From assembly GCF_007097395.1 (NCBI RefSeq), contig NZ_VKDC01000018.1, positions 1-64,000 of the forward strand: a DNA stretch of 64,000 nt. Direction: 5' to 3'. Every line of letters starts with the position of its first letter. Within the stretch, counting starts at the first letter, position 1. Both the position numbers and the translations under genes were made by a program. This document shows positions 1 to 64,000 of the stretch, one piece after another. This DNA is from Fulvivirga sp. M361 (GTDB lineage Bacteria; Bacteroidota; Bacteroidia; Cytophagales; Cyclobacteriaceae). The notes beneath the pieces are model-generated. The model made no database searches. It had not been told where the DNA came from and worked only from the letters and a program-made list of their open reading frames with translations.

Positions 1-1
1 G

Positions 2-445
2 ATCAAGCGAAGCGAAAAGTATGACGGTTTCCTTGCTATCGCTTATCATGCAAAAGCCTTGAGTGATGCAGAAGTCCTGGACCACTACCATCACCTCTAT
101 CAGATCGAACATTCCTTCCGAACCTTCAAGGGGTACCTGGAAACCCGACCGATGTTCCACTGGACGGACAAACGCATCCAGGGGCACATCTGCTTATGTT
201 ATCTCGCTTACTCCTTACTCAATCATCTCCAGCTACGCTTAAAACAAAAGGGGAATCCTCTCTCAGAGCAAACCATCCGGGACCATCTGGGCAAAATGCA
301 ACTTAGCCTGGTCAAACAAGGTGAAAAGTACTTTTACCTCCGTTCCAAGCTTACTGAAACCGGCCAAAAACTACTCACTGCAGTAGCCGAGAAACCCCTA
401 CCAGACCTTCTGCCTAAAAATCAGATAATCAAGTACTTAAGATAA
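2..445 (+). CDS. IS1634-type transposase, 5' truncated by window edge
   Basis: This is the C-terminal part of a DDE transposase. The frame is open from base 2, so the gene begins outside the window; a TTG at 59 is not a credible start. The visible part holds YDGFLAIAY, then HLYQIEHSFRTFKGYLETRP and a FHWTDKRIQGHICLCYLAYSLL segment. Together these resemble the YR-x-x-x-IE-x-x-FR / RP-x-(Y/F)HW-x-x-RI-x-GH region carrying the last catalytic Glu in IS1634-like members of the IS4 superfamily. The C-terminus (KYLR then TAA) looks intact. I could not identify the terminal inverted repeat, so the right end of the element is not placed. Family assignment is from motif memory; partial status is seen directly. 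Confidence 0.8.
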   Translation: MKRSEKYDGFLAIAYHAKALSDAEVLDHYHHLYQIEHSFRTFKGYLETRPMFHWTDKRIQGHICLCYLAYSLLNHLQLRLKQKGNPLSEQTIRDHLGKMQLSLVKQGEKYFYLRSKLTETGQKLLTAVAEKPLPDLLPKNQIIKYLR

Positions 446-471
446 TTTGTATATCGAAAGCCATTTTATAA

Positions 472-834
472 ATGACTCAATATCAATTTATTATCTCAAA
501 AACGTGTCAAACTCAGGATGCTGAAGGAATAGCCATCGAGCGATATGAATACGATCTGTATGATGCGTTGATCAAGGAATGTCGCTTCGATGAGAATGAT
601 AAATTACTGGAACCTGCCAGGTCATTCTGTTGTGTCATGTATGAGAGAGATCCGGGTGGAAACGTGCTTGGTAAGACATTTTATGACAACCTTGGCTATC
701 CTATGAATAATGGAGATTCCATCGCACAAATTATTAATACATACGATAGAAACGGCAATCTGAGTTCTACCGACAGTATTCGACAGGAGGTGCTTTTTGA
801 TGAAAACCCGGGGAGGAAGGACCTGAGTTTTTAG
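472..834 (+). CDS. Short hypothetical protein with YD/RHS-like pattern, possibly a fragment
   Basis: A 120-residue ORF begins 26 nt after the transposase stop. It has no signal peptide. Two segments, GKTFYDNLGYPMNNGDS and NTYDRNGNLSSTDS, follow the Gly-x-x-x-YD-x-x-Gly spacing of YD/RHS-like or related eukaryote-like repeat proteins, so it may be a fragment of a larger repeat protein cut by the adjacent insertion sequence. After the stop at 834, another frame continues open to a TGA at about 908 and encodes FEGSLPKSSFELINYSNEIL. A one-base slip in the T5 run near 828-832 would join the two. No function is assigned. Confidence 0.4.
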   Translation: MTQYQFIISKTCQTQDAEGIAIERYEYDLYDALIKECRFDENDKLLEPARSFCCVMYERDPGGNVLGKTFYDNLGYPMNNGDSIAQIINTYDRNGNLSSTDSIRQEVLFDENPGRKDLSF

Positions 835-947
835 GTTTGAAGGTAGTTTGCCCAAAAGCTCCTTTGAGTTGATCAACTATAGCAACGAGATCTTGAGTGA
901 AATCTGATCTTCTTTTGAAAGCATGTTTTCACGTATATGTTCCATTC

Positions 948-1832
948 CTAATTGTGCAATTCACTCTTATACGTCTTTGGAGAAACTCCCATCTGCTTCT
1001 TAAACAGGCGTGAGAAGTATAACGGATCCTGGAAACCCATCCTATAGCCAATCTCTTTGACGGTTAAGTCCGTGTAGTTAAGATATTCGCAGGCTTTTTG
1101 TATTTTCTTTAGGTTAAAAAAATGGATCAATGAATAACCCGTTCGTTTTTTAAACAGGCTGAACAAGTAAGAAGGGGAGTAGTTGAACTCTTCCGCAATA
1201 TCTTCGGATTTAAAAGATTTATCCAGGTTCTGGTTTAAGAAGTCGATAATAGCATCTACCAGGTTATTACCGGCATGAACGCCTACGGACTGGTCAATCT
1301 CACGGAATATAAAAGAGCTGATAAAATTCAACCCTAGAATGTTAGCATATTCCATCTGGGGTTCCACATAGTCGCTTTTAAAGATCTGGAAGATCTGGTT
1401 AAAGAGCTTGATGCGTTCACTCTCAAAAGGAATGATCCCTATTTTTTGAGACCTGGACTGGTATCGATCGAATAGATTTTCTGCCATAGAGCCGTCAAAA
1501 TGCATCCAGTAAATGCTCCATGGATTAAGCTCGTTGGCGTGGTAGTAATGGGTCGTATTTTTAGGTACTATAAAAAAGTGATTTGGCTTCACTTCTGCCT
1601 GATGACTATCAATGCTTAACGTGCCTTCACCTTCCGTACAGTAAATAAAAATGAATTCTTTGGCACCTCTTTTCCGCACACGATAATGGTGACTGGCCTT
1701 TGGATAATATCCGATGTCCGTGATGTAGAAGGGCCCGGTAATAGGGTTTACCTTCATCCATTTTCTCACAGCATTCGGTAGTACGATCATTTTTTGACCT
1801 AAAAAACCTTCTTTCAGTGTAGAGCTATCCAT
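948..1832 (-). CDS. AraC-family transcriptional regulator of PUL 1
   Basis: A 294-residue cytoplasmic activator-type regulator. Residues ~35-150 form an AraC N-terminal cupin (sugar-binding) domain, with HHYRVRKRGAKEFIFIYCTEGEG and a PNHFFIVPKNTTHYYHA strand. Residues ~190-290 hold a two-helix-turn-helix AraC DNA-binding domain with the typical end EIGYRMGFQDPLYFSRLFKKQMGVSPKTYK. It is transcribed divergently from the SusE/F-susC-susD operon across a 433-bp gap. That gap contains a 21-bp-spaced direct repeat of the kind AraC proteins bind, so it probably activates PUL 1 in response to a sugar. The ligand cannot be read from the sequence. Confidence 0.92.
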   Translation of the reverse strand: MDSSTLKEGFLGQKMIVLPNAVRKWMKVNPITGPFYITDIGYYPKASHHYRVRKRGAKEFIFIYCTEGEGTLSIDSHQAEVKPNHFFIVPKNTTHYYHANELNPWSIYWMHFDGSMAENLFDRYQSRSQKIGIIPFESERIKLFNQIFQIFKSDYVEPQMEYANILGLNFISSFIFREIDQSVGVHAGNNLVDAIIDFLNQNLDKSFKSEDIAEEFNYSPSYLFSLFKKRTGYSLIHFFNLKKIQKACEYLNYTDLTVKEIGYRMGFQDPLYFSRLFKKQMGVSPKTYKSELHN

Positions 1833-2044
1833 TTCATTATCCGGGTTTATGTACTGCTGTCACCACCTGTTTACTACAGGACGGTCAGACTGTCTTTTCC
1901 TGTTTTACCCTCTTTATTGACCTGTCCATAACATGGCCTTAACCGGTATTAAAAAACGTCGTCGGGCCCTTTATGATGAACAATTTTAATAATCCTATGC
2001 CATACGGAGCAGTGAATATATCAGAAAAAGATCAAAAAGTAATA

Positions 2045-2078
2045 TTGTCCATGTTTAAGTATAGTTTGTCTATGTTCA
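2045..2078 (+). promoter_or_regulatory. Candidate AraC operator: direct repeat with 21-bp spacing
   Basis: Two 13-nt half-sites, TTGTCCATGTTTA (2045-2057) and TTGTCTATGTTCA (2066-2078), match at 11 of 13 positions and start exactly 21 bp apart, two helical turns. Direct repeats at that spacing are the classical AraC arrangement (araI1-I2). The downstream half-site ends 17 nt before a TACTTTTA element at 2096-2103, which resembles the Bacteroidota -7 consensus TAnnTTTG in 7 of 8 positions. This is where a class II activator would sit. The binding protein is inferred to be the adjacent AraC. Confidence 0.6.
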
Positions 2079-2095
2079 TCAATCGCTTAAGTAGG

Positions 2096-2103
2096 TACTT
2101 TTA
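2096..2103 (+). promoter_or_regulatory. Candidate Bacteroidota -7 promoter element for PUL 1
   Basis: TACTTTTA matches TAnnTTTG except for the last base. No good -33 TTG lies at the expected distance; the space is occupied by the second half-site of the direct repeat, as expected for an activator-dependent promoter. The implied leader is about 155 nt. Confidence 0.4.
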
Positions 2104-2265
2104 TGTTACATAATTTATAAACGTCATTATTATTAACAATAATCCATATTAGAGCTGATACAGAACATATAATTACAAATCTAATAACCTGATGAAATAA
2201 TTGAACAATGACCTGATAATAGAAAACTTATGTAAATAAATCCATGCTATGCTAAAATCCAAACT

Positions 2266-3672
2266 ATGAAACATTCTCTACATTATTTAATTATTCCTTT
2301 AATCATCTTCCTGACAATAGTAAGTTGTCAGGAAGATGATCCGATTGAAGTGGATTCAATCCCTGAATTTAGCTCGATAAATGAAGGTATTGCGTCGTTG
2401 CCTGGTTTAAACATAACCCTGGAAGCAGTGGTAACGGACCCTGCAGGAATCCAGTCCGTAAACCTGAAATATGACCCATGGTTTTTAGACAAAACCATAG
2501 TAAAGGATTCCTTACCGACGTCTTACACGCTGAAGTATAACTTCAAAGTGCCTGAAGACGCTGAAGAAGGAAGTAGCCATACCATTCCTATTACAGTTAC
2601 GAATATCGGAGGTAAATCGACGATCAATGAAGTGGTTATCACATTGGATAAGGACGTTTTTGCACCTGAGGTGAATGTAATTTCTCCCGTAGACGGAACT
2701 ACTGTGCTTATCGGAGATGGAGATGAGCTGCAATTCAATATTACCTTTGAAGATGAAGAACTGTCCCGGTTTGAGATCGCCAGCTCAATACTTAATGAAG
2801 TAGTGGACCTGTCCGGAACCAGCTCAAGTTATATCAAAAGCCTTAATGTAGAAGAAACAGGAGCGTATGTCTTTGTTATATCGGTAACCGATGCTACCGG
2901 TAATGTAGCCACTCAAAGCCTCACAGTAAATGTGCTGGACCAGTTGGCATTCAATCAAATGTACATTACTAACGAGACCGATGCCGCCAATTTAATTTCC
3001 GATCTTTTTGGGGTCCCGCAAAGAGCGGAGGCCAGTGCTGTAGCCGAAGAAGAAGGGTTTGTTTTCACGGTGAACTATTATGCGGAAGAGCCGATGACAG
3101 AAGTGCGTTTTATTCCTCAGGACGAATCATTTGCACCTTATACTTTTGGGTCTAACCCGGACATTCCAGGTCAGTTGGCCATAGGTGCAGATTCGGATAT
3201 TAGTGCTATCCTCTTAGAACAATCCGGCTATTATGAAGTAAGTATGGATCTGAGAGATTTTACGTATACGGTTACTCCATATACGCCCTCTGATACACCT
3301 TTTGACCAGGTATACATTATTGGCCGTGGGGTGACCATTGGAAACACGACTACCTGTACGGCCCCAAATGGTTCAACCTTATGTTGGAATTTCGGATCTG
3401 CAAAACCCTTTGTAGCACATCCTGACAGTCCGTACCGATGGACCCTGGAACTGACCCTGGAAGACCAGCCTAACGACGAAGGAGAGAACGGCTTTATTTT
3501 AAATGCTAATCCTGCCGGATGGTCACCCTTTTGGAGGTTTGACAACGGGGTGTCTCCGGAAGCCACAGTACCCAACGGCGGAGACAACTTCACCTTTGAT
3601 GCTGCTCAATTCGGAGATTACAAGTTCACCTTTGATACGCACCTTAACACGATAAGTGCCACAAGACTTTAA
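2266..3672 (+). CDS. SusE/SusF-like surface glycan-binding lipoprotein
   Basis: A 468-residue lipoprotein: residues 1-20 are hydrophobic and Cys21 sits in a lipobox (TIVSC), followed by the acidic QEDDP typical of surface-exposed Bacteroidota lipoproteins. Residues ~25-230 read as two Ig-like beta-sandwich modules. The C-terminal ~120 residues (YIIGRGVT..., NGFILNANPAGWSPFWRFDNG, FTFDAAQFGDYKFTFDTHLNTISA) resemble the starch-binding-type modules of SusE/SusF proteins. Its likely role is capturing the PUL 1 glycan at the cell surface next to SusC/SusD. It is unusual in preceding susC (9-nt gap) rather than following susD. Ligand specificity cannot be predicted. Confidence 0.75.
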   Translation: MKHSLHYLIIPLIIFLTIVSCQEDDPIEVDSIPEFSSINEGIASLPGLNITLEAVVTDPAGIQSVNLKYDPWFLDKTIVKDSLPTSYTLKYNFKVPEDAEEGSSHTIPITVTNIGGKSTINEVVITLDKDVFAPEVNVISPVDGTTVLIGDGDELQFNITFEDEELSRFEIASSILNEVVDLSGTSSSYIKSLNVEETGAYVFVISVTDATGNVATQSLTVNVLDQLAFNQMYITNETDAANLISDLFGVPQRAEASAVAEEEGFVFTVNYYAEEPMTEVRFIPQDESFAPYTFGSNPDIPGQLAIGADSDISAILLEQSGYYEVSMDLRDFTYTVTPYTPSDTPFDQVYIIGRGVTIGNTTTCTAPNGSTLCWNFGSAKPFVAHPDSPYRWTLELTLEDQPNDEGENGFILNANPAGWSPFWRFDNGVSPEATVPNGGDNFTFDAAQFGDYKFTFDTHLNTISATRL

Positions 3673-3681
3673 ATCAATCCA

Positions 3682-6600
3682 ATGAAAAGATTTTTAATAC
3701 TATGTATAACAATTATCGCCTTTACTTCATCTGCTATTGCCCAGATTAAGGTTTCGGGAAGTATTGTAGATGACCAGGGAGATGTACTTCCCGGGGCGAG
3801 CGTAATTGAAAAGGGGACTAACAATGGTGTAGTCACAGATTACGATGGGAATTATTCCATTAATGTCAACCCGGACGCGATACTGGTGTATAATTACATT
3901 GGTTTCCAGACCCAGGAGGTAGAGGTCAATGGGCAATCTACTATCAACGTGGCTATGGTCAGTGATATCGAATTACTGGCTGAAGTAGTAGTGATAGGAT
4001 ATAGTGATGTAAGAAGAGATCAAATCACAAGTTCCATTTCTACAGTAGACGGGGAAGAACTCGGTAAAATTTCAGCGAGTAACCCTGCTGAAGCATTACA
4101 GGGAAAAGCTGCCGGGGTCCAGGTGATTTCTTCGGGAGGTAATCCGGGAGCATCTCCCCAAATACTCGTCCGGGGTATCACCACAAACAACGGTTCTCAG
4201 CCCTTGATCGTAGTAGATGGAGTGCTTTTACCCAGTGGCACATCGCTAAACTTTTTGAATGCGGATGATATTGAGAGCTTCCAGATTCTAAAGGATGCTT
4301 CCGCCTCAGCGATCTATGGTTCAAGAGGTTCGAACGGAGTGATACTGGTCACCACAAAAAGAGGTGAAGCAGGAAAGACCACGATAAACCTGGATGCTTC
4401 CTATGGAGTACAGCGCCTGGAAAAGATCGATATGGCCGGCGCAGATGAATACATCCAGGTAATGAATTTACGTCGTACCAATGATGGAGACGCTCCCCTG
4501 TACGAACCTTCGGATTTTACCACTGACACCGATTGGTGGGATGAAACCATCGAAAACTACGCACCTATCTATAATTACAACCTCAGGGCTTCCGGGGGTG
4601 GCGAAAAAGTGAAATATGCAGGTAGCATAAGTTATTTCAGGCAGGAGTCAAATTATACCAAAGGATGGTATGAAAGGATCACAGGCCGCTTTAACCTTGA
4701 CTTCCAGGTCTCTGATAAAGTAACTCTTAAGCAAGACTTGAGCCCCAGGATGGAAAACTATGAAAATACTCCTAATGGCTTATTCAATTTGCTACGGATA
4801 GACCCATTGACAGATGTTTACCTGCCCCAGAGTGAGCGGGTGGGCCGGAATAGTTTCAGCATATACCAGCCCAGTAATAATCTTGTGCCGAACCCTGTAG
4901 CGAATGTTAGCAGAGTATTCGATGAAACCAGGTTTTTTGGCTTCTTTTCCAATACACAACTTTTATATGACATTACACCGGATCTGACCTTTTCTTCACA
5001 ATTAGGACTGAATATATCCACCTCGAGAAGAGATGTTTTTAACCCGGAATACTTTTTAAATGCCAATCAACAAAGGGAGATCAACAATGTATTCAGGAGG
5101 ACCAACGAGAACTTTGATTATGTCTTTAACAATACCATAAACTACAAAAAGACGATCGGGAAACATGATATCAATGTTTTGGGAGGTATATTATTTGATT
5201 CACAAAGGTTTAACTACCTGTCTGCGTCCAGGGAGGGTGTTCCCGATAATGAAAACCCTGACCTGAGGTACCTGGATGCTGCCAATGGGGAAGGGATGAA
5301 CGTCAATGGCAATGAAGCCGTGGATAATATTTTTTCCACCATCGCCCGTGTCATGTATAATTTTGATGGCCGGTACTTTATCACCGGTTCAGTCCGGGTG
5401 GATGAATCTTCCAGGTTCCAGGAAGATAACAGGACCGGTACATTTCCAAGTGTTTCTCTGGGATGGGACATCGATTCAGAAGATTTTTTTAATGTAGCCT
5501 TTATAGATAACCTCCGTCTGAGCGTGGGGTATGGTCAGGTAGGTAACCAGAACATCAGCCGTAACGGGCAGTTTTTCTCCGTAGGCTCACAGGATCATGT
5601 GTTCAATGGGGAACGAGTAGTCACAAACTTTTTATCACAGTTTGGAAATCCCGGGCTTCAATGGGAAACAGTGGAAGATCAAAACATTGGCATAGCAACG
5701 TCTTTATTTGGTAGCTCCGTCAATTTCAGTATTGAATACTACAAAAAAGTGTCTAAAGACCTGTTGTTCAATGTTGAGCTTCCAAATTATACAGGTATTC
5801 CGGGCCTGGTAGCTCAAAATGTCGGGAGTTTCGAATCAAAGGGGCTGGACATAGCGCTGGGATATAACACAACTATAGGAGACTTCTCCGTCGGTGTGAA
5901 CCTGAATGTATCCACCAATAATAGCAAGGCGAAAACACTGGCGCCGGGAAATGAACAACTTTTCGGTCAAAAACGAGAAGATCTTGGAAACCGGTTCATA
6001 AAGATCACAGAGCAAGGTGAGTTGGTAGGACTTTTCTATGGTTTTCAAACCGACGGTATCTTCCAAAACCAGACAGAAATAAATTCTCATTCTTCCGAAG
6101 AAGGGGCCCTGTTACAACCTAATGCCCGACCGGGTGATTTACGCTTCAGAGATGTAAATGGAGATGGAATATTGAATGACGATGATCTGACGACCATTGG
6201 TAATCCTTTCCCTGATTTTTACGGTGGGCTTACCGCTAACCTGGGCTACAAGCAATTGGATTTCTCTATGCAATGGTACGGTACCTATGGCAATGAGGTG
6301 TTTAATTTCCCTACTACCTTTCTTTATTCAGGCATTCAGGATGTCAACATAGCAGAAGGTACTTTGGGGAAAGTATGGACCCCGGAAAATCCCGGAGCAC
6401 AGTTTCCAAGACTTACTCAGCAGGACCGTAATGGTAATTATCTCAGGCCATCGGACCTTTTTATAGAAGACGCCTCTTACTTAAGGCTCCGGAACGTACA
6501 GATCGGATACAGCTTCAATGTAAAAGGATTTCAAAAGCTTAGGGTATATGTATCCGGTCAAAACCTGATTACCCTGACGGATTATTCCGGTTTTGATCCG

Positions 6601-6702
6601 GAAGTTCAGGCCGGCAATAATACCATTAACGATTTCGGAGTGGATTACGCACGCTATCCTGTAGCAAGAACATACCTGGTAGGACTTAATGTAACATTAT
6701 GA
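3682..6702 (+). CDS. susC: SusC/RagA TonB-dependent outer-membrane glycan importer (PUL 1)
   Basis: A 1006-residue outer-membrane transporter. A signal peptide (about residues 1-20, ending SSAIAQ) is followed by a CarboxypepD_reg-like domain (~22-100, GSIVDDQGDVLPGASV). Next come the SusC-specific junction VVVIGY, a TonB plug (~115-230, with ISTVDGEEL, QGKAAGVQV, KDASASAIYGSRGSNGVILVTTK) and a 22-strand-type barrel to the C-terminus. There is no N-terminal STN signalling domain, unlike the SusC at 55764-59141, so it is probably not tied to an ECF/FecR system; this fits AraC control. It overlaps susD by 4 nt (ATGA), implying translational coupling. It forms the import pore that SusD caps. Confidence 0.95.
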   Translation: MKRFLILCITIIAFTSSAIAQIKVSGSIVDDQGDVLPGASVIEKGTNNGVVTDYDGNYSINVNPDAILVYNYIGFQTQEVEVNGQSTINVAMVSDIELLAEVVVIGYSDVRRDQITSSISTVDGEELGKISASNPAEALQGKAAGVQVISSGGNPGASPQILVRGITTNNGSQPLIVVDGVLLPSGTSLNFLNADDIESFQILKDASASAIYGSRGSNGVILVTTKRGEAGKTTINLDASYGVQRLEKIDMAGADEYIQVMNLRRTNDGDAPLYEPSDFTTDTDWWDETIENYAPIYNYNLRASGGGEKVKYAGSISYFRQESNYTKGWYERITGRFNLDFQVSDKVTLKQDLSPRMENYENTPNGLFNLLRIDPLTDVYLPQSERVGRNSFSIYQPSNNLVPNPVANVSRVFDETRFFGFFSNTQLLYDITPDLTFSSQLGLNISTSRRDVFNPEYFLNANQQREINNVFRRTNENFDYVFNNTINYKKTIGKHDINVLGGILFDSQRFNYLSASREGVPDNENPDLRYLDAANGEGMNVNGNEAVDNIFSTIARVMYNFDGRYFITGSVRVDESSRFQEDNRTGTFPSVSLGWDIDSEDFFNVAFIDNLRLSVGYGQVGNQNISRNGQFFSVGSQDHVFNGERVVTNFLSQFGNPGLQWETVEDQNIGIATSLFGSSVNFSIEYYKKVSKDLLFNVELPNYTGIPGLVAQNVGSFESKGLDIALGYNTTIGDFSVGVNLNVSTNNSKAKTLAPGNEQLFGQKREDLGNRFIKITEQGELVGLFYGFQTDGIFQNQTEINSHSSEEGALLQPNARPGDLRFRDVNGDGILNDDDLTTIGNPFPDFYGGLTANLGYKQLDFSMQWYGTYGNEVFNFPTTFLYSGIQDVNIAEGTLGKVWTPENPGAQFPRLTQQDRNGNYLRPSDLFIEDASYLRLRNVQIGYSFNVKGFQKLRVYVSGQNLITLTDYSGFDPEVQAGNNTINDFGVDYARYPVARTYLVGLNVTL

Positions 6703-8279
6703 AAAAGCATATAATAGTTAGTTTATTAACAACAGCCCTCTTCCTGGCAGGTTGCCAGACGGATGATTTCTTAGATCAACCGCTCAGGGGAAGACAGCAA
6801 TTGGATGATTTCTTTTCCTCCGCGGAAAATTCAGAGCGATTTATCAATGGGGTTTATGAAAATGTGAATGGAAATGATTGGTTCCAGGTAAACTTTTCAA
6901 GAAAGATCAACGATATGGCTACCGATGATAACTGGGCGGGAAATACGCTTCAACCCAGGCCTGATATTACCGGTATCGCCGCATATAATGTCTTTGCAGG
7001 ATCTACCTATTTTAATACCTTTTGGGAAAACCATTATATTGGGATTACCAGGGCCAATATAGCACTGGACCGTATTCCTGAAGTGGATATGGATGCTGAC
7101 TTTAAAGCAAGGCTATTGGCAGAGGCTTCTTTCCTGCGGGCATTTTTCTATTTCGACCTGGTCCGTAATTTCGGAGGAGTACCCATTGTGAAAACGTATA
7201 ATGAACTCCTGGAGCCTGAGATCCGTGACAAAACGCGTTCTTCCATTGAAGAGACCTACGATTTAATTGAAGAGGACCTGGAGCGTGCCATTGTCAGTTT
7301 ACCTTTAAGAAGTGAATATGCCGCTAAAGACCTGGGGCGTGTTACCAAGGGAGCTGCCCAATCGCTACTGGCTAAAGTGTATTTATTCCGGGAAAAATGG
7401 GATGAAGCGCAGGCTATGGCCCTTAATGTTATCCAATCCGGTGAATACAGCCTTGAACCCGATTTTGCAGATGTTTGGAGTGTAGATACCCACCATGGGG
7501 TGGAATCTATCTTTGAAGTGGAGTACATCAATGATCCGGTATTCAACGGTATCGGTGGGCAATACTCCACCACACAGGGAAGCAGGGCAGACCAGGGGTG
7601 GGGATGGTGCGTACCTTCCAGTGATCTGGAAAATGCATTTCTCAGTGAAGGGGACAATATTCGTCTTCAGTCAACGATCATAAAACACGGTGAACCGGTA
7701 TTTGGTGACCCTGCCGTTACTTCTTTTGATGCCGAACCAAGTGAAAACAAGTCGGGAAGGATCAATCGGAAATTTTATATCCCCGTGGATAAAAGACCTA
7801 CTCCTTACGTCAGAGGACAACACCCCTTACCGTTTATTCATATCCGGTATGCAGACCTTTTGCTAATACACGCCGAAGCATCCTTCTTTAATAATGATGC
7901 CACTTCGGCATTGTCTTCCTTAAAGCAGGTGCGTGACAGGGTAAATTTAGAGACAAATATGTCACTGTCAGGTGACAACCTAAGGGATGCCATATGGAAA
8001 GAAAGAAGGCTGGAGCTTGCCCTGGAACAGCACAGGCTGTATGATCTCAGAAGACAAAAAATTAATAACGTATCCCGTTTAGCGCTGATCATGGGACCTA
8101 ATGGATCATTTGTGAAATACAATACGGAAGTAAGTACAGACCCTTTTGAGACCACCAATTTGGGAGAAGCCCAGGACAAAGGAATCAACTTTGACCCTGA
8201 GATCCATCTTTTATGGCCTGTTCCTCCTGAGGAGATACAACTTTCCAGGGGTAACATAACACAAAATCCGGGATACTGA
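6699..8279 (+). CDS. susD: SusD/RagB family nutrient-binding lipoprotein (PUL 1)
   Basis: A 526-residue surface lipoprotein with lipobox Cys19 (LFLAGC), then an SusD-like N-terminal half (ENSERFINGVYENV, AEASFLRAFFYFDLVRNFGGVPIV with the alpha-helical TPR-like scaffold). The RagB/SusD C-terminal half has RYADLLLIHAEASF, WKERRLELALEQHRLYDLRR and a final LLWPVPPEEIQLSRGNITQNPGY. It binds the target oligosaccharide and acts as the lid of the SusC barrel. The start codon lies inside the end of susC. Identity is secure; the ligand is not. Confidence 0.95.
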   Translation: MKKHIIVSLLTTALFLAGCQTDDFLDQPLRGRQQLDDFFSSAENSERFINGVYENVNGNDWFQVNFSRKINDMATDDNWAGNTLQPRPDITGIAAYNVFAGSTYFNTFWENHYIGITRANIALDRIPEVDMDADFKARLLAEASFLRAFFYFDLVRNFGGVPIVKTYNELLEPEIRDKTRSSIEETYDLIEEDLERAIVSLPLRSEYAAKDLGRVTKGAAQSLLAKVYLFREKWDEAQAMALNVIQSGEYSLEPDFADVWSVDTHHGVESIFEVEYINDPVFNGIGGQYSTTQGSRADQGWGWCVPSSDLENAFLSEGDNIRLQSTIIKHGEPVFGDPAVTSFDAEPSENKSGRINRKFYIPVDKRPTPYVRGQHPLPFIHIRYADLLLIHAEASFFNNDATSALSSLKQVRDRVNLETNMSLSGDNLRDAIWKERRLELALEQHRLYDLRRQKINNVSRLALIMGPNGSFVKYNTEVSTDPFETTNLGEAQDKGINFDPEIHLLWPVPPEEIQLSRGNITQNPGY

Positions 8280-8293
8280 TAAAATAGATACCT

Positions 8294-9931
8294 ATGACGA
8301 GCAGATATAAATTTTTAAATTATACCTACCTACTTATACTGTCCTTAATGATCACAAGCTGTGAAAAAGATAGTTTCACAGATCCTAATGATCCAAGATT
8401 TGGCACCGTAGGTGATGAAATCATATTAAATGTGTCCAATACCTTCCAGACCGTTGATCATTTCGGCGCTTCCGGCGGGTTTGCTGCCCAGTGGGTTGGG
8501 CAATGGCCTGATGCTTCGAAAGAACCTATTGCAAAACTTTTCTTTAGTACGGAAATGGATGCCCAGGGGAATCCGGAAGGTATAGGGCTCTCCATGTGGA
8601 GGGTCAATATTGGCGACGGCGCCCGGGAACAGCTTACCAGTGGCTTCGCTCCAAACGCGTGGTTCAGGGAAACAGAGTGTTTTCTGGATGAAGATGGGAT
8701 CACCTATGATTGGACAAAACAGTCCGGTTCACAATGGTTCGTAAGCAAAGCCAGTGAGTATGGTGTGCCTGGCTTCACCGCCTGGATCACTACTCCTCCT
8801 TACTTTATGAGTAAGAATGGGTATACCTTTAGAACAGCCGGAGTCGATGGGTTCAACTGTCAGGAATCCAAGTATGGGGAGTACGCCTCCTTTTTAGCTC
8901 AGGTAATGAAACATTACGAAGACCAGGGGTATAATTTTGAAGTGGTCTGTCCATTTAATGAGACACAATACGAGTGGGCCTTTGAAGTGGGAGAAGCTTC
9001 TCAATCAGGGACCAAAGCCTTCAATTCACAAGTAGCGGAAGTTACACGTATTATTGACCAGGAATTCACAGACCAGGGAGTTAATGCAAAGATCATGATC
9101 CCTGAAACAGCACAATTGAGATACCTCTACGAAGGATCTTCAAACACCGAAAACCAACTTTCTGAGTTTTTTAACCCATCCAGCGCTAACTACATAGGTG
9201 ACCTGGACAATCTTTCCACGCACATAGCGGCACACAGTTACTTCAGTAACTCAACGCCTGAGCAATCCATTACACAACGACAAACCCTGCGGACGGCACT
9301 GGCTAGTTTCCCTGACCTGGATTACTGGCAAACGGAATATAGCCTGTTGGGAACCGCTTATCAACAGGGGAAAGATATGTCCGAGTTGACAGAGATGGAC
9401 TATTCGCTTTGGTTGGCCCGCATCATTCACACTGACCTCGTACATGGCAATGCCACCGGATGGAGTTTTTGGACGGCGCTTAATCTTTCTACATTCCAGG
9501 ACCATCCGTTCAGATTTAATCTGATCTTGTATGAACCTAATGCCAGCAATGAGTCACATACGGATGGTACCTTTAAAGTGGGTAAGAACCTTTGGGCCTT
9601 TGGGAATTATAGCCGTTTCGTTAGGCCAGGTATGGTACGGTTTGAAGTGTTAGATCCTGCTTATGGGGAAGAAGCTGCAGTGGAGAACTTTATGATCTCG
9701 GGATATAAAAGTGCCTCCGGAAATGATATCGTTATAGTATGTGTCAATAATACAGACCAGAACAGGCAGCTGGCGCTGGGGAATTACGGAACTGATTTCG
9801 AGGTAGTGGATGGTACATTTGACGTTTATACCACTTCCGAAAGTGAAGATCTGTCCAAAAGTACGGCTAATTTTGATGAACTTGTGATCCCCGGTAAATC
9901 AATTGTGACACTTACCGCACAACTTAACTAA
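8294..9931 (+). CDS. GH30-family glycoside hydrolase, lipoprotein (first of two)
   Basis: A 545-residue probable surface or periplasmic lipoprotein (lipobox ITSC, Cys23). It has the clan GH-A (beta/alpha)8 barrel and side beta-domain of family GH30: VDHFGASGGFAAQWVG near residue 54, acid/base Asn222-Glu223 in PFNETQYEW, and nucleophile Glu348 in DYWQTEYSLLG. The C-terminal ~100 residues (SRFVRPGMVRFEV... IVTLTAQLN) form the GH30 beta-structure. GH30 members act on beta-linked glucan, xylan, fucosides or beta-1,6-galactan; the context with sulfatases and GH2 makes a galactan-type substrate plausible but not shown. The gap after susD is 14 nt. It is related to the next gene along its whole length, suggesting an old tandem duplication. 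Confidence 0.85.
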   Translation: MTSRYKFLNYTYLLILSLMITSCEKDSFTDPNDPRFGTVGDEIILNVSNTFQTVDHFGASGGFAAQWVGQWPDASKEPIAKLFFSTEMDAQGNPEGIGLSMWRVNIGDGAREQLTSGFAPNAWFRETECFLDEDGITYDWTKQSGSQWFVSKASEYGVPGFTAWITTPPYFMSKNGYTFRTAGVDGFNCQESKYGEYASFLAQVMKHYEDQGYNFEVVCPFNETQYEWAFEVGEASQSGTKAFNSQVAEVTRIIDQEFTDQGVNAKIMIPETAQLRYLYEGSSNTENQLSEFFNPSSANYIGDLDNLSTHIAAHSYFSNSTPEQSITQRQTLRTALASFPDLDYWQTEYSLLGTAYQQGKDMSELTEMDYSLWLARIIHTDLVHGNATGWSFWTALNLSTFQDHPFRFNLILYEPNASNESHTDGTFKVGKNLWAFGNYSRFVRPGMVRFEVLDPAYGEEAAVENFMISGYKSASGNDIVIVCVNNTDQNRQLALGNYGTDFEVVDGTFDVYTTSESEDLSKSTANFDELVIPGKSIVTLTAQLN

Positions 9932-9942
9932 CACATTACACT

Positions 9943-11523
9943 ATGATTTCTGCCTTAAGGCTGAAGCTACTAAGCTATTTTTGCATGCCCTTACTGACCA
10001 TATCGGCCGAGGTTTATGGTCAGTTGATTCAGGTACATTTGGACCCCGCGACCCAATTTCAGCAGATAGATGGGTTCGGGGCTTCAGATGCCTGGAGGTG
10101 TCAGTTTGTGGGAGAGCATTGGCCTGATCATAAAAAAGAAAAGATCGCTACACTTTTATTCAGCCAGGAGTTTGATGATGAGCAAAACCCGGAAGGGATT
10201 GGGTTATCGATATGGCGCTTTTATGTAGGGGCAGGTACTACTGAGCAAGGTGCGAACTCTGACATTAAAAATGAATGGAGAAGGGCAGAATCTTTTCTGG
10301 ATAAAGAAGGGAATTACGATTGGTCAAAGCAGCAGGGGCAACAATGGTTTCTCAGGAAGGCCAAAGAATTTGGTGTGGAACACTTTCTGGCTTTCTCCAT
10401 AAGTGCACCTGTTTTCTGGACACTGAATGGAAAGGGCTACAATACTTCATCGGGAGCAGCCCTTAACCTTCAGCCGGATAGATATAGCGACTATGCAGAC
10501 TTCCTGGTTTCCGTTTTGAAACATTTCGAGGAACAAAACCTCGGATTTGACTACTTAAGTCCCGTCAACGAACCTCAATGGGACTGGAATAAACCATCAC
10601 AGGAAGGAACACCTGCGACGAACGAAAATATCTATACGTTAACCAGACTGCTTGATGAAAAAATAACGGCCCGGTCACTCAAAACAAAAATAGTATTGCC
10701 TGAAGCGGCAGATCTAAGGTGGCTGTATAAATCCCATGGAAAACCGGAAAGAGGGGACCAGGCAAATGCTTTTTTTAGGAATGACTCACCTTTTAACTTA
10801 GGTGAACAGCACGACGTAATGAAAGCGGTTTTAGGACACAGCTATTTTACCACCTGGCCGGTGGACAGCCTCATAAGCATAAGACAAGGCCTGAATACAA
10901 GCCTGAAAGAGCAGGGAGTAGATTACTGGCAAAGCGAGTTTTGTATTTTGGAAAAGACCGATGCCATAGGAAGTGGGCACCAACGGGATCTGGGTATGAA
11001 TACCGCACTATACGTTGCAAGGGTCATACATGCAGACCTCACCCTTGCCAATGCCAGGTCATGGCAATGGTGGACGGCACTGACTATAGCAGATTTTAAA
11101 GATGGATTGATCTATTTGGATACCGGGGTGGAAGGGAAGTTATTCGACCAAGACCTTTTAAAGCATGACGGAAATTATCACGCATCAAAATTGCTTTGGG
11201 TGTTAGGAAATTTTTCCAGGTTTGTACGCCCGGGAATGGTAAGAGTAAAAGCTGATCTAAAACCAGCTCAAACCTTAAAAGAACAATACAATGATGTAAT
11301 AATTTCAGCTTATGCGGACAGGATCAACTCAAAAATAGTTGTGGTTGCCATTAACAATGCAACAACGGAAAAGAAGGTAAATTTGCAAAGCCCTGGTGTT
11401 ACACTTGGAAAGATGTTTATCACCTCAGAGAGTGAAAATATGGGCTTTCATAAGATCTCAAGCGAGACGATTACATTATCGCCGAGGTCGGTAACTACTT
11501 TAACCGGAAATTATGGTCAATAA
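9943..11523 (+). CDS. GH30-family glycoside hydrolase (second of two)
   Basis: 526 residues with an N-terminal signal peptide (~1-26, ending AEVYGQ) and no lipobox, so it is probably periplasmic or released, unlike its lipoprotein neighbour. The GH30 hallmarks are IDGFGASDAWRCQFVG (from about 42), acid/base Asn209-Glu210 in SPVNEPQWDW, and nucleophile Glu332 in DYWQSEFCIL. The C-terminal beta-domain has NFSRFVRPGMVRVK and PRSVTTLTG. The different localisation signals of the two GH30 proteins suggest sequential action on one glycan. Its 3' end overlaps the next gene by 11 nt. Subfamily not determined. Confidence 0.85.
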   Translation: MISALRLKLLSYFCMPLLTISAEVYGQLIQVHLDPATQFQQIDGFGASDAWRCQFVGEHWPDHKKEKIATLLFSQEFDDEQNPEGIGLSIWRFYVGAGTTEQGANSDIKNEWRRAESFLDKEGNYDWSKQQGQQWFLRKAKEFGVEHFLAFSISAPVFWTLNGKGYNTSSGAALNLQPDRYSDYADFLVSVLKHFEEQNLGFDYLSPVNEPQWDWNKPSQEGTPATNENIYTLTRLLDEKITARSLKTKIVLPEAADLRWLYKSHGKPERGDQANAFFRNDSPFNLGEQHDVMKAVLGHSYFTTWPVDSLISIRQGLNTSLKEQGVDYWQSEFCILEKTDAIGSGHQRDLGMNTALYVARVIHADLTLANARSWQWWTALTIADFKDGLIYLDTGVEGKLFDQDLLKHDGNYHASKLLWVLGNFSRFVRPGMVRVKADLKPAQTLKEQYNDVIISAYADRINSKIVVVAINNATTEKKVNLQSPGVTLGKMFITSESENMGFHKISSETITLSPRSVTTLTGNYGQ

Positions 11524-13114
11524 AAACAAAGGCATCGTACTGTACTTTTTACTCATAGCAATATCTTTTTCGGGATGCAAAGAAGGTGAGGGGGAGGCTA
11601 AAACGGAAAATGCAAAACCTAATGTAATTTTCATCCTGGCTGATGACCTTGGCATAAAAGACCTGAGTTGCACAGGCAGTAAGTTTTATGAGACTCCCAA
11701 CATTGATCGTATTGCCAGCACAGGCACTGTATTTACGCAAGGATATGCTGCCAGCCAGGTGTGCAGTCCTTCCCGGGCCAGTATTATGACCGGTAAATTT
11801 ACGGCAAGGCACGGCATTACAGATTGGATTGGAGCAAAATCAGGAGTGGCATGGCGCACGAATGGCAAGAACAGCAAGCTGCTTCCTGCAGACTATGTAC
11901 ATCGATTACCTGGAAGGGACAGCACATTGGCAGAAATGATGAAAGCCAACGGATATACCACTTTTTTTGCCGGCAAATGGCATTTAGGCGATGAAGGTTC
12001 TTACCCGGAAGATCATGGTTTCGATATCAATATAGGAGGGTGGGACGTCGGAAGTCCTAAAGGAGGCTATTTCTCACCATGGAAAAACCCCAGGCTCGAA
12101 AATAAGGTAAAAGGGGAAAACCTTTCTAAGCGGCTGGCAGCAGAAACTGCAAGCTTTATGGAGCAAAGCAAAGATCAGCCATTTTTCGCTTTTCTCTCTT
12201 TCTATGCCGTGCATGGCCCTATTCAGACGACTCGGGAAAAATGGAAGAAATACCGTGATAAGGCAGATGCCATAGGCATTCAGGAATCCGGTTATGAGAT
12301 GGAGCGTGTATTGCCCATACGTACGGTACAAGATAATCCCATTTATGCCGGGCTGGTAGAAAGTATGGATGATGCGGTAGGTTTGGTGCTGGACAAACTG
12401 GCGGCGTTAGGTCTCGAAGAAAACACGATAGTCATTTTTACATCCGATAACGGAGGTGTGGCTTCCGGAGATGCTTTTTCCACCTCAAACCGGCCTCTGC
12501 GTGGTGGAAAGGGGTATCAATGGGAAGGAGGCATACGAGAACCTTTTTTCATCAAAGCGCCCTGGCTCAAGGATAGTCGAAAAACGGTCGATTATCCTGT
12601 GACGGGTGCTGATTTTTATCCCACCATCCTTGATCTGGCTAATATCCGTCTTTTACCGGAACAACACGCAGATGGCATAAGCCTGGCGCCCTTGTTAAAA
12701 AATGAAAGCCTGAATGAGAGGTCATTATTCTGGCATTATCCACATTATGGCAACCAGGGAGGTGAGCCTGCTTCTATCATAAGAAGATCGGTTTGGAAGC
12801 TCATCCACTATTGGGAAGACGACAGAAATGAACTCTATAACCTGGAAAAAGATCCGGAAGAGCAGGTGGAAGTAAGTGCTGACTATCCTGAAATAGCCAC
12901 TCAGATGTATGACGAACTTGAGACGTATCTGAACAGTGTAAATGCGAAAAGACCTGAAAAGGACCCTGCTTATGATGAAACCCTTGCTAAACAGATGCAT
13001 CAGGATAAGATAGATAAGCTCTGGCCCAGGTTAGAGGCACAGAGAAAACGTTTTTTATCGCAAGAGTTTGAGCCCAATGCAGATTGGTGGGGAAGTAAAA
13101 TCACAGAAGATTAA
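11513..13114 (+). CDS. Formylglycine-dependent sulfatase (family S1), lipoprotein
   Basis: A 533-residue sulfatase with a lipobox (SFSGC, Cys22). The alkaline-phosphatase-like core starts at PNVIFILADDLG with the metal-binding Asp pair 44-45. The C-S-P-S-R signature (Cys84) is the site for conversion to formylglycine, followed by IMTGKFTARHG. FTSDNGG near residue 310 supplies the second metal-binding Asp-Asn. It removes sulfate esters from the PUL 1 glycan or its fragments. No sulfatase-maturating enzyme is encoded in the window, so maturation must come from elsewhere in the genome. It overlaps the upstream GH30 gene by 11 nt. S1 subfamily and regiospecificity cannot be assigned by eye. Confidence 0.9.
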   Translation: MVNKNKGIVLYFLLIAISFSGCKEGEGEAKTENAKPNVIFILADDLGIKDLSCTGSKFYETPNIDRIASTGTVFTQGYAASQVCSPSRASIMTGKFTARHGITDWIGAKSGVAWRTNGKNSKLLPADYVHRLPGRDSTLAEMMKANGYTTFFAGKWHLGDEGSYPEDHGFDINIGGWDVGSPKGGYFSPWKNPRLENKVKGENLSKRLAAETASFMEQSKDQPFFAFLSFYAVHGPIQTTREKWKKYRDKADAIGIQESGYEMERVLPIRTVQDNPIYAGLVESMDDAVGLVLDKLAALGLEENTIVIFTSDNGGVASGDAFSTSNRPLRGGKGYQWEGGIREPFFIKAPWLKDSRKTVDYPVTGADFYPTILDLANIRLLPEQHADGISLAPLLKNESLNERSLFWHYPHYGNQGGEPASIIRRSVWKLIHYWEDDRNELYNLEKDPEEQVEVSADYPEIATQMYDELETYLNSVNAKRPEKDPAYDETLAKQMHQDKIDKLWPRLEAQRKRFLSQEFEPNADWWGSKITED

Positions 13115-13186
13115 AATGGATAGTTTTTATATGAACCACCGAAACATCGAAACAATGGTAAACATGCACTTACCCCAACGCCTTAG

Positions 13187-14593
13187 ATGAACACATCAAA
13201 ATTCAATTTTAAGTACCTCCTTTTCCTGTCCCTCGTGTCAGCCATGGGTGGTTTCCTCTTTGGTTACGACTGGGTAGTGATAGGTGGGGCAAAGCCTTTC
13301 TACGAACTTTACTTTGATATTGCTTCTTTGCCTTCTCTTCAGGGCTGGGCGATGAGCAGTGCTTTGGTAGGATGTATTTTTGGTGCAGTGATATCCGGAG
13401 CATTGGCAGACCGGTTGGGGAGAAAGATACCTTTAATATTGGCTGCCGCATTATTTACCATTTCAGCTTTTGGCACCGGTTATGTAGATCATTTTACACC
13501 TTTCATTATATACAGGTTGATCGGAGGCCTTGGCATTGGCCTGGCCTCTACTTTATCGCCTATGTACATTGCTGAGATAGCCCCGGCCAGGTATCGCGGG
13601 CAATTTGTAGCCATCAATCAATTGACCATAGTCATTGGTATACTGGGCGCACAAATTGCCAATTACAATATTGCAGAGCCTATAATCGCTACAGCAGGTC
13701 CTTCTGAAATCATGAATTCATGGAATGGTCAGATGGGGTGGAGATGGATGTTCTGGGCCGAACTGGTCCCGGCAGGATTATTTTTCACACTTATGTTCCT
13801 GGTACCTAAAAGCCCTAGGTTCTTAATGAAGAGTGGGGAAGAGGCCGCTGCGGTCAACGTTTTGGAAAAAATAGGAGGGAAGGAATATGCGCTGCATGAA
13901 CTGGGCAATATGAAACTCACCCTACGGGAAAATCAACAGAACAAAGTAGCACTCTCCGAACTACGTAGCCGTAAGGTCCTTCCCATATTGACCATTGGCG
14001 TTGTTCTGGCCATATTCCAGCAATGGTGCGGGATCAACGTCATCTTTAATTATGCTCAGGAAATATTTACGGCTGCCGGTTACAGCGTGGGCGATATGTT
14101 ATTCAACATTGTGATCACAGGAAGTGTCAATCTCATTTTTACGTTCGCTGCTATGCGTACGTTAGACAGCTGGGGGCGCAAAAAACTGATGCTATTCGGG
14201 TCGTTGGGCCTGGCCGTGGTATATGCGCTTTTGGGAGGCGCCTATTATTTTTCATTGGATGGTTGGCCGGTATTGCTATTAGTGATTACAGCGATAGCCA
14301 TTTACGCCATGTCCCTTGCGCCCACTACCTGGGTGGTATTATCAGAAATATTTCCTAACCGGCTGCGCGGCGTGGCCATGTCTATAGCAACTTTCTCGTT
14401 ATGGATCGCCTCATTCATACTCACTTTTACCTTTCCCATCCTTAATGATCTGCTGGGGTCTTACGGTACATTTTGGGTGTATAGTATTATTTGCCTGCTC
14501 GGTTTTACATTTATCAGGAAAAAATTATTGGAGACCAAAGGCAAAAGTTTAGAAGAAATTGAATTGGAGTTAGCTAAAGACAATAAGGTTTGA
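13187..14593 (+). CDS. MFS sugar porter (sugar:H+ symporter type)
   Basis: A 468-residue inner-membrane transporter with about 12 membrane segments. Sugar-porter signatures include GGFLFGYDWVVIGG in TM1, GALADRLGRK between TM2 and TM3, RLIGGLGIGLAST with PMYIAEIAPARYRGQ, VPKSPRFLM after TM6 (PESPR-like), LAIFQQWCGINVIFNYAQEIF in TM7, and LSEIFPNRLRG. It probably imports the monosaccharide released by the periplasmic PUL 1 enzymes. It lies in the PUL 1 operon after a 72-nt gap. The family is clear; the sugar is not. Confidence 0.92.
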   Translation: MNTSKFNFKYLLFLSLVSAMGGFLFGYDWVVIGGAKPFYELYFDIASLPSLQGWAMSSALVGCIFGAVISGALADRLGRKIPLILAAALFTISAFGTGYVDHFTPFIIYRLIGGLGIGLASTLSPMYIAEIAPARYRGQFVAINQLTIVIGILGAQIANYNIAEPIIATAGPSEIMNSWNGQMGWRWMFWAELVPAGLFFTLMFLVPKSPRFLMKSGEEAAAVNVLEKIGGKEYALHELGNMKLTLRENQQNKVALSELRSRKVLPILTIGVVLAIFQQWCGINVIFNYAQEIFTAAGYSVGDMLFNIVITGSVNLIFTFAAMRTLDSWGRKKLMLFGSLGLAVVYALLGGAYYFSLDGWPVLLLVITAIAIYAMSLAPTTWVVLSEIFPNRLRGVAMSIATFSLWIASFILTFTFPILNDLLGSYGTFWVYSIICLLGFTFIRKKLLETKGKSLEEIELELAKDNKV

Positions 14594-14641
14594 ACCGTAT
14601 CTGACAGATGCCATGAGACAATCAGAAAAAATAGATCAAAA

Positions 14642-15406
14642 ATGAACAGGCTAAAGTTAACATATGGCAGCGTCTTGATCTGTTTAGTGGGATGCTTCAT
14701 AGGTTTGGGTACTGCTAATGCACAGTTAGTAATGACCCCCGATAATTACCTGGGGCCCATCAAAAGTGAACTTCAGGTGAAATGGCCCAAAAACAGAACG
14801 ATCAACCTCGTGTTTCATGGGCATTCGGTACCTTCCGGATACCTTACCCGTGGTATAGTTAACACCTTACAGTCCTACCCGTATCTCTTGCTGAAAAAGG
14901 TCAAAGATCGCTATCCTTTTGCCGTTGTAAATACCATCACCACATCAATAGGAGGAGAGCAGTCGCAAAAAGGAGCAAAACGAGTGAAAAAGGAAGTTTT
15001 GGTCCATCGGCCGGACGTTCTGTTCATAGATTACGCGCTTAATGATCGTAGTATCGGGCTGGAACGTTCCAAAGTCGCCTGGGAGAAAATGATCCGGAAA
15101 GCGAAGGCCTACGGCACTAAGGTCATTCTTATGACGCCTACCCCTGACCTGAAAGAAAATATACAGTCTCCCGATGCTGAACTGGCAAAGCACAGCCAAC
15201 AGATCAGGGAAATGGCAAAGAAATACGAAGTGGGTCTGGTAGATAACTATGCCATGTTTAAAGAAATGGCCGGGAATCAGTCATTGGAAAAATGGATGGC
15301 ACAAAATAATCATATCAATACCCTGGGACATGAATTGGTAGCTGAAACCCTGTTGACCCTCTTTTGGGAAGAGGATAGTAGCAATAAAGAACCGAATGAC
15401 CTATGA
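14642..15406 (+). CDS. Secreted SGNH/GDSL-type hydrolase (putative carbohydrate esterase)
   Basis: 254 residues with a signal peptide (~1-28, ending GTANAQ). The SGNH block I is VFHGHSVPSG, where Ser62 sits in G-H-S instead of G-D-S. Block III-like DYALNDRS and the C-terminal NNHINTLGHELVAE supply Asn and His. The usual Asp three residues before the catalytic His (D-x-x-H) is replaced: the sequence reads Q-N-N-H, so the triad may be a dyad or use another acid. A deacetylase or other ester-removing role on the PUL 1 glycan is inferred from context. It overlaps the following GH2 gene by 4 nt. Confidence 0.75.
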   Translation: MNRLKLTYGSVLICLVGCFIGLGTANAQLVMTPDNYLGPIKSELQVKWPKNRTINLVFHGHSVPSGYLTRGIVNTLQSYPYLLLKKVKDRYPFAVVNTITTSIGGEQSQKGAKRVKKEVLVHRPDVLFIDYALNDRSIGLERSKVAWEKMIRKAKAYGTKVILMTPTPDLKENIQSPDAELAKHSQQIREMAKKYEVGLVDNYAMFKEMAGNQSLEKWMAQNNHINTLGHELVAETLLTLFWEEDSSNKEPNDL

Positions 15407-18246
15407 AGTATCTTAACCCCATCCTATACCTTCTTTTTTATGTCGCCCTGTACGGGTGTGACAATGAGAACTCGCAGGAGATGGATCTTTCAGGACAATG
15501 GCAATTCAGAACCGATAAGTCAGACCAGGGCATTTTGGAAGAGTGGTATGCGGGTGAACTTCCCGAAACGATCCAATTACCAGGGTCCATGGCAGAAAAT
15601 GGAAAAGGGGATGACATCTCTTTGGCTACGCAATGGACCGGGAACATGTGGAACGACAGCCTGTGGTACACGAGTCCGGAAATGGCAAAATACAGGCAAA
15701 AGGACCATATTAAGGTTCCTTTTTGGCTAAGTCCTGACAAGGTATATTATGGCGCGGCCTGGTACCAAAAACAGGTAAAAATACCCGGGTCATGGAAAAA
15801 CAAGCATATAATCTTACAACTGGAACGCGCCCATTGGGAAACGACGGTTTGGGTTGATGACAACAAGGTGGGTTTTGATAATCGTTTGGGAACACCACAT
15901 CATTATACCCTGAGCGATTATCTGACACCTGGAGATCATACCATAACCCTAAGGATCGATAACAGGGTAAAGGAGGTTAATGTGGGCCTGGATGCGCATA
16001 GCATTACAGACAACACGCAGACCAATTGGAATGGAATAGTAGGAGAAATGAAGTTAAGAGCGGTTTCCCGGGTCGCTATTGACAACGTTCAGATCTACCC
16101 GGATGTCAGCAACCATAGTGTGACCGTGAAAACGAAGATCAGGAATTTTACCGGTGCTCCGCAACAATGTCAACTTGAGGTAATGGCCAAAGGTTTGGGA
16201 GATAATGACCAGGGCCTCTCTAAAATAGTCCGGGAAATTGAAGTAGATGCTGAGGGGCAGTTTGAAATGGAATATTCCATGGGCGACTCACCGTTGTTAT
16301 GGGACGAGTTCAACCCACATTTGTATTCCATGAAGTTGACGCTGAAGTCGTCTTCCGGAATGGATACGAAGGAAGTTACATTCGGCATGCGTGAATTTAA
16401 AGTGGATGAAAAACGTTTTTCCATTAACGGAAGGCCCGTTTTTTTACGGGGCACATTGGAGTGTGCTATTTTCCCATTGACAGGATATCCGCCCATGAAG
16501 GTCAACGAATGGAAACGAATATTTAAAACCATCCGGAACCATGGCTTGAATCATATGCGGTTCCATTCCTGGTGTCCCCCTGAAGCTGCTTTTCAGGCAG
16601 CGGATGAGCAGGGTATATACTTACAGGTTGAAGCCTCTGCCTGGACAAAGATAGGGGACGCGCAGCCTATCGATGCATGGGTATACCAGGAAGCCGAAGA
16701 CATTTTGAATACCTATGGTAACCACCCTTCATTCGTTATGATGGCCTATGGAAACGAGCCGGGAGGTAAAAACTATGCCGCCTACCTGGGCAAGTTTGTA
16801 GATCATATGAAAAAATTGGATGACAGAAGAGTGTACACCGGAGCGGCGGGCTGGCCTTTCCTGGAAAACGCTGATTATTATAACAGCCCTGCACCCAGAA
16901 TACAGCAGTGGGGTGCAGGACTAAAAAGTATCATCAACAGTAAGCCACCACAAACTCTGTTTGATTACAGCCATCTGATCGAAAAGACCCCGATGCCATA
17001 TGTAAGCCATGAAATAGGGCAATGGTGCGTATATCCAAACTTCAGGGAAATGGCTAAATATACCGGAGTATTAAAGCCCAGGAACTTTGAGATCTTCAAA
17101 GAGACATTAGAAGCCAATCATTTAGGACACCTGGCGGACAGCCTGCTTCTGGCCTCAGGAAAGTTACAGGCGCTATGCTACAAAGCGGATATCGAAGCTG
17201 CTTTACGTACAAAGGACTTTGCAGGATTTCAGCTACTGGACCTGCATGACTTTCCCGGTCAGGGAACTGCTTTGGTAGGTGTTTTAGATGCTTTTTGGGA
17301 GGAAAAAGGATACATTTCGCCGGAAGAATACCGCGAGTTCTGTGATGTGACCGTGCCACTGGCAAGGCTGGATAAACGTATCTTTTTAAATACGGATACA
17401 CTCAAAGCAGCTTTGGAAGTAGCGCATTACGGTACGCAACCGCTCAAAAACATTACTGCTTCATGGAGATTGGTTGATGTACACGGAAAGCTGGTGGAAG
17501 AGGGAAACCTTCCCAAAAGAGATATTCCGGTAGGAAACGGTATAGCACTCGGAAACATCGCGGTTGATCTTAACCCGATTGAACAAGCCAAAAAGCTGAC
17601 CCTTACCGTTACGGTAGCCGGCGATACGAATCGCTGGGATGTATGGGTGTATCCGGAAGAAAAGAGACCCATTGTTAATGAAGACGAATTACAGGTAGTA
17701 GAGAAACTGGATGTCAATGCGATTAGTTTTCTTGAACAGGGAGGTAAAGTACTGTTAAATATAAACAAGGGAGATATAGCGCCGGAAAGCGGTGGTACAA
17801 TAGGAGTAGGGTTTTCAAGTATCTTTTGGAATACATCCTGGACGAAGGGACAAAAACCGCATACACTGGGTATTTTATGTAACCCAAACCACCCTGCCTT
17901 GGCTGATTTTCCAACAGAATACCATTCCAACTGGCAATGGTGGGATGCTATGTCAAATGCTAATGCCATTGTTTTGGATGCATTTACATCCGAACTGGTA
18001 CCGATCGTGCGTATCATTGACGACTGGTTTGAGAACCGCAGGACAGCCTTAATTTTCGAAGTCAGGGTAGGAAAGGGCAAGTTATTGGTATCAGGCGTTG
18101 ACCTGCACACCAATATAGCGCAACGAGATGAGGCACAACAATTACTTTACAGTCTCAAAAAATATATGGCAAGCGACCGGTTTAACCCAAAAGTAGTTGT
18201 AGACAAGAATAAACTTGACGACCTGTTTGATTACAGCCGTCAATAA
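15403..18246 (+). CDS. GH2-family glycoside hydrolase, lipoprotein (first of two)
   Basis: A 947-residue lipoprotein (lipobox ALYGC, Cys19). It has a GH2 sugar-binding jelly roll (~28-220: LSGQWQF, WYQKQVKIP), an immunoglobulin-like domain (~225-330), then a TIM barrel (~335-640). NGRPVFLRGTLECAIFPLTG and GLNHMRFHSWCPPEAAF precede acid/base Asn451-Glu452 (AYGNEPGG) and nucleophile Glu537 (YVSHEIGQW). About 300 further residues form extra beta-domains. Family members include beta-galactosidases, beta-glucuronidases and beta-mannosidases. The CAIFPLTGYPPM segment is shared almost exactly with the second GH2 at 23601, so the two are paralogues. Substrate unresolved; a beta-galactosidic or uronic bond is plausible in this PUL. 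Confidence 0.88.
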   Translation: MKYLNPILYLLFYVALYGCDNENSQEMDLSGQWQFRTDKSDQGILEEWYAGELPETIQLPGSMAENGKGDDISLATQWTGNMWNDSLWYTSPEMAKYRQKDHIKVPFWLSPDKVYYGAAWYQKQVKIPGSWKNKHIILQLERAHWETTVWVDDNKVGFDNRLGTPHHYTLSDYLTPGDHTITLRIDNRVKEVNVGLDAHSITDNTQTNWNGIVGEMKLRAVSRVAIDNVQIYPDVSNHSVTVKTKIRNFTGAPQQCQLEVMAKGLGDNDQGLSKIVREIEVDAEGQFEMEYSMGDSPLLWDEFNPHLYSMKLTLKSSSGMDTKEVTFGMREFKVDEKRFSINGRPVFLRGTLECAIFPLTGYPPMKVNEWKRIFKTIRNHGLNHMRFHSWCPPEAAFQAADEQGIYLQVEASAWTKIGDAQPIDAWVYQEAEDILNTYGNHPSFVMMAYGNEPGGKNYAAYLGKFVDHMKKLDDRRVYTGAAGWPFLENADYYNSPAPRIQQWGAGLKSIINSKPPQTLFDYSHLIEKTPMPYVSHEIGQWCVYPNFREMAKYTGVLKPRNFEIFKETLEANHLGHLADSLLLASGKLQALCYKADIEAALRTKDFAGFQLLDLHDFPGQGTALVGVLDAFWEEKGYISPEEYREFCDVTVPLARLDKRIFLNTDTLKAALEVAHYGTQPLKNITASWRLVDVHGKLVEEGNLPKRDIPVGNGIALGNIAVDLNPIEQAKKLTLTVTVAGDTNRWDVWVYPEEKRPIVNEDELQVVEKLDVNAISFLEQGGKVLLNINKGDIAPESGGTIGVGFSSIFWNTSWTKGQKPHTLGILCNPNHPALADFPTEYHSNWQWWDAMSNANAIVLDAFTSELVPIVRIIDDWFENRRTALIFEVRVGKGKLLVSGVDLHTNIAQRDEAQQLLYSLKKYMASDRFNPKVVVDKNKLDDLFDYSRQ

Positions 18247-18315
18247 CGGATCAAAGTTGACCAAAATGTAATAGAGATATACTGGTTTCGTACCAGACCA
18301 AACAAAAGATAGATT

Positions 18316-21300
18316 ATGAATACTGTTAAAGCCTGGAAGGATAAAGTTACAATCCCTACCTATGAGGTAGGAACCCCTGAGAAATACCCTGTTTTCCTGG
18401 ATAAAAGAGTATATCAGGCAAGTAGTGGCGTGGTATACCCTCATCCTGTGATAGAGAAGATTAGTGATGAGAAAGTGGATAAGGAATGGGATGTCATATA
18501 CATAGAAAATCGCTACATCAAGATCATGGTGCTGCCCGCCCTGGGGGGCAGGATACAAATGGCTTATGATAAGATCAGAGAGCGGCATTTTGTATATTAT
18601 AATCATGTGATCAAGCCGGCATTGGTTGGACTTACCGGTCCGTGGATATCCGGGGGTATTGAATTTAATTGGCCACAGCATCATCGCCCCAGCACCTATG
18701 ACCCGGTAGATTATCATATCGAGGAAAATGAAGATGGAAGTAAAACGGTGTGGGTAAGTGAAGTGGAACGCATGTTCCGCACAAAAGGCATGGCAGGTTT
18801 TACGTTACATCCTGATAAAGCTTACCTGGAGATCAAGGCCCAGTTGTACAATCGCACTCCCCATCCACAGACCTTCCTGTGGTGGGCAAACCCTGCCGTA
18901 GCGGTCAATGATCATTATCAGTCTGTTTTTCCTCCCGATGTCAACGCGGTATTTGACCATGGAAAACGTGATGTTTCGGAATTTCCCATCGCCAAAGGAG
19001 AATATTACAAAGTGGATTACTCACCCGGAACGGATATTTCCAGGTACAAGAATATTCCGGTACCTACCTCTTATATGGCCATTACTTCAGACTATGATTT
19101 TGTGGGAGGGTATGAAAATGATACAAAAGGTGGCTTGCTCCATATCGCAGATCATAACGTGTCACCGGGTAAAAAGCAATGGACATGGGGAAACGGGGCT
19201 TTTGGGCATGCATGGGACAGGAACCTGACCGACCACGACGGGCCTTATATTGAACTTATGTGTGGGGTCTATACAGACAATCAACCTGATTTTTCCTGGA
19301 TGCACCCCTACGAGGAAAAAAGTTTCAGGCAATACTTTATGCCCTACTATAATACCGGGGTAGTAAAAAATGCCACTAAAGAGGCTTTGCTCAACCTGGA
19401 GATGCAGGAAGGTAAGGCCACAGTAAAAATTCATGTTACGGCCGTTTATACCCAATGTGCTATTATTCTTTCCAGTGACGACCGGGTTTTCTTTGCTGAA
19501 AAAATGGACCTCAGTCCCGATAAGGGTTTTGAAAAAACGGTTGACGTAGGAGCTACACTTTATCATAGCCTGACGGCCACTTTGAAAGATAACCAGGGAA
19601 ATGTGCTGGTTTCATGGTCTCCCGAAGCATATCAGGCAGAAGAGATCCCTGAACCGGCCAAGGCTGCTAAGCAACCGAAAGATATTACGAGTGTGGAAGA
19701 ATTGTATTTACAAGGTGTACACCTGGAGCAATACAGGCATGCCACTTATGATCCTACTGCATATTATCTTGAGGCGCTTTCCAGGGCACCTGAAGATGTA
19801 CGCAATAACAATGCAATGGGGCTTTGGAACCTCAAAAAAGGACAGTTTGACCTGGCGATTTCATATTTTGATCAGGCGATAGAGACCCTGACACAACGTA
19901 ATCCTAACCCATACGACGGAGAACCCTATTTTAACAAAGGAGTTGCCTTAAACTATTTAGGTAAAAAGGATGAGGCCTATGCAGCGTTCTTTAAAGCCTG
20001 CTGGAATGCACAATGGCAGGACGCGGGTTATTTTAACCTGGCACAAATTGATTGCTCCAGGGGCAACCTGGATAAAGCCCTGGAGTTGGTAGAAAGGTCT
20101 TTGATAAAAAACTGGCATAACCATAAGGCAAGGCACTTAAAAGTTATCCTGTTACGAAAACTGGGACGAATAAAGGATGCGCATGCCTGGATTGAAGCGT
20201 CGTTAGCCATTGACCCGTTCAACATTGGGGTGTTGTACGAAAATTATGTCATTAGCGGACATGAGAAAGATCTGGAAATATTCAGGGAAATACTGAGGGA
20301 TTATGTGCATAACTACATTGAATACTCACTGGACTATGCACAGGCAGGTGAGTGGGACATGGCCATCAATGTATTGAATGTCTATGCTGAGGGCAAATCC
20401 CAGATGTACCCCATGGCTGCTTACTTCCTTGGGTGGTATTATATGCAAAAGAATGACACCGCTCAAGCCGGGAAATTGTACCGGAAAGCACAGGGAATGA
20501 CTGGAGATTATTGCTTTCCCAACAGGTTGGAGGAAGTAGTGGCACTTCAGTCCGCCTGTTCCGCCGATAATTCAGATGCCAGCGCCCGATATTACCTGGG
20601 TAATTTCTGGTATGCTTCCAAGCAATATAGCGAGGCACAACAATGCTGGGAAGCTTCGGTGAAGCTCGATGACTCCAATGCCATTTGTCATCGTAACCTG
20701 GCCTTATTATACTTTAACAAAACCAAACAAAAAGACCTGGCCAGGCAACACCTGGAACATGCCTTTTCCCTGGACCCTACGGACGCGCGACTGTTAATGG
20801 AACTGGACCAGTTGTATAAAAAGATCAACGTTGCTATCGATCAGCGTTTGGAATTACTCGAAGACCATGTAAAACTGACGAACTCGCGTGATGACCTGTA
20901 TCTCGAACGTGTTGCCCTTTATAATTTCAAAGGCGATTTTAAGGAGGCATTGAGCCTGTTGCAGCAAAGACAATTCCATCCCTGGGAAGGGGGTGAGGGG
21001 AAAGTGCCGTTTCAATACATTACTGTTAATGTGGAATTGGCGAAACACTATTTGTGCACAGAGCAATACGATAAAGCCATAGAGCATTTGCATGCTATGC
21101 AGGCATACCCTCATAATTTAGGAGAAGGCAAGCTCTTTGGGGCCCAGGAAAATGATGTACATTACTGGTTGGGTTGTGCGTATGACGGGCAAGACAGGGA
21201 TGACCTGGCCAGACTGAACTGGGAAAAAGCGGCAGAAGGCCTGAGTGACCCTAGTCCGGCGATCTTTTATAATGATCAGCAACCCGATAAGATCTTTTAC

Positions 21301-21636
21301 CAGGGACTGGCTTTACTAAAATTGGGTAGGAAAAACGAAGCGGAAATACGTTTTCATAACCTGATAAATTATGGTAAAGATCATCTTAATGATAAGGTAA
21401 TACTGGATTATTTCGCCATCTCCCTTCCGGACCTGCTCATTTGGGAAGAAGACCTCAATGTACGTAATACCATCCATTGCAACTATCTGATAGGGCTGGG
21501 TGAACTTGGTATGGAAAATTTTGAAAAAGCCGAGAAAGCGTTTCAGGAAGTAATCCGGTTGGATGCATATCATCTGCCGGCCCATTTACATCTTAAAATG
21601 ACCAGGGAGCTGGAACACGATCTGTTAAAAATTTAG
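18316..21636 (+). CDS. DUF5107 / TPR-repeat protein of PUL 1
   Basis: 1106 residues with no signal peptide or membrane segment, so probably cytoplasmic. Residues ~10-350 match what I know as DUF5107 (KVTIPTYEVG..., ENRYIKIMVLPALGGRIQMAYD, GGIEFNWPQHHRP, TFLWWANPAVAVND), a beta-rich fold that resembles galactose-mutarotase-like sugar-binding domains. Residues ~455-1100 form a long solenoid of TPR units (for example EPYFNKGVALNYLGKKDEAYAAFFKA and HYWLGCAYDGQDRDDLARLNWEKA). Such proteins recur in PULs, but I know no firmly established activity; carbohydrate processing or sensing inside the cell is inference. It sits between GH2 and sulfatase genes, 69 nt after the former and 4 nt before the latter, so it is cotranscribed. 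Confidence 0.8.
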   Translation: MNTVKAWKDKVTIPTYEVGTPEKYPVFLDKRVYQASSGVVYPHPVIEKISDEKVDKEWDVIYIENRYIKIMVLPALGGRIQMAYDKIRERHFVYYNHVIKPALVGLTGPWISGGIEFNWPQHHRPSTYDPVDYHIEENEDGSKTVWVSEVERMFRTKGMAGFTLHPDKAYLEIKAQLYNRTPHPQTFLWWANPAVAVNDHYQSVFPPDVNAVFDHGKRDVSEFPIAKGEYYKVDYSPGTDISRYKNIPVPTSYMAITSDYDFVGGYENDTKGGLLHIADHNVSPGKKQWTWGNGAFGHAWDRNLTDHDGPYIELMCGVYTDNQPDFSWMHPYEEKSFRQYFMPYYNTGVVKNATKEALLNLEMQEGKATVKIHVTAVYTQCAIILSSDDRVFFAEKMDLSPDKGFEKTVDVGATLYHSLTATLKDNQGNVLVSWSPEAYQAEEIPEPAKAAKQPKDITSVEELYLQGVHLEQYRHATYDPTAYYLEALSRAPEDVRNNNAMGLWNLKKGQFDLAISYFDQAIETLTQRNPNPYDGEPYFNKGVALNYLGKKDEAYAAFFKACWNAQWQDAGYFNLAQIDCSRGNLDKALELVERSLIKNWHNHKARHLKVILLRKLGRIKDAHAWIEASLAIDPFNIGVLYENYVISGHEKDLEIFREILRDYVHNYIEYSLDYAQAGEWDMAINVLNVYAEGKSQMYPMAAYFLGWYYMQKNDTAQAGKLYRKAQGMTGDYCFPNRLEEVVALQSACSADNSDASARYYLGNFWYASKQYSEAQQCWEASVKLDDSNAICHRNLALLYFNKTKQKDLARQHLEHAFSLDPTDARLLMELDQLYKKINVAIDQRLELLEDHVKLTNSRDDLYLERVALYNFKGDFKEALSLLQQRQFHPWEGGEGKVPFQYITVNVELAKHYLCTEQYDKAIEHLHAMQAYPHNLGEGKLFGAQENDVHYWLGCAYDGQDRDDLARLNWEKAAEGLSDPSPAIFYNDQQPDKIFYQGLALLKLGRKNEAEIRFHNLINYGKDHLNDKVILDYFAISLPDLLIWEEDLNVRNTIHCNYLIGLGELGMENFEKAEKAFQEVIRLDAYHLPAHLHLKMTRELEHDLLKI

Positions 21637-21640
21637 GAGG

Positions 21641-23539
21641 ATGAAGACCCTTGCTTATATACTATTGACCCTGGTTTTTTCTGTTAAGTTTGTTTCAGGA
21701 CAGGAGAAACCCAATATTCTTTGGATCACCATTGAGGACACTTCCCCCCAGTTTATAGGATGTTACGGTAACAAAAATGCCCGCACGCCGGTCATCGATC
21801 AACTTGCCAGTGAAGGAGTGCGCTTCACTGGTGCCTTTTCCACGGGTACGGTATGTTCACCGAGCCGGTCCGCGATCATTACCGGCGTCCCTACGTTTAA
21901 GATGGGAACGGGGAACCATCGTAGTACTTATCCTATTCCGGACTTCATTCATGGCTTTCCCCATTACCTGCAGCAACAAGGTTATTATACGTCAAATAAC
22001 TCCAAAACGGACTATAACGTTGCGAATGAAAAGGATTTTATAAAAGATGCATGGGATGAAAGCTCTAATAAGGCCGGTTGGTGGAACCGCGATGCTGATC
22101 AGCCCTTTTTTGCGGTATTTAATTATGCAGCGTCACACCAGTCGCGTACCATGTCGATGCCCTATGAGTGGTATGTAAAGAATGTTTGGGACCACTTGCC
22201 GGAACAGGACCGGATCGCTGAGGATGCTTTTGATATGCCTCCGTTTTATCGTGACACTCCCGAAATGCGAAAGCAGTTTGCCCGGGTATATAATTCCATC
22301 AAATTGACGGATAACCGGATTGGGAAACTGCTTGAACGACTTGAAAAGGATGGTTTAAGAGAACATACCATCGTATTTTTTTATGCAGACCATGGAGAAG
22401 GCATCCCACGGGCAAAAACGAATGGGATCGGGCTGGGTTACCGGGTGCCTTTTGTAGTATGGTTTCCTGAAAAATACAAACACCTGTCTCCCTGGGGGAC
22501 AGCAGGCGTGGTGACTGATGAGCTGATCAGCTTTGAAGACCTGGCGCCTACCATGGTACGTCTGGCAGGAGGTGAAGTCCCTGAATATATGAAAGGGAGG
22601 ACATTGATGGGGGAGAATCGTTCCAAACCGGTTGACCATCTTGTACTTTCCGCAGACCGTGCCGATAACGGGCCTGACCTGGTGCGTAGTGTAACCGATG
22701 GTAAGTTTATCTACTCACGTAACTATATGCCTTTTATGCCGGAGATGCGGTATATACGCTATGTGGACATCGCTGAAATTACGCAGCACATGCGTTCCGA
22801 CCTGTTGGCTAATTCACTGGACCCATTACAGCAAAGTATTTTTGGGCCGCGTCCGGACGAATTTCTTTTTGACCTGGAAAAAGATCCCTGGGAGATCAAT
22901 AACCTTGTAGAAAAATCAGAATATAAAGACATCCTGAGCAAAATGCGCCGTCAATTGAATGCCAGGATGCTGGAAAGCCGTGACGCTCATTTTCTTCCGG
23001 AATACGAAATTGGTTTGATCTCGGAAAACAGGACACTTTATGAATACCGGCTGGACCAAAATCTGTACCCGTTCGAGGAAATATACGCCGCTGCATCACT
23101 ATCAGGAAGAAGGGGGAAAGAAATTGCCAAACGGCAGGTCAGCTTACTGAAAAGTAAGAACAACATCATCCGTTACTGGGCCATCACAGGGCTGCTTAGC
23201 CAGGGTGATGAAACCTTACAACCTTACAAAAAAGACCTCCTGGCAGCGATGGAAGACACTTATCCGCCTGTAAGTATAACAGCTTCGGCCATTGTCTACA
23301 GACAGTTTAATGAAGACCGTTCGGTAGAACAGCTTAAGTTATTTTGCAGCAATGATAATGCAGGCCTGGCGCTTATGGCCATTAACCACCTGTTATACCT
23401 GGATGAAAAACAGCCTTTTGTCGAAACCGTCAAAGCTGTCCATGCCACGTCCAAACGCCCTTATATCGTAAAAGCTGCCTGCATGGATTTTTTAGGAACG
23501 CTGGACCTGGTACCCAATGCTGTATCCCATGAACAATGA
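21641..23539 (+). CDS. Formylglycine-dependent sulfatase with C-terminal HEAT-like region
   Basis: 632 residues, signal peptide ~1-20 (KFVSGQ). The sulfatase core starts at PNILWITIEDTSPQFIGCYG (metal ligands around Glu32-Asp33). C-S-P-S-R at Cys72 in GTVCSPSRSAIITG is the formylglycine site. FFYADHGEGIPRAKTNG near residue 245 carries the Asp-His metal ligand pair, unlike the Asp-Asn of the upstream sulfatase. The last ~180 residues contain alpha-helical repeats of HEAT/armadillo type (NNIIRYWAITGLL, PVSITASAIVYRQF, AGLALMAINHLL). The two PUL 1 sulfatases are distant from each other, suggesting different sulfate positions. Its 3' end lies next to the following GH2 gene. Substrate not known. 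Confidence 0.88.
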   Translation: MKTLAYILLTLVFSVKFVSGQEKPNILWITIEDTSPQFIGCYGNKNARTPVIDQLASEGVRFTGAFSTGTVCSPSRSAIITGVPTFKMGTGNHRSTYPIPDFIHGFPHYLQQQGYYTSNNSKTDYNVANEKDFIKDAWDESSNKAGWWNRDADQPFFAVFNYAASHQSRTMSMPYEWYVKNVWDHLPEQDRIAEDAFDMPPFYRDTPEMRKQFARVYNSIKLTDNRIGKLLERLEKDGLREHTIVFFYADHGEGIPRAKTNGIGLGYRVPFVVWFPEKYKHLSPWGTAGVVTDELISFEDLAPTMVRLAGGEVPEYMKGRTLMGENRSKPVDHLVLSADRADNGPDLVRSVTDGKFIYSRNYMPFMPEMRYIRYVDIAEITQHMRSDLLANSLDPLQQSIFGPRPDEFLFDLEKDPWEINNLVEKSEYKDILSKMRRQLNARMLESRDAHFLPEYEIGLISENRTLYEYRLDQNLYPFEEIYAAASLSGRRGKEIAKRQVSLLKSKNNIIRYWAITGLLSQGDETLQPYKKDLLAAMEDTYPPVSITASAIVYRQFNEDRSVEQLKLFCSNDNAGLALMAINHLLYLDEKQPFVETVKAVHATSKRPYIVKAACMDFLGTLDLVPNAVSHEQ

Positions 23540-23600
23540 CTTTAACGATAAGTGCTTGACACAAGAAATAACCCATAGGATAATTAAAAATCTAACATGT

Positions 23601-26381
23601 ATGATTAACCGGCCATTGATATCAGATAAAGCATTCAAATACTTCATCACCGGGGTTTTGTTAGTAGCCTCACTGACAGGTTGTGAAACAGGAATTAAAG
23701 AAGAGTTAAATATTTCATTATCAGGTGAATGGAAAGTAAAACTTGATCCTTTAGATGAGGGTAAAAGTAGCCAATGGCAAGCCTCAGCATTTAATGGGAC
23801 CACCATACGGTTGCCCGGCACGCTGGATGATGCAGGCATGGGGGAAGCCAGTACCTTAGAACCTGCTTTAAATAATTACGTGCTATCCAACCTTACCCGG
23901 AAACATCAGTACATTGGAAAGGCCTGGTATCAACGTGAAGTGGAGATACCGGAAAGCTGGCAGGGGAAACATATAGAACTTGAACTGGAGCGTGTCTTGT
24001 GGCAGTCCAAAGTGTTTGTAGATGGAACCCTGGCAGGAACCGCCGAAAGCCTCATAAGCAGTCATGACCATGACCTCAGCAAGTTACTAACACCAGGGAA
24101 ACATCTTTTGACGGTGGTGATAGATAATAGTAACCGATATCCATTGATCAACGTAACCGGTGACCGCTATCCTGACCCGGTCAACCAGGAAATGGCTCAT
24201 GCCTACACGAACCATACACAGATCAAATGGAATGGAATTTTGGGAGATATCCTGTTAAGCGCATCCGATAAGAATAGTCCGCAAAACTTACAGGTTTATC
24301 CCAACAGGAAAGAAAGCAAACTGATGTTCACTTATGTACAAGAGGTACCCGAGACGGAAGAAGTTTCACTTGAACTACTGGACCTGCAAGGGAACCGTAT
24401 TTTCAGCGGAAAACCTTCCTTAGAGGTAAAAGGCGGGAAAATTCATGCGGAGGTCCCTGTTCCCGGTGAACTGGTGTATTGGGACGAGTTCAGACCACAG
24501 CTTTATGAGGCCCGGATCGTTAGTGGTGGTGATATTGCATCCACAACTTTTGGCTTCAAAGAAATAGAGAACGATCAAGGTATTTTGAAGCTCAACGGCA
24601 GGCGGATCTTTTTAAGAGGTAACCTGGAATGTGCCATTTTCCCATTGACAGGGTATCCGCCTATGCAAAAAGAGGAATGGCTCACATTGATTACGCAAGC
24701 CAAAAACTATGGACTGAACCATTTGCGGTTTCACTCCTGGTGTCCGCCAAAAGCAGCCTTTGAAGCCGCCGATGAAGTGGGGTTCTATTTACAGGTAGAG
24801 CTACCCCATTGGAGCCTGAAAGTAGGACAAGAGGACAAAACCACGGATTTCCTATATCGGGAAGCGGACAAATTACTCAATGATTACGGCAATCATCCGT
24901 CGTTCATTCTAATGTCGCTAGGGAACGAACTGCAAGGTGACATCGGCATTTTAAATGAAATGGTCAGCGAATTGAAAGCAAAGGACGATCGGCATTTATA
25001 TACTACTACTTCGTTTTCTTTTCAACAGCCTACAGGCACTGTTCCTGAGCAGCAGGACGATTTTTTCATTACACAATGGACAGACAAAGGCTGGATACGC
25101 GGCCAGGGAATATTTAACAGCCAAAGCCCGCGATTTGATAAAGATTACTCGGCCAACAGTGACCACATAGATGTGCCGTTGATCTCGCATGAAATAGGTC
25201 AGTATTCGGTCTATCCGGACCTAAGTGAAATTCCCAAATACACCGGGGTATTGACACCTCTTAATTTTATTGCCGTAAAGCAGGACCTGGAAAGGAAAGG
25301 AATGATCGACCTGGCCGGTGATTTTACCGAAGCTTCCGGAAAACTGGCCGCAATGTTGTACAAAGAGGAAATTGAAAGAGCATTTAAAACCCCTGGGTTT
25401 GATGGCTTTCAGTTACTACAGCTCCAGGATTTTCCCGGGCAAGGCACAGCACTGGTGGGACTGCTTAACGCATTCTGGGAATCAAAAGGGATCATTTCTG
25501 CAGAAGAATTCAGGAAATTCAACAGCCCCATAGTAATGCTTACGCGCTTTAATAAAGCGGTTTATGAAAATGGAGAAACCTTTAAAGCGGTTGTAGAAGG
25601 AGTCAATTTCCTGGAAGACAAGAAAGACCAGGTCATAGATTGGTCCATTAAAAATGAGCAGGGTAATGTTCTTGCCAGTGGTATGCTCGAAAAGGTTCAT
25701 TTATCCATAGGTAATAACATGGGGTTAGGGACCATTGAATTAACTGTAAACATTGAAAAAGCTGAAAGATGGACGGTCCGGGTAGCTTTACGAGGAACGG
25801 AATATGCCAACCACTGGCCGGTTTGGGTATATCCGGAATCAAATGATGCAATGCCTGACAATGTAGTGGTCACCGGCTCGTTTGAAACCGCCCTTACCGC
25901 CTTGCAGAGCGGAAAAAACGTTTTGCTAAGTCCGGATACAGAACAGATAAAAGGTATCCAGGGCCGGTTCGTTCCTGTATTCTGGAGCCCGGTCCATTTT
26001 CCTGATCAGCCAGGCACTATGGGCTTGCTGATGGATGAAACACATAAAGCATTCAATGATTTCCCCACAAGATCTCATACAGAATGGCAGTGGTGGGACC
26101 TGTGCATAAAATCCAGATCCGTGATAATAGATTCTCTGAATGTGCAACCTATCGTAAGAGTCGTTGATAATTTTGTCACCAATCACCAACTGGCCAATGT
26201 GTTTGAAGCCAGGGTAGGAAAGGGGAAGTTATTGTTTTCCGCCATTGACCTCCGATCCGATCTGGATAAGCGACCGGTGGCCCGGCAATTACGCCATAGC
26301 CTTCTGAATTATATGGCCTCAGAGTCTTTCGAACCGGAAAAGGACCTGACCCCGGATGAGCTGATAGCCATTAAGCAGTAG
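23601..26381 (+). CDS. GH2-family glycoside hydrolase, lipoprotein (second of two)
   Basis: I place the start at the ATG at 23601, not the in-frame ATG at 23517. From there the product begins with a normal lipoprotein signal (ITGVLLVASLTGC, Cys28), and the longer version would overlap the sulfatase gene. The 926-residue product has the GH2 jelly roll, an Ig-like domain and a TIM barrel with acid/base Asn442-Glu443 (SLGNELQGD) and nucleophile Glu531 (LISHEIGQYS). Like its paralogue at 15403 it shares LECAIFPLTGYPPM and FHSWCPP and ends in extra beta-domains. Pairs of divergent GH2 enzymes in one operon usually remove different terminal sugars; that is inference. It ends PUL 1 and converges on the TPR-HTH regulator. 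Confidence 0.87.
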   Translation: MINRPLISDKAFKYFITGVLLVASLTGCETGIKEELNISLSGEWKVKLDPLDEGKSSQWQASAFNGTTIRLPGTLDDAGMGEASTLEPALNNYVLSNLTRKHQYIGKAWYQREVEIPESWQGKHIELELERVLWQSKVFVDGTLAGTAESLISSHDHDLSKLLTPGKHLLTVVIDNSNRYPLINVTGDRYPDPVNQEMAHAYTNHTQIKWNGILGDILLSASDKNSPQNLQVYPNRKESKLMFTYVQEVPETEEVSLELLDLQGNRIFSGKPSLEVKGGKIHAEVPVPGELVYWDEFRPQLYEARIVSGGDIASTTFGFKEIENDQGILKLNGRRIFLRGNLECAIFPLTGYPPMQKEEWLTLITQAKNYGLNHLRFHSWCPPKAAFEAADEVGFYLQVELPHWSLKVGQEDKTTDFLYREADKLLNDYGNHPSFILMSLGNELQGDIGILNEMVSELKAKDDRHLYTTTSFSFQQPTGTVPEQQDDFFITQWTDKGWIRGQGIFNSQSPRFDKDYSANSDHIDVPLISHEIGQYSVYPDLSEIPKYTGVLTPLNFIAVKQDLERKGMIDLAGDFTEASGKLAAMLYKEEIERAFKTPGFDGFQLLQLQDFPGQGTALVGLLNAFWESKGIISAEEFRKFNSPIVMLTRFNKAVYENGETFKAVVEGVNFLEDKKDQVIDWSIKNEQGNVLASGMLEKVHLSIGNNMGLGTIELTVNIEKAERWTVRVALRGTEYANHWPVWVYPESNDAMPDNVVVTGSFETALTALQSGKNVLLSPDTEQIKGIQGRFVPVFWSPVHFPDQPGTMGLLMDETHKAFNDFPTRSHTEWQWWDLCIKSRSVIIDSLNVQPIVRVVDNFVTNHQLANVFEARVGKGKLLFSAIDLRSDLDKRPVARQLRHSLLNYMASESFEPEKDLTPDELIAIKQ

Positions 26382-26401
26382 GCGTATACGGACCAGGCAG
26401 C

Positions 26402-28198
26402 TTAGAGCTGATTAAGCATCTCTACCAGATCGTCTTCATTGGTCAGCTCCAGCTTTTTTCGTAAGCGATACCGGCTCATATCCACACTTTTAGGGGATAT
26501 GCCCAGGATGGAAGATATCTCTTTAGAGCTTAGCTTCAATCGGAGCAATACCGCCAGTCTTTTTTCACTTCGGGTAAGGTCGGAATAGTTTTCTTCGAGT
26601 TTATTGTAAAAAGATTCATAGATGCTGCTCACATGGGCGTCAAACTCTTTCTGATCCCTGTTAATACTTTCATTTTCTTTGATCTTTTTCACCAACTCCT
26701 TCACTTTCACATCATCACTTAATCCATTTTTAGACCATTTTTCAATCTCCCGGGTTACGTCAGCTATGAACTCATTTCGTTCTACGATCTGAAGCGCAAA
26801 ATTCGTTAGCTCCCGGTTTTTAAAGGTTAGTTCCTTTTCTAAGAAGTCCTTTTGGATCTGTTCCGTTTTTAGCTTTTGAACGGTAAGTTCTTGTTTAGTT
26901 TTACTACGCTTTATGGAAAGCCCAAGGATCCAAATGGACAAAAGTAATATGATCGCTAAAACAATACCTATTATGTATTGCTGCTTGATCCGGGCTTTAT
27001 TGAGTTCATTTTTTTGTCTCAGCAACTCATTTTCTCGTTCTTTCTCTGCCGTATTAAACTTTAATTGAAGGTTTAGTATCTCATTCTGTTTGTTCTCATT
27101 GTAAACACTGTCATGATACTGTTTATGTTTTCTGAAATAGAATAAACTGTTTTTCAGATCTCCTGCTTTTTCATACGCATTGGAAAGTACCAGTGCAGCT
27201 GAATTTAACAGATTGTAGTTTTTCTCCTGCTCATTTATGGTGTAGGCTTCCTCTGCCAGTTGAATGCTTTCATTATATCGTCCCAGTTCTTTAACGGACC
27301 CTGCAATATTGATCATAGACAGGCTCATTTGATCTTTAAAGCCGTTTTTCATCTCAATATCGAATGCCTTTCTGTGATAGTATTCGCTTGAGTCATACCT
27401 CTGAAGATTGAAGTAAGCGTGCCCTACATTGTTGAATATGGTGGCCCTTCCATAAGCTGATTCAATAAGTTTTAAAGCTGCCTGATAGTATATTAATGCA
27501 CTGTCATACTTCATTTCTTCTATCAAAAGAAGGCCAATGTTATTATAATTTGATCCGATGTTAAAGGGTCTGTTTAACTCCTCATTCAGGTGCAGGGCTT
27601 TCCAATAAAACTCTTTTGCCTTTTCCAGGTTACCCAGGCGCTTGTAAATAATAGCTATGTTATTATAATTATTGGCCAGTGCCTTTTGATTCCCGAGCCG
27701 CTCGGCCAGTTTCTGTGATTTTAACGCATAACGAAGCGCTTTTTCAAAATCACCCAATTTTCGATACACTTCGCCGATCAAGGTGTACGCATTGGCAGCA
27801 CTGAAGCGCTCATTAACCGTTGGTATTCCATCCGGGGCTTCCGAATGGATACGCTCTTCTTCCAAAACAGCGAACTTTTCCAACTTAGCTACCGGCTCCA
27901 GAGCTTTTAGAAAGTCTCCTTTGAGGTAATAATTCCGGGTGTATTCCTGGTAGATTATGGGATCTAAAGAGTCTGTTTCATCCCTGATCTCGATCGCCTT
28001 ATCCAAATAATCAATAGCCTCATCAGGTAATTCCGTTCTGGAGAGACGTTTGGCAATCGTCAGAATAAGTTCTTTCCTTTCAAAAGAGGATAAATCAGTC
28101 TCCTGAAGTCTCGTTTTGAGGCTGTCGATAACGAGGGATTGACCAAATATGGGAGAACTGACGGCAAGATAAAAAAGCCAAAAAATGAATTTTTTCAT
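26402..28198 (-). CDS. TPR-repeat membrane protein with C-terminal LuxR-type HTH
   Basis: The start is placed at the ATG at 28198 (MKKFIFWLFYLAVSS...), which yields a clean signal peptide ending SSPIFGQ; an in-frame ATG at 28297 would add 33 non-signal-like residues. The ~598-residue product has about seven TPR units (residues ~60-360, for example ALANNYNNIAIIYKRLGNLEKAKEFY). One membrane helix (QYIIGIVLAIILLLSIWILGL) follows, then a coiled coil and a LuxR/GerE-like helix-turn-helix (LTRSEKRLAVLLRLKLSSKEISSILGISPKSVDMSRYRLRKKL). This architecture is common in Bacteroidota as a membrane-anchored regulator with periplasmic TPRs. It faces PUL 1 tail to tail. Its regulon is unknown. Confidence 0.85.
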   Translation of the reverse strand: MKKFIFWLFYLAVSSPIFGQSLVIDSLKTRLQETDLSSFERKELILTIAKRLSRTELPDEAIDYLDKAIEIRDETDSLDPIIYQEYTRNYYLKGDFLKALEPVAKLEKFAVLEEERIHSEAPDGIPTVNERFSAANAYTLIGEVYRKLGDFEKALRYALKSQKLAERLGNQKALANNYNNIAIIYKRLGNLEKAKEFYWKALHLNEELNRPFNIGSNYNNIGLLLIEEMKYDSALIYYQAALKLIESAYGRATIFNNVGHAYFNLQRYDSSEYYHRKAFDIEMKNGFKDQMSLSMINIAGSVKELGRYNESIQLAEEAYTINEQEKNYNLLNSAALVLSNAYEKAGDLKNSLFYFRKHKQYHDSVYNENKQNEILNLQLKFNTAEKERENELLRQKNELNKARIKQQYIIGIVLAIILLLSIWILGLSIKRSKTKQELTVQKLKTEQIQKDFLEKELTFKNRELTNFALQIVERNEFIADVTREIEKWSKNGLSDDVKVKELVKKIKENESINRDQKEFDAHVSSIYESFYNKLEENYSDLTRSEKRLAVLLRLKLSSKEISSILGISPKSVDMSRYRLRKKLELTNEDDLVEMLNQL

Positions 28199-28297
28199 TC
28201 TTTTTGTTTTGATCGTGTGGTTTCGTTCATGCCAACGGCATCCTTTCGTGGCATAGTTGATAAGCCGAATGTATAAAAACAATCCGTTACATTTCAA

Positions 28298-28689
28298 TAA
28301 TATAGCAATGAAATTACCGATTCAAAAATGAAGGCCTGTATTTGGCAAATGACGCTGCTGACCGGTTCCGGCCTGAAATAAGGTTGGGGTCAACTGCTGC
28401 CGGGATCCTATACATTGAAGCATAAAAGCTTTCACTGATACTTTTTGTTATTTGTGGTAATGGCAAGATGGAAAAAATAGAATTATGTGGCTCTTATCGT
28501 TGAATGGAATGAGTTGAGTTGCTGGTGTTTTAATTGTTGATTTTCATTGCTTTAAGATGTAGTGTTGTGACAGTAAAAGATAATGAGTAAACCAACCTTT
28601 TGGCCGATTTACTCATCTGTTTTGATCAACGTTCTCATTCATGCGTTTCCTAAAATGGTCTGCCATGAATTCCCGATGTTATTGATAAG
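28298..28689. other. Intergenic region, nothing coding seen
   Basis: This 390-bp gap separates the TPR-HTH regulator from the hypothetical gene at 28690. It presumably holds the promoter of the regulator. A terminator-like hairpin lies at 28583-28616. No small ORF or RNA was recognised. Confidence 0.5.
28583..28616 (-). terminator. Terminator-like hairpin downstream of the 28690 gene
   Basis: ATGAGTAAA (28583-28591) pairs perfectly with TTTACTCAT (28608-28616) around a 16-nt interior that can pair partly. On the minus strand it lies about 75 nt after the stop of the 28690-29397 gene and is followed by a TCTTTTA stretch, so it could terminate that transcript. Confidence 0.45.
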
Positions 28690-29397
28690 CTAGGCTGGAT
28701 TGTCATTCGACCATTCCCAACTCCAATCTTTGAAGTTCACCTTCTGCGACGGGATCGTTCCTGTTGCAGGGGGGTAAATGCTGATGGTCTCTGCCTGAAA
28801 CCGTGCATCTACCGTAGTACCGAATCCTGTTTTTGTTGTCTCAGAAAATATGTTTTGAGCGAAACTCGTGCCATCAAGTTTGAAGTAGGCTTCTTCATTT
28901 GGAATATCCAACTGAAATTCTGCCGTATGATAGTCGTTGTCCGGCTCCAAATCCTGTCCGAGAGACTGCCATCCGCTTCCATCCCAATAACGTAAAGCCT
29001 TGTAATCCGGGTCAAAGGGATTAATGATCCATTGGAAAGCCAGGCCATAATCTAACTCCGTAGTAGGGCCATCCCATACGAAGAGACCTCCTTCCACTGT
29101 CTGTCCATTGAAATCAGTATTGGAAGTGGCTATGGTATAGGGCACTTTAAATTCATAAGAAGCCACATGTGTATCGACCAGCGCATCGGGATCTGTTATC
29201 CTGTGAAAAGTGATATTGTGCGCCATGATGCGTCTGTTAAGAATATTGGCCTTAACGACCGACTCTGCCGTTTGATTGACCGTGCTAATGTCAGCCGAGT
29301 TCACCGCGGCTTCTCCGGGAGCATTGTAATTTCCATCACCAACATTGACAATCCAATTCGTTAAGTTGGTGCCGCTTTCAGATCTAGTTACAGGCAT
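28690..29397 (-). CDS. Hypothetical beta-rich protein
   Basis: 235 residues with no signal peptide, lipobox or membrane helix. I do not recognise the family. The composition (many Asp, Asn, Gly, Thr and aromatic residues) and segments such as GGLFVWDGPTTELDYGLAFQWIINPFDPDYKALRYWDGSGWQ suggest a concanavalin/LamG-like jelly roll, but no catalytic motif stands out. It is a single-gene unit between the PUL 1 regulator and the lanthipeptide island, with a hairpin terminator downstream and a decayed T9SS gene tail upstream. It may be an isolated beta-sandwich module left from a rearranged gene, or a genuine small intracellular protein. Confidence 0.6.
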   Translation of the reverse strand: MPVTRSESGTNLTNWIVNVGDGNYNAPGEAAVNSADISTVNQTAESVVKANILNRRIMAHNITFHRITDPDALVDTHVASYEFKVPYTIATSNTDFNGQTVEGGLFVWDGPTTELDYGLAFQWIINPFDPDYKALRYWDGSGWQSLGQDLEPDNDYHTAEFQLDIPNEEAYFKLDGTSFAQNIFSETTKTGFGTTVDARFQAETISIYPPATGTIPSQKVNFKDWSWEWSNDNPA

Positions 29398-29597
29398 GTT
29401 ATAATTATTTAGGTGAAAAGTTGATTCATAAATTAACTCAAATGAATTATAAATCCTACCTATTTAATAATCAATAGTTTATAACAATGATTTAAATGTA
29501 CACTTTATTGATTGGCCATGTTTATTTAAACCATTAAAGGGGCAGTTTATATAGAACATGCGAAGTACAACATAGATCTGGCTTTGCAAAAAAACAA

Positions 29598-29720
29598 GCA
29601 AAGGAAACCTCTGCCTGCTTAATTGCATACTGGAAAGTGAACACTATTGCTTTATTATCCTTTCAATTATTGTTTTGTTTTTTCCTGTTAGTTTAAAAAT
29701 ATAAACTCCCGGAACCAATG
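29598..29720. repeat. Left copy of the imperfect direct repeat flanking the lanthipeptide island
   Basis: The sequence matches 40790-40912 in the same orientation with roughly 80 percent identity by eye. It includes a 25-nt exact run (29598-29622 versus 40790-40814) that covers the hairpin beyond the T9SS stop codon. The matching part comprises the end of a T9SS sorting-domain coding sequence and its downstream hairpin. Confidence 0.75.
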
Positions 29721-29730
29721 ATTGAGTTTT
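29644..29730 (-). pseudogene. Remnant of a T9SS-secreted protein gene (last 28 codons)
   Basis: On the minus strand these bases encode SLVPGVYIFKLTGKNKTIIE then RIIKQ and a TAG stop. The PL6 protein at 40836 ends in the closely similar ALVPGVYIFKLVGKDKTLIE RIIKQ. In this frame TAA codons lie immediately upstream (29731-29733 and beyond), so only the tail of a type IX secretion sorting domain survives. The rest of the gene is gone. Confidence 0.8.
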
Positions 29731-29989
29731 TTAAGATTTTTAAAATTATCAGAGAATCAGCACATTGTTAAAGACTTAAATCCAGTCTATTTAGTTATTT
29801 TACAATTTGTAATTTAATAATTATGATAAATAGTTACATTAAACAGATAGTCTGAAGTGAATGCTGTATTTTTAAGATTATTCAAAAGTTTGACAATGCA
29901 AATCACCCCTAAAAATTACTCTTCAAAGACGGTATTCTTAACAAGCGATTTTTATAGGCTTTAGCAAAATTCTAAAATTTGTAAAGGTC

Positions 29990-32161
29990 ATGTTTAGAGC
30001 AAAATTCCCATTGGTAAGACAAAGCGAGTTGACTGACTGTGGACCAGCTTGTTTGGCTATGGTGTTGAAGTACTATGGCAAAAACGTTCCATTATCCAGG
30101 ATTAAGGATAGCACTTTTTTGTCCAGGGATGGAACCACCCTTCTGAATTTGAAAGAAACAGCTTATGAGTTCGGTTTGTCAGCTGACGGCTTTAAACTAT
30201 GCTTGGAAGATTTAAAAAATCAAAGGTTTTTACCGTGTATTGCACATTGGGATAACAACCACTTTGTGGTTGTATACAAATTTCATCAAGGGAAAATCTA
30301 TGTTGCTGATCCACGAGGTGGACGGGTAAAATACAACGAAAAGGATTTTTTGCATCACTGGGCTGACGAAAGGGATACAAATGGTTTAGTACTTCTATTA
30401 AGCACATCTGCTGAGTTCATAAAGAGTAGTGATAAACAGGACAGTTCAAGGGCTTTATTAAGCTACTTGAAAGAGTTTAAGCGGTATCTTTTGATACTTA
30501 CTATAGGCTTGATATTAGGTAGTATTATACAATTGATCTTTCCATTCTTGACTCAAGCGCTCGTTGATATTGGGATTAAAAAACAAGACTTAGGACTTAT
30601 TTACTTATTAGGTCTGGGCCAATTGCTATTGTTTATTGGGCAAATACTTGGAGAGGCGATTAGAAGATGGGTACTCATATTTATGAGCGCTCGTGTGAAT
30701 ATTACCATTATAAAGGAGTTTTTATCTAAATTGATGCGGTTACCTCTTAGCTATTTCGATTCAAAACTAGCGGGTGATATTCTCATGAGAATAGAGGATC
30801 ATGCGAGAATAGAAAGGTTCATTAGCACCTCCTCTCTAAATGTGTTATTCTCTGTTGTTAATTTACTCATTTTTAGCCTGGTACTTATTTCCTACAACAT
30901 TTTGATCTTTTGGATCTTTCTTATCATGAGTATTGGTTATGTCATTTATATCTGGCTTTTCTTAAAAAAGAGAAAGGAATTTGACATCCAAAAATTTGGG
31001 TTAAATGCCAAAAATCAGAGTGCTCTGATTCAAATAATTGTAGGCATGACCGAAATCAAGATGAACTCTGCTCAAGAAAGAAAAGAAAAAAAATGGGTAG
31101 AAAATCAAGAAGATATTGCGGATGTGAATATAGAAGGGAATAAGTATCGTCAATTTCAAGAGCTAGGAGGTGGTTTGATAAATCAGCTAAAAAATATTTT
31201 AATCACTTTTATTTCAGCAAGGGCAGTGGTTCAAGGTGATATGACATTGGGAATGATGATCTCTGTACAGTACATTATTGGTCAATTAAATGCCCCTCTT
31301 ACTTCATTATTGGCATTCTTTCAGGAGTTACAAGATGCAATGCTAAGTATATCCAGAATTGAAGAAGTTAAGAATATGCCTGATGAAGAATTTTCTGCAC
31401 AGATTGCTGAAATAGAACCTGAAGCATCAATTAGTGTAGAAAGTATCGATTTCCATTATGAAGGGCCTCATTCTCCAAAAGTGCTTTCAAACATTTCGGC
31501 TCATTTACCTTTTGCCAAAACGACCGCAATTGTGGGCACAAGCGGAAGTGGAAAAACAACTCTAATGAAGTTACTATTGAAATTTTATCAGCCAAATCAA
31601 GGTAGGTTAATGGTGGGAGCAGTGGATCTTGATGACATTTCCAGTAAATACTGGAGGGAACAGTGTGGAGTTGTAATGCAGGATGGATATATTTTTTCTG
31701 ACAGTATTAAGGGTAATATATGTTTGGCATCAGACATTGTGGATCAACAACGACTTGAATATGCCATGAAAATCTCTAATGCAAATGAGTTTATTGAACG
31801 TCTTCCCAAAAAAGAAATGACTATGGTAGGCATGGATGGTTCTGGCTTGAGCCAAGGACAGAAACAACGCATACTTATTGCAAGGGCAGTTTATAAGAAT
31901 CCGAAGTATTTTTTTCTGGATGAGGCGACATCCGCACTGGATACAAATAATGAGCGTATAATCTATAACAATCTACAGATGTTTTTCAAAAACAAAACGG
32001 TAGTCGTTATTGCCCATCGGCTCAGTACAGTTAAAAATGCAGACCATATACTAGTTCTTGAAAAAGGGCAGTTGGTAGAATCCGGGACACATACTCAGTT
32101 GGTCCAACAGAGTGGATATTATTTTAACCTGGTTAAAAACCAATTGGAACTTGTATCATAA
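29990..32161 (+). CDS. Peptidase-containing ABC exporter (C39 bacteriocin-processing) of lanthipeptide cluster
   Basis: A 723-residue PCAT-type exporter that removes double-glycine leaders and exports the product. The N-terminal C39 peptidase (1-~130) has catalytic Cys17 in TDCGPACLAM, His91 in DNNHFVVVYK and Asp107 in VADPRGG. The transmembrane domain spans ~160-445. The nucleotide-binding domain has Walker A GTSGSGKTT (516-524), LSQGQ signature (620-624), Walker B FFLDEA (641-646) and the H-loop IAHRLS. The precursor at 40391 has the matching Gly-Gly leader end. It is the first gene of a tightly packed operon (9-nt gap to the permease). A separate full-length HlyD-like adaptor, usual for such exporters in Gram-negatives, is absent from the cluster. 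Confidence 0.93.
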   Translation: MFRAKFPLVRQSELTDCGPACLAMVLKYYGKNVPLSRIKDSTFLSRDGTTLLNLKETAYEFGLSADGFKLCLEDLKNQRFLPCIAHWDNNHFVVVYKFHQGKIYVADPRGGRVKYNEKDFLHHWADERDTNGLVLLLSTSAEFIKSSDKQDSSRALLSYLKEFKRYLLILTIGLILGSIIQLIFPFLTQALVDIGIKKQDLGLIYLLGLGQLLLFIGQILGEAIRRWVLIFMSARVNITIIKEFLSKLMRLPLSYFDSKLAGDILMRIEDHARIERFISTSSLNVLFSVVNLLIFSLVLISYNILIFWIFLIMSIGYVIYIWLFLKKRKEFDIQKFGLNAKNQSALIQIIVGMTEIKMNSAQERKEKKWVENQEDIADVNIEGNKYRQFQELGGGLINQLKNILITFISARAVVQGDMTLGMMISVQYIIGQLNAPLTSLLAFFQELQDAMLSISRIEEVKNMPDEEFSAQIAEIEPEASISVESIDFHYEGPHSPKVLSNISAHLPFAKTTAIVGTSGSGKTTLMKLLLKFYQPNQGRLMVGAVDLDDISSKYWREQCGVVMQDGYIFSDSIKGNICLASDIVDQQRLEYAMKISNANEFIERLPKKEMTMVGMDGSGLSQGQKQRILIARAVYKNPKYFFLDEATSALDTNNERIIYNNLQMFFKNKTVVVIAHRLSTVKNADHILVLEKGQLVESGTHTQLVQQSGYYFNLVKNQLELVS

Positions 32162-32170
32162 CTTTAAGCA

Positions 32171-34558
32171 ATGTTCAGAAATTATTTTTATTCACTCATC
32201 AGATCGTATAGGAAAGACTACTCACTTAATATCCTGAGTATCGTTATGATGTCTTTAGCTTTGGGGACATCTTTCTTTAGCTACCAATATGGGGCCTATT
32301 TATCCAATTATGAGAGTCATAATAAAAATAGAGAAAATGTATTTCGATTGGTCAGAGCGGTGCATAAAAACGGTGAGATAGAACTGAGTAGCGCTTTTGT
32401 ATTTCCGAGAATCAAAACTGTCATAGAGGAAACTCTACCAGGTGTAAATAAAATAGGACGTATCTTTAAAAGGCAGGGGACCTTGTCTTATGATGACGTA
32501 CGATTTAATGAGTTCAATATTTACAATGCCGATGACGAAATTGTTGATTTGCTCGATCTTAAAATAGCGAGTGGCAATGTCAAGGAACCCTTGGTAGACC
32601 CGAATTCAGCAATAATATCACGCTCTTTGGCGGAGAAATACTTTCAAAAGGTTAGCCCAATAAGTAAAGTGATTAGACTCAATGATGAAGAGTATGTGGT
32701 TAAAGCTGTATTCCAGGATCTGCCCAAAAGTAGTCATATTAAGATTGATGCTCTCTTTTCATACAGCACTTTTAGCAACCTGAAGCATTTTAACACCAGT
32801 TGGTCTTGGAACAATGTATATTGTTATTTAAGTACAACAACACCTGATCTGATTGAAAGTCAAATCGAGCAAATTGTTAAAGAAAATGAAGAGGCAATCA
32901 ATAAAGGACTCATCATTCAAACCACTTTATTCCTTCAAAAGCTGGATGAAATCTTCTTATCTACTATCACTGATAATCTTCCGGACAAAATTGATAAACG
33001 CGTTCCATACTATTACATGATAATTTCTTTAATCGTTTTACTGGTTGCACTATTCAACCTTTTAAACATCAATGCCTCAAGGACCATCGGGAGGATGAAA
33101 GAGATAGGCATGAGAAAGATACTGGGTTCTTCTTCTTTTGGGATATGCAGTATCTTTTTTCTGGAAGCTGTTTTTTTTAGCTTGATCACCATTGCTCTGA
33201 CAATAGTTAGCTTTTATCTCTACGCTGACAACATATTAAATTGGCTGGATTTTGACGGGAGGTTGCAAGATATAGTCCATATCAACGGTATATTACAATT
33301 TACCGCCATCTATATTTTTGGAATAACAGTAACATGGCTTGTATCTAGCATTGCCTTTGTTAAAATTAAGTCGATAAGCGCTCTTCAAGGTGGAGATAAA
33401 AAGCTCTTTACGAATTATCAACTACGCAAGTACTTACTGGGTGGACAGGCCTTTCTTGTATTATTAGTTGTTCAAATACTCCTGGTAGTTTATTTACAAT
33501 ATCGTTTTGTGATTCAAGGTGATGCCCAAATTTCTACTAAGAATTATTTAATACTTGAGCCGCCAAATGTTACTTCAGATTCTTATTTGAATGATATTGA
33601 CATCTTCAAGAATCATCTCAAATCTTATTCCGGTGTTGATAATATTAGCATAGCATCGAGCATACCCGGAGAACGAATAGTTGATTATTTTCAGAATAAG
33701 GTTAAACTAGATAAAGAAGATCAATTCAGTCCCGAATTGTTTTACTTTATTTTAATTGATGATGAATTCTTTGAGACTTTTAATTTGAAGCTTGTAAGCG
33801 GTAGAAACTTTGACTACTCAATAGCGGCAGATGAAGGAAATGTCATTATTAATGAAGCAGCAGCTGTCCGTCTTGGTTTTGAGAAGGAAGAAGACGCGTT
33901 AGACGAATTGATAACCACCCCATATGGAACTCATAGGGTGATAGGAATAGTCAGAAATTATCATCATGAATCCTCAAAGAGTAACATTGAGCCTGTTTTA
34001 TTTATGTTGGACATAGATTTTTGGGGATATTTTGTGATAAAACCAAAAGGACTTTTGAATAAAGACCTCATTGATTACATAAAAATAAAATGGAAGGAAC
34101 TGGCGCCTGAAAGTGCATTTTCCTATTTCTACTTTGATGAATTTTATCGTAAGCAATACCACACCGAAGAAAGATTCATCACAATACTATTTATTTTGGC
34201 AGTAGTCATCTTGGTGATTTCCCTTGGAGGGCTAATTGGTATGACTACTCACACATTAAGTAAAAAAATGAAAGAGATGGCAGTGCGTGTTACGTTGGGG
34301 GCAGTGTTTACCGACCTCCTTTACAACCTCTTAAAAGAATACTTGAACATCGTAGTGTCGGCGACTGTGTTAGGAACGCTTGTCAGTTACTACCTGCTGG
34401 ACAGATGGCTACAAAAATTTGCTGATGCTATCAACCATATTTTGTTTCCTATGACGATTGCTGGTAGCCTGATCTTGTGTTTCATTGTTTTTGTTTTTTG
34501 GATAATACTCTTCGCGATCAGGCATCGTATTACTGATACACTTAAAAATGAAATGTGA
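32171..34558 (+). CDS. FtsX/MacB-type ABC permease in lanthipeptide cluster
   Basis: 795 residues with an N-terminal membrane helix (~20-40), a MacB-like periplasmic core and two FtsX-like membrane modules. The first is MIISLIVLLVALFNLLNINASR followed by RMKEIGMRKILGSS, the second FILAVVILVISLGGLIGMTT followed by KMKEMAVRVTLGA. Such permeases normally work with a MacB-type ATPase to expel or sense antimicrobials; no such ATPase gene occurs in this window. In this cluster it may provide self-protection, or use an ATPase encoded elsewhere. It overlaps the next gene by 11 nt. Confidence 0.85.
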   Translation: MFRNYFYSLIRSYRKDYSLNILSIVMMSLALGTSFFSYQYGAYLSNYESHNKNRENVFRLVRAVHKNGEIELSSAFVFPRIKTVIEETLPGVNKIGRIFKRQGTLSYDDVRFNEFNIYNADDEIVDLLDLKIASGNVKEPLVDPNSAIISRSLAEKYFQKVSPISKVIRLNDEEYVVKAVFQDLPKSSHIKIDALFSYSTFSNLKHFNTSWSWNNVYCYLSTTTPDLIESQIEQIVKENEEAINKGLIIQTTLFLQKLDEIFLSTITDNLPDKIDKRVPYYYMIISLIVLLVALFNLLNINASRTIGRMKEIGMRKILGSSSFGICSIFFLEAVFFSLITIALTIVSFYLYADNILNWLDFDGRLQDIVHINGILQFTAIYIFGITVTWLVSSIAFVKIKSISALQGGDKKLFTNYQLRKYLLGGQAFLVLLVVQILLVVYLQYRFVIQGDAQISTKNYLILEPPNVTSDSYLNDIDIFKNHLKSYSGVDNISIASSIPGERIVDYFQNKVKLDKEDQFSPELFYFILIDDEFFETFNLKLVSGRNFDYSIAADEGNVIINEAAAVRLGFEKEEDALDELITTPYGTHRVIGIVRNYHHESSKSNIEPVLFMLDIDFWGYFVIKPKGLLNKDLIDYIKIKWKELAPESAFSYFYFDEFYRKQYHTEERFITILFILAVVILVISLGGLIGMTTHTLSKKMKEMAVRVTLGAVFTDLLYNLLKEYLNIVVSATVLGTLVSYYLLDRWLQKFADAINHILFPMTIAGSLILCFIVFVFWIILFAIRHRITDTLKNEM

Positions 34559-35774
34559 TATGAGTTGGGAGCCTATTCTGCCTTTTGATGTGACATTTTT
34601 AGAAAGAGAAATTTCGACAGTTGACCTTGCTCTGGCTCATTCTCAAGATCACTCATTATTTGATGGAAAATCGGGTTTGATCCTTTTAAATTACTATGCG
34701 TATAAATCTAGTCAAAATGATAATTATATGCTTAGAGTCGAGCAGTTGTTGGAAGAGAGCATTGACGATTTTGAGGATAACAGGTATCCATTGAATTTTT
34801 ATGCAGGCATTATAGGACTGGGCTGGTGCATCAATTGCCTTATTAAAGAGGATTGCAAAACTTTTAGTTTTTTAGAAGAATGGACAAAAAATATTGATGA
34901 GGTATGCCATTTGTTGATACAACAAAAAATTAATGAGTTGCCCTTGGATATTCACTATGGATTGCTTGGAATAGGGTTATATCTTCTTGAAAAAAGGGTT
35001 GTTCCGAAGTTGCTGCTTGAGTCAATCGTGCTGAAAATTAAGGAACGGTCAATCTTGACCGCATCAGGTGTTACCTGGCCTGATTATGTAGGTATGAAGA
35101 ATCGTAATACCTCTGAGCTGGAATATTCGCTTGGTTTTCATTACGGTGTATGTGGGATTTTAAGCTTTCTTTATAGATGTCATCAAGCCGATATAAAACC
35201 TGAGGTATGTAAAGAGCTGATCCTCTCGAGTTGTGGATGGATGTTTAGGCTCAAATCCGATTTTAATTTTACAAACACTTTTTATCCGGAAGAAATTAAT
35301 AAGGATGGGATATATATACCATCTTCTCGGCTATGGAGTTCCAGTGAGTTGTCAATCATGATTATTTTTCTTTTAAGTGGTCTGAAGTTTGATCAAAAAG
35401 AGCTGGAGATCCAATCATCAAAAATTTTGGAACGATCCGCGTTGCAACATAGCTTGTCAGTGATGAGGGATCACGACGGCCCGCTGCATAATCAAGGTTT
35501 ACTTTATGGTTACTCTGGGGCATTATTATCGTACAACTACTTTTATCAGCAGACAAAAGTCCCTCTGGCGAAAGAATTGGCTTTAAGTTGTTACAATGCC
35601 TTGATCAAATTAATTCAGGAAAAAAATTATTTTGATCCTTATGCCAGAAAATGGATCAGGGATCATTCATTGGCCAACGGCTCAATAGGAATTTATCTAA
35701 CCATTCTTTCAGGTATGTCCAAAACGCCTCCTTGTTGGATTCAAGGCTTTCATCTACCGCTGGAAATTGTTTAA
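34548..35774 (+). CDS. LanC-like protein lacking zinc ligands (pseudo-cyclase)
   Basis: 408 residues with the LanC alpha/alpha-barrel pattern of repeated G-x-x-G segments (FYAGIIGLGWCI, IHYGLLGIGLYL, GYSGALLSYN, NGSIGIYLTIL). Compared with the next gene, the zinc site is gone. The Trp-Cys-Tyr-Gly motif is Trp-Ser-Ser-Ser (263-266), the Cys-His-Gly motif is Leu-Tyr-Gly (319-321), and at the His-Gly position the sequence is His-Tyr-Gly (198-200), with Tyr at the ligand position. Cyclisation by LanC enzymes needs these ligands to activate Cys thiols, so this one is probably not catalytic in the usual way. It may act as a partner or scaffold for the intact LanC or for LanB. It overlaps the permease by 11 nt and the next gene by 1 nt. 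Confidence 0.82.
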   Translation: MKCDMSWEPILPFDVTFLEREISTVDLALAHSQDHSLFDGKSGLILLNYYAYKSSQNDNYMLRVEQLLEESIDDFEDNRYPLNFYAGIIGLGWCINCLIKEDCKTFSFLEEWTKNIDEVCHLLIQQKINELPLDIHYGLLGIGLYLLEKRVVPKLLLESIVLKIKERSILTASGVTWPDYVGMKNRNTSELEYSLGFHYGVCGILSFLYRCHQADIKPEVCKELILSSCGWMFRLKSDFNFTNTFYPEEINKDGIYIPSSRLWSSSELSIMIIFLLSGLKFDQKELEIQSSKILERSALQHSLSVMRDHDGPLHNQGLLYGYSGALLSYNYFYQQTKVPLAKELALSCYNALIKLIQEKNYFDPYARKWIRDHSLANGSIGIYLTILSGMSKTPPCWIQGFHLPLEIV

Positions 35775-36967
35775 TGGAAAATATAGACATTTATCTAAAG
35801 AGTTTAGCAGAAAACCTTAAAGGTTTTAAGGATCATTCCCTTATTAATGGAAGCGGCGGTGCAATTTTATATTTGATTTATTACGGAAGGGCAACTAATC
35901 AGCAGAAATATCTTGCAAGAGCAATAGAGCTTTTGCAGCAAGCCATAGAACACTTTGCTCATAATAACAAAAGCAAGTCAACTTTCGGGTACGGTTTTAT
36001 TGGAGTGGCCTGGCTCACTCAATTCTTAAATAATGAAGGCATTTTATCGAGAGGCGATATTTCATTTTTGGACGAAATAGATGAAGTTATATTTGAGAGT
36101 CTCATTGCTGCCAACGAAGAACAGAACTATGATCTATTTGCAGGATCCATTGGTTGCGCCTTATACTTTGTAGAAAGAAAGAACGCAATGACAACACTAG
36201 CCTTGAATGAATTCATTGGAGGGCTTGAAATGATTCACCAAAAAGATGAATTTGGTATAAAGTGGCCTGACTTTTTCAAACCAATTGATACTGACATACC
36301 TGAATACAACCTGGGAATGGCCCATGGGTCGCCAAGTATTGTCAGTTTTCTTTGTTCCGCTTTTGAATACATCGAAAATAAGGAAAAGGTGATAGTCCTA
36401 ATTCAAAAAACTATATCCTGGATCAGGCATTATAAACAAGATGTCAGCTTTGGTTCATATTACCCAAGTATTATTAGCGACAGAATAACACTCCCTCAAA
36501 AAAGTGCACTAAGCTGGTGTTATGGAGATTTAGGGATCGCATTTTCATTCATCAAAGCCGGGGAATTATTAAATGATAACTCACTGATCGAAGAGGCCTA
36601 TGAACTCGTTCTTAATGCAGCTACAAGAGATATGAAAGATTCTCTGATTTTTCATTCAAAAGAATATCATGAAGCCTGCTTTTGCCATGGTTCAGCCGGT
36701 AATTCATATATGTTTATGAAGCTATTTAGCTATTTCAAAGATAAAAAAATTCAGACGGCTCAGCATTACTGGTTCAAGCAGTTCTCTGAACTAAGACTTA
36801 AGATGTCCAATAGGTTTTCATTTTATTCCTATAACGAACAGGACGAGTTAGAATGGAATGATGACCTGACAATTCTTGAGGGTATTTCAGGGATTGGTTT
36901 AGTCCTTTTGGCAAAATTACATGTCAATTGCCAGAACTGGGATAAAGTGTTTCTCTTAGATATATGA
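35774..36967 (+). CDS. lanC: LanC-type lanthionine synthetase (cyclase), zinc site intact
   Basis: The start is placed at ATG 35774, which overlaps the previous stop as TAATG; longer in-frame starts would lie inside the upstream gene. The 397-residue product has all three zinc-site motifs: His184 in MAHGSPS, Cys249 in SWCYGDLGI, and Cys304-His305 in CFCHGSAGN. It would catalyse Michael-type addition of precursor Cys thiols to dehydroalanine and dehydrobutyrine to form (methyl)lanthionine rings. It is translationally coupled to lanB (4-nt ATGA overlap). Naming follows family function; the specific product is not known. Confidence 0.9.
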   Translation: MENIDIYLKSLAENLKGFKDHSLINGSGGAILYLIYYGRATNQQKYLARAIELLQQAIEHFAHNNKSKSTFGYGFIGVAWLTQFLNNEGILSRGDISFLDEIDEVIFESLIAANEEQNYDLFAGSIGCALYFVERKNAMTTLALNEFIGGLEMIHQKDEFGIKWPDFFKPIDTDIPEYNLGMAHGSPSIVSFLCSAFEYIENKEKVIVLIQKTISWIRHYKQDVSFGSYYPSIISDRITLPQKSALSWCYGDLGIAFSFIKAGELLNDNSLIEEAYELVLNAATRDMKDSLIFHSKEYHEACFCHGSAGNSYMFMKLFSYFKDKKIQTAQHYWFKQFSELRLKMSNRFSFYSYNEQDELEWNDDLTILEGISGIGLVLLAKLHVNCQNWDKVFLLDI

Positions 36968-39900
36968 ATGACGCAAAGTTAATACCTTCAGAGAAAGTTT
37001 TTTTGAGAACTCCACTGGTTGAGTCATCTGTCCTGAAAAAGCTACATAATTTATCAATTGATATCATTTTAGACTTTATTAAGAATGATAGTCTGATTTT
37101 GGAATCGATATTCATCGCTAACCCCTTACTCCACAAACGCATCACAGATCTTAAGCAAAATGATAAGGTTGATGAGCTTTTCAAAACCACTTTATTGAAG
37201 TACCTGATAAGAATGGCTTACAGAGCCACTCCTTATGGTCTTTTCGGAGGTGTATCGGAATTAGAAGTGACTACTTGTACAGAAATTATTTTATCTAGTC
37301 CGAAGGACTGGCTGAGACAAGTACGCCTCGATATGCACGTGCTCTGTGCAATAATTGATAAGTACAAATATTCAAATGATACTCTTTACTTTCCAAATAA
37401 TACAATTTATGATACAGGAAAAACACTGAGATATGTGGAGTACCAGGAAAAAAAAGTGTATAGAGAATACATGCTGGCGTCGATAGAAAAAGATGAATAC
37501 ATTGAGCTCATACTGGATCAGGCATCGACAGGTAAAACTCTTGCAGGTCTGGTGAAAACTATAGTTGATACTGGAATTGAAGAAAGTACCGCCTACGAGT
37601 ATATTAAAAGTACTATTGATAGTAAAATATTGATTAGCAATTTGGAACCCAGTGTGATTACAAATGCTACGTTTAGTAAATTGAAATCAGCTATTCCCGA
37701 CTACAAAAAAATTAAAGAACTTTTAAATCAAATAGGTGTTGAAAGTAACGCGAATGTAGAGCGATACAAAGAAATACAAGATAAATTACGTGTACTTAAT
37801 GTAGAATTTGATGAAAACAATTTCATTCAGCTCGATTTATACAAACCTCTGATCAAAGGTGAAATTGATAAAAAACGGATCGGAGAGCTATCCGAAGCAA
37901 TCATTTTCTTATCAAAAATTAATAATCCTAGATTGTATGACTCAAAGGATTTAAATCGATTTAAGAAAAAATTTGTAGAAAAGTATGATGAGCAGGAGGT
38001 GCCATTACTTGAGGTCTTAGATCCAGACTATGGTATAGGCTTTCCTATTGATAAACCAAGAATTAAAGATGATAATATTTTCCTTACCCATTTAAACTAT
38101 GCAAGCAACACGAGGAGTGAGAATAAATCAGTAGATTATGTTCTTAATGACACTATTTTTAAACGACTTCAAGAAAAACTGATTGATACACTCCAAAACA
38201 ATGAATACGAAATTGTATTTACTGATTATGACCTTGAATCAGACGCGAATTCACCAACTTTTCCAAGTTCGCTGTACTCCCTCTGTACGTTGGTGGAGCT
38301 TGACGGAAGTGATACCTTACTTCATGATATAACAACCGGACCCTCAGCTTCACAATTGATAGCCAGGTTTGGATTTATGACAGAATCTCTTTCACAATTT
38401 TGTAATCAGGTCCAAAAATACGATCAGCAGTCCACAGAATTTGTCATAGCAGAAATAAATCACTTAGTGAACAACAGAATTGGAAATATTCTCATCCACT
38501 CCAACCATGATGGGTATGAAATCCCCATTGTAAGTCCTGGTTTTTTTCATGATAAGGTCATTCCTCTATCTGATTTGATGGTATCGGTCAATGACGACAG
38601 GGTTTTTTTGAGAAGTAAAAACTTAAAAAAGTTTGTTGAGCCACGATTGACCACCGCGCACAATTTTACGGAATACACTACACCACATTATCATTTCCTG
38701 TGTGCACTTCAATTCCAGGCAAACCTTATTGAATTAGGTTGGAATTGGGGAACTTTTGTAAGTTTTCCGGTTTTGCCACGTGTAAAATTTAAAAAGGTCG
38801 TACTAAGTGCGGCCAGATGGAATTTCACGGATTTATGTATAGGTTTTACAGATTGGGAAGACAAGTTCAACCAGTTTAGTATCAAGTATAAATTACCTGA
38901 GGAAATAGTAGTTGCAAATAGTGATACGAAATTACTCGTAAACCGTAGCTTACAGGTCGCATCAATAATTTTGTTTAAAGAATACAAACGAAATAACTAC
39001 CTCATAATGGAAGAACACTTCCCGGAATCTAACCTTATAAAAGATTCTGCCGGAAGGGTGTATAGGAATGAGCTAATAGTACCCTTTTTTACCAAAGTCA
39101 AAAATGAAATACCTTTTCGGCCTGCAAATAAAAAGGTGGAGAAGAGGATTACTAGAACGTTCAATCCCGGAGTAGAGTGGCTGTTTTATAAAATTTATTG
39201 TTCTGAGATCTCAAGTAATCAGTTACTTGTTAAAGTAATCGAACCTTTGATTAGAAGATTAACGGATGAAAACAGCATTGAGAAATGGTTTTTTATTAGG
39301 TATGCTGACCCTCAATATCACTTACGATTGAGGCTAAAGTATACTCATAATCATAGAGAAAAGGCGATGAACACCTTTAATTCCTTCATGGCAGACTCCC
39401 AAGTGCACCGTCTGGTGAGCAATGTTTCGATCCATTCTTATTCCCGGGAGTTAGAAAGGTATGGTAATGAAATTACAGAATCAGAGTCGCTATTTTCAAT
39501 TGACAGTCATTATGTTCTTAACATATTAACTGAAGTACATAAATATGAAGACAGTCAGGACTTGTTCAAAATAATTTCAATTATGATTGCAATTGATCAT
39601 TTGTTAACTAATACGGGATTCGATACGACGACATACAAGATAGAATTCTGTAAGCAAGCGAAAGATGAAATGATAAGAGATCTTGATATTAATAGACAAA
39701 GTTTTAATAAATCGAGTTCTAAACTCTTCCGGAAAAATTTTCACAATAAAACTTTAGAATCTCTAACGAATGATTTGCCAGCAGATATTCGCTTAATTTT
39801 GGAAGAACGAATACATAGTATAGATCTGCTTTTCCTTAATAAACATGATTTCCAAGTCGAGTTTAAAAATATTATTGGAAGTCATATCCACATGTCAATA

Positions 39901-40008
39901 AATAGAATGTTCAAAGTCCACCAACCGTTAATTGAATTGGCTATTTATGACTATCTCTTTCAGCTATACAGATACGAAATAAAAAGGAATGCAAAGCTTA
40001 AAAAATAA
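36964..40008 (+). CDS. lanB: Full-length LanB lantibiotic dehydratase (class I)
   Basis: A 1014-residue tRNA-Glu-dependent dehydratase with both domains fused. The N-terminal glutamylation domain (~1-690) includes FLRTPLVESSVL and the typical LIRMAYRATPYGLFGGVSE. The C-terminal SpaB_C-like elimination domain (~720-1005) includes WLFYKIYCS and EKWFFIRYADPQYHLRLRLKY. It glutamylates Ser/Thr in the precursor core and eliminates glutamate to give dehydro-amino acids. Length matches one-piece LanB proteins rather than split dehydratases. The gene is AT-rich compared with the PULs (one hand-counted row, 37681-37740, has 16 G/C of 60). It overlaps the next small gene by 20 nt. Confidence 0.93.
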   Translation: MNDAKLIPSEKVFLRTPLVESSVLKKLHNLSIDIILDFIKNDSLILESIFIANPLLHKRITDLKQNDKVDELFKTTLLKYLIRMAYRATPYGLFGGVSELEVTTCTEIILSSPKDWLRQVRLDMHVLCAIIDKYKYSNDTLYFPNNTIYDTGKTLRYVEYQEKKVYREYMLASIEKDEYIELILDQASTGKTLAGLVKTIVDTGIEESTAYEYIKSTIDSKILISNLEPSVITNATFSKLKSAIPDYKKIKELLNQIGVESNANVERYKEIQDKLRVLNVEFDENNFIQLDLYKPLIKGEIDKKRIGELSEAIIFLSKINNPRLYDSKDLNRFKKKFVEKYDEQEVPLLEVLDPDYGIGFPIDKPRIKDDNIFLTHLNYASNTRSENKSVDYVLNDTIFKRLQEKLIDTLQNNEYEIVFTDYDLESDANSPTFPSSLYSLCTLVELDGSDTLLHDITTGPSASQLIARFGFMTESLSQFCNQVQKYDQQSTEFVIAEINHLVNNRIGNILIHSNHDGYEIPIVSPGFFHDKVIPLSDLMVSVNDDRVFLRSKNLKKFVEPRLTTAHNFTEYTTPHYHFLCALQFQANLIELGWNWGTFVSFPVLPRVKFKKVVLSAARWNFTDLCIGFTDWEDKFNQFSIKYKLPEEIVVANSDTKLLVNRSLQVASIILFKEYKRNNYLIMEEHFPESNLIKDSAGRVYRNELIVPFFTKVKNEIPFRPANKKVEKRITRTFNPGVEWLFYKIYCSEISSNQLLVKVIEPLIRRLTDENSIEKWFFIRYADPQYHLRLRLKYTHNHREKAMNTFNSFMADSQVHRLVSNVSIHSYSRELERYGNEITESESLFSIDSHYVLNILTEVHKYEDSQDLFKIISIMIAIDHLLTNTGFDTTTYKIEFCKQAKDEMIRDLDINRQSFNKSSSKLFRKNFHNKTLESLTNDLPADIRLILEERIHSIDLLFLNKHDFQVEFKNIIGSHIHMSINRMFKVHQPLIELAIYDYLFQLYRYEIKRNAKLKK

Positions 40009-40357
40009 AGAGTCGATTTCATTTAAATGGGTTTATGCTACATACAGTGCCGTATTATTGATTATAGTAATTTTTTTCATTGGATTAAAGCATATTTACT
40101 TCTATGAAGAAATTGATTGTAAGGTCAAAATGAATAGTACAGGATATGTTTCTATAGAAACGGATGAATATTTAATGGAAAACATGATCCTCTCTTTAAA
40201 GGATATGGAAAGTCAGTTGGAATTCAATGTCAAAGAAAAGAAAGGAGATAATTACCTTTTGGTTAATAAAAGCGGCATTTTGATTTCGGCAGATAGGAGT
40301 TACTCCTGTTTTGTTAAAAGATCGCTTCTGGAATGGTTAAAAACAGTAATAGAATGA
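39989..40357 (+). CDS. Small single-pass membrane protein ending the lanthipeptide operon
   Basis: 122 residues: a short cytoplasmic N-terminus, one membrane helix (YATYSAVLLIIVIFFIGL), then about 85 extracytoplasmic residues (KVKMNSTGYVSIETDEYLMENMILS...). I do not recognise a family. Position and topology suggest an exporter accessory, perhaps a much-reduced HlyD-like adaptor (membrane anchor plus a short beta-rich piece), or an immunity protein. Both are inference. It starts inside lanB (20-nt overlap), so it is part of the operon, and ends 34 nt from the convergent precursor gene. Confidence 0.7.
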   Translation: MQSLKNKESISFKWVYATYSAVLLIIVIFFIGLKHIYFYEEIDCKVKMNSTGYVSIETDEYLMENMILSLKDMESQLEFNVKEKKGDNYLLVNKSGILISADRSYSCFVKRSLLEWLKTVIE

Positions 40358-40360
40358 ATA

Positions 40361-40381
40361 GAGGGAGGAATCACCTCCCTC
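40361..40381. terminator. Bidirectional hairpin between operon end and precursor gene
   Basis: GAGGGAGG (40361-40368) pairs perfectly with CCTCCCTC (40374-40381) around a 5-nt loop, placed exactly between the two convergent stop codons. There is no long T-run on either side, so its strength as an intrinsic terminator is uncertain. Position and symmetry fit a shared terminator or transcript-stabilising hairpin. Confidence 0.7.
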
Positions 40382-40390
40382 AATGAGTTA

Positions 40391-40585
40391 CTAATCACTG
40401 TCATCATCACTATCACAAGGGGAGCAAGCACAACAAGTAGGTCTGTTGTTAGAACACCTTGAGGTCTTTGTTCTACCTGTTGAATCATCGGAGTCATTAC
40501 CTCCACGTGTGGCGAACATTTGAGATTTAGTCAAATTCGTAATAGTTGACTTCCTTAAACTTAATTTTTTACTTAAGTCTTTCAT
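40391..40585 (-). CDS. lanA: Class I lanthipeptide precursor peptide
   Basis: 64 residues. The 29-residue leader (KKLSLRKSTITNLTKSQMFA then TRGG) fits the Bacteroidota lanthipeptide/GG-leader pattern L-x-L-x-K-x-T-I-x-x-L-x-x-x-x-M ending in Gly-Gly, the site for the C39 exporter. The 35-residue core has five Cys (core positions 15, 22, 23, 25, 28) clustered in SRCSNNRPTCCACSPC, and nine Ser/Thr before the last Cys, so up to five (methyl)lanthionine rings are possible. Both core ends are Asp-rich (NDSDD and DSDDDSD). The gene is convergent to the biosynthetic operon and has its own upstream region with a TAAATTTG -7-like element. Modification and product are predicted, not shown. Confidence 0.88.
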   Translation of the reverse strand: MKDLSKKLSLRKSTITNLTKSQMFATRGGNDSDDSTGRTKTSRCSNNRPTCCACSPCDSDDDSD

Positions 40586-40632
40586 AATGATTTATTTAGG
40601 GGTTAAGCGTTTTTTGTATAAATAAATATATA

Positions 40633-40640
40633 CAAATTTA
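40633..40640 (-). promoter_or_regulatory. Candidate -7 element of the precursor gene
   Basis: On the minus strand TAAATTTG matches the Bacteroidota -7 consensus TAnnTTTG perfectly, 47 nt upstream of the precursor ATG. No clear -33 TTG was found at the expected distance. Separate transcription would allow precursor levels to exceed those of the modifying enzymes. Confidence 0.5.
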
Positions 40641-40788
40641 TATAAATTGACACTATTAAAGTGCTGTAAGTTTGCTGAAATTGGAAATTCATAAATAAGA
40701 CCTATGCCTGCATGTAGGTCTACTAAAGAGCAGATGAACTATTTCAACAATAGGCAATAGAACTATGCAGATCCAACCTCAATTAACA

Positions 40789-40807
40789 GGCAAAGGAAAC
40801 CTCTGCC
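40789..40807 (-). terminator. Hairpin after the PL6 gene
   Basis: GGCAAAGG (40789-40796), AAA, CCTCTGCC (40800-40807) forms an 8-bp stem with one mismatch, starting 29 nt after the PL6 stop on the minus strand. It lacks a strong T-run. The same hairpin sequence (with its outermost pair lost) is found at 29597-29615 beyond the T9SS remnant. Confidence 0.5.
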
Positions 40808-40912
40808 TGCTTAACTACATACCAAAAAACGAACGCTATTGCTTTATAATTCTTTCAATGAGGGTTTTATCTTTTCCTACCAGTTTGAAAATATAAACTC
40901 CGGGAACCAACG
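40790..40912. repeat. Right copy of the imperfect direct repeat flanking the lanthipeptide island
   Basis: It corresponds to 29598-29720 in the same orientation and comprises the last ~25 codons of the PL6 T9SS tail plus the hairpin downstream. The copies start 11,192 bp apart and enclose the whole lanthipeptide cluster. Confidence 0.75.
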
Positions 40913-43900
40913 CTGACAGTTCAACTTCGTATGCTGAATCATTGAGCGGCTGATCCATTACAGACCTTCCTGTCTGATCAAAAACCAGGACGGATTGATA
41001 ATTATCTGCATTTCTTATACTCACACTGCCATTGGCAGGATTAGGATAAAAATACACGGTCTTAAGACTTGCTAATTCTTCTGTATGGGAGAGGGGTGGT
41101 TCAAGTGCTGTTATCGTAACATCAGGGGGAGAAGTAGAAACATATCCAAATATTCGTAGTTCATCCAGGCTAATCCATGGTCCGCTATATCCACTCGCCC
41201 CGGTGACCGTAATTCTCACATACCTGGCGTTAACGTCTGCAAAAGTATCTGATATGGGTGAGTTGTTAGACCCATTGGTAGTATTATTACTTCTGTCTAC
41301 GATCTGAGTATATGGACCGGCGGAACTGGTGGCTGATTCAATACTATATTGATACGCCCTGTCATTGTAGCATATTAATGCTGCACTGCTTATGATATGA
41401 TCTGCTCCAAGATCAACCACTAAAGACTGTGGGAACCCTGATGCTGACCAGCGTGAATCAACATCTCCATCCACCACATTGGAACCGGGATGGGTAGATT
41501 GCTCGCTTGATGGACTCACAGGCTTATTCAAAGCAACATTCGTGGCATCAGGGGTTGTTGTGGTTACAGTAATAGAACTTATATCCGTAAAACCACCGTC
41601 AGTGGTCGTAACAGTCACCGTAGCTGACCCTGCGCTTTGAGCAGTTACCAGGCCATTGGAACTCACGGTTGCCACGGAAGTGTTGTTGCTACTGTAGTTT
41701 ACCGTTTGATCAGTCGCATTGGACGGACTAATGGCCGCCGTGAGTTGCTGTGTTTCGCCAACCGCTAATGAGACATTAACCGGTGATAATGACACTCCTG
41801 TTACGGCAATGGTGGTCTGGTCTGATTCACCAAATACCCTGAATTCATTCAGGCTCACCCAACTGCCGGAGTAATCGGAAGCCCCTGATACTGTAATACG
41901 AATGTAACGGGCATTAACAGGTGAAAAAGTATCTATTATTGGGCTGGTGGCCGTTCCTTGTGTGGTGTTGGCACTTCTATCCACGATCTGAGTGTAAGTT
42001 CCGCCTGAAGTAGTGGCAGCTTCAACAACATACTGATAGGCGCGGTCATTATAACAAACCAATTCGGTCCTTTCTACATTAAATAGTGCTCCAAGATCGA
42101 CTACGGCAGATTTGGGAAAACCTGACGATGACCAACGCGTAGCCGTAGCCCCATCGATTAAATTTGCAGGAACATTATCGGCATCAGCAGTCCCTGTAGC
42201 CGTTATTGTCTTATTTAAGGCGAGGTTGGTGCCCGATGACGGAGCTGTGACCGTGATGATACTGCTATCCGTAAATCCACCGTCGGCGGTGGTGACAGTG
42301 AGCGTGGCTGACCCTACACTCTGGGCAGTGACGAGGCCACTTGAACTTACAGTGGCTATGGATGTATTGTTGCTGCTGAAGCTTACACTTTGATCAGTCG
42401 CATTTGATGGACTAACCGTGGATATAAGTTGTTGTGTTCCACCCGGCGCTAATGAAATATTTGCTGGTAATAATGATACATCGGTTACCGCTACAGGAGC
42501 GATGAATCTTGCCTGAGTTACCGTAACGGTTCTCGTTAAGGAACCTCCTGTGACAGTTACTACGCCTGACCTGTCTGTACCACTGCTGTTGGCCGTCACA
42601 GTGACCATAACACTGCCGTTATCAGACCCGGAGGTGGGACTAACACTTATCCACGATTGATCATTCGTCACCGACCAACTTACGTTGGACGATATCGTGA
42701 TCGTTTTGCTCCCGGAGAATGACGTGAAATCACTTAAAGGTGAAACTGATAGAACCACGGAAGAACCTATCGCACAGATGCTTAACGTGCCACCGGTAGC
42801 ATCTAAGAAACATGCTCCTACCTCTGTGCCTACCTGGCTGTTTGTAAATGGTGAAAACACCACACTTCCGCTTCCCCCGGAAACCTCATGTGCACCGATG
42901 TCCATGTCACTATTGGGGCGTGAGCGACCTTCAATATCAAAGTTTACAGTGGCGCTGTAATCACTGCCCGCGGCATTGGCCGCAGGCCCGGAACTGCTGG
43001 GTTTAAAGATCTCTCCACTTGCTGAGAAGTTAGCATTTGCATTAGTTATTCCGGAAGAAGAAATACCGATAGCGGAACCCCCTGCGATATTCCCCACATA
43101 CTGCATTCCCTGTCCGGTCCCTGAAATATCACCTGTAACAATGTCAGACCGTGTGGTGTAAATTGCATTGTAAGCTAACACGCCTCTGGGGTCATAACTG
43201 GATCGGTCATTATAGTATATCGGTGATTCAGAATTGTAAATGGTGTTGAAAGCCACTACTATGTCGTCTACCCTTTGATAGCCATTGGATGTCCCTCCGG
43301 ATGCTGCTGAGCCACCGACGAGGGTAATGGGATTATTCCACTTATCGCCAGTGCTGATAACGTCTTGGATATAGTTATTGGTAATGACATGGAAGCTATC
43401 CGATATACGTATGCCTCCTGTTCCTTCAACATTCTCTCCCAGGAAGAAATTACCGTCTATTGTGGCACCGGCGCCATGTCGTAATACCAGGGAACCACGA
43501 CATCTGCGAAAGGTATTGTTTCGGTATATGTTATTGGCGCTTTTGTTGGTTATAATCTCATTTTCTCCATCCGCTTTGAAGAAGTAATTTCCTTCCACCG
43601 TGACACTGGCACTTTTATCCTGGAACTCGCTGGTTCCCACACGTATCGTTTCACTGTCACCGGCATGTGTTGTCCCGGAAACTCTTTTTATGAAATTGTA
43701 GAAATAATTGTTCCTGATCTGATGCCCGACAGGGTTGAAGTCATTGTATTCCAGTTCCACTAAAACCAAAGCCCCCGGGCTGTTTTTATTCAGAAAGGAA
43801 CAGTTTTCCACCACGTTGTTAGTACCGTATAGTACAATCCAACGGTGTTTATCCGTTCCGCTGGGTGTTAGGTTGTTAAACGCGCAATTTCTGATCGTAG

Positions 43901-44351
43901 AATGATTGGCATATACACTATTTTTCCTGAACTGAACATGATTATTGGCGGCGGACCCTTCCTTCCAGTAGAAGCCTTCTATGATCACATGATCCCCGGA
44001 AATGTCCATGGTGGTTTCTCCTGTAAAAATGACCCCGCCGGGTGTCTGTGCCCGTAATATGATGGGACTACCCGCAGTACCATTTGCTGTGAAATTTATC
44101 CTCTGATCATTGCTATAGGTACCATTTATCCACGTGACTACGTCCCCTGGTGATAAGCTCAATGCATTGAATTGACTGGCTGAGTTAACCGTAAAGTCTG
44201 TGGCAAAAATCGTATTTGTTGAAAATAGGAGCAGGCCAAATGACAGAAGCATGTTATACCGGGTAAAAGACCTTACCGGTCCGGGCGTGTCATTACATGT
44301 GCAGGTACCTTTGAGGTTCTGCACACCATTGGTTTGTTGGATTGATTGCAT
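40836..44351 (-). CDS. PL6-family polysaccharide lyase (alginate lyase / chondroitinase B type), T9SS-secreted, multidomain
   Basis: 1171 residues. A signal sequence lies around residues 34-50 (MLLSFGLLLFSTNTIFA); Met34 is a possible alternative start. Residues ~52-480 form a PL6 right-handed beta-helix: NGTYSNDQRINF, then catalytic Lys270 (ITNKSANN) and Arg291 (LVLRHGAG), 21 residues apart as in chondroitinase B (Lys250/Arg271). Then follow a BACON-like domain (~555-615), Big_2 Ig-like, F5/8C-type CBM32-like, a second Big_2, a second F5/8C, and a T9SS type A sorting domain (YFYPNPANGS... LVPGVYIFK). It would cleave uronic-acid polymers extracellularly by beta-elimination; alginate is the likeliest substrate. 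No SusCD pair accompanies it. Confidence 0.88.
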   Translation of the reverse strand: MQSIQQTNGVQNLKGTCTCNDTPGPVRSFTRYNMLLSFGLLLFSTNTIFATDFTVNSASQFNALSLSPGDVVTWINGTYSNDQRINFTANGTAGSPIILRAQTPGGVIFTGETTMDISGDHVIIEGFYWKEGSAANNHVQFRKNSVYANHSTIRNCAFNNLTPSGTDKHRWIVLYGTNNVVENCSFLNKNSPGALVLVELEYNDFNPVGHQIRNNYFYNFIKRVSGTTHAGDSETIRVGTSEFQDKSASVTVEGNYFFKADGENEIITNKSANNIYRNNTFRRCRGSLVLRHGAGATIDGNFFLGENVEGTGGIRISDSFHVITNNYIQDVISTGDKWNNPITLVGGSAASGGTSNGYQRVDDIVVAFNTIYNSESPIYYNDRSSYDPRGVLAYNAIYTTRSDIVTGDISGTGQGMQYVGNIAGGSAIGISSSGITNANANFSASGEIFKPSSSGPAANAAGSDYSATVNFDIEGRSRPNSDMDIGAHEVSGGSGSVVFSPFTNSQVGTEVGACFLDATGGTLSICAIGSSVVLSVSPLSDFTSFSGSKTITISSNVSWSVTNDQSWISVSPTSGSDNGSVMVTVTANSSGTDRSGVVTVTGGSLTRTVTVTQARFIAPVAVTDVSLLPANISLAPGGTQQLISTVSPSNATDQSVSFSSNNTSIATVSSSGLVTAQSVGSATLTVTTADGGFTDSSIITVTAPSSGTNLALNKTITATGTADADNVPANLIDGATATRWSSSGFPKSAVVDLGALFNVERTELVCYNDRAYQYVVEAATTSGGTYTQIVDRSANTTQGTATSPIIDTFSPVNARYIRITVSGASDYSGSWVSLNEFRVFGESDQTTIAVTGVSLSPVNVSLAVGETQQLTAAISPSNATDQTVNYSSNNTSVATVSSNGLVTAQSAGSATVTVTTTDGGFTDISSITVTTTTPDATNVALNKPVSPSSEQSTHPGSNVVDGDVDSRWSASGFPQSLVVDLGADHIISSAALICYNDRAYQYSIESATSSAGPYTQIVDRSNNTTNGSNNSPISDTFADVNARYVRITVTGASGYSGPWISLDELRIFGYVSTSPPDVTITALEPPLSHTEELASLKTVYFYPNPANGSVSIRNADNYQSVLVFDQTGRSVMDQPLNDSAYEVELSALVPGVYIFKLVGKDKTLIERIIKQ
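41130..42520 (-). repeat. Internal tandem duplication of Big_2 + F5/8C modules in the PL6 gene
   Basis: Two consecutive units of about 690 bp encode closely similar Big_2-F5/8C pairs. Both contain TQQL, SPSNATDQ, SSNNTS.ATVSS.GLVTAQS.GSAT, CYNDRAYQY and YTQIVDRS. The conservation across both modules points to duplication of the pair as a block. Boundaries are approximate. Confidence 0.75.
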
Positions 44352-44724
44352 AATTATTAGTAAACCGTGTTGTGAACATTACTTTAAAATGTATGTCTGC
44401 AGAACGAATTGGTCGACCAAAAATTGGTTTACCAATATACAATAAAATAACTTCATTTACAACAGGTCACCGTGTATTACCGAGTCCACTCAGCAGCATT
44501 TGATATTGTATTTTATGGTCAATAAAACTGACCTCATTCATCTATAAATCAACGAAACAGGGCTATCTGTAAGAAGAAACATGCGCATTCATTCGCATAA
44601 ATACGGCGATAACGAGAAAACTTTATGACACCTGTTTCACGCTGGTTGTGTCGATTAAAAAAGAGTCAGTAAACCAATAAGCCGGAATACCTGTCGGGCA
44701 ATTTAGACTGTTGCATGGGTACAT
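44352..44724. promoter_or_regulatory. Upstream region of the PL6 gene
   Basis: This 373-bp gap lies between the PL6 start and the stop of the AI-2E-type gene. It contains two tandem 12-bp palindromes (44409-44420 and 44424-44435), listed separately. Nothing coding was seen. Confidence 0.5.
44409..44435 (-). promoter_or_regulatory. Two tandem TTGGT-NN-ACCAA palindromes (candidate operators)
   Basis: TTGGTCGACCAA (44409-44420) and TTGGTTTACCAA (44424-44435) are both perfect inverted repeats of TTGGT/ACCAA around two central bases, with centres 15 bp apart. They lie 58-84 nt upstream of the PL6 start. TGGT...ACCA palindromes are typical of GntR/FadR-type (and some LacI-type) repressors; GntR regulators are known for alginate genes. 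The cognate regulator is not in the window. Confidence 0.65.
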
Positions 44725-45762
44725 TCAATCTGTTTCTCCTTTTTCAGATAGCGCTATCGCAATGGGTTTTGTCGCAGGAAATTGCGAAAATACAATCACC
44801 ATAATCACGGTAATAGGAACACTTAGGATCATACCGGTCACACCCCAAATAGCGCCCCAAAATGACAATGCTATGATCGTTACCAATGAGCTTATATTCA
44901 TAGAAGTGCCCATCAACTTGGGTTCTATGATATTACCTACAATAATTTGTATTGCACCTACAAACAGTAAAACCATTAAGCCCGGTGTGAATTCGCCAAA
45001 TTGCAGCAGACAAAACGCAGCTGGAAATAATGTTCCGATCAGTGATCCAATGGTGGGAATGAAATTCAATACAAAGATGAGAAAAGCCCAGAATACAGGA
45101 GAATCAATACCGATAATAACCAATACGACATAGCTTAACAGGCCGGTCAACAAACTCACAAATGTTTTAAGCCCCAGGTATTTTGTAATTGACAATTCTA
45201 TTTTGCCCAGGATACCGGATACTTTGTCAAAGCGATCAGCATCTGTAAATAAATTCTTCAACTTGATCCGGAAATAGGTTTGCTCCAGAAAAATGAATAA
45301 GGCGTAAAGAATGATCATAAAGGCGTTGCTCAATATATCGGTCAACGAATTGAAAATTAGTCCCAGAGCAGCTCCAAGGTCGAAATCGCCGGAATGCTCC
45401 TCGATCATTTCCATAATATCCAGATTCAATATGTCATTCATGTCGTTCATCAACGCGTCAAGATTCACTTCATACTTCTTGTAAGACTGTGCTAATGCTT
45501 TAATGTTGGACGATATTACCTGGGAGGCAAAAGCTAAGATGGTGAGTAAAAGTGCGGATGCAATCAGGTTTTTCGCCCATGCCGGAAACTTATTTTTAAC
45601 GAACCGGACTTTGTCCAGAACCAGACGGATCTTTCGCATTACAAACCATAAAAGCAAAGCAAATACAAAGGGTATAAGGAGGCTTTTTCCAAAAATGAGT
45701 ATAACCACAATGGAAATGGAGGTGATGAAGAAGTAAGCAAGGTTCTTAAGATTCATAGACAT
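44725..45762 (-). CDS. AI-2E family (TerC-like PerM) membrane transporter
   Basis: A 345-residue polytopic inner-membrane protein of the AI-2E/PerM family. Hydrophobic segments occur at ~10-45, 65-85, 135-165 and in the C-terminal half, with family-typical FGKSLLIPFVFALLLWF near the N-terminus. FLNFIPTIGSLIGTLFPA, VGNIIEPKLMGTSMNISSLVTIIALSFWGAIWGVTGMILSVPI lie in the C-terminal half. Some members transport autoinducer-2, others Na+/H+; the actual substrate here is unknown. It is probably not part of the adjacent PULs: it stands alone, with a 382-bp gap upstream. Confidence 0.9.
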   Translation of the reverse strand: MSMNLKNLAYFFITSISIVVILIFGKSLLIPFVFALLLWFVMRKIRLVLDKVRFVKNKFPAWAKNLIASALLLTILAFASQVISSNIKALAQSYKKYEVNLDALMNDMNDILNLDIMEMIEEHSGDFDLGAALGLIFNSLTDILSNAFMIILYALFIFLEQTYFRIKLKNLFTDADRFDKVSGILGKIELSITKYLGLKTFVSLLTGLLSYVVLVIIGIDSPVFWAFLIFVLNFIPTIGSLIGTLFPAAFCLLQFGEFTPGLMVLLFVGAIQIIVGNIIEPKLMGTSMNISSLVTIIALSFWGAIWGVTGMILSVPITVIMVIVFSQFPATKPIAIALSEKGETD

Positions 45763-46144
45763 TGAAGCGTTTGAAGATATACATGAAGCACAGCTAATCT
45801 AATGAGTATAAGCTAATAATGAGTTACATCACTGTACTTTTATACGGCAAGATTTTAAAAGCACGCTGTAATGGAATGAACATGAGTAATGTACATAGTG
45901 TCAAAGTTTTTGCCTTAATTCAAACAAAGTTCAGTTGACACTACCTGACAGAATTCCAGATTTAAGCATAGAAACCTGAAAGCGAATATCTAAGCCCTGC
46001 CGGGAATTGCCACGCTCAAGATAGGATTCAATGAGACCATGGGATACCAACACGATTTCTCCCCGCTTTGTGAACCTTTGTGCTACTTTGTGCCGCTTTG
46101 TGTAACCACTCTACCTGGCTTAAGTACCTTAGACTTGAGACTGA
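45763..46144. other. Intergenic region with a phased 10-bp repeat
   Basis: This 382-bp gap separates the AI-2E-type gene from the aldose epimerase gene. The only clear structure is the tandem CTTTGTG array at 46066-46105. No ORF or RNA gene was recognised; the promoter of the AI-2E-type gene must lie here. Confidence 0.5.
46066..46105. repeat. Four CTTTGTG heptamers at an exact 10-bp period
   Basis: CTTTGTG occurs at 46066, 46076, 46086 and 46096, each followed by a variable trinucleotide (AAC, CTA, CCG, TAA), so the repeats are in phase with one DNA turn. It lies downstream of the aldose epimerase stop. Comparable short CTTTG(T/C)G-rich intergenic arrays are known to me from other Bacteroidota genomes as dispersed repeats, but a function is not established. 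Confidence 0.7.
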
Positions 46145-47329
46145 TCAGTTCTTGCCAGTTAAGATAAATTTATAGATGGATTGGGAGCGATACGTTTCAC
46201 TGGGCCTGAGAATAACATTAGGAAAGTGAGGCTGATTGGGCGAGTCGGGAAAATGCTGGGTTTCCAGGCAAAATGCACCTCGAAACTCATAAGGTCCGTT
46301 TTTACCTTCACTTGTTCCATCCAGAAAATTTCCTCCATAAAACTGAAGTCCCGGCTCAGTGGTAAAGACCCGCATCTCTATACCGGATAAGGGGGACTTA
46401 ACGAAAGCTGCCAGCCCTGGTGTTTGGGTCTTCCCTTTGTCCAGCACAAAGTTATGATCATACCCTTTCCCAAACATCAATTGTTGGTGTATGTTTTCCA
46501 CACGTGCCCCAATGGCCGTTAGATTAGTAAAATCGAAAGGTGTAGCTGATACCGGAGCGATCTTTCCTGAAGGTATGAGGGTTTCGTCTACGGGAATATA
46601 TTGATTTGCCTCAACTTTCAACAAATGCTCATTAATACTTCCGGAACCGTCTCCGTTCAAATTAAAAAAAGCATGGTTGGTCAGGTTGATGGGTGTGGCA
46701 TGGTCCGTAGTGGCTTTGTAATCCATCACTAACTCGTTCTGATTGGTGAGGGTGTAGGTCATTTCTATGTTTAAATTTCCGGGAAAGCCTTCTTCTCCAT
46801 CAGGTGAAAAATAACGGAGCGCAATAGCAGTATCACTTACCTCTTCTACTTCCCATACTACATTGTGATAGCCTCCGGGGCCGCCATGAAGACTGTTTTT
46901 GTCGTTATTTGGATTGAGCTGATAAGCTATGCTATCTAATGTGAATTGTGCACCAGCTATGCGATTGCCGTACCTCCCGATCAGCGCCCCGAAATAATGC
47001 TCACCGGAGTTGAGATATTCCTCCAGGCTATTGTATCCCAAAACCACATCAGTGGGCTGGCCATCCTTGTCCGGGACGATGAGATGTACAATTCTGCCTC
47101 CGTAGTTCGTAATTGTTACTTTCAATCCGTTATTATTTTCCAGAAGATACAGATCTACTTCTTTCCCATTGAGTGGTTGCTGAAAGGCCGTTCTTATCGA
47201 TGGGTAACTCCAGTCTTGGTCGTGTGATATCTTCTGACAACCTGAAACAAGCAGGATCATAAGTCCGCCAAAAAACATCTGGATTATTTTATTTTTAGTC
47301 CACCTTGTTGCTTTAGTCATAATGATCAA
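46145..47329 (-). CDS. galM: Aldose 1-epimerase (mutarotase), lipoprotein
   Basis: A 394-residue GalM-type mutarotase with a lipoprotein signal (GLMILLVSGC), so it acts in the periplasm or at the surface. Conserved motifs are GYNSLEEYLNSGEHYFGALIGRYGNRIAGA, LHGGPGGYHNVVWE, the active-site His in PINLTNHAFFNLNG, GYDHNFVL, and the catalytic Glu in LETQHFPDSPNQPHFPN. It interconverts alpha and beta anomers of aldoses such as galactose, glucose or arabinose. As the last gene of PUL 2 it would equilibrate sugar released by the GH43/GH93-like enzymes before uptake. The 151-nt gap from the GH43 gene permits cotranscription. Confidence 0.9.
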   Translation of the reverse strand: MIIMTKATRWTKNKIIQMFFGGLMILLVSGCQKISHDQDWSYPSIRTAFQQPLNGKEVDLYLLENNNGLKVTITNYGGRIVHLIVPDKDGQPTDVVLGYNSLEEYLNSGEHYFGALIGRYGNRIAGAQFTLDSIAYQLNPNNDKNSLHGGPGGYHNVVWEVEEVSDTAIALRYFSPDGEEGFPGNLNIEMTYTLTNQNELVMDYKATTDHATPINLTNHAFFNLNGDGSGSINEHLLKVEANQYIPVDETLIPSGKIAPVSATPFDFTNLTAIGARVENIHQQLMFGKGYDHNFVLDKGKTQTPGLAAFVKSPLSGIEMRVFTTEPGLQFYGGNFLDGTSEGKNGPYEFRGAFCLETQHFPDSPNQPHFPNVILRPSETYRSQSIYKFILTGKN

Positions 47330-47480
47330 AATTAATCGTTGAAATGGAATGGCTTTCCTGAGCGCCGGTTCCGAAAAAGTTAAACGCTATTTATCCGGGT
47401 TACATTTATTGAATTAAGAGCGAGCCCGCCGGCCCGCCCGGTTTTAGATAGTTCGTATCAAAAAAACTTACCTTATCATT

Positions 47481-49691
47481 TTATCGGATCACTAACCGAT
47501 GCCCCGTAGTCGTCTCTCCATTTATAATTTGGAGTAAATAGATTCCGGGGGAAGTCCCTCTTATGTCCAGCCTGATCTCCTTGCTTTTAGCGATACTCCA
47601 CCTTGCCACTTCATGGGACATCACATCATAAAGTACCGCCTCTGCGCCCCGCTGTCCAAAGTTCCCTAAAACTTGTATAAAATCATTCGTAGGGTTGGGA
47701 TATACTTTTAATGATATTTTAGTTTCCTCTTTTATGATTGTATCATTGTTCACCCCTCTGTGAGCGATCCGCGCAGATGAAGTATTCACCCTTTCAAATT
47801 TCCATAGCTGACAGTCACCACCCCAGTACGTCCACTGCTGGATATTAGCGCCGGGTACCGTTGAGCAACCGTCAACGTCCACAGCAAGGCCGCTGGATTT
47901 ATTGATGATACTGTAGAACCCATTGCCTGCTGGTTGAATGCTGAATTTTTGACAATCATTGCTGTAAGCGTCCCATTGCTGAATGTTAGCGCCCGGCTGG
48001 TCCGAACAGCCCGGCACATCCAATACCCGTCCACTCTCCTGTGACCGGATCATGAAGTAACCGTCACCGGTATCCTCTACATTCCAGCGCTGGCAGTTAT
48101 TATTAAGCCATGTCCACTGGGCGATGTTCGTACCGTTGTTGCTATTGCAACCTGCAAGGTCCATGGCCAGTTGACTTTGCCTGGAGATGATGCGATATAC
48201 ACCCGGACCCATAGCTTCTTCCGTACCCAGCCAGTCCAACCGAAAGTGTTGCTGGTGATTCCCTAAATAGTCGTATTGCTGAAGATTAGCGCCATTATTG
48301 TTACCCCCAAACTGTATATCCAGCGCTTTCCCACTTTGTTTGGATAGGATACGGTAAAATCCTCCTCCAACATCTACGAAAGACCATTTTTGACAGTCTG
48401 CTCCATTTGGGGCCCACATTTGCACGTTCGCCGCATTAGAGTTTGAACAGTTGGCTACCTCGAGCACCATTCCTCCCTGGAGAGAAGTGATCATATAGTA
48501 ACCATCATTCGTAGCCTGGACGTGCCACTTCTGACAATCCACATTATCATCATCCCACTGATGAACATTGGCTCCTTTTTCAATGGAACAGCCTGCTACA
48601 TCCAGCGGTTTATTACTGCTCCGCACCACGATCTTATAAATGCCATTGGCTACTGGAGAACCACCTGGTAATCCCGCTTCTCCTGCCGGCGCCTGTTGCT
48701 TCATTCCGGTTTCTACCGGTACACCGAAATTTGGTGTGCCGTCACTATTCCAGGTAATGCGCTGTGCTCTTGTGGTGCGGCTGGCATCGCAGGCGCCTGA
48801 TGCATTGGTGGTGGCGTGATAAGCGAACCAATCTTCGGTGCCATTCGGGGAAGTAAAGAAAAAATGATGTCCCGGTCCGTAGGCTGCTACGGATGCATTG
48901 GATTGAAAAACCGGGTTGGGGTGCTTGAACCAGTTTCCGGTGTTCATTGGATCTAAATTATCATTCATGGTCAGCATGCCTAACTTGTAATCCGGTGTCC
49001 AGCAACCATTGGCCGAATACACCAAAAATACTTTTCCGTTTTTCCGGATAACTTCAGGGCCTTCATTGACACTACCATTGTTTTCCCAGGAAAGTGTAGG
49101 GCTGGAAAGTAGGGTACGCCCGGGAGCCAATGTCCAGGGATTACTCATAGAGGCAATGTAGATACGCTGAGGTTTATCGATGTTAGCGTTGTAATCCACC
49201 CCTGACCAGATAAAGTAATGCGTACCGGACAGATGGAGTACAGTGCCATCAATAGCCCATAGATCATTCGATGTGTCATAAATGCGTCCTTTAAATATCC
49301 AGGTGCCAGACATAGGGTCGGACGAAGTATTTTCTAATACCCAGGTCCGCATGTCATTGGTAGAGTTCGTTAGCGACGCACTGAAATAGATGTACCATTT
49401 ATTATCAATGCGAAACATTTCAGGTGCCCAATAGAAATGCGTAGGCTGCCCTGCACCCGGTGTAAAGATCACCTGTAATGGCGCAGCTTTTAATCCTTCC
49501 AGTGTGGTAGCACGGCGCATGCTGATATTGCCACCTGTAGTACCGGTGTAATAGTAGTGACCGTTGTGATAGGTGATGAAAGGATCCGCCAAATCGCTGA
49601 TAGGATTCACAAAACTCTGCGCTTGTACCTGGACAGCGGCCATACAACTCGCTAATACCAAGGTCAGCGCTATACTGTAAATATTTTTCAT
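47481..49691 (-). CDS. GH43 glycosidase with two ricin-type lectin domains and T9SS tail
   Basis: 736 residues with a signal peptide (~1-24, AAVQVQAQ). Residues ~25-340 form a five-bladed GH43 propeller: general base Asp in SDLADPFITYHNGHYYY, pKa-modulating Asp in WAIDGTVLHLSG, general acid Glu in VNEGPEVIRKNGK. The closing segment with SGACDASRTTRAQR recalls arabinanase-type members close to GH43_26. Residues ~350-650 hold six Q-x-W type repeats (HQWDDDNVDCQKW, IQQWDAYSNDCQKF and others) making two beta-trefoil CBM13/ricin domains; the third repeat is degenerate. The C-terminal ~80 residues are a T9SS type A sorting domain. It is probably an extracellular arabinofuranosidase or arabinanase. 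Confidence 0.88.
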   Translation of the reverse strand: MKNIYSIALTLVLASCMAAVQVQAQSFVNPISDLADPFITYHNGHYYYTGTTGGNISMRRATTLEGLKAAPLQVIFTPGAGQPTHFYWAPEMFRIDNKWYIYFSASLTNSTNDMRTWVLENTSSDPMSGTWIFKGRIYDTSNDLWAIDGTVLHLSGTHYFIWSGVDYNANIDKPQRIYIASMSNPWTLAPGRTLLSSPTLSWENNGSVNEGPEVIRKNGKVFLVYSANGCWTPDYKLGMLTMNDNLDPMNTGNWFKHPNPVFQSNASVAAYGPGHHFFFTSPNGTEDWFAYHATTNASGACDASRTTRAQRITWNSDGTPNFGVPVETGMKQQAPAGEAGLPGGSPVANGIYKIVVRSSNKPLDVAGCSIEKGANVHQWDDDNVDCQKWHVQATNDGYYMITSLQGGMVLEVANCSNSNAANVQMWAPNGADCQKWSFVDVGGGFYRILSKQSGKALDIQFGGNNNGANLQQYDYLGNHQQHFRLDWLGTEEAMGPGVYRIISRQSQLAMDLAGCNSNNGTNIAQWTWLNNNCQRWNVEDTGDGYFMIRSQESGRVLDVPGCSDQPGANIQQWDAYSNDCQKFSIQPAGNGFYSIINKSSGLAVDVDGCSTVPGANIQQWTYWGGDCQLWKFERVNTSSARIAHRGVNNDTIIKEETKISLKVYPNPTNDFIQVLGNFGQRGAEAVLYDVMSHEVARWSIAKSKEIRLDIRGTSPGIYLLQIINGETTTGHRLVIR

Positions 49692-49758
49692 ATCCTTTTG
49701 TTTGGTTTGATTTTGTGTCTTTTTATGATGAGCTCCGGATCAACGGACCCATCAGGAC

Positions 49759-50976
49759 TCAGTCTTCTCTTACAATAGTGCCTGTCACCCAATGTACTTC
49801 GGCATGTCCATCGGCAAAATGCCGGCTTCCCAGTGCTACTATGGTATTTGCATCCAGTGCATGCACTGCATTGAAAAAAGCCCCTTCTTCAGGAGGGAGA
49901 TCAGGGAATGGGTAACTCACGTTAGAAAAATTCCTGGCGTCGCTGTCCCCGATCAGTACGTACATGGTATTTTTCTTCCAATCGGAACCGATGGTCCTGC
50001 CCCCTGTATCATGACAGGAGAGAATGGTTTCACCGGTGGGTAGCTGAATGAGGTATGGGCCACCTCCAAAATCCACCAAAGATTTGGACGTAGCCAGATA
50101 TCGTGTGACTTCCGAGGGTTTTTCGAACCGGTTCTTCAGGCTGGAATGTAGTATCCACGGAGAGTCCCTGTTGCCGACAGATTCAATCGCAAATACCATC
50201 CCTTTACCTTCGCGTAGCACCAGCGGTACGGCCATACCGTCACGTTTTCCTGAAGTATAGGCTACTGACCGTGGAATACTCCATGACATCCCGTCATTTT
50301 CGGACCGCACCATAAGGATCTCTTGTTCGATTTGATCCGATACTTGCCACCAGCGTGCCTCGCTGGAATAAAACATGAGGATGCCTCCTCCGGGGTGTTC
50401 TGCCATGGCGGGTTCCCATGAACGTCCGTAAGCTACAACACGTGGGGCTGACCAGGTCGCTCCACGGTCGTCGCTATGCATCACCTGGATATTATTGTGC
50501 TGGTTATCATCCGGATTACCTCGCCCCGTGAAGGCCAGTAATATCCTTCCATTTCTCAACTCCAGGAATTCCGGATTGGCAAAACCATAGTAATCCGGGT
50601 CTGTGTCAGCCATCATCACCTCTGTTTTTAGCCAGGTTTGACCGTTATCGAAGCTTTTCCTAAGGTACAGGTTGTCCCATTCGTTGTTTTGCGGACCACC
50701 ATGGTAAGCCAGGAACAGTGTATCTCCCCCGAGACTTAGCATGCGTGGATAGTCTGCACTGAATACCTCATGCGAAACTTTTTGCGGTTGTCCCCATTCG
50801 ATGTGCCGGATAGGTTTACCAGGGATGATTTTTTCGATTACCCACTGGGTAGTGTCCTCATCGGGTTCCTCGTTTGGACCCGGCGTGATATTTTCATCTC
50901 CCGAATGGCACGCCCATACACCAGCCAGTAACCATACCAAATAGTTGATTTGCTTTTTCATCGTTTTCTTATTCAA
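49759..50976 (-). CDS. BNR-repeat six-bladed propeller lipoprotein, GH93- or sialidase-like
   Basis: A 405-residue lipoprotein (signal ending WLLAGVWAC). Three Asp-box/BNR motifs are visible: SFDNGQTWLK, SDDRGATWSAP and SENDGMSWSIP. The fold is therefore a sialidase-type six-bladed propeller, shared by sialidases (GH33) and exo-alpha-1,5-L-arabinanases (GH93). The two adjacent GH43 genes favour GH93, but I do not see a diagnostic sialidase Arg triad or a GH93-only motif, so the family is left open. It overlaps the upstream gene by 8 nt. The role inferred from context is trimming arabinan-type side chains at the surface. Confidence 0.7.
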   Translation of the reverse strand: MNKKTMKKQINYLVWLLAGVWACHSGDENITPGPNEEPDEDTTQWVIEKIIPGKPIRHIEWGQPQKVSHEVFSADYPRMLSLGGDTLFLAYHGGPQNNEWDNLYLRKSFDNGQTWLKTEVMMADTDPDYYGFANPEFLELRNGRILLAFTGRGNPDDNQHNNIQVMHSDDRGATWSAPRVVAYGRSWEPAMAEHPGGGILMFYSSEARWWQVSDQIEQEILMVRSENDGMSWSIPRSVAYTSGKRDGMAVPLVLREGKGMVFAIESVGNRDSPWILHSSLKNRFEKPSEVTRYLATSKSLVDFGGGPYLIQLPTGETILSCHDTGGRTIGSDWKKNTMYVLIGDSDARNFSNVSYPFPDLPPEEGAFFNAVHALDANTIVALGSRHFADGHAEVHWVTGTIVRED

Positions 50977-52972
50977 AATAAGCTTCTGTACGCCCTACGG
51001 TGAGCAGCTCCCACAGCGAGGCTACAGTCCACCCGGGAGCAAAAAGGTCGTTGTAGAAGCCCTTACCAAATTTTCCGTAATCCCACTGTGTATGTTGTAC
51101 TACTTCGGGGTAGTAGCCTACCTTACCGATACCCACCATATGTCCTTCGTAGGGTAGGAGCTGAGAGCGCATGGAGGAGCGGATCACATGAGCAAAATGC
51201 GCAAAACGGGATTCTTTTGTTTCAGAGGCAAGCCAATCCAGGATCTCATCAAATTCAAAAATGTAGACATCTATGTGATTGTTTTCTACGGACACATTGC
51301 CCCACCCCCTGGATTTCAGACCCAGATCTCCCAGCATCTGTCCGGGTGCAAAAGGCACATCCCAGGTATAGTACCAGCTTAATGCAAAGTAGGAGGCCTT
51401 TTTAGCTTGCTCAATGTAATGTGCTCTTTCTTTGCCTTTACTTACCTGGGCCAGGTAATACAGCGAAGTAGCCACGTAGAGCGAGGCCTCCTTGTCTTCA
51501 CAATTAGCGTCCAGTGTAGAGGAAAAGTAATCTGCTTTGGAAATTAATTCCGATTCCTGGTAGGCCGCTACTTTTCCGGCCATCTCAAGATAACTTTTAT
51601 CACCAAAATACCGGTAAGCCATCACTAATGGCGGCACTGCACAAGAAGAGCTGCCACCACTGGCGTCTTTTACCTTCAGAACATCGTCGAACTTCCTTGG
51701 AAAAGAACCGTCTTTTTTTTGTAGTTTGGAAAATACCTCCAGCAGCGCTTTTACACGCGATTCCCATTCAGGATGAAGACGGCCGGCAGCCTTTTCGTAT
51801 CCCAGGTAAAACAGCGTGGCATAGAGACCCTCGGATTGCCTTCTGATGGAGAAAACATTTGCCTCCCGGTTATGATATTCGTCCACCACCTCTCGAAAAA
51901 GTCCGCCTTTTGTAAAGCCGTTGGCGAGGTAACTGTCCCATATTTGATTGGAAATAAACACCAATTCCCGGTCGCTTTGCTGATAACCGAACTCTAAAGA
52001 ATTGAATGCATTCAGTAGCACACGCCCCACAAATCCCACTTCCAATAGTGGCACTACTTCACAATCCGCCGTTTGAAGGTGTACGCCTGAATAGCCTTTA
52101 AGGTCACTGGTAGATGTGAAGGACTGTTTCCAGAATTTCGCTAACACATTTTTTATCTCCAGGTCAGAAAAACCGTCGTCTTTCACCGGTTCAGGTTTTT
52201 TAGTTTCAAAAGAAGTGGTCCACGACCGGGCCACGAAGTCGGAAAAATCACTTGCCTCAAAAGATCTGATGAGATATTCTACGGTCAACCGCTCTCCTGA
52301 ACGGACCAGGACAAAAGAGGTGACAGGTTCGCCCAAAGTGAGCTTTCGATAGTAACTATGTGGCGCTTCTTTATAGGGAATAGCGAAAGACAAAAAGACC
52401 TGACCTGTTTGTTCGCCAAAACCCATTGCCCCCAGGTTGGTAGGGCCACTGAGAATTACCTCTCCCTGGTTCAGGGGGGTCAGTGCGACTTTATCTGCAT
52501 CATCTGACCGGACCAGGTTGACTCCTTTGCCAGTGGCTGTGTCGTAAGCTCCGACGAGCGGTGTACTAAGGCGGTCCTCACGTACGATCCAGCTTTTATT
52601 TACCCGGGCATTGGGCGCTTTATCCGGAGACCGCAGGTTTTTCCGGTACCAAAAGCCCGGGAGATAAAACTGGGATGCCTCGTATTCCTGCTGACCAAGC
52701 GACAGCTTTCCGTACAAATTAATGTAGGTGTCTTCCTGTGCTTCAATCGTAATACTCAGGAGCTGATCATTAGCATTTCCGGAAAGCTCCTGAATGACCT
52801 GTACCGGCATCGCCTTATCCATTATCATTTCACCCTGCTTACCGGCAAGGGTATATTGTTTGGCCGGATTGCCTGGCGTTTTAACCGATAGTATATAGCT
52901 TATAGGGTAGTCCTGTGCATTCAGGGTGAGACAAGCCAAAATGCCAATACAAAGTGACACGTATTTTTTCAT
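50969..52972 (-). CDS. Secreted protein with (alpha/alpha)-barrel-like C-terminal half, unknown glycosidase candidate
   Basis: 667 residues with a signal peptide (~1-19, LTLNAQ). Residues ~20-270 look like a beta-sandwich. Residues ~280-660 form repeated amphipathic helices with aromatic and acidic residues (SIRRQSEGLYATLFYLGYE, LDANCEDKEASLYVATSLYYLAQ, ASYFALSWYYTWDVPF), as in six-hairpin glycosidases and lyases. I do not recognise the family and see no proven catalytic pair; SSTLDANCEDKEAS and NVSVENNHIDVYIFEFDE are candidate active-site segments. Being between two arabinan-type enzymes in one overlapping operon, it is likely a catabolic enzyme for the same glycan. This is inference. Confidence 0.65.
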   Translation of the reverse strand: MKKYVSLCIGILACLTLNAQDYPISYILSVKTPGNPAKQYTLAGKQGEMIMDKAMPVQVIQELSGNANDQLLSITIEAQEDTYINLYGKLSLGQQEYEASQFYLPGFWYRKNLRSPDKAPNARVNKSWIVREDRLSTPLVGAYDTATGKGVNLVRSDDADKVALTPLNQGEVILSGPTNLGAMGFGEQTGQVFLSFAIPYKEAPHSYYRKLTLGEPVTSFVLVRSGERLTVEYLIRSFEASDFSDFVARSWTTSFETKKPEPVKDDGFSDLEIKNVLAKFWKQSFTSTSDLKGYSGVHLQTADCEVVPLLEVGFVGRVLLNAFNSLEFGYQQSDRELVFISNQIWDSYLANGFTKGGLFREVVDEYHNREANVFSIRRQSEGLYATLFYLGYEKAAGRLHPEWESRVKALLEVFSKLQKKDGSFPRKFDDVLKVKDASGGSSSCAVPPLVMAYRYFGDKSYLEMAGKVAAYQESELISKADYFSSTLDANCEDKEASLYVATSLYYLAQVSKGKERAHYIEQAKKASYFALSWYYTWDVPFAPGQMLGDLGLKSRGWGNVSVENNHIDVYIFEFDEILDWLASETKESRFAHFAHVIRSSMRSQLLPYEGHMVGIGKVGYYPEVVQHTQWDYGKFGKGFYNDLFAPGWTVASLWELLTVGRTEAYFE

Positions 52973-53002
52973 TATTGTTTTTTAGTTTGCTTTTTGATCG
53001 GG

Positions 53003-54070
53003 TCAATATTCACCCGAAGGTTTGGTTAACTTTTGATAAAGAGGATGAGGTTGCCCAAAATCAGGTGTACCATCATCTTTCCAAAGAAAGGGCTGTATAC
53101 GTGCGGACCGCTTATTTCCACAACCCTGCCCGGCGAATCCATTGGCGTGGTAAATGATCCAGTCTTCCGTACCATCTTTTGATGTAAAAAAACCATTGTG
53201 TCCGGGACCAAAGGCATTCCCCTCAGGGTTCTGAATAAAGACAGGTTGCGGACTTTTTTCCCATGAAGCCGGGTCCATAAGATCGGCATCCTTCCGGGCT
53301 GACAGCATCCCAAGCGTATAACCATCCGTCCAGCAACCTCCTGCAGAATACACAATGAATAGCCTGTCATCTTTCTTTAACATCTGAGGCCCTTCGGTTA
53401 CTGTTGGGATTACTCCGTTGGTTTCCCACGAAAGTTCCGGGCTCGTAAGTAATACCCGCTTCCCGGTAGGAGTGAGGGGGTCACTCATTTTACAGATATA
53501 GATGTTTTGCCTGATGTTCGTTACGCCTTCCCACCCGGACCAGAGATAGTAGAGCTGATCCTCATGTTCGAAGATGGTCCCGTCGATAGCCCACCGGTTG
53601 TCCGGTAGTTTTAGTTCACCGCTATCGACCCATTGACCTGCCATTGGATCTTCATGGCTGTTTTCCAATACAAACATCCGATGGTTCTCATTATTACCAT
53701 CATCAGCGGCATAGTATACATACCATTTTCCATGTACACGATGGATCTCCGGGGCCCAGATGTTTTGTGAATTTGGCCCTGTGGAAGGAGGTGTCCATAT
53801 CACCTTTTTAAATGCACCTGACAGGTTGGACATCTCAGATGAACGATACAGTGTCACATTAACTCCGGTCGTGAAGGTTAGGAAATATTGACCTTCGGTT
53901 TGAAATACCCACGGGTCCGGCCCATGGGTATGGATCGGGTTAAGAAAAAGAGAGTCTGATTCCACATCAGGCTGGTCGGGCAGCTGGCTTTCCGGTGTCT
54001 GATTGGTCGCACAGGTCCAAAATAAAAGTAATAAAGACCCAATAGATGGCAAGAAAAGCATTTTTGACAT
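53003..54070 (-). CDS. GH43 glycosidase, lipoprotein
   Basis: The start is placed at ATG 54070 (MSKMLFLPSIGSLLLLFWTC), which gives a regular lipoprotein signal; the in-frame ATG at 54112 only adds 14 residues. The single GH43 five-bladed propeller has Asp in THGPDPWVF, Asp in NRWAIDGTIFEHED and Glu in TVTEGPQMLKKDD as the catalytic triad. NGFAGQGCGNKRSARIQ closes the propeller, as in the GH43 domain of the 47481 protein, to which it is clearly related. An exo-acting alpha-L-arabinofuranosidase or arabinanase role fits, but specificity is not proven. The lipoprotein signal suggests surface or periplasmic attachment, in contrast to the T9SS-secreted paralogue. It lies 62 nt after susD. Confidence 0.87.
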   Translation of the reverse strand: MSKMLFLPSIGSLLLLFWTCATNQTPESQLPDQPDVESDSLFLNPIHTHGPDPWVFQTEGQYFLTFTTGVNVTLYRSSEMSNLSGAFKKVIWTPPSTGPNSQNIWAPEIHRVHGKWYVYYAADDGNNENHRMFVLENSHEDPMAGQWVDSGELKLPDNRWAIDGTIFEHEDQLYYLWSGWEGVTNIRQNIYICKMSDPLTPTGKRVLLTSPELSWETNGVIPTVTEGPQMLKKDDRLFIVYSAGGCWTDGYTLGMLSARKDADLMDPASWEKSPQPVFIQNPEGNAFGPGHNGFFTSKDGTEDWIIYHANGFAGQGCGNKRSARIQPFLWKDDGTPDFGQPHPLYQKLTKPSGEY

Positions 54071-54132
54071 ACACATTAGTAAATATGAAGTAGTGAGGAC
54101 TGGAAAAACCAATCCTCTATATCACACAAATT

Positions 54133-55677
54133 TTACCACAAGGGGTTTTGGTCTAAATTGGGGTTAGCATCTACATCTATCTGTGGAATAGGTAATAATT
54201 CGTGTTTACCTATTTCGAAATTGGCAAATGCCGGATCGTTTGTTGCCAGTTTTGGCCCCAGGTCTCCCCAACGTGCCAGGTCATTCCATCGATGGCCTTC
54301 TCCCGCAAGTTCCAGTAAGCGTTCGTGCTTTAATTGCTCCAGAAAATCAGCCTGGGATAAATTCGGTCTGACAGAAGATAAAGCCGGAAGTCCCACACGC
54401 TGGCGAACCCTGTCTACATGCGGGTAGGCGGCAGCCGTGTTGTTGGTAGCATTCAGGCATTCAGCATACATCAGTAAAACATCTGCGTACCTTATGTACC
54501 GGTAGTTGTTAGGAGAGCGGAATCCTTCTTCATTTTTCCAGTGATCATTGAGAAACTTTCTCATCCAAACCCGCTTGCTATCGGGTCCGGTGCCAAACCG
54601 TGAAGCAAAAGTTTGGCCATACACCATAGTGGCTTCGGGGCCATCTACATGGGCTGAGTCAAACAAAAAGCTGGCCTCCAGGCGCGGATCACGGTTGCCT
54701 CCGGTAGTAAGTTCATCAAATTCATAAATGATCCACCGGCGTGCCTCCGCATCGGAAAACCCTATCCCTACAGGTGCTGTAAACTGGGCCAGCGAAGATC
54801 CGTAATTATGATTAGGTGTAGCCACGTCGTTATCCGTAAACTCGTTAGGGTTTTCTTCAAACTGCCACTCAAAAACCGACTCTACGTTATTTTCTGTTGT
54901 GATCAGGAAGTTATCTCTATAGTCAGGAGTGAGGTCATAAATGCCTGCTCCCGACCCTTCTACCAGCCACTGTAACGATGGTAGTGCCTTTTCGTATTCA
55001 CCTAACTGCATGTATACCTTTGCCATTAAGGCATGAGCCGAGCCTTTGGTGGTTCTTCCAAGGTCATTAGGGTTATTGTAAGTTACGGGAAGTAAGTCTA
55101 CTGCCAATTCCAGGTCATCAATGATCTGCCGGTAAACTTCTTCCTGCAGGCTATTGGCCGGATAGTCCTGGGGTTCTGAGGCCTTCAGCATCAGAGGTAC
55201 ATTTCCGAACAAGGTGACCAGGTGATAATAAAATACTCCTCGAAGCATATACGCCTGGCCTAAGATCTCGTCTTTCTTATCCTGGTCCATATCGATGGAT
55301 GGTACATTATCGATTACCTGGTTGGCCCGGTTTATACCAATGTAATTATCACTCCAAACTCCTGCCACCGGATCGAAATTATAATTCGGTTGGATGAATT
55401 TATCCAAGGCGTTGGCCAGTTCAAACCATGGGCTTCTGCTTTCACCCATATCGGTACGTGTAGAATACAGCATAATCATCCATCTTGAAATGGAGCCTCT
55501 GTGAAACGTACTGTAGACCGCATTTATACCTTGTTCGGCATTTTCTGCCGTTTCCCAAAAAAGTGCTACGTTGGGTTCGTTGGGGTTGTCCACCTCCAGA
55601 TTATCTTCGCATCCAAACCCCAATGCTACTGTCATCAATAAAATAACTATTCTTTTCATGTGTATTTTAATTTTCAT
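54133..55677 (-). CDS. susD: SusD/RagB family nutrient-binding lipoprotein (PUL 2)
   Basis: 514 residues; an alternative start at Met7 (MKRIVILLMTVALGFGC) would give a shorter lipoprotein signal with the same lipobox Cys. SusD-type features are ENAEQGINAVYSTF, GQAYMLRGVFYYHLVTLFGNVPLM, TTKGSAHALMAKVYMQLGEYEKA, YRYIRYADVLLMYAECLN, LKHERLLELAGEGHRWNDLARWG and the final LLPIPQIDVDANPNLDQNPLW. It binds the PUL 2 glycan and pairs with the STN-SusC encoded just upstream (86-nt gap). Family identity is firm; arabinan specificity is inferred from neighbours only. Confidence 0.94.
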   Translation of the reverse strand: MKIKIHMKRIVILLMTVALGFGCEDNLEVDNPNEPNVALFWETAENAEQGINAVYSTFHRGSISRWMIMLYSTRTDMGESRSPWFELANALDKFIQPNYNFDPVAGVWSDNYIGINRANQVIDNVPSIDMDQDKKDEILGQAYMLRGVFYYHLVTLFGNVPLMLKASEPQDYPANSLQEEVYRQIIDDLELAVDLLPVTYNNPNDLGRTTKGSAHALMAKVYMQLGEYEKALPSLQWLVEGSGAGIYDLTPDYRDNFLITTENNVESVFEWQFEENPNEFTDNDVATPNHNYGSSLAQFTAPVGIGFSDAEARRWIIYEFDELTTGGNRDPRLEASFLFDSAHVDGPEATMVYGQTFASRFGTGPDSKRVWMRKFLNDHWKNEEGFRSPNNYRYIRYADVLLMYAECLNATNNTAAAYPHVDRVRQRVGLPALSSVRPNLSQADFLEQLKHERLLELAGEGHRWNDLARWGDLGPKLATNDPAFANFEIGKHELLPIPQIDVDANPNLDQNPLW

Positions 55678-55763
55678 TGAACGGTCTTATGTATTGACAT
55701 CACTTTATTCCTTTGCCATGTTCTATGGAGGATTCAAGGTGTATGCCCATGGCCGTAGTTTAT

Positions 55764-58700
55764 TTAAAATTGGAACTGGACTCCTATAGAATATACCCGG
55801 CTCGAAGGCCAGTTGCCGGAATCAAATCCTCGTTCGAGGATCCCCGTTCCTACCACATCTGGGTCTAATCCGGAATAGTTGGTTATGGTCATTAAATTTT
55901 GACCACTAATGAAAACCCGTGCATTCTCTATTCCTGTTGTACCCAGTAATTCCTCGTTGAAGTTGTACCCGATTTCCAAGTTACGTATCCTGAAGTAAGA
56001 CCCGTTTTCTAGCCACCGTGTACTGTTTCCTGCATTTTGGGACAGGGCTACGTCGCCTTCCGCTACACCTATCCGCGGATCGCCGGTGTTGGGATTTTCC
56101 TCGGTCCAGGGCTGGATATCTTTTCGAAAGTTGGTGTTTTGATAGCCATCCAGGATCTGACGCGTGCCGTTATAGATATAATTGCCAAAAACGGCTACCA
56201 TCTGTAAATTCAATGTGAAGTTTTTATATTCAGCGTTGAATTGTGCCCCGGCTTGTAATGTAGGCCATGGTGATTTTCCACTGTAGTCACGATCCGCTTC
56301 CGTGATCTGGCCATCATCATTTACGTCTACAAAGCGGATGTCTCCCGGACGTGCATTCCCTTGAATTATGACTCCATCAGAATTAGTATGGTCGAGTACT
56401 TCCTGCTCACTCTGAAAGATACCATCGGTTTTGAGCAGGAACCATTCTGCTACAGGCCTTCCCACTTTTGAGCGTGTGAGTCCGGTTTGCAGGTAATCTA
56501 TCCCTTCACCTTGATTTCCCACGCTCTCGATCGTATTTTCAATAGTGGTAAAATTACCGGAGACCTCCCATTTCAATTCCCCCTCTCGCTTACGGTAAGA
56601 CGCACTTACTTCAACACCCTTATTCCGTATGGAACCGGCATTTACAAAAGGATCCCCGTTGAGATTACCCAGGTATCTTGGTAAGGGAAGCTGAAGGATA
56701 GCATCATCTGACAAAGAATTATAGAATTCTATCCCAAACAGCAATTGGTTTGAAAACAGACCCGCTTCCAGGCCAATATTTTGAGTGATACGGGTCTCCC
56801 ACTGAAGTTGAGTATTTGAGATCCTGGCCTGGTAGGCGCCTACATATGCCTCCTGGTCCGGGCCAAAAATGGCTCTGGCATTACTATTTAATCTGCCAAT
56901 ATGGTCCCAGGACCCCACGATACCGGGAATAACTCCAAGACGGCCGTAAGAAGCGGTCAACTTTAAATTTGAAATAAACGATACGTCGAAGAAGCTTTCT
57001 TCACTTAACCTCCAACCCACAGCTACAGAAGGAAAATAACCGGTGCGGTAATCTTCCGAGAAGCGTGAATTTTGATCTATGCGACCTGTAAGGGTCAGCA
57101 GGTACTTATCTGCATAGATATAATTGATACGTCCTAAGTATCCCAAAATAAAATTATCTTCCGGGCGACCGCCGGCAGCTACATCGTCACCTATAGCAGA
57201 ATTGATGGTATTAAGGTACTGTCCGTTAAATTGCTGAAGTTCACTTCTGCGCGCGGAAGTAAAGTCACGTTGATTCGACTGTTGTGATATACCTAACACC
57301 GCGTTGATCGAATGATCACCCAGGTCTTTATTGATGTTGATCGTATGCTCAAATAGTTTACTCAGGTAAGTGGAACGGTAATCATCCACATAACTCGGAA
57401 AAACGGCTGCATTGAAAGACCATACGCCATCTTCCCTCACAGACTTGATATGATCAAAACTGGCCTCCAAACCGACATTGAACCTGTAGCTGATCCAATC
57501 TGCAAGCTTTACATTGAGATAGGCATTACCCACCAGTTTCGAGAAGTTATTATCCTGATGACTTAAATTGAGGATAGCTACCGGGTTCCAGGCATAGGAG
57601 GGAGCGTTAACAGAACCGATTCCCCACCCTTCAGGATTGGTGTCCGAAATATAGTCTGCATTTTGAACGGGTATAACCGGTAGTAGCTGCGGCATGTCAT
57701 AAAACGGATTGCCTTCTCCCGGGGTCTGGTTCCTTGTATGAGTAAACAGGAGGTTTTCACCAAAGGTGACCCTGCCAATTTTACTTTCACTGTTCAAGCG
57801 AAAGCTATAGCGCTCAAAATCTCTGCCTTTCAGTATACCCTGGTTATCATAATAACTTCCGGAAACGAGATAAGAAGATGTTTCCGAACCACCGGAAATG
57901 CTTAGGTTGTAATCCTGCATTGTACCGGTCCGGATCATCTCTTCCTGCCAGTCGGTATCTATTTCCGGATTAAAGTCAACGTCTACCAATGCCGGAGGAG
58001 TACGTCCTGAATTTTCATATTGGGCACGTTGCATGGCGGCAAACTCTTCCGCGTTCATGACATCCCATGTATTAGGGATTTGCTGGATTCCGCGCTTCCC
58101 GGTAAAGCTGACCTGCATAGGTCCCACTTTTCCCTTTTTTGTGGTGATAATGATAACGCCATTTGCCGCCCTGGATCCATAAATAGCCGCTGCAGACGCG
58201 TCTTTTAGTATCTGGATACTCTCTATGTCGTTGTTGTTGATCGTAGGATTAGCATCTGCAAGCATACCGTCAATGACATACAAAGGGTTCGTGTCAGCAA
58301 AGCTTGCTACTCCTCTGATCTCGATCACCGACTGCTGACCCGGACTACCGCCATTTCTCACAGTAACCCCTGGAGCCAGCCCTTGTAAAGATTCAGCCAA
58401 TGAGTTTGTCGTGACTCGATTGGATACGCCGGGTTTAATGATGGCTGTTGAGCCGGTAAGGTCTTTTTTCTTCACGCCCTGGTAGCCTATAACCACTATT
58501 TCCTGTAAAGATTGGATGTCTAGTTCTAAAGAAATGTTCAGAACAGTTTGATCTGTAATCTGAATTTTTTGAGAAATGTATCCAACAAAGGACACGATAA
58601 GTGTAGATCCTGGCTCTGCCATAAGTGAAAATCTACCTTCTACATCCGTGATGGTACCTTTATTAGTACCCAGTATTGATACGGCGGCCCCTGGCAAGCC

Positions 58701-59141
58701 TTCCCCGGTTTCATCTACTACCTGGCCACTTATTTCTATGTCCTGGTATTTCTCGTAAACTTCAGAAACGTGGGTTTGGGAAGGTTTTTTGCGGTCTACG
58801 TGGATGTTTTCATTGATCCTTCGGAATTGCAGGTCTGCATTACGTGAGATTTCTTCCAGGAGCTCACCCAGTGTCTGGTATGTGCCCACGAAAACCTCAG
58901 CGTTCCTTACGTACTTGTCGTTGTAAGAAAAAACAAAATCGGTTTCCCGTTCGATTTCCCGGAAAATATGCAATACATGCTGGGTACCGGGACCAATCCG
59001 GACCTTGACTTCATAGAGACTCTTTTGCTGGCCTTTACTTTCACCGGCGTGAAGCAGAGACGCAAACAGTGTCTGCAGAAAAACTACGTAGAAAAGGAAT
59101 TTGGACATAATTAATACTTCCTTCAGTAGAATATTTTTCAT
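55764..59141 (-). CDS. susC: SusC/RagA TonB-dependent transporter with STN signalling domain (PUL 2)
   Basis: A 1125-residue outer-membrane importer. A Met at residue 12 (MSKFLFYVVFL) is an alternative start giving a shorter signal peptide. After the signal there is an STN domain (~45-115: VLHIFREIERETDFVFSYN, GELLEEISRNADLQFRRI), the module that contacts a FecR-type anti-sigma factor. Next come a CarboxypepD_reg-like domain (ISGQVVDETGEGLPGAAVSILG), the VVIGY junction, a TonB plug (KDASAAAIYGSRAANGVIIITTK) and the barrel. The fecR and ECF sigma genes directly upstream complete a trans-envelope signalling set. A long hairpin lies in the leader between fecR and this gene. Confidence 0.95.
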   Translation of the reverse strand: MKNILLKEVLIMSKFLFYVVFLQTLFASLLHAGESKGQQKSLYEVKVRIGPGTQHVLHIFREIERETDFVFSYNDKYVRNAEVFVGTYQTLGELLEEISRNADLQFRRINENIHVDRKKPSQTHVSEVYEKYQDIEISGQVVDETGEGLPGAAVSILGTNKGTITDVEGRFSLMAEPGSTLIVSFVGYISQKIQITDQTVLNISLELDIQSLQEIVVIGYQGVKKKDLTGSTAIIKPGVSNRVTTNSLAESLQGLAPGVTVRNGGSPGQQSVIEIRGVASFADTNPLYVIDGMLADANPTINNNDIESIQILKDASAAAIYGSRAANGVIIITTKKGKVGPMQVSFTGKRGIQQIPNTWDVMNAEEFAAMQRAQYENSGRTPPALVDVDFNPEIDTDWQEEMIRTGTMQDYNLSISGGSETSSYLVSGSYYDNQGILKGRDFERYSFRLNSESKIGRVTFGENLLFTHTRNQTPGEGNPFYDMPQLLPVIPVQNADYISDTNPEGWGIGSVNAPSYAWNPVAILNLSHQDNNFSKLVGNAYLNVKLADWISYRFNVGLEASFDHIKSVREDGVWSFNAAVFPSYVDDYRSTYLSKLFEHTININKDLGDHSINAVLGISQQSNQRDFTSARRSELQQFNGQYLNTINSAIGDDVAAGGRPEDNFILGYLGRINYIYADKYLLTLTGRIDQNSRFSEDYRTGYFPSVAVGWRLSEESFFDVSFISNLKLTASYGRLGVIPGIVGSWDHIGRLNSNARAIFGPDQEAYVGAYQARISNTQLQWETRITQNIGLEAGLFSNQLLFGIEFYNSLSDDAILQLPLPRYLGNLNGDPFVNAGSIRNKGVEVSASYRKREGELKWEVSGNFTTIENTIESVGNQGEGIDYLQTGLTRSKVGRPVAEWFLLKTDGIFQSEQEVLDHTNSDGVIIQGNARPGDIRFVDVNDDGQITEADRDYSGKSPWPTLQAGAQFNAEYKNFTLNLQMVAVFGNYIYNGTRQILDGYQNTNFRKDIQPWTEENPNTGDPRIGVAEGDVALSQNAGNSTRWLENGSYFRIRNLEIGYNFNEELLGTTGIENARVFISGQNLMTITNYSGLDPDVVGTGILERGFDSGNWPSSRVYSIGVQFQF

Positions 59142-59176
59142 ACTTTTAGATTGTTTTAGTGGATATTTAGATTACT

Positions 59177-59234
59177 AAAACCAACCCTTGTGACCGGAGT
59201 TCGCCAACTTGTAGTTACAAGGGTTTTTGGTTTT
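59177..59234 (-). promoter_or_regulatory. Large hairpin in the leader of the PUL 2 susC gene
   Basis: AACCCTTGT (59183-59191) pairs perfectly with ACAAGGGTT (59217-59225), and the flanks AAAACC and GGTTTT extend the stem with a small bulge, around a 25-nt loop. On the minus strand it ends about 36 nt before the susC start and just after fecR. It could be a terminator or attenuator separating fecR from susC, or a 5'-leader control element. Confidence 0.6.
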
Positions 59235-59280
59235 ATAAAGAATGTCGAAAACGTACCTGGTACGATCTCAACACATATTT

Positions 59281-60300
59281 TTAACTGTTTTCATATATAA
59301 TGACTTGTTTTTGGTTTATTTGATATTTAAAATGGGAAGTATAGCTCAGCCCTTTTAAGACAAGCTCCAGCGGGTCATTGCTATATCGTCCACTGTATTT
59401 ACCTTCCAGTTTGACACCGTCTTTAATCTCTATTTTTACCCCATACCATCGCTCGAGTTCATTGAATATGGTTATCAGACTTTCATCCTTAAATGAGAGG
59501 ACTCCTCGTGTCCAGTTTGTAGCCTCATCCGGATCAAATGAAGTCAGCTCTATGCGGTCTAAGGCCTCATGATAGATCCCTCTTTCATTAGGTTTAAGAA
59601 TGCGATGATTCAAACCTGCGGAGCTTAACTGAACACTGCCACTCAAAACGGACACCGATACAAAGGAATCTCCGGTATATCCACGTATATTGAATGAGGT
59701 GCCCAATACCTGGGTTTGCAGACCTGCGGTCTCTATTATGAAAGGTTTCTTTTCATCGCGGATCACATCGAAAAAAGCCTCTCCACTCAATGAAACGGAC
59801 CGGGTTTTCTCCTCAAAAGGTACAGTATAGGCCAACGTGCTACCCGAATTCAGCATTACCGAGGTGCCATCCGGTAGTTTTATTGTTTTTTTCTGTCCCA
59901 TTTGGGCCTCTACGGACACTTCACGCGATACAATACCTGGTGGCTCACTTACGGGCGCCTGTTTAAAGGCGAAATAAACTATACCGAAAATGGCTATACT
60001 CGCAGCTAATCGTAAGGTGTGTTTTAATGTCCATCGGAAACCCTGCGAATTTTTCTTTTGATTGGTTTTTAAGAGATGCTCAAGAATTTCGCTGTATTCG
60101 TTATCGTTCAGGGTATCTGATTCCCGGTAAGTGATGGAGGAGACGACTTCACGGGCTTGCTGAACCATTTTCCTTCTATCCGGATGGGTCACTAGCCACT
60201 GTTCCCAAAAATGTGAAGACTCCATATCAGGGTGTAATACCCATCCGACGAAATATTCGTCCTGTAAAAAGTCTGGTAGATCAAAGTCTTTATAGTCCAT
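59281..60300 (-). CDS. FecR-family anti-sigma factor
   Basis: 339 residues: a cytoplasmic N-terminal ~88 residues, one membrane helix (TLRLAASIAIFGIVYFAF), a periplasmic FecR domain (~125-235: QKKTIKLPDGTSVMLNSGSTLAYTV, VSLSGEAFFDVIRDEKKPFIIET, LGTSFNIRGY), and a C-terminal DUF4974/STN-like region (GVLSFKDESLITIFNELERWYGVKI). It would hold the upstream ECF sigma factor inactive and release it when the STN domain of the adjacent SusC signals ligand binding. The next gene in the same direction is susC, after 139 bp. Confidence 0.93.
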   Translation of the reverse strand: MDYKDFDLPDFLQDEYFVGWVLHPDMESSHFWEQWLVTHPDRRKMVQQAREVVSSITYRESDTLNDNEYSEILEHLLKTNQKKNSQGFRWTLKHTLRLAASIAIFGIVYFAFKQAPVSEPPGIVSREVSVEAQMGQKKTIKLPDGTSVMLNSGSTLAYTVPFEEKTRSVSLSGEAFFDVIRDEKKPFIIETAGLQTQVLGTSFNIRGYTGDSFVSVSVLSGSVQLSSAGLNHRILKPNERGIYHEALDRIELTSFDPDEATNWTRGVLSFKDESLITIFNELERWYGVKIEIKDGVKLEGKYSGRYSNDPLELVLKGLSYTSHFKYQINQKQVIIYENS

Positions 60301-60429
60301 GGGTTGATAACACCTAAGCTTTCAATACTATAAAGTCCGATCTACCTCAAATGACCATAGGGATTGTCGAAAATTAAATTTTATGCAATAATTCGAATTA
60401 ATTATTGCGATATTTTCTATTAATACTCT

Positions 60430-61113
60430 CTATAATAAAGATTTCATAATTGAAATGACTCCTGCGAGTGACATCATTTGGTCCTTATGAGGTTCGATAA
60501 GGTCTCCAAGAGATTTTATCGCGCGATAGACCAGTTCACGTGAAGATTTGGTCTTGATCCCGAGTAGTTCCGCGATTTGCTGGTATTTCAGTCCTTCGTA
60601 GAAGTATAGAATTAGCGCCTCCCGCTGAAGAGGGGGCAATTGGTTCAGCTTTTCTTCCAGTAATTTTTTCTTGGCCTCATCCAGTTGACTATTGATCAAC
60701 CTGACTTCAGCAGATACTGCTACCCGAAAACCTTCTTCTGAGCACTTGCTTTCACTTTCTTCCCTTCGTTTATTTTTGCGAATGGCTTTTACCAGCCTGT
60801 TACGAAAGGCTTTCATCAAATAAAACTTGATGGAGGTGGTAGAAGAAAGCTTTTCACGACGTGTAATCAACTCTTCAAACAGGTCCTGGATACAATCTTT
60901 TAATAAACCGCGATCTTTGGTAAACTGAATGCCGTAATTAAAGAGTTGATTGGAATAATTGCGATATACATAGGTGAGTGCCGTTTCGCTGCCTGTTTTG
61001 AAACGTTCCCAGATGAGGTCCTCGCCTTCGGTTTCAAAGCCAGGCCTTACACCGGACTCATCCAATCTTCTGGTGGAAGATCTATTTTCAGGGCGTTTGG
61101 AATCGCTTAGCAT
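60430..61113 (-). CDS. ECF sigma factor (RNA polymerase sigma-70 family)
   Basis: 227 residues. The sigma-2 region includes ALTYVYRNYSNQLFNYGIQF and LLKDCIQDLFEELITRREKL. The sigma-4 region includes LNQLPPLQREALILYFYEGLKYQQIAELLGIKTKSSRELVYRAIKSL. About 30 low-complexity residues precede sigma-2, so a later start is possible, but no better Met was seen before the domain. As first gene of the sigma-fecR-susC-susD order it probably drives PUL 2 expression after induction. Its own promoter lies in the 409-bp gap shared with the divergent gene at 61523. Confidence 0.92.
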   Translation of the reverse strand: MLSDSKRPENRSSTRRLDESGVRPGFETEGEDLIWERFKTGSETALTYVYRNYSNQLFNYGIQFTKDRGLLKDCIQDLFEELITRREKLSSTTSIKFYLMKAFRNRLVKAIRKNKRREESESKCSEEGFRVAVSAEVRLINSQLDEAKKKLLEEKLNQLPPLQREALILYFYEGLKYQQIAELLGIKTKSSRELVYRAIKSLGDLIEPHKDQMMSLAGVISIMKSLL

Positions 61114-61522
61114 TCTTATTTGTGTTCAATTTTACTAAAACAGACCTTCATTTGAAATTCCATTTTAATAATAAACCCTTTCAAATGAACGGCTTTACTT
61201 CAAAAATTGCAATAAACTGTTCATGTATTTGATTGATTTTCAGGAATTTCACAATAGCAAGCTGAACCAACGACTGTTGCAAACTACCTAATATTGATGG
61301 ATTTAAGTATTAAATTAAACCGAAAAAGTAAGAGGGGGCTCTAAAGCATAAAAGTAGCTTGGGACTACAACCGAACAAAAATGGGGTTATATTTTTCTTC
61401 CTACCTGCAAGGCTCTGGTACCTTATTCTTAAACTTGTCACATTTCTAAACTATCTTCGAAGATGTATCTTTAACTGGGACTACAAAACTTCACCACTGT
61501 CAAACCTTTCAATCACATTCGT
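61114..61522. other. Divergent intergenic region, no gene seen
   Basis: This 409-bp gap between the ECF sigma gene and the plus-strand hypothetical gene must hold both promoters. I saw no repeat, RNA gene or clear TAnnTTTG element. TGGGACTACAA occurs twice (61361 and 61477 region), too short to interpret. Confidence 0.4.
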
Positions 61523-62509
61523 ATGAAGACACATTCCTTAAGAGGTGTTGCCAAATGTGCAGCGCTGACAAGTATCTTTCTGATGGTCTGGGTACAGGGT
61601 ATTAGCCAATCTGCCTTAGAAGGGCACATCGGATATATCCGGGAACAATTCCAATTGATCAATAAACGCAGTGCCAACGTAGATCCGCTTATATTCCGGT
61701 CCGACACACTGCATGCTGACGGACCTATGGAAATAAAAAGCTGGCGCTTCGAGGGAAAAGAAATTAAGATGCAGGCGACCATACGGAGAGCAAGTGGTAA
61801 ACTGGTCACCGATTACTATTTCGGCAGTCAGGGGTTTATTTTTGCCTTCGTCCAAGAGTACCTGAAAGATGAGTTCAATCAACCTTATGTCCTGGAAAAC
61901 CGGTATTACTTCCGGGATGAAGAGACTTTGGTACGTTGGCTGGATAAAGACAAAAAAGAAGTAGATCCTGAAAGCGAGCGATTCCGAAAGAGAGGCAATG
62001 ATATCTTGAATGATGTACACTGGCTGAGCGAGGTGTTTTTCATGTATGGCCCAAAAGGTCCGTCTTCGGATGCTGACCAACTCAGTATAGGCGACCGCTA
62101 CTTTTACGGTATCACCATTGGCCAAAAGATCGAAGATGTTGCAGGAAGCCTGAAAAAGGGATGGTTAAAAACGGGTGAAGGGGATTTCGAAGTGTACTAC
62201 ATTACAGACCCACAGGGTTCACAGCTCGGGCATATACCGGTGGAAGGCGATAAAGTACTGACTATTGTTATTACCACGCCTAAAGCCAGCACATGGGACG
62301 GTTTAAGGGTAGGAAGTACCTTTGCAGAGTTGAAAGAAGTATTGGGTGAAGTGGAAGTCCATGGCTCAGAGATTGAGGGACGGACCAGTGTATATAAGGG
62401 GTACTTTCAGTTCCTTTTGGACGCTTATCTATACACGTTTGATGTTGATGAAACCACCATCCCGCCAGAAACGAAAATAAAAGCCATCATACTAAGATCA
62501 CCTGCATAA
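61523..62509 (+). CDS. Secreted hypothetical protein
   Basis: 328 residues with a signal peptide (~1-29, MVWVQGISQS), so it is exported. I do not recognise the family. The middle part reads as alternating beta-strands (KSWRFEGKEIKMQATIRRASGKLVTDYYFGSQGFIFAF) and the C-terminal half includes GLRVGSTFAELKEVLGEVEVHG, a pattern common in periplasmic proteins of unknown function where a G-x-x-x-G-x-T/S loop precedes a helix. There are no membrane helices beyond the signal and no lipobox. It stands alone on the plus strand, divergent from the sigma factor gene. Confidence 0.7.
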   Translation: MKTHSLRGVAKCAALTSIFLMVWVQGISQSALEGHIGYIREQFQLINKRSANVDPLIFRSDTLHADGPMEIKSWRFEGKEIKMQATIRRASGKLVTDYYFGSQGFIFAFVQEYLKDEFNQPYVLENRYYFRDEETLVRWLDKDKKEVDPESERFRKRGNDILNDVHWLSEVFFMYGPKGPSSDADQLSIGDRYFYGITIGQKIEDVAGSLKKGWLKTGEGDFEVYYITDPQGSQLGHIPVEGDKVLTIVITTPKASTWDGLRVGSTFAELKEVLGEVEVHGSEIEGRTSVYKGYFQFLLDAYLYTFDVDETTIPPETKIKAIILRSPA

Positions 62510-62614
62510 CAAGGTTCGATATGGGAAAAACCTGGTCAGACAATAAAACGGACGATCGTCAGTCTGTGAGATGAAATGCCTATTTAAAAAAACTGCGAAA
62601 CCAGCTATTAACTC

Positions 62615-63164
62615 ATGAACAAGGTTTTAACCCTGCTTTTACGATTATATTCATTTCATCTTATGGTCAGGATGAAGCTTTGTTGGATTCGTTGCATAGG
62701 GCTTTAGATAATCAACGCCTTACTGAAAAAGACCGAATTAATACGCTGAACCTGATAGCGAAGGAATATTCCTATTCAGATTCCATACAAACCACAACCT
62801 ATGCAAATCAAGCCATAACCAGGGCCGGCAAAATACACTACTATAAAGGAATGGTGGATGCTTATTACCAGATTGGGTGGACTACTATGAGCTATGGATA
62901 TCGCAGTGTGGCTCCCCGAGCCACACTGGATTTCGAGACGAAAGCTGTACATACCATTGAGGTAGGCGTTTTAGACCAGACGTTGTCCGGTACTTCCAGC
63001 ATTACGATCAAGTGGTGGATGAAAACGAGAACACAAACCCGGTTATTTTGGACCAGTATATTGATGCCTTGGAAAACATCAATGATAAAACCTCTATAGA
63101 CAGTATTTTTGCTACAGATGCTGACGGAGATGCATTACACTTAGTATGGGACATAAGCGCTTAG
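62615..63164 (+). pseudogene. Chimeric pseudogene: TPR-protein N-terminus joined to cadherin-like fragment
   Basis: An ATG at 62615 begins a signal-peptide-like MNKVLTLLL, then the frame shifts near the T-run at 62637-62640 into ISSYGQDEALLDSLHRALDN. TPR-type sequence follows to DAYYQIGWTTMSYG. At 62904-62928 a perfect palindrome intervenes, after which the same frame encodes cadherin-like LDFETKAVHTIEVGV. A second slip near 63012 is needed to continue as VVDENENTNPVILDQYIDAL and FATDADGDALHLVWDISA, ending in TAG at 63162-63164. Two frameshifts and an unrelated junction mark it as decayed. A short open stretch from a TTG at 62680 to 63099 is not a credible gene. Confidence 0.75.
62904..62928. 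repeat. Perfect 11-bp inverted repeat with 3-nt loop at the pseudogene junction
   Basis: CAGTGTGGCTC (62904-62914), loop CCC, GAGCCACACTG (62918-62928). It lies exactly between the TPR-coding and cadherin-coding parts and encodes a non-native SVAPRAT linker. It could be a scar of a mobile element, a deletion junction stabilised by the hairpin, or a transferred terminator. Confidence 0.8.
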
Positions 63165-63371
63165 AACCCTTCCGGTGTTGTATCGTGTGAAAGTTTTACT
63201 GTCTTTTCTTCCATGGCAGGAACAATCAGGTTACCTACGTCAGGTAGTTGCTTTTAAACCAACGTGAAATGGTCTTCAAGAACTGAAATTGTCCCTGAGA
63301 AGGAGGCAAGATCTAATCGATCACATAAGTCCATGACTAAACGCACTTGATCCATTTTATTTGAATGGTAG

Positions 63372-63400
63372 CCTCGGAGGCGAAAGTCTTCGGGGTTTTT
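63372..63400 (+). terminator. Intrinsic terminator-like hairpin with T5 tail
   Basis: CCTCGGAG (63372-63379) pairs with CTTCGGGG (63388-63395), with two G-U pairs, around an 8-nt loop and is followed by TTTTT (63396-63400). It lies downstream of the plus-strand pseudogene and 30 nt beyond the stop of the convergent LysR gene. Confidence 0.6.
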
Positions 63401-63429
63401 ACATCTCAACGTTAATTCCTCTCCCGAAA

Positions 63430-64000
63430 TCAAACCGTTTCCGTAACAAGGCTTCCTTTAATTTTTGAAATTACCCCTCCTAATATTGGGTTCCTGCTAT
63501 TGGGGTTCCATATTACGGATAAAACAGTACGCTGAGAGATGCTTTTTAATTCGATAAACTTTACTCCCGGCAAATGATCTTGCCGCAAAGATCTTGGAAC
63601 AATGGAAACCCCTAAATTATTTTCAATCAATTTATAAATAGAACCCGAATGGATGGTGCTGTGCGTAATGTTGGGAGTGAAGCCACTATCATCAAAGATC
63701 TGCATTATTTTTTCATAATAGGAAGGGCTGTAGGTAGGGTCGAACATGATAAATGATTCCTCTTTCAATTGGGACATGCTTGTAAAATTTCCGGTATTGA
63801 CCGCGTGGTCTTTTGGTAATACCAGGCAAAAAGTTTCTTTCAATACCGGAAGCGATTGCAGCGCTTTCGGAATGCGTTCCTGTCTTACAAATCCAATGTC
63901 TATGTCGTTAGCCAATAATCCGTCAATTTGATGCTGATTGTCCATTTCTTTCAGGCTGAAAAGCACCTGAGGGTGTTCTTTCCTGAATGCCAGCAGCAGA
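63430..64000 (-). CDS. LysR-family transcriptional regulator, effector-binding part (N-terminus beyond window)
   Basis: The frame is open to the right window edge and reads LLLAFRKEHPQVLFSLKEM before the rest, so the visible ~190 residues are the LysR substrate-binding domain and the N-terminal HTH lies outside. Domain features are LLANDIDIGFVRQERIPKALQSLPVLKETFCLVLPKDHAV, EESFIMFDPTYSPSYYEKIMQIFDDSGF and NNLGVSIVPRSL. Some sugar- and aromatic-acid-responsive LysR proteins share this layout, but the target is unknown. The stop lies 266 nt from the convergent pseudogene, with a terminator hairpin between. Confidence 0.88.
   Translation of the reverse strand, partial: LLLAFRKEHPQVLFSLKEMDNQHQIDGLLANDIDIGFVRQERIPKALQSLPVLKETFCLVLPKDHAVNTGNFTSMSQLKEESFIMFDPTYSPSYYEKIMQIFDDSGFTPNITHSTIHSGSIYKLIENNLGVSIVPRSLRQDHLPGVKFIELKSISQRTVLSVIWNPNSRNPILGGVISKIKGSLVTETV

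Follow-up and report, generated by a model that had tools for sequence, protein, structure and literature searches.

A probably acquired class I lanthipeptide island in a Fulvivirga genome encodes a zinc-less LanC directly before a zinc-complete one

The island at positions 29990–40585 of the window (i.e., the whole 64,000-nucleotide stretch that we analyzed) is very likely a class I lanthipeptide cluster, probably acquired, in which the cyclase LanC2 would close the rings, a C39-peptidase exporter would release the product, and a second LanC-like protein, LanC1, would most likely assist. It comprises a tight plus-strand operon of six genes and a convergent gene for a 64-aa precursor. Every gene named by an earlier, sequence-only reading of this DNA was recovered at the same place and on the same strand, and the family matches of the exporter, permease, LanC1, LanC2, LanB, and precursor all exceeded curated cut-offs. 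The proposal of that reading that the island makes a ribosomal lanthipeptide is likewise supported by our tests of the leader family, the LanB residues, the one zinc-complete LanC, and the C39 motifs.

The operon opens with the C39-peptidase ABC exporter (29990–32161, plus strand; Peptidase_C39, 120.6 bits, with ABC_membrane and ABC_tran), in which the Cys, His, and Asp stretches, Walker A, the signature, and Walker B are present, as we take these motifs to be. An FtsX/MacB-type permease without an ATPase domain follows (32171–34558, plus strand; MacB_PCD, 69 bits; FtsX, 59.3 bits); it scored 101.5 bits against the DarB model, under the cut-off of 700, and may serve in self-protection or export. 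LanC1 (34548–35774, plus strand; LANC_like, 87.9 bits) and LanC2 (35774–36967, plus strand; LANC_like, 143.6 bits; cut-off for both, 23.2) lie upstream of LanB (36964–40008, plus strand; Lant_dehydr_N, 343 bits; Lant_dehydr_C, 181.5 bits) and of a small one-helix membrane protein without a family match (39989–40357, plus strand). The gene order and strand of the overlapping operon stand as previously read, but the 124-nt overlap between LanC1 and LanC2 was probably an effect of the ORF caller: since the LanC1 stop codon shares nucleotides with an ATG at 35774 (TAATG), LanC2 probably occupies 35774–36967, and its start was revised from 35651.

A point against the lanthipeptide reading is that the island has no HlyD adaptor. 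An HlyD-like gene adjoins the C39 exporter in seven other loci (two of the seven elsewhere in this genome; one confirmed by Pfam), and 17 HlyD_3 matches lie elsewhere in the genome. The small protein was modeled at low confidence (pLDDT 62) as one N-terminal membrane helix and a strand-rich part; it had no convincing homologue in 194 genomes, and Foldseek found no PDB structure of similar fold at E ≤0.001. A miniature HlyD adaptor, an idea raised by the strand order of the model, was rejected (hhalign probability 0.4% over 27 columns; no Foldseek match).

LanB appears to be a full-length glutamylation and elimination dehydratase. Its closest solved relative was MadB (9g04; E 1.6e-52), for which the available part of PMC12241602 lists nine catalytic residues, and by alignment LanB has the corresponding R83, R87, T89, D123, D291, R468, R790, R832, and H976; both class I domains, glutamylation and elimination, were found together with the catalytic residues. 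However, LanB alone is no proof of ring formation, since many LanB loci have no LanC ORF in the fetched stretch: 10 of 49 loci in one set and 32 of 81 in another, two sets that overlap in part, with ORFs of at least 250 aa counted and with cut contigs that may hide LanC or exporter genes. The LanB loci used throughout were picked by similarity to the window LanB, and L096–L115 by similarity to LanC1. A scan of genome contigs with LanB alone gave no relative, and a second contig scan, with a 20-row LanB alignment, kept 80 of 576 loci.

The precursor gene, lanA (40391–40585, minus strand), encodes a 29-aa leader ending in Gly-Gly and a 35-aa core, in line with the Gly-Gly leader and 35-residue core of the sequence-only reading. 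The leader matched NF038153, the class I lanthipeptide family, at 34.9 bits (cut-off 22), and its stretch LSLRKSTITNL fits the Bacteroidota pattern LxLxKx5L. This was the sole match over the cut-off in the genome, and such matches were found in 9 of 395 genomes of the phylum, this one included. No match to the pinensin leader family NF038180 was found at E up to 1. The core is acidic and contains seven Ser, four Thr, and five Cys, each Cys with a Ser or Thr upstream; the "up to five rings" of the sequence-only reading therefore agrees with the Cys count, which sets an upper bound and nothing more. The calculated monoisotopic mass of the core is 3727.38 Da unmodified, 3637.33 Da after five water losses, and 3529.26 Da after eleven. 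When searched alone against the ORFs of 135 fetched loci, the core had no relative (next best E 0.18), so modification of the core is not checkable by conservation. The whole precursor, by contrast, found matches among the small ORFs that other LanB or LanC loci contain; 20 of its matches begin in the leader, and most extend into the core, which rules out the idea that the matches were confined to the leader.

Absence of the precursor from related clusters had been named beforehand as grounds for giving up the lanthipeptide reading, but in a motif scan of LanB loci (motifs read by eye, with evident chance frames dropped), 12 of the 32 related ones carry similar leaders of GG/GA type. Six of these leaders were compared with NCBIfam, where four exceeded the NF038153 cut-off and two fell just under it (21.3 and 20.9 vs. 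22). In two loci, L045 and L060, the precursors are likewise convergent with LanB and lie just past its 3′ end. In the island, the two convergent stop codons are separated by a hairpin with an 8-pair stem (40361–40381), a probable shared terminator: the 71 nt around it fold at −22.9 kcal/mol (z −4.61), and none of 200 shuffles was as stable, while terminator-like sites in the region overall were at chance level (6 found vs. 6.2 expected). Upstream of lanA, TAAATTTG (40633–40640, minus strand) matches TANNTTTG, which we take to be the Bacteroidota −7 promoter consensus, and is a possible but weak promoter element, as the window has 53 TANNTTTG matches vs. 59 expected by chance; neither sigma-70-type nor Bacteroidota-type promoter patterns were above chance in the region or the window.

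The two LanC proteins differ in their zinc sites. Both match LANC_like, as the sequence-only reading had it, but that reading overlooked that LanC1 is without a zinc site. In LanC2, WCYG and FCHG fall, in the alignment, on the zinc ligands that the available part of PMC9889658 names for MadC (8byk), and the Cys-Cys-His site is kept; of the two, LanC2 represents the separate zinc-site cyclase expected in a class I cluster, and LanC1 does not. Four residues upstream of its first zinc Cys, LanC2 has Ala where MadC and many relatives carry Arg, so reduced activity is possible. In LanC1, the zinc columns read S, L, and Y instead of the usual C, C, and H, i.e., all three ligands are lost, and the active-site His (column 199), kept in 40 of 42 aligned LanCs, is Tyr. 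Of the 14 conserved columns in the set shown, 11 are nevertheless kept (lost: 199, 266, and 267). The LanC1 ORF (408 aa) is unbroken and overlaps its neighbors at both ends, and its model has a LanC fold (pLDDT 86.4), with the highest TM-scores to MadC (TMq 0.78) and NisC (0.77). Over the curated cut-offs, both proteins matched LANC_like only, with no kinase or lyase family, so neither is a LanKC or LanL fusion.

A zinc-site-broken LanC encoded directly before an intact one was also found in two other LanB loci (Emticicia, L187, and Hymenobacter); the pair layout of LanC1/LanC2 resembles that in L183 and L187. In 7 of 49 LanB loci, the fetched stretch held a single LanC-like protein, which was zinc-less; in four of the seven (L042, L044, L056, and L057) it is a distant, low-scoring protein of 360 aa. 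We built a quick tree of 91 LanC rows and a careful tree of 38 rows hand-picked from the 91, with L108 and L210, whose rows are long, among those omitted; both trees cover LanC rows longer than 330 aa and exclude seven distant ones (L038, L039, L040, L042, L044, L056, and L057). The zinc-less LanCs of L068, L112 (second gene), L157, L159, L183, L187, and L220 form a Y-type clade (bootstrap 100/SH-aLRT 99 in the 38-row tree). One Tyr-bearing zinc-less LanC (L112, 8824–9957) falls outside this clade. LanC1 stood outside the clade in both trees, on a long branch near LanC2 and weakly placed (SH-aLRT of the pair, 77.9 in the 91-row tree), but constraining it into the clade, a group named after the tree had been seen, fitted at least as well (p-AU 0.904). 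All zinc-less rows as one group appeared in 0% of 200 bootstrap trees of the 38-row set, and the zinc-less label required 7 changes on the 91-row tree vs. a shuffled mean of 14. A zinc-less partner possibly arose again in the Fulvivirga-lineage island.

What LanC1 does admits more than one reading. It could itself be an active cyclase that works without metal, like the class III LanKC enzymes, sharing the rings with LanC2 or making a different cross-link such as labionin. The class III enzyme ThurKC, as described in the available part of PMC10604976, cyclizes with Ser, Phe, and Asp at the zinc-ligand positions, where LanC1 has Ser, Leu, and Tyr, and the intact ORF in a tightly overlapping operon, the full LanC model, and the loci whose sole LanC-like protein is zinc-less (seven of 49, four of them distant) also point this way. 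However, LanC1 has lost the active-site His as well, contains no kinase or lyase family, and is accompanied by a zinc-complete LanC2; we therefore regard this role as unlikely. With LanKC it shares a LanC fold devoid of zinc ligands, but it is a protein on its own in a class I setting. Rather doubtful, too, is the view that LanC1 is a decaying, functionless duplicate of LanC2: its long, weakly placed branch near LanC2 and the loss of four active-site residues would fit, but the reading frame is unbroken with both ends overlapping neighbors, most conserved columns are kept, and L183 and L187 have a similar layout. We favor a LanC1 that helps LanB and LanC2. More broadly, and quite tentatively, some Bacteroidota class I clusters may use a two-protein cyclase, in which a zinc-less LanC encoded immediately before the zinc LanC steers or partly catalyzes ring closure.

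The product itself might lack a full ring set and be a peptide that is dehydrated or modified in some other way, through a thiopeptide-like or glutamylating use of LanB, whose C-terminal part matches TIGR03891 (thiopeptide-type) and whose relatives often lack a LanC in the fetched stretch. But TIGR03891 presumably covers the elimination domains of LanB proteins too, the MadB entry is similarly named, and with five Cys each preceded by Ser or Thr and a zinc-complete LanC2, this outcome seems very improbable. It is scarcely credible that the substrate is something other than the 64-aa ORF: the ORF lies on the opposite strand, and a search of the fetched loci with the core by itself gave no relative, but the leader exceeds the NF038153 cut-off, the whole precursor has matches in other LanB or LanC loci, convergent precursors recur in L045, L060, and a pinensin-type cluster of the same genome, and the hairpin sits between the stops. 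Together, the leader match, the LanB catalytic residues, and the LanC2 zinc site indicate that the cluster is of a known Bacteroidota class I kind, with its own core.

That kind, class I lanthipeptides that have a GG leader of the pattern LxLxKx5L and a C39 exporter, was described by Walker et al. in 2020 (PMC7268733, as far as its available text goes), and the island shows the features of the L1a (NF038153) subgroup: a leader over the cut-off, LxLxKx5L, Gly-Gly, and a C39 exporter. The leader motif, GG site, exporter, LanB, and LanC are shared with this group, whereas the core, the zinc-less LanC beside a zinc LanC, the FtsX permease, and the lack of HlyD set the island apart. In the available part of PMC9993889, two Bacteroidota class I systems, ChmABC of Chryseobacterium and RuiABC of Runella limosa, were produced in Escherichia coli, with a precedent of seven dehydrations and three rings; LanA, LanB, and LanC are common to these systems and the island, whose core offers five Cys against the three rings of the published products. 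Since the leader and cluster kind have been known since 2020 and two products have been made, the novelty is smaller than first implied. A Runella limosa locus (L160), which may be that of RuiABC, has a LanB of 28% identity and one, zinc-complete LanC. The class I lanthipeptides called PedA15, from Pedobacter lusitanus (Bothwell et al. 2021), are alike by description, as Bacteroidota class I peptides whose leader, according to the available part of a review (PMC12328550), is removed by a GG protease. The second cluster of this genome, L038, is pinensin-type (precursor match to NF038180, 47.4 bits) and has the same convergent layout; pinensin-type clusters share with the island the Bacteroidota host, C39 exporter, and GG leader, but in L038 LanB is split, the LanC-like protein is 630 aa long, and HlyD is present, and lanA falls outside the NF038180 leader family.

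The island is GC-poor (0.353 vs. 0.444) and is bracketed by a 126-nt direct repeat (29593–29718 and 40785–40910, both minus strand; 83% identical), which was found at these two places only in the 8.13-Mb assembly. The right copy comprises the last codons and downstream DNA of an intact chondroitinase-B-like secreted protein gene (40836–44351; Chondroitinas_B, 224.8 bits; Por_Secre_tail, 36 bits). In the left copy, the minus-strand frame encodes the last 24 codons of a Por_Secre_tail and then a stop, i.e., what remains, in frame but displaced, of a type IX secretion gene at its 3′ end, with downstream DNA. Since the GC-poor island is bracketed by a repeat with a displaced gene end, acquisition is probable, and the repeat is probably its scar. 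Among 15 genomes of the genus, including this one, the neighbor gene had elsewhere only partial matches (≤49% identity) and no empty site for comparison.

The sequence itself shows the genes and their families, the catalytic residues, the loss of a zinc site, and the flanking repeat, whereas the chemistry, any bioactivity, and the roles of LanC1, the permease, and the small protein are inferred. LanB would bind the leader of the 64-aa precursor, glutamylate Ser and Thr of the core with Glu-tRNA, and eliminate glutamate to leave dehydro residues, to which LanC2 would add the Cys thiols, so that as many as five (methyl)lanthionine rings would be packed within CSNNRPTCCACSPC, between acidic arms. 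LanC1, not a standard zinc cyclase, would most likely be a helper that holds the leader or intermediates or steers ring closure with LanB and LanC2. The C39 exporter would cleave after Gly-Gly and export the peptide, with the permease and small membrane protein probably acting in export or self-protection. The peptide, whose core is acidic and has its Cys clustered, would add one member to a known family in a phylum where few lanthipeptides have been characterized. The flanks suggest a route of entry for such clusters, with a secreted-protein gene on one side and, on the other, a displaced copy of a similar gene end. The paired zinc-less and zinc-complete cyclases would offer a natural test of what the LanC toroid does beyond zinc chemistry, a question that until now has come up chiefly with class III enzymes.

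The island at 29990–40585 is a class I lanthipeptide cluster of a kind known from Bacteroidota, with a core of its own. The genes named in the sequence-only reading were confirmed, and both its observation of a class I lanthipeptide system and the interpretation placed on it are sound in view of the families, residues and leader. Six plus-strand genes lie in series, separated by short gaps or overlapping: a C39-peptidase ABC exporter (29990–32161), an FtsX/MacB-type permease (32171–34558), the first LanC-like gene (LanC1, 34548–35774), the second (LanC2), the dehydratase LanB (36964–40008) and a 122-aa membrane protein (39989–40357). For LanC2, the ATG at 35774 is a likelier start than the listed one at 35651, because it overlaps the LanC1 stop codon (TAATG). 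The precursor gene (40391–40585, minus strand) converges on this operon, and the 33 nt separating the two stop codons contain a perfect 8-pair hairpin (40361–40381), around which 71 nt fold more stably than 200 of 200 shuffles (z = −4.61).

The precursor scored 34.9 bits on NCBIfam NF038153 (cut-off 22) and was the sole match over the cut-off in the 8.13-Mb genome; across the phylum, 9 of 395 sampled genomes had such a match, the source genome counted. Its leader, LSLRKSTITNL followed by Gly-Gly, fits the LxLxKx5L plus Gly-Gly pattern described in PMC7268733 from a number of class I precursors of Bacteroidetes. There are 7 Ser, 4 Thr, 5 Cys and 8 Asp in the core, NDSDDSTGRTKTSRCSNNRPTCCACSPCDSDDDSD. 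At least six Ser/Thr lie N-terminal to each Cys, and the Asp plus Glu share of the core is 0.23, compared to 0 to 0.16 in a hand-picked set of 15 related cores. When the whole precursor was compared with the ORFs of 135 fetched loci, 20 weak matches were obtained (E 5e-6 to 9e-4), all beginning in the leader and most extending into the core, while for the core alone the best match among the same ORFs was no better than E 0.18.

The convergent precursor singled out by the sequence-only reading is a recurring layout, because it is also found in L038, L045 and L060, three loci with relatives of the island genes. In L045 and L060, the precursor lies past LanB. L038 is a pinensin-type cluster in the source genome itself (contig C70, 2200–11264), with an NF038180 precursor (47.4 bits) that meets its operon stop to stop, a split LanB, a 630-aa LanC-like protein, HlyD and, as in the window, a C39 exporter. 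Two further loci of this genome encode LanC-like proteins that lack a clear zinc site and are possible RiPP loci: one on contig C63 (8581–9660) adjoins small ORFs of GG type (at 9905 and 12897), of which the former matches TIGR04149 below cut-off, and one on contig C114 (3928–4977) adjoins a C39 exporter, an HlyD-like ORF and, as read by eye, two sulfotransferase-like ORFs.

On the basis of established family knowledge, LanB would dehydrate the precursor, LanC2 would close the rings and the C39 transporter would cleave and export the peptide, whereas LanC1 may serve as a helper. The exporter keeps what we take to be its C39 and ABC motifs. LanB aligned with MadB (9g04) over most of its length (E 1.6e-52), and the MadB residues listed as essential for glutamylation and elimination in PMC12241602 have counterparts at R83, R87, T89, D123, D291, R468, R790, R832 and H976, with letters verified and a correspondence that is our own, derived from alignments. 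In the alignment of LanC2 with MadC (8byk), both Cys and the His named as zinc ligands in PMC9889658 are kept, but MadC Arg294 is replaced by Ala. According to PMC9993889, expressing Bacteroidota LanABC sets in E. coli gave seven dehydrations and three rings. The FtsX permease matched the model of the darobactin-associated permease only below cut-off; among 80 related loci, similar permeases were found in two (L169 and L219), and a separate search of 35 fetched loci found none. For the 122-aa membrane protein, there was no usable relative in the genomes and loci searched and no fold match.

In LanC1, the three zinc columns read Ser, Leu and Tyr, and the active-site His is replaced by Tyr; 11 of the 14 conserved columns compared are retained, including conserved Asp134. 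The PDB entries with the highest TM-scores to its structure model (pLDDT 86.4, pTM 0.90) were MadC (TMq 0.78) and NisC (0.77), followed by human LanCL proteins. LanC1 therefore appears to have a genuine LanC fold that lacks the metal site. A catalytically active LanC1 is conceivable, because zinc-ligand-free LanC folds of class III enzymes can still take part in cyclization, as described in PMC10604976, where ThurKC has Ser, Phe and Asp in these positions. For LanC-like proteins from Bacteroidales that lack both the zinc motif and LanB, a lanthipeptide role is doubted by the authors of PMC10352776.

We counted LanC ORFs of at least 250 aa in the fetched stretches of LanB loci. Of the 49 loci that have a LanB ORF, counting the window, 26 had a single zinc-complete LanC and 7 a single zinc-less one, 2 had two complete LanCs, 1 had two zinc-less LanCs, 2 had one of each kind (the window and L108), 1 had an incomplete LanC and 10 had none; an exporter like that of the window (at least 500 bits) was present in 18 of the 49. 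In the class I cluster L112 (8824–17342), two LanCs, neither with the zinc site, flank LanB and the exporter, and four NF038153 precursors with four Cys apiece adjoin them. In a second set of 81 loci (the window and 80 retrieved, with genomes partly shared with the first), the tallies were 39 with one complete, 32 with none, 4 with one zinc-less, 4 with one of each (the window, L183, L187 and L218), 1 incomplete and 1 with two complete. The two LanCs of L108 and of L218 are apart on opposite strands; across both sets, an adjacent same-strand pair with the broken gene first was found in the window, in L187 from Emticicia aquatilis (4416–5627 then 5665–6873), where the cluster also includes four precursor-like ORFs with GG leaders, and in L183 from a Hymenobacter MAG (17544–18794 then 16327–17547, minus strand). 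In the first LanC of these two relatives the zinc site is broken but not wholly gone, since the first Cys is kept while Cys-His becomes Leu-Tyr (L187) or Ile-Tyr (L183). Titles and abstract openings of the papers listed, from a literature whose subscription part was mostly out of reach, yielded no description of a class I system with two LanCs or with a zinc-less one.

Trees built after removing the zinc-site columns united seven zinc-less LanCs in one clade (support 100/99 in the 38-row tree; SH-aLRT 99 in the 91-row tree); these seven, which include those of L183 and L187, carry Tyr instead of the His. LanC1 was placed outside it, near LanC2, with weak support and on a long branch; constraining LanC1 into the clade was not rejected, with a p-AU of 0.904 and a log-likelihood higher by 48. 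The window pair may be either a member of this clade or a parallel case.

The GC content is 0.353 at 29719–40784, compared to 0.444 in the remaining window and a minimum of 0.432 in non-overlapping window stretches of equal length (steps of 200). A 126-nt direct repeat flanks this block (29593–29718 and 40785–40910); its two copies are 83% identical, and no further copy was found elsewhere in the assembly. The right copy comprises the end of an intact chondroitinase-B-like gene with a type IX secretion tail, together with the following DNA, and the left copy preserves, in frame, a displaced remnant of such a tail with the identical stop. Insertion at the 3' end of a gene, or recombination between related tail ends, would leave a displaced gene end beyond the GC-poor block; alternatively, most of a duplicated neighbor gene may have been lost. 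No integrase was found among the genes identified within the island, and LanB is present in 23 of 194 related genomes (source genome counted) and in 1 of 14 other genomes of the genus. We regard the repeat and the GC-poor block as a probable acquisition scar. Directly left of the repeat, a 235-aa ORF (28690–29397, minus strand) without a family match over cut-off may represent a secreted-protein fragment. Also outside the repeats is a TPR protein whose C-terminal part holds a LuxR-type DNA-binding region (26402–28297, minus strand); for this protein, we found no evidence of control over the island. For specialists, the interest lies in this probable scar and in a zinc-less LanC retained next to a complete one.
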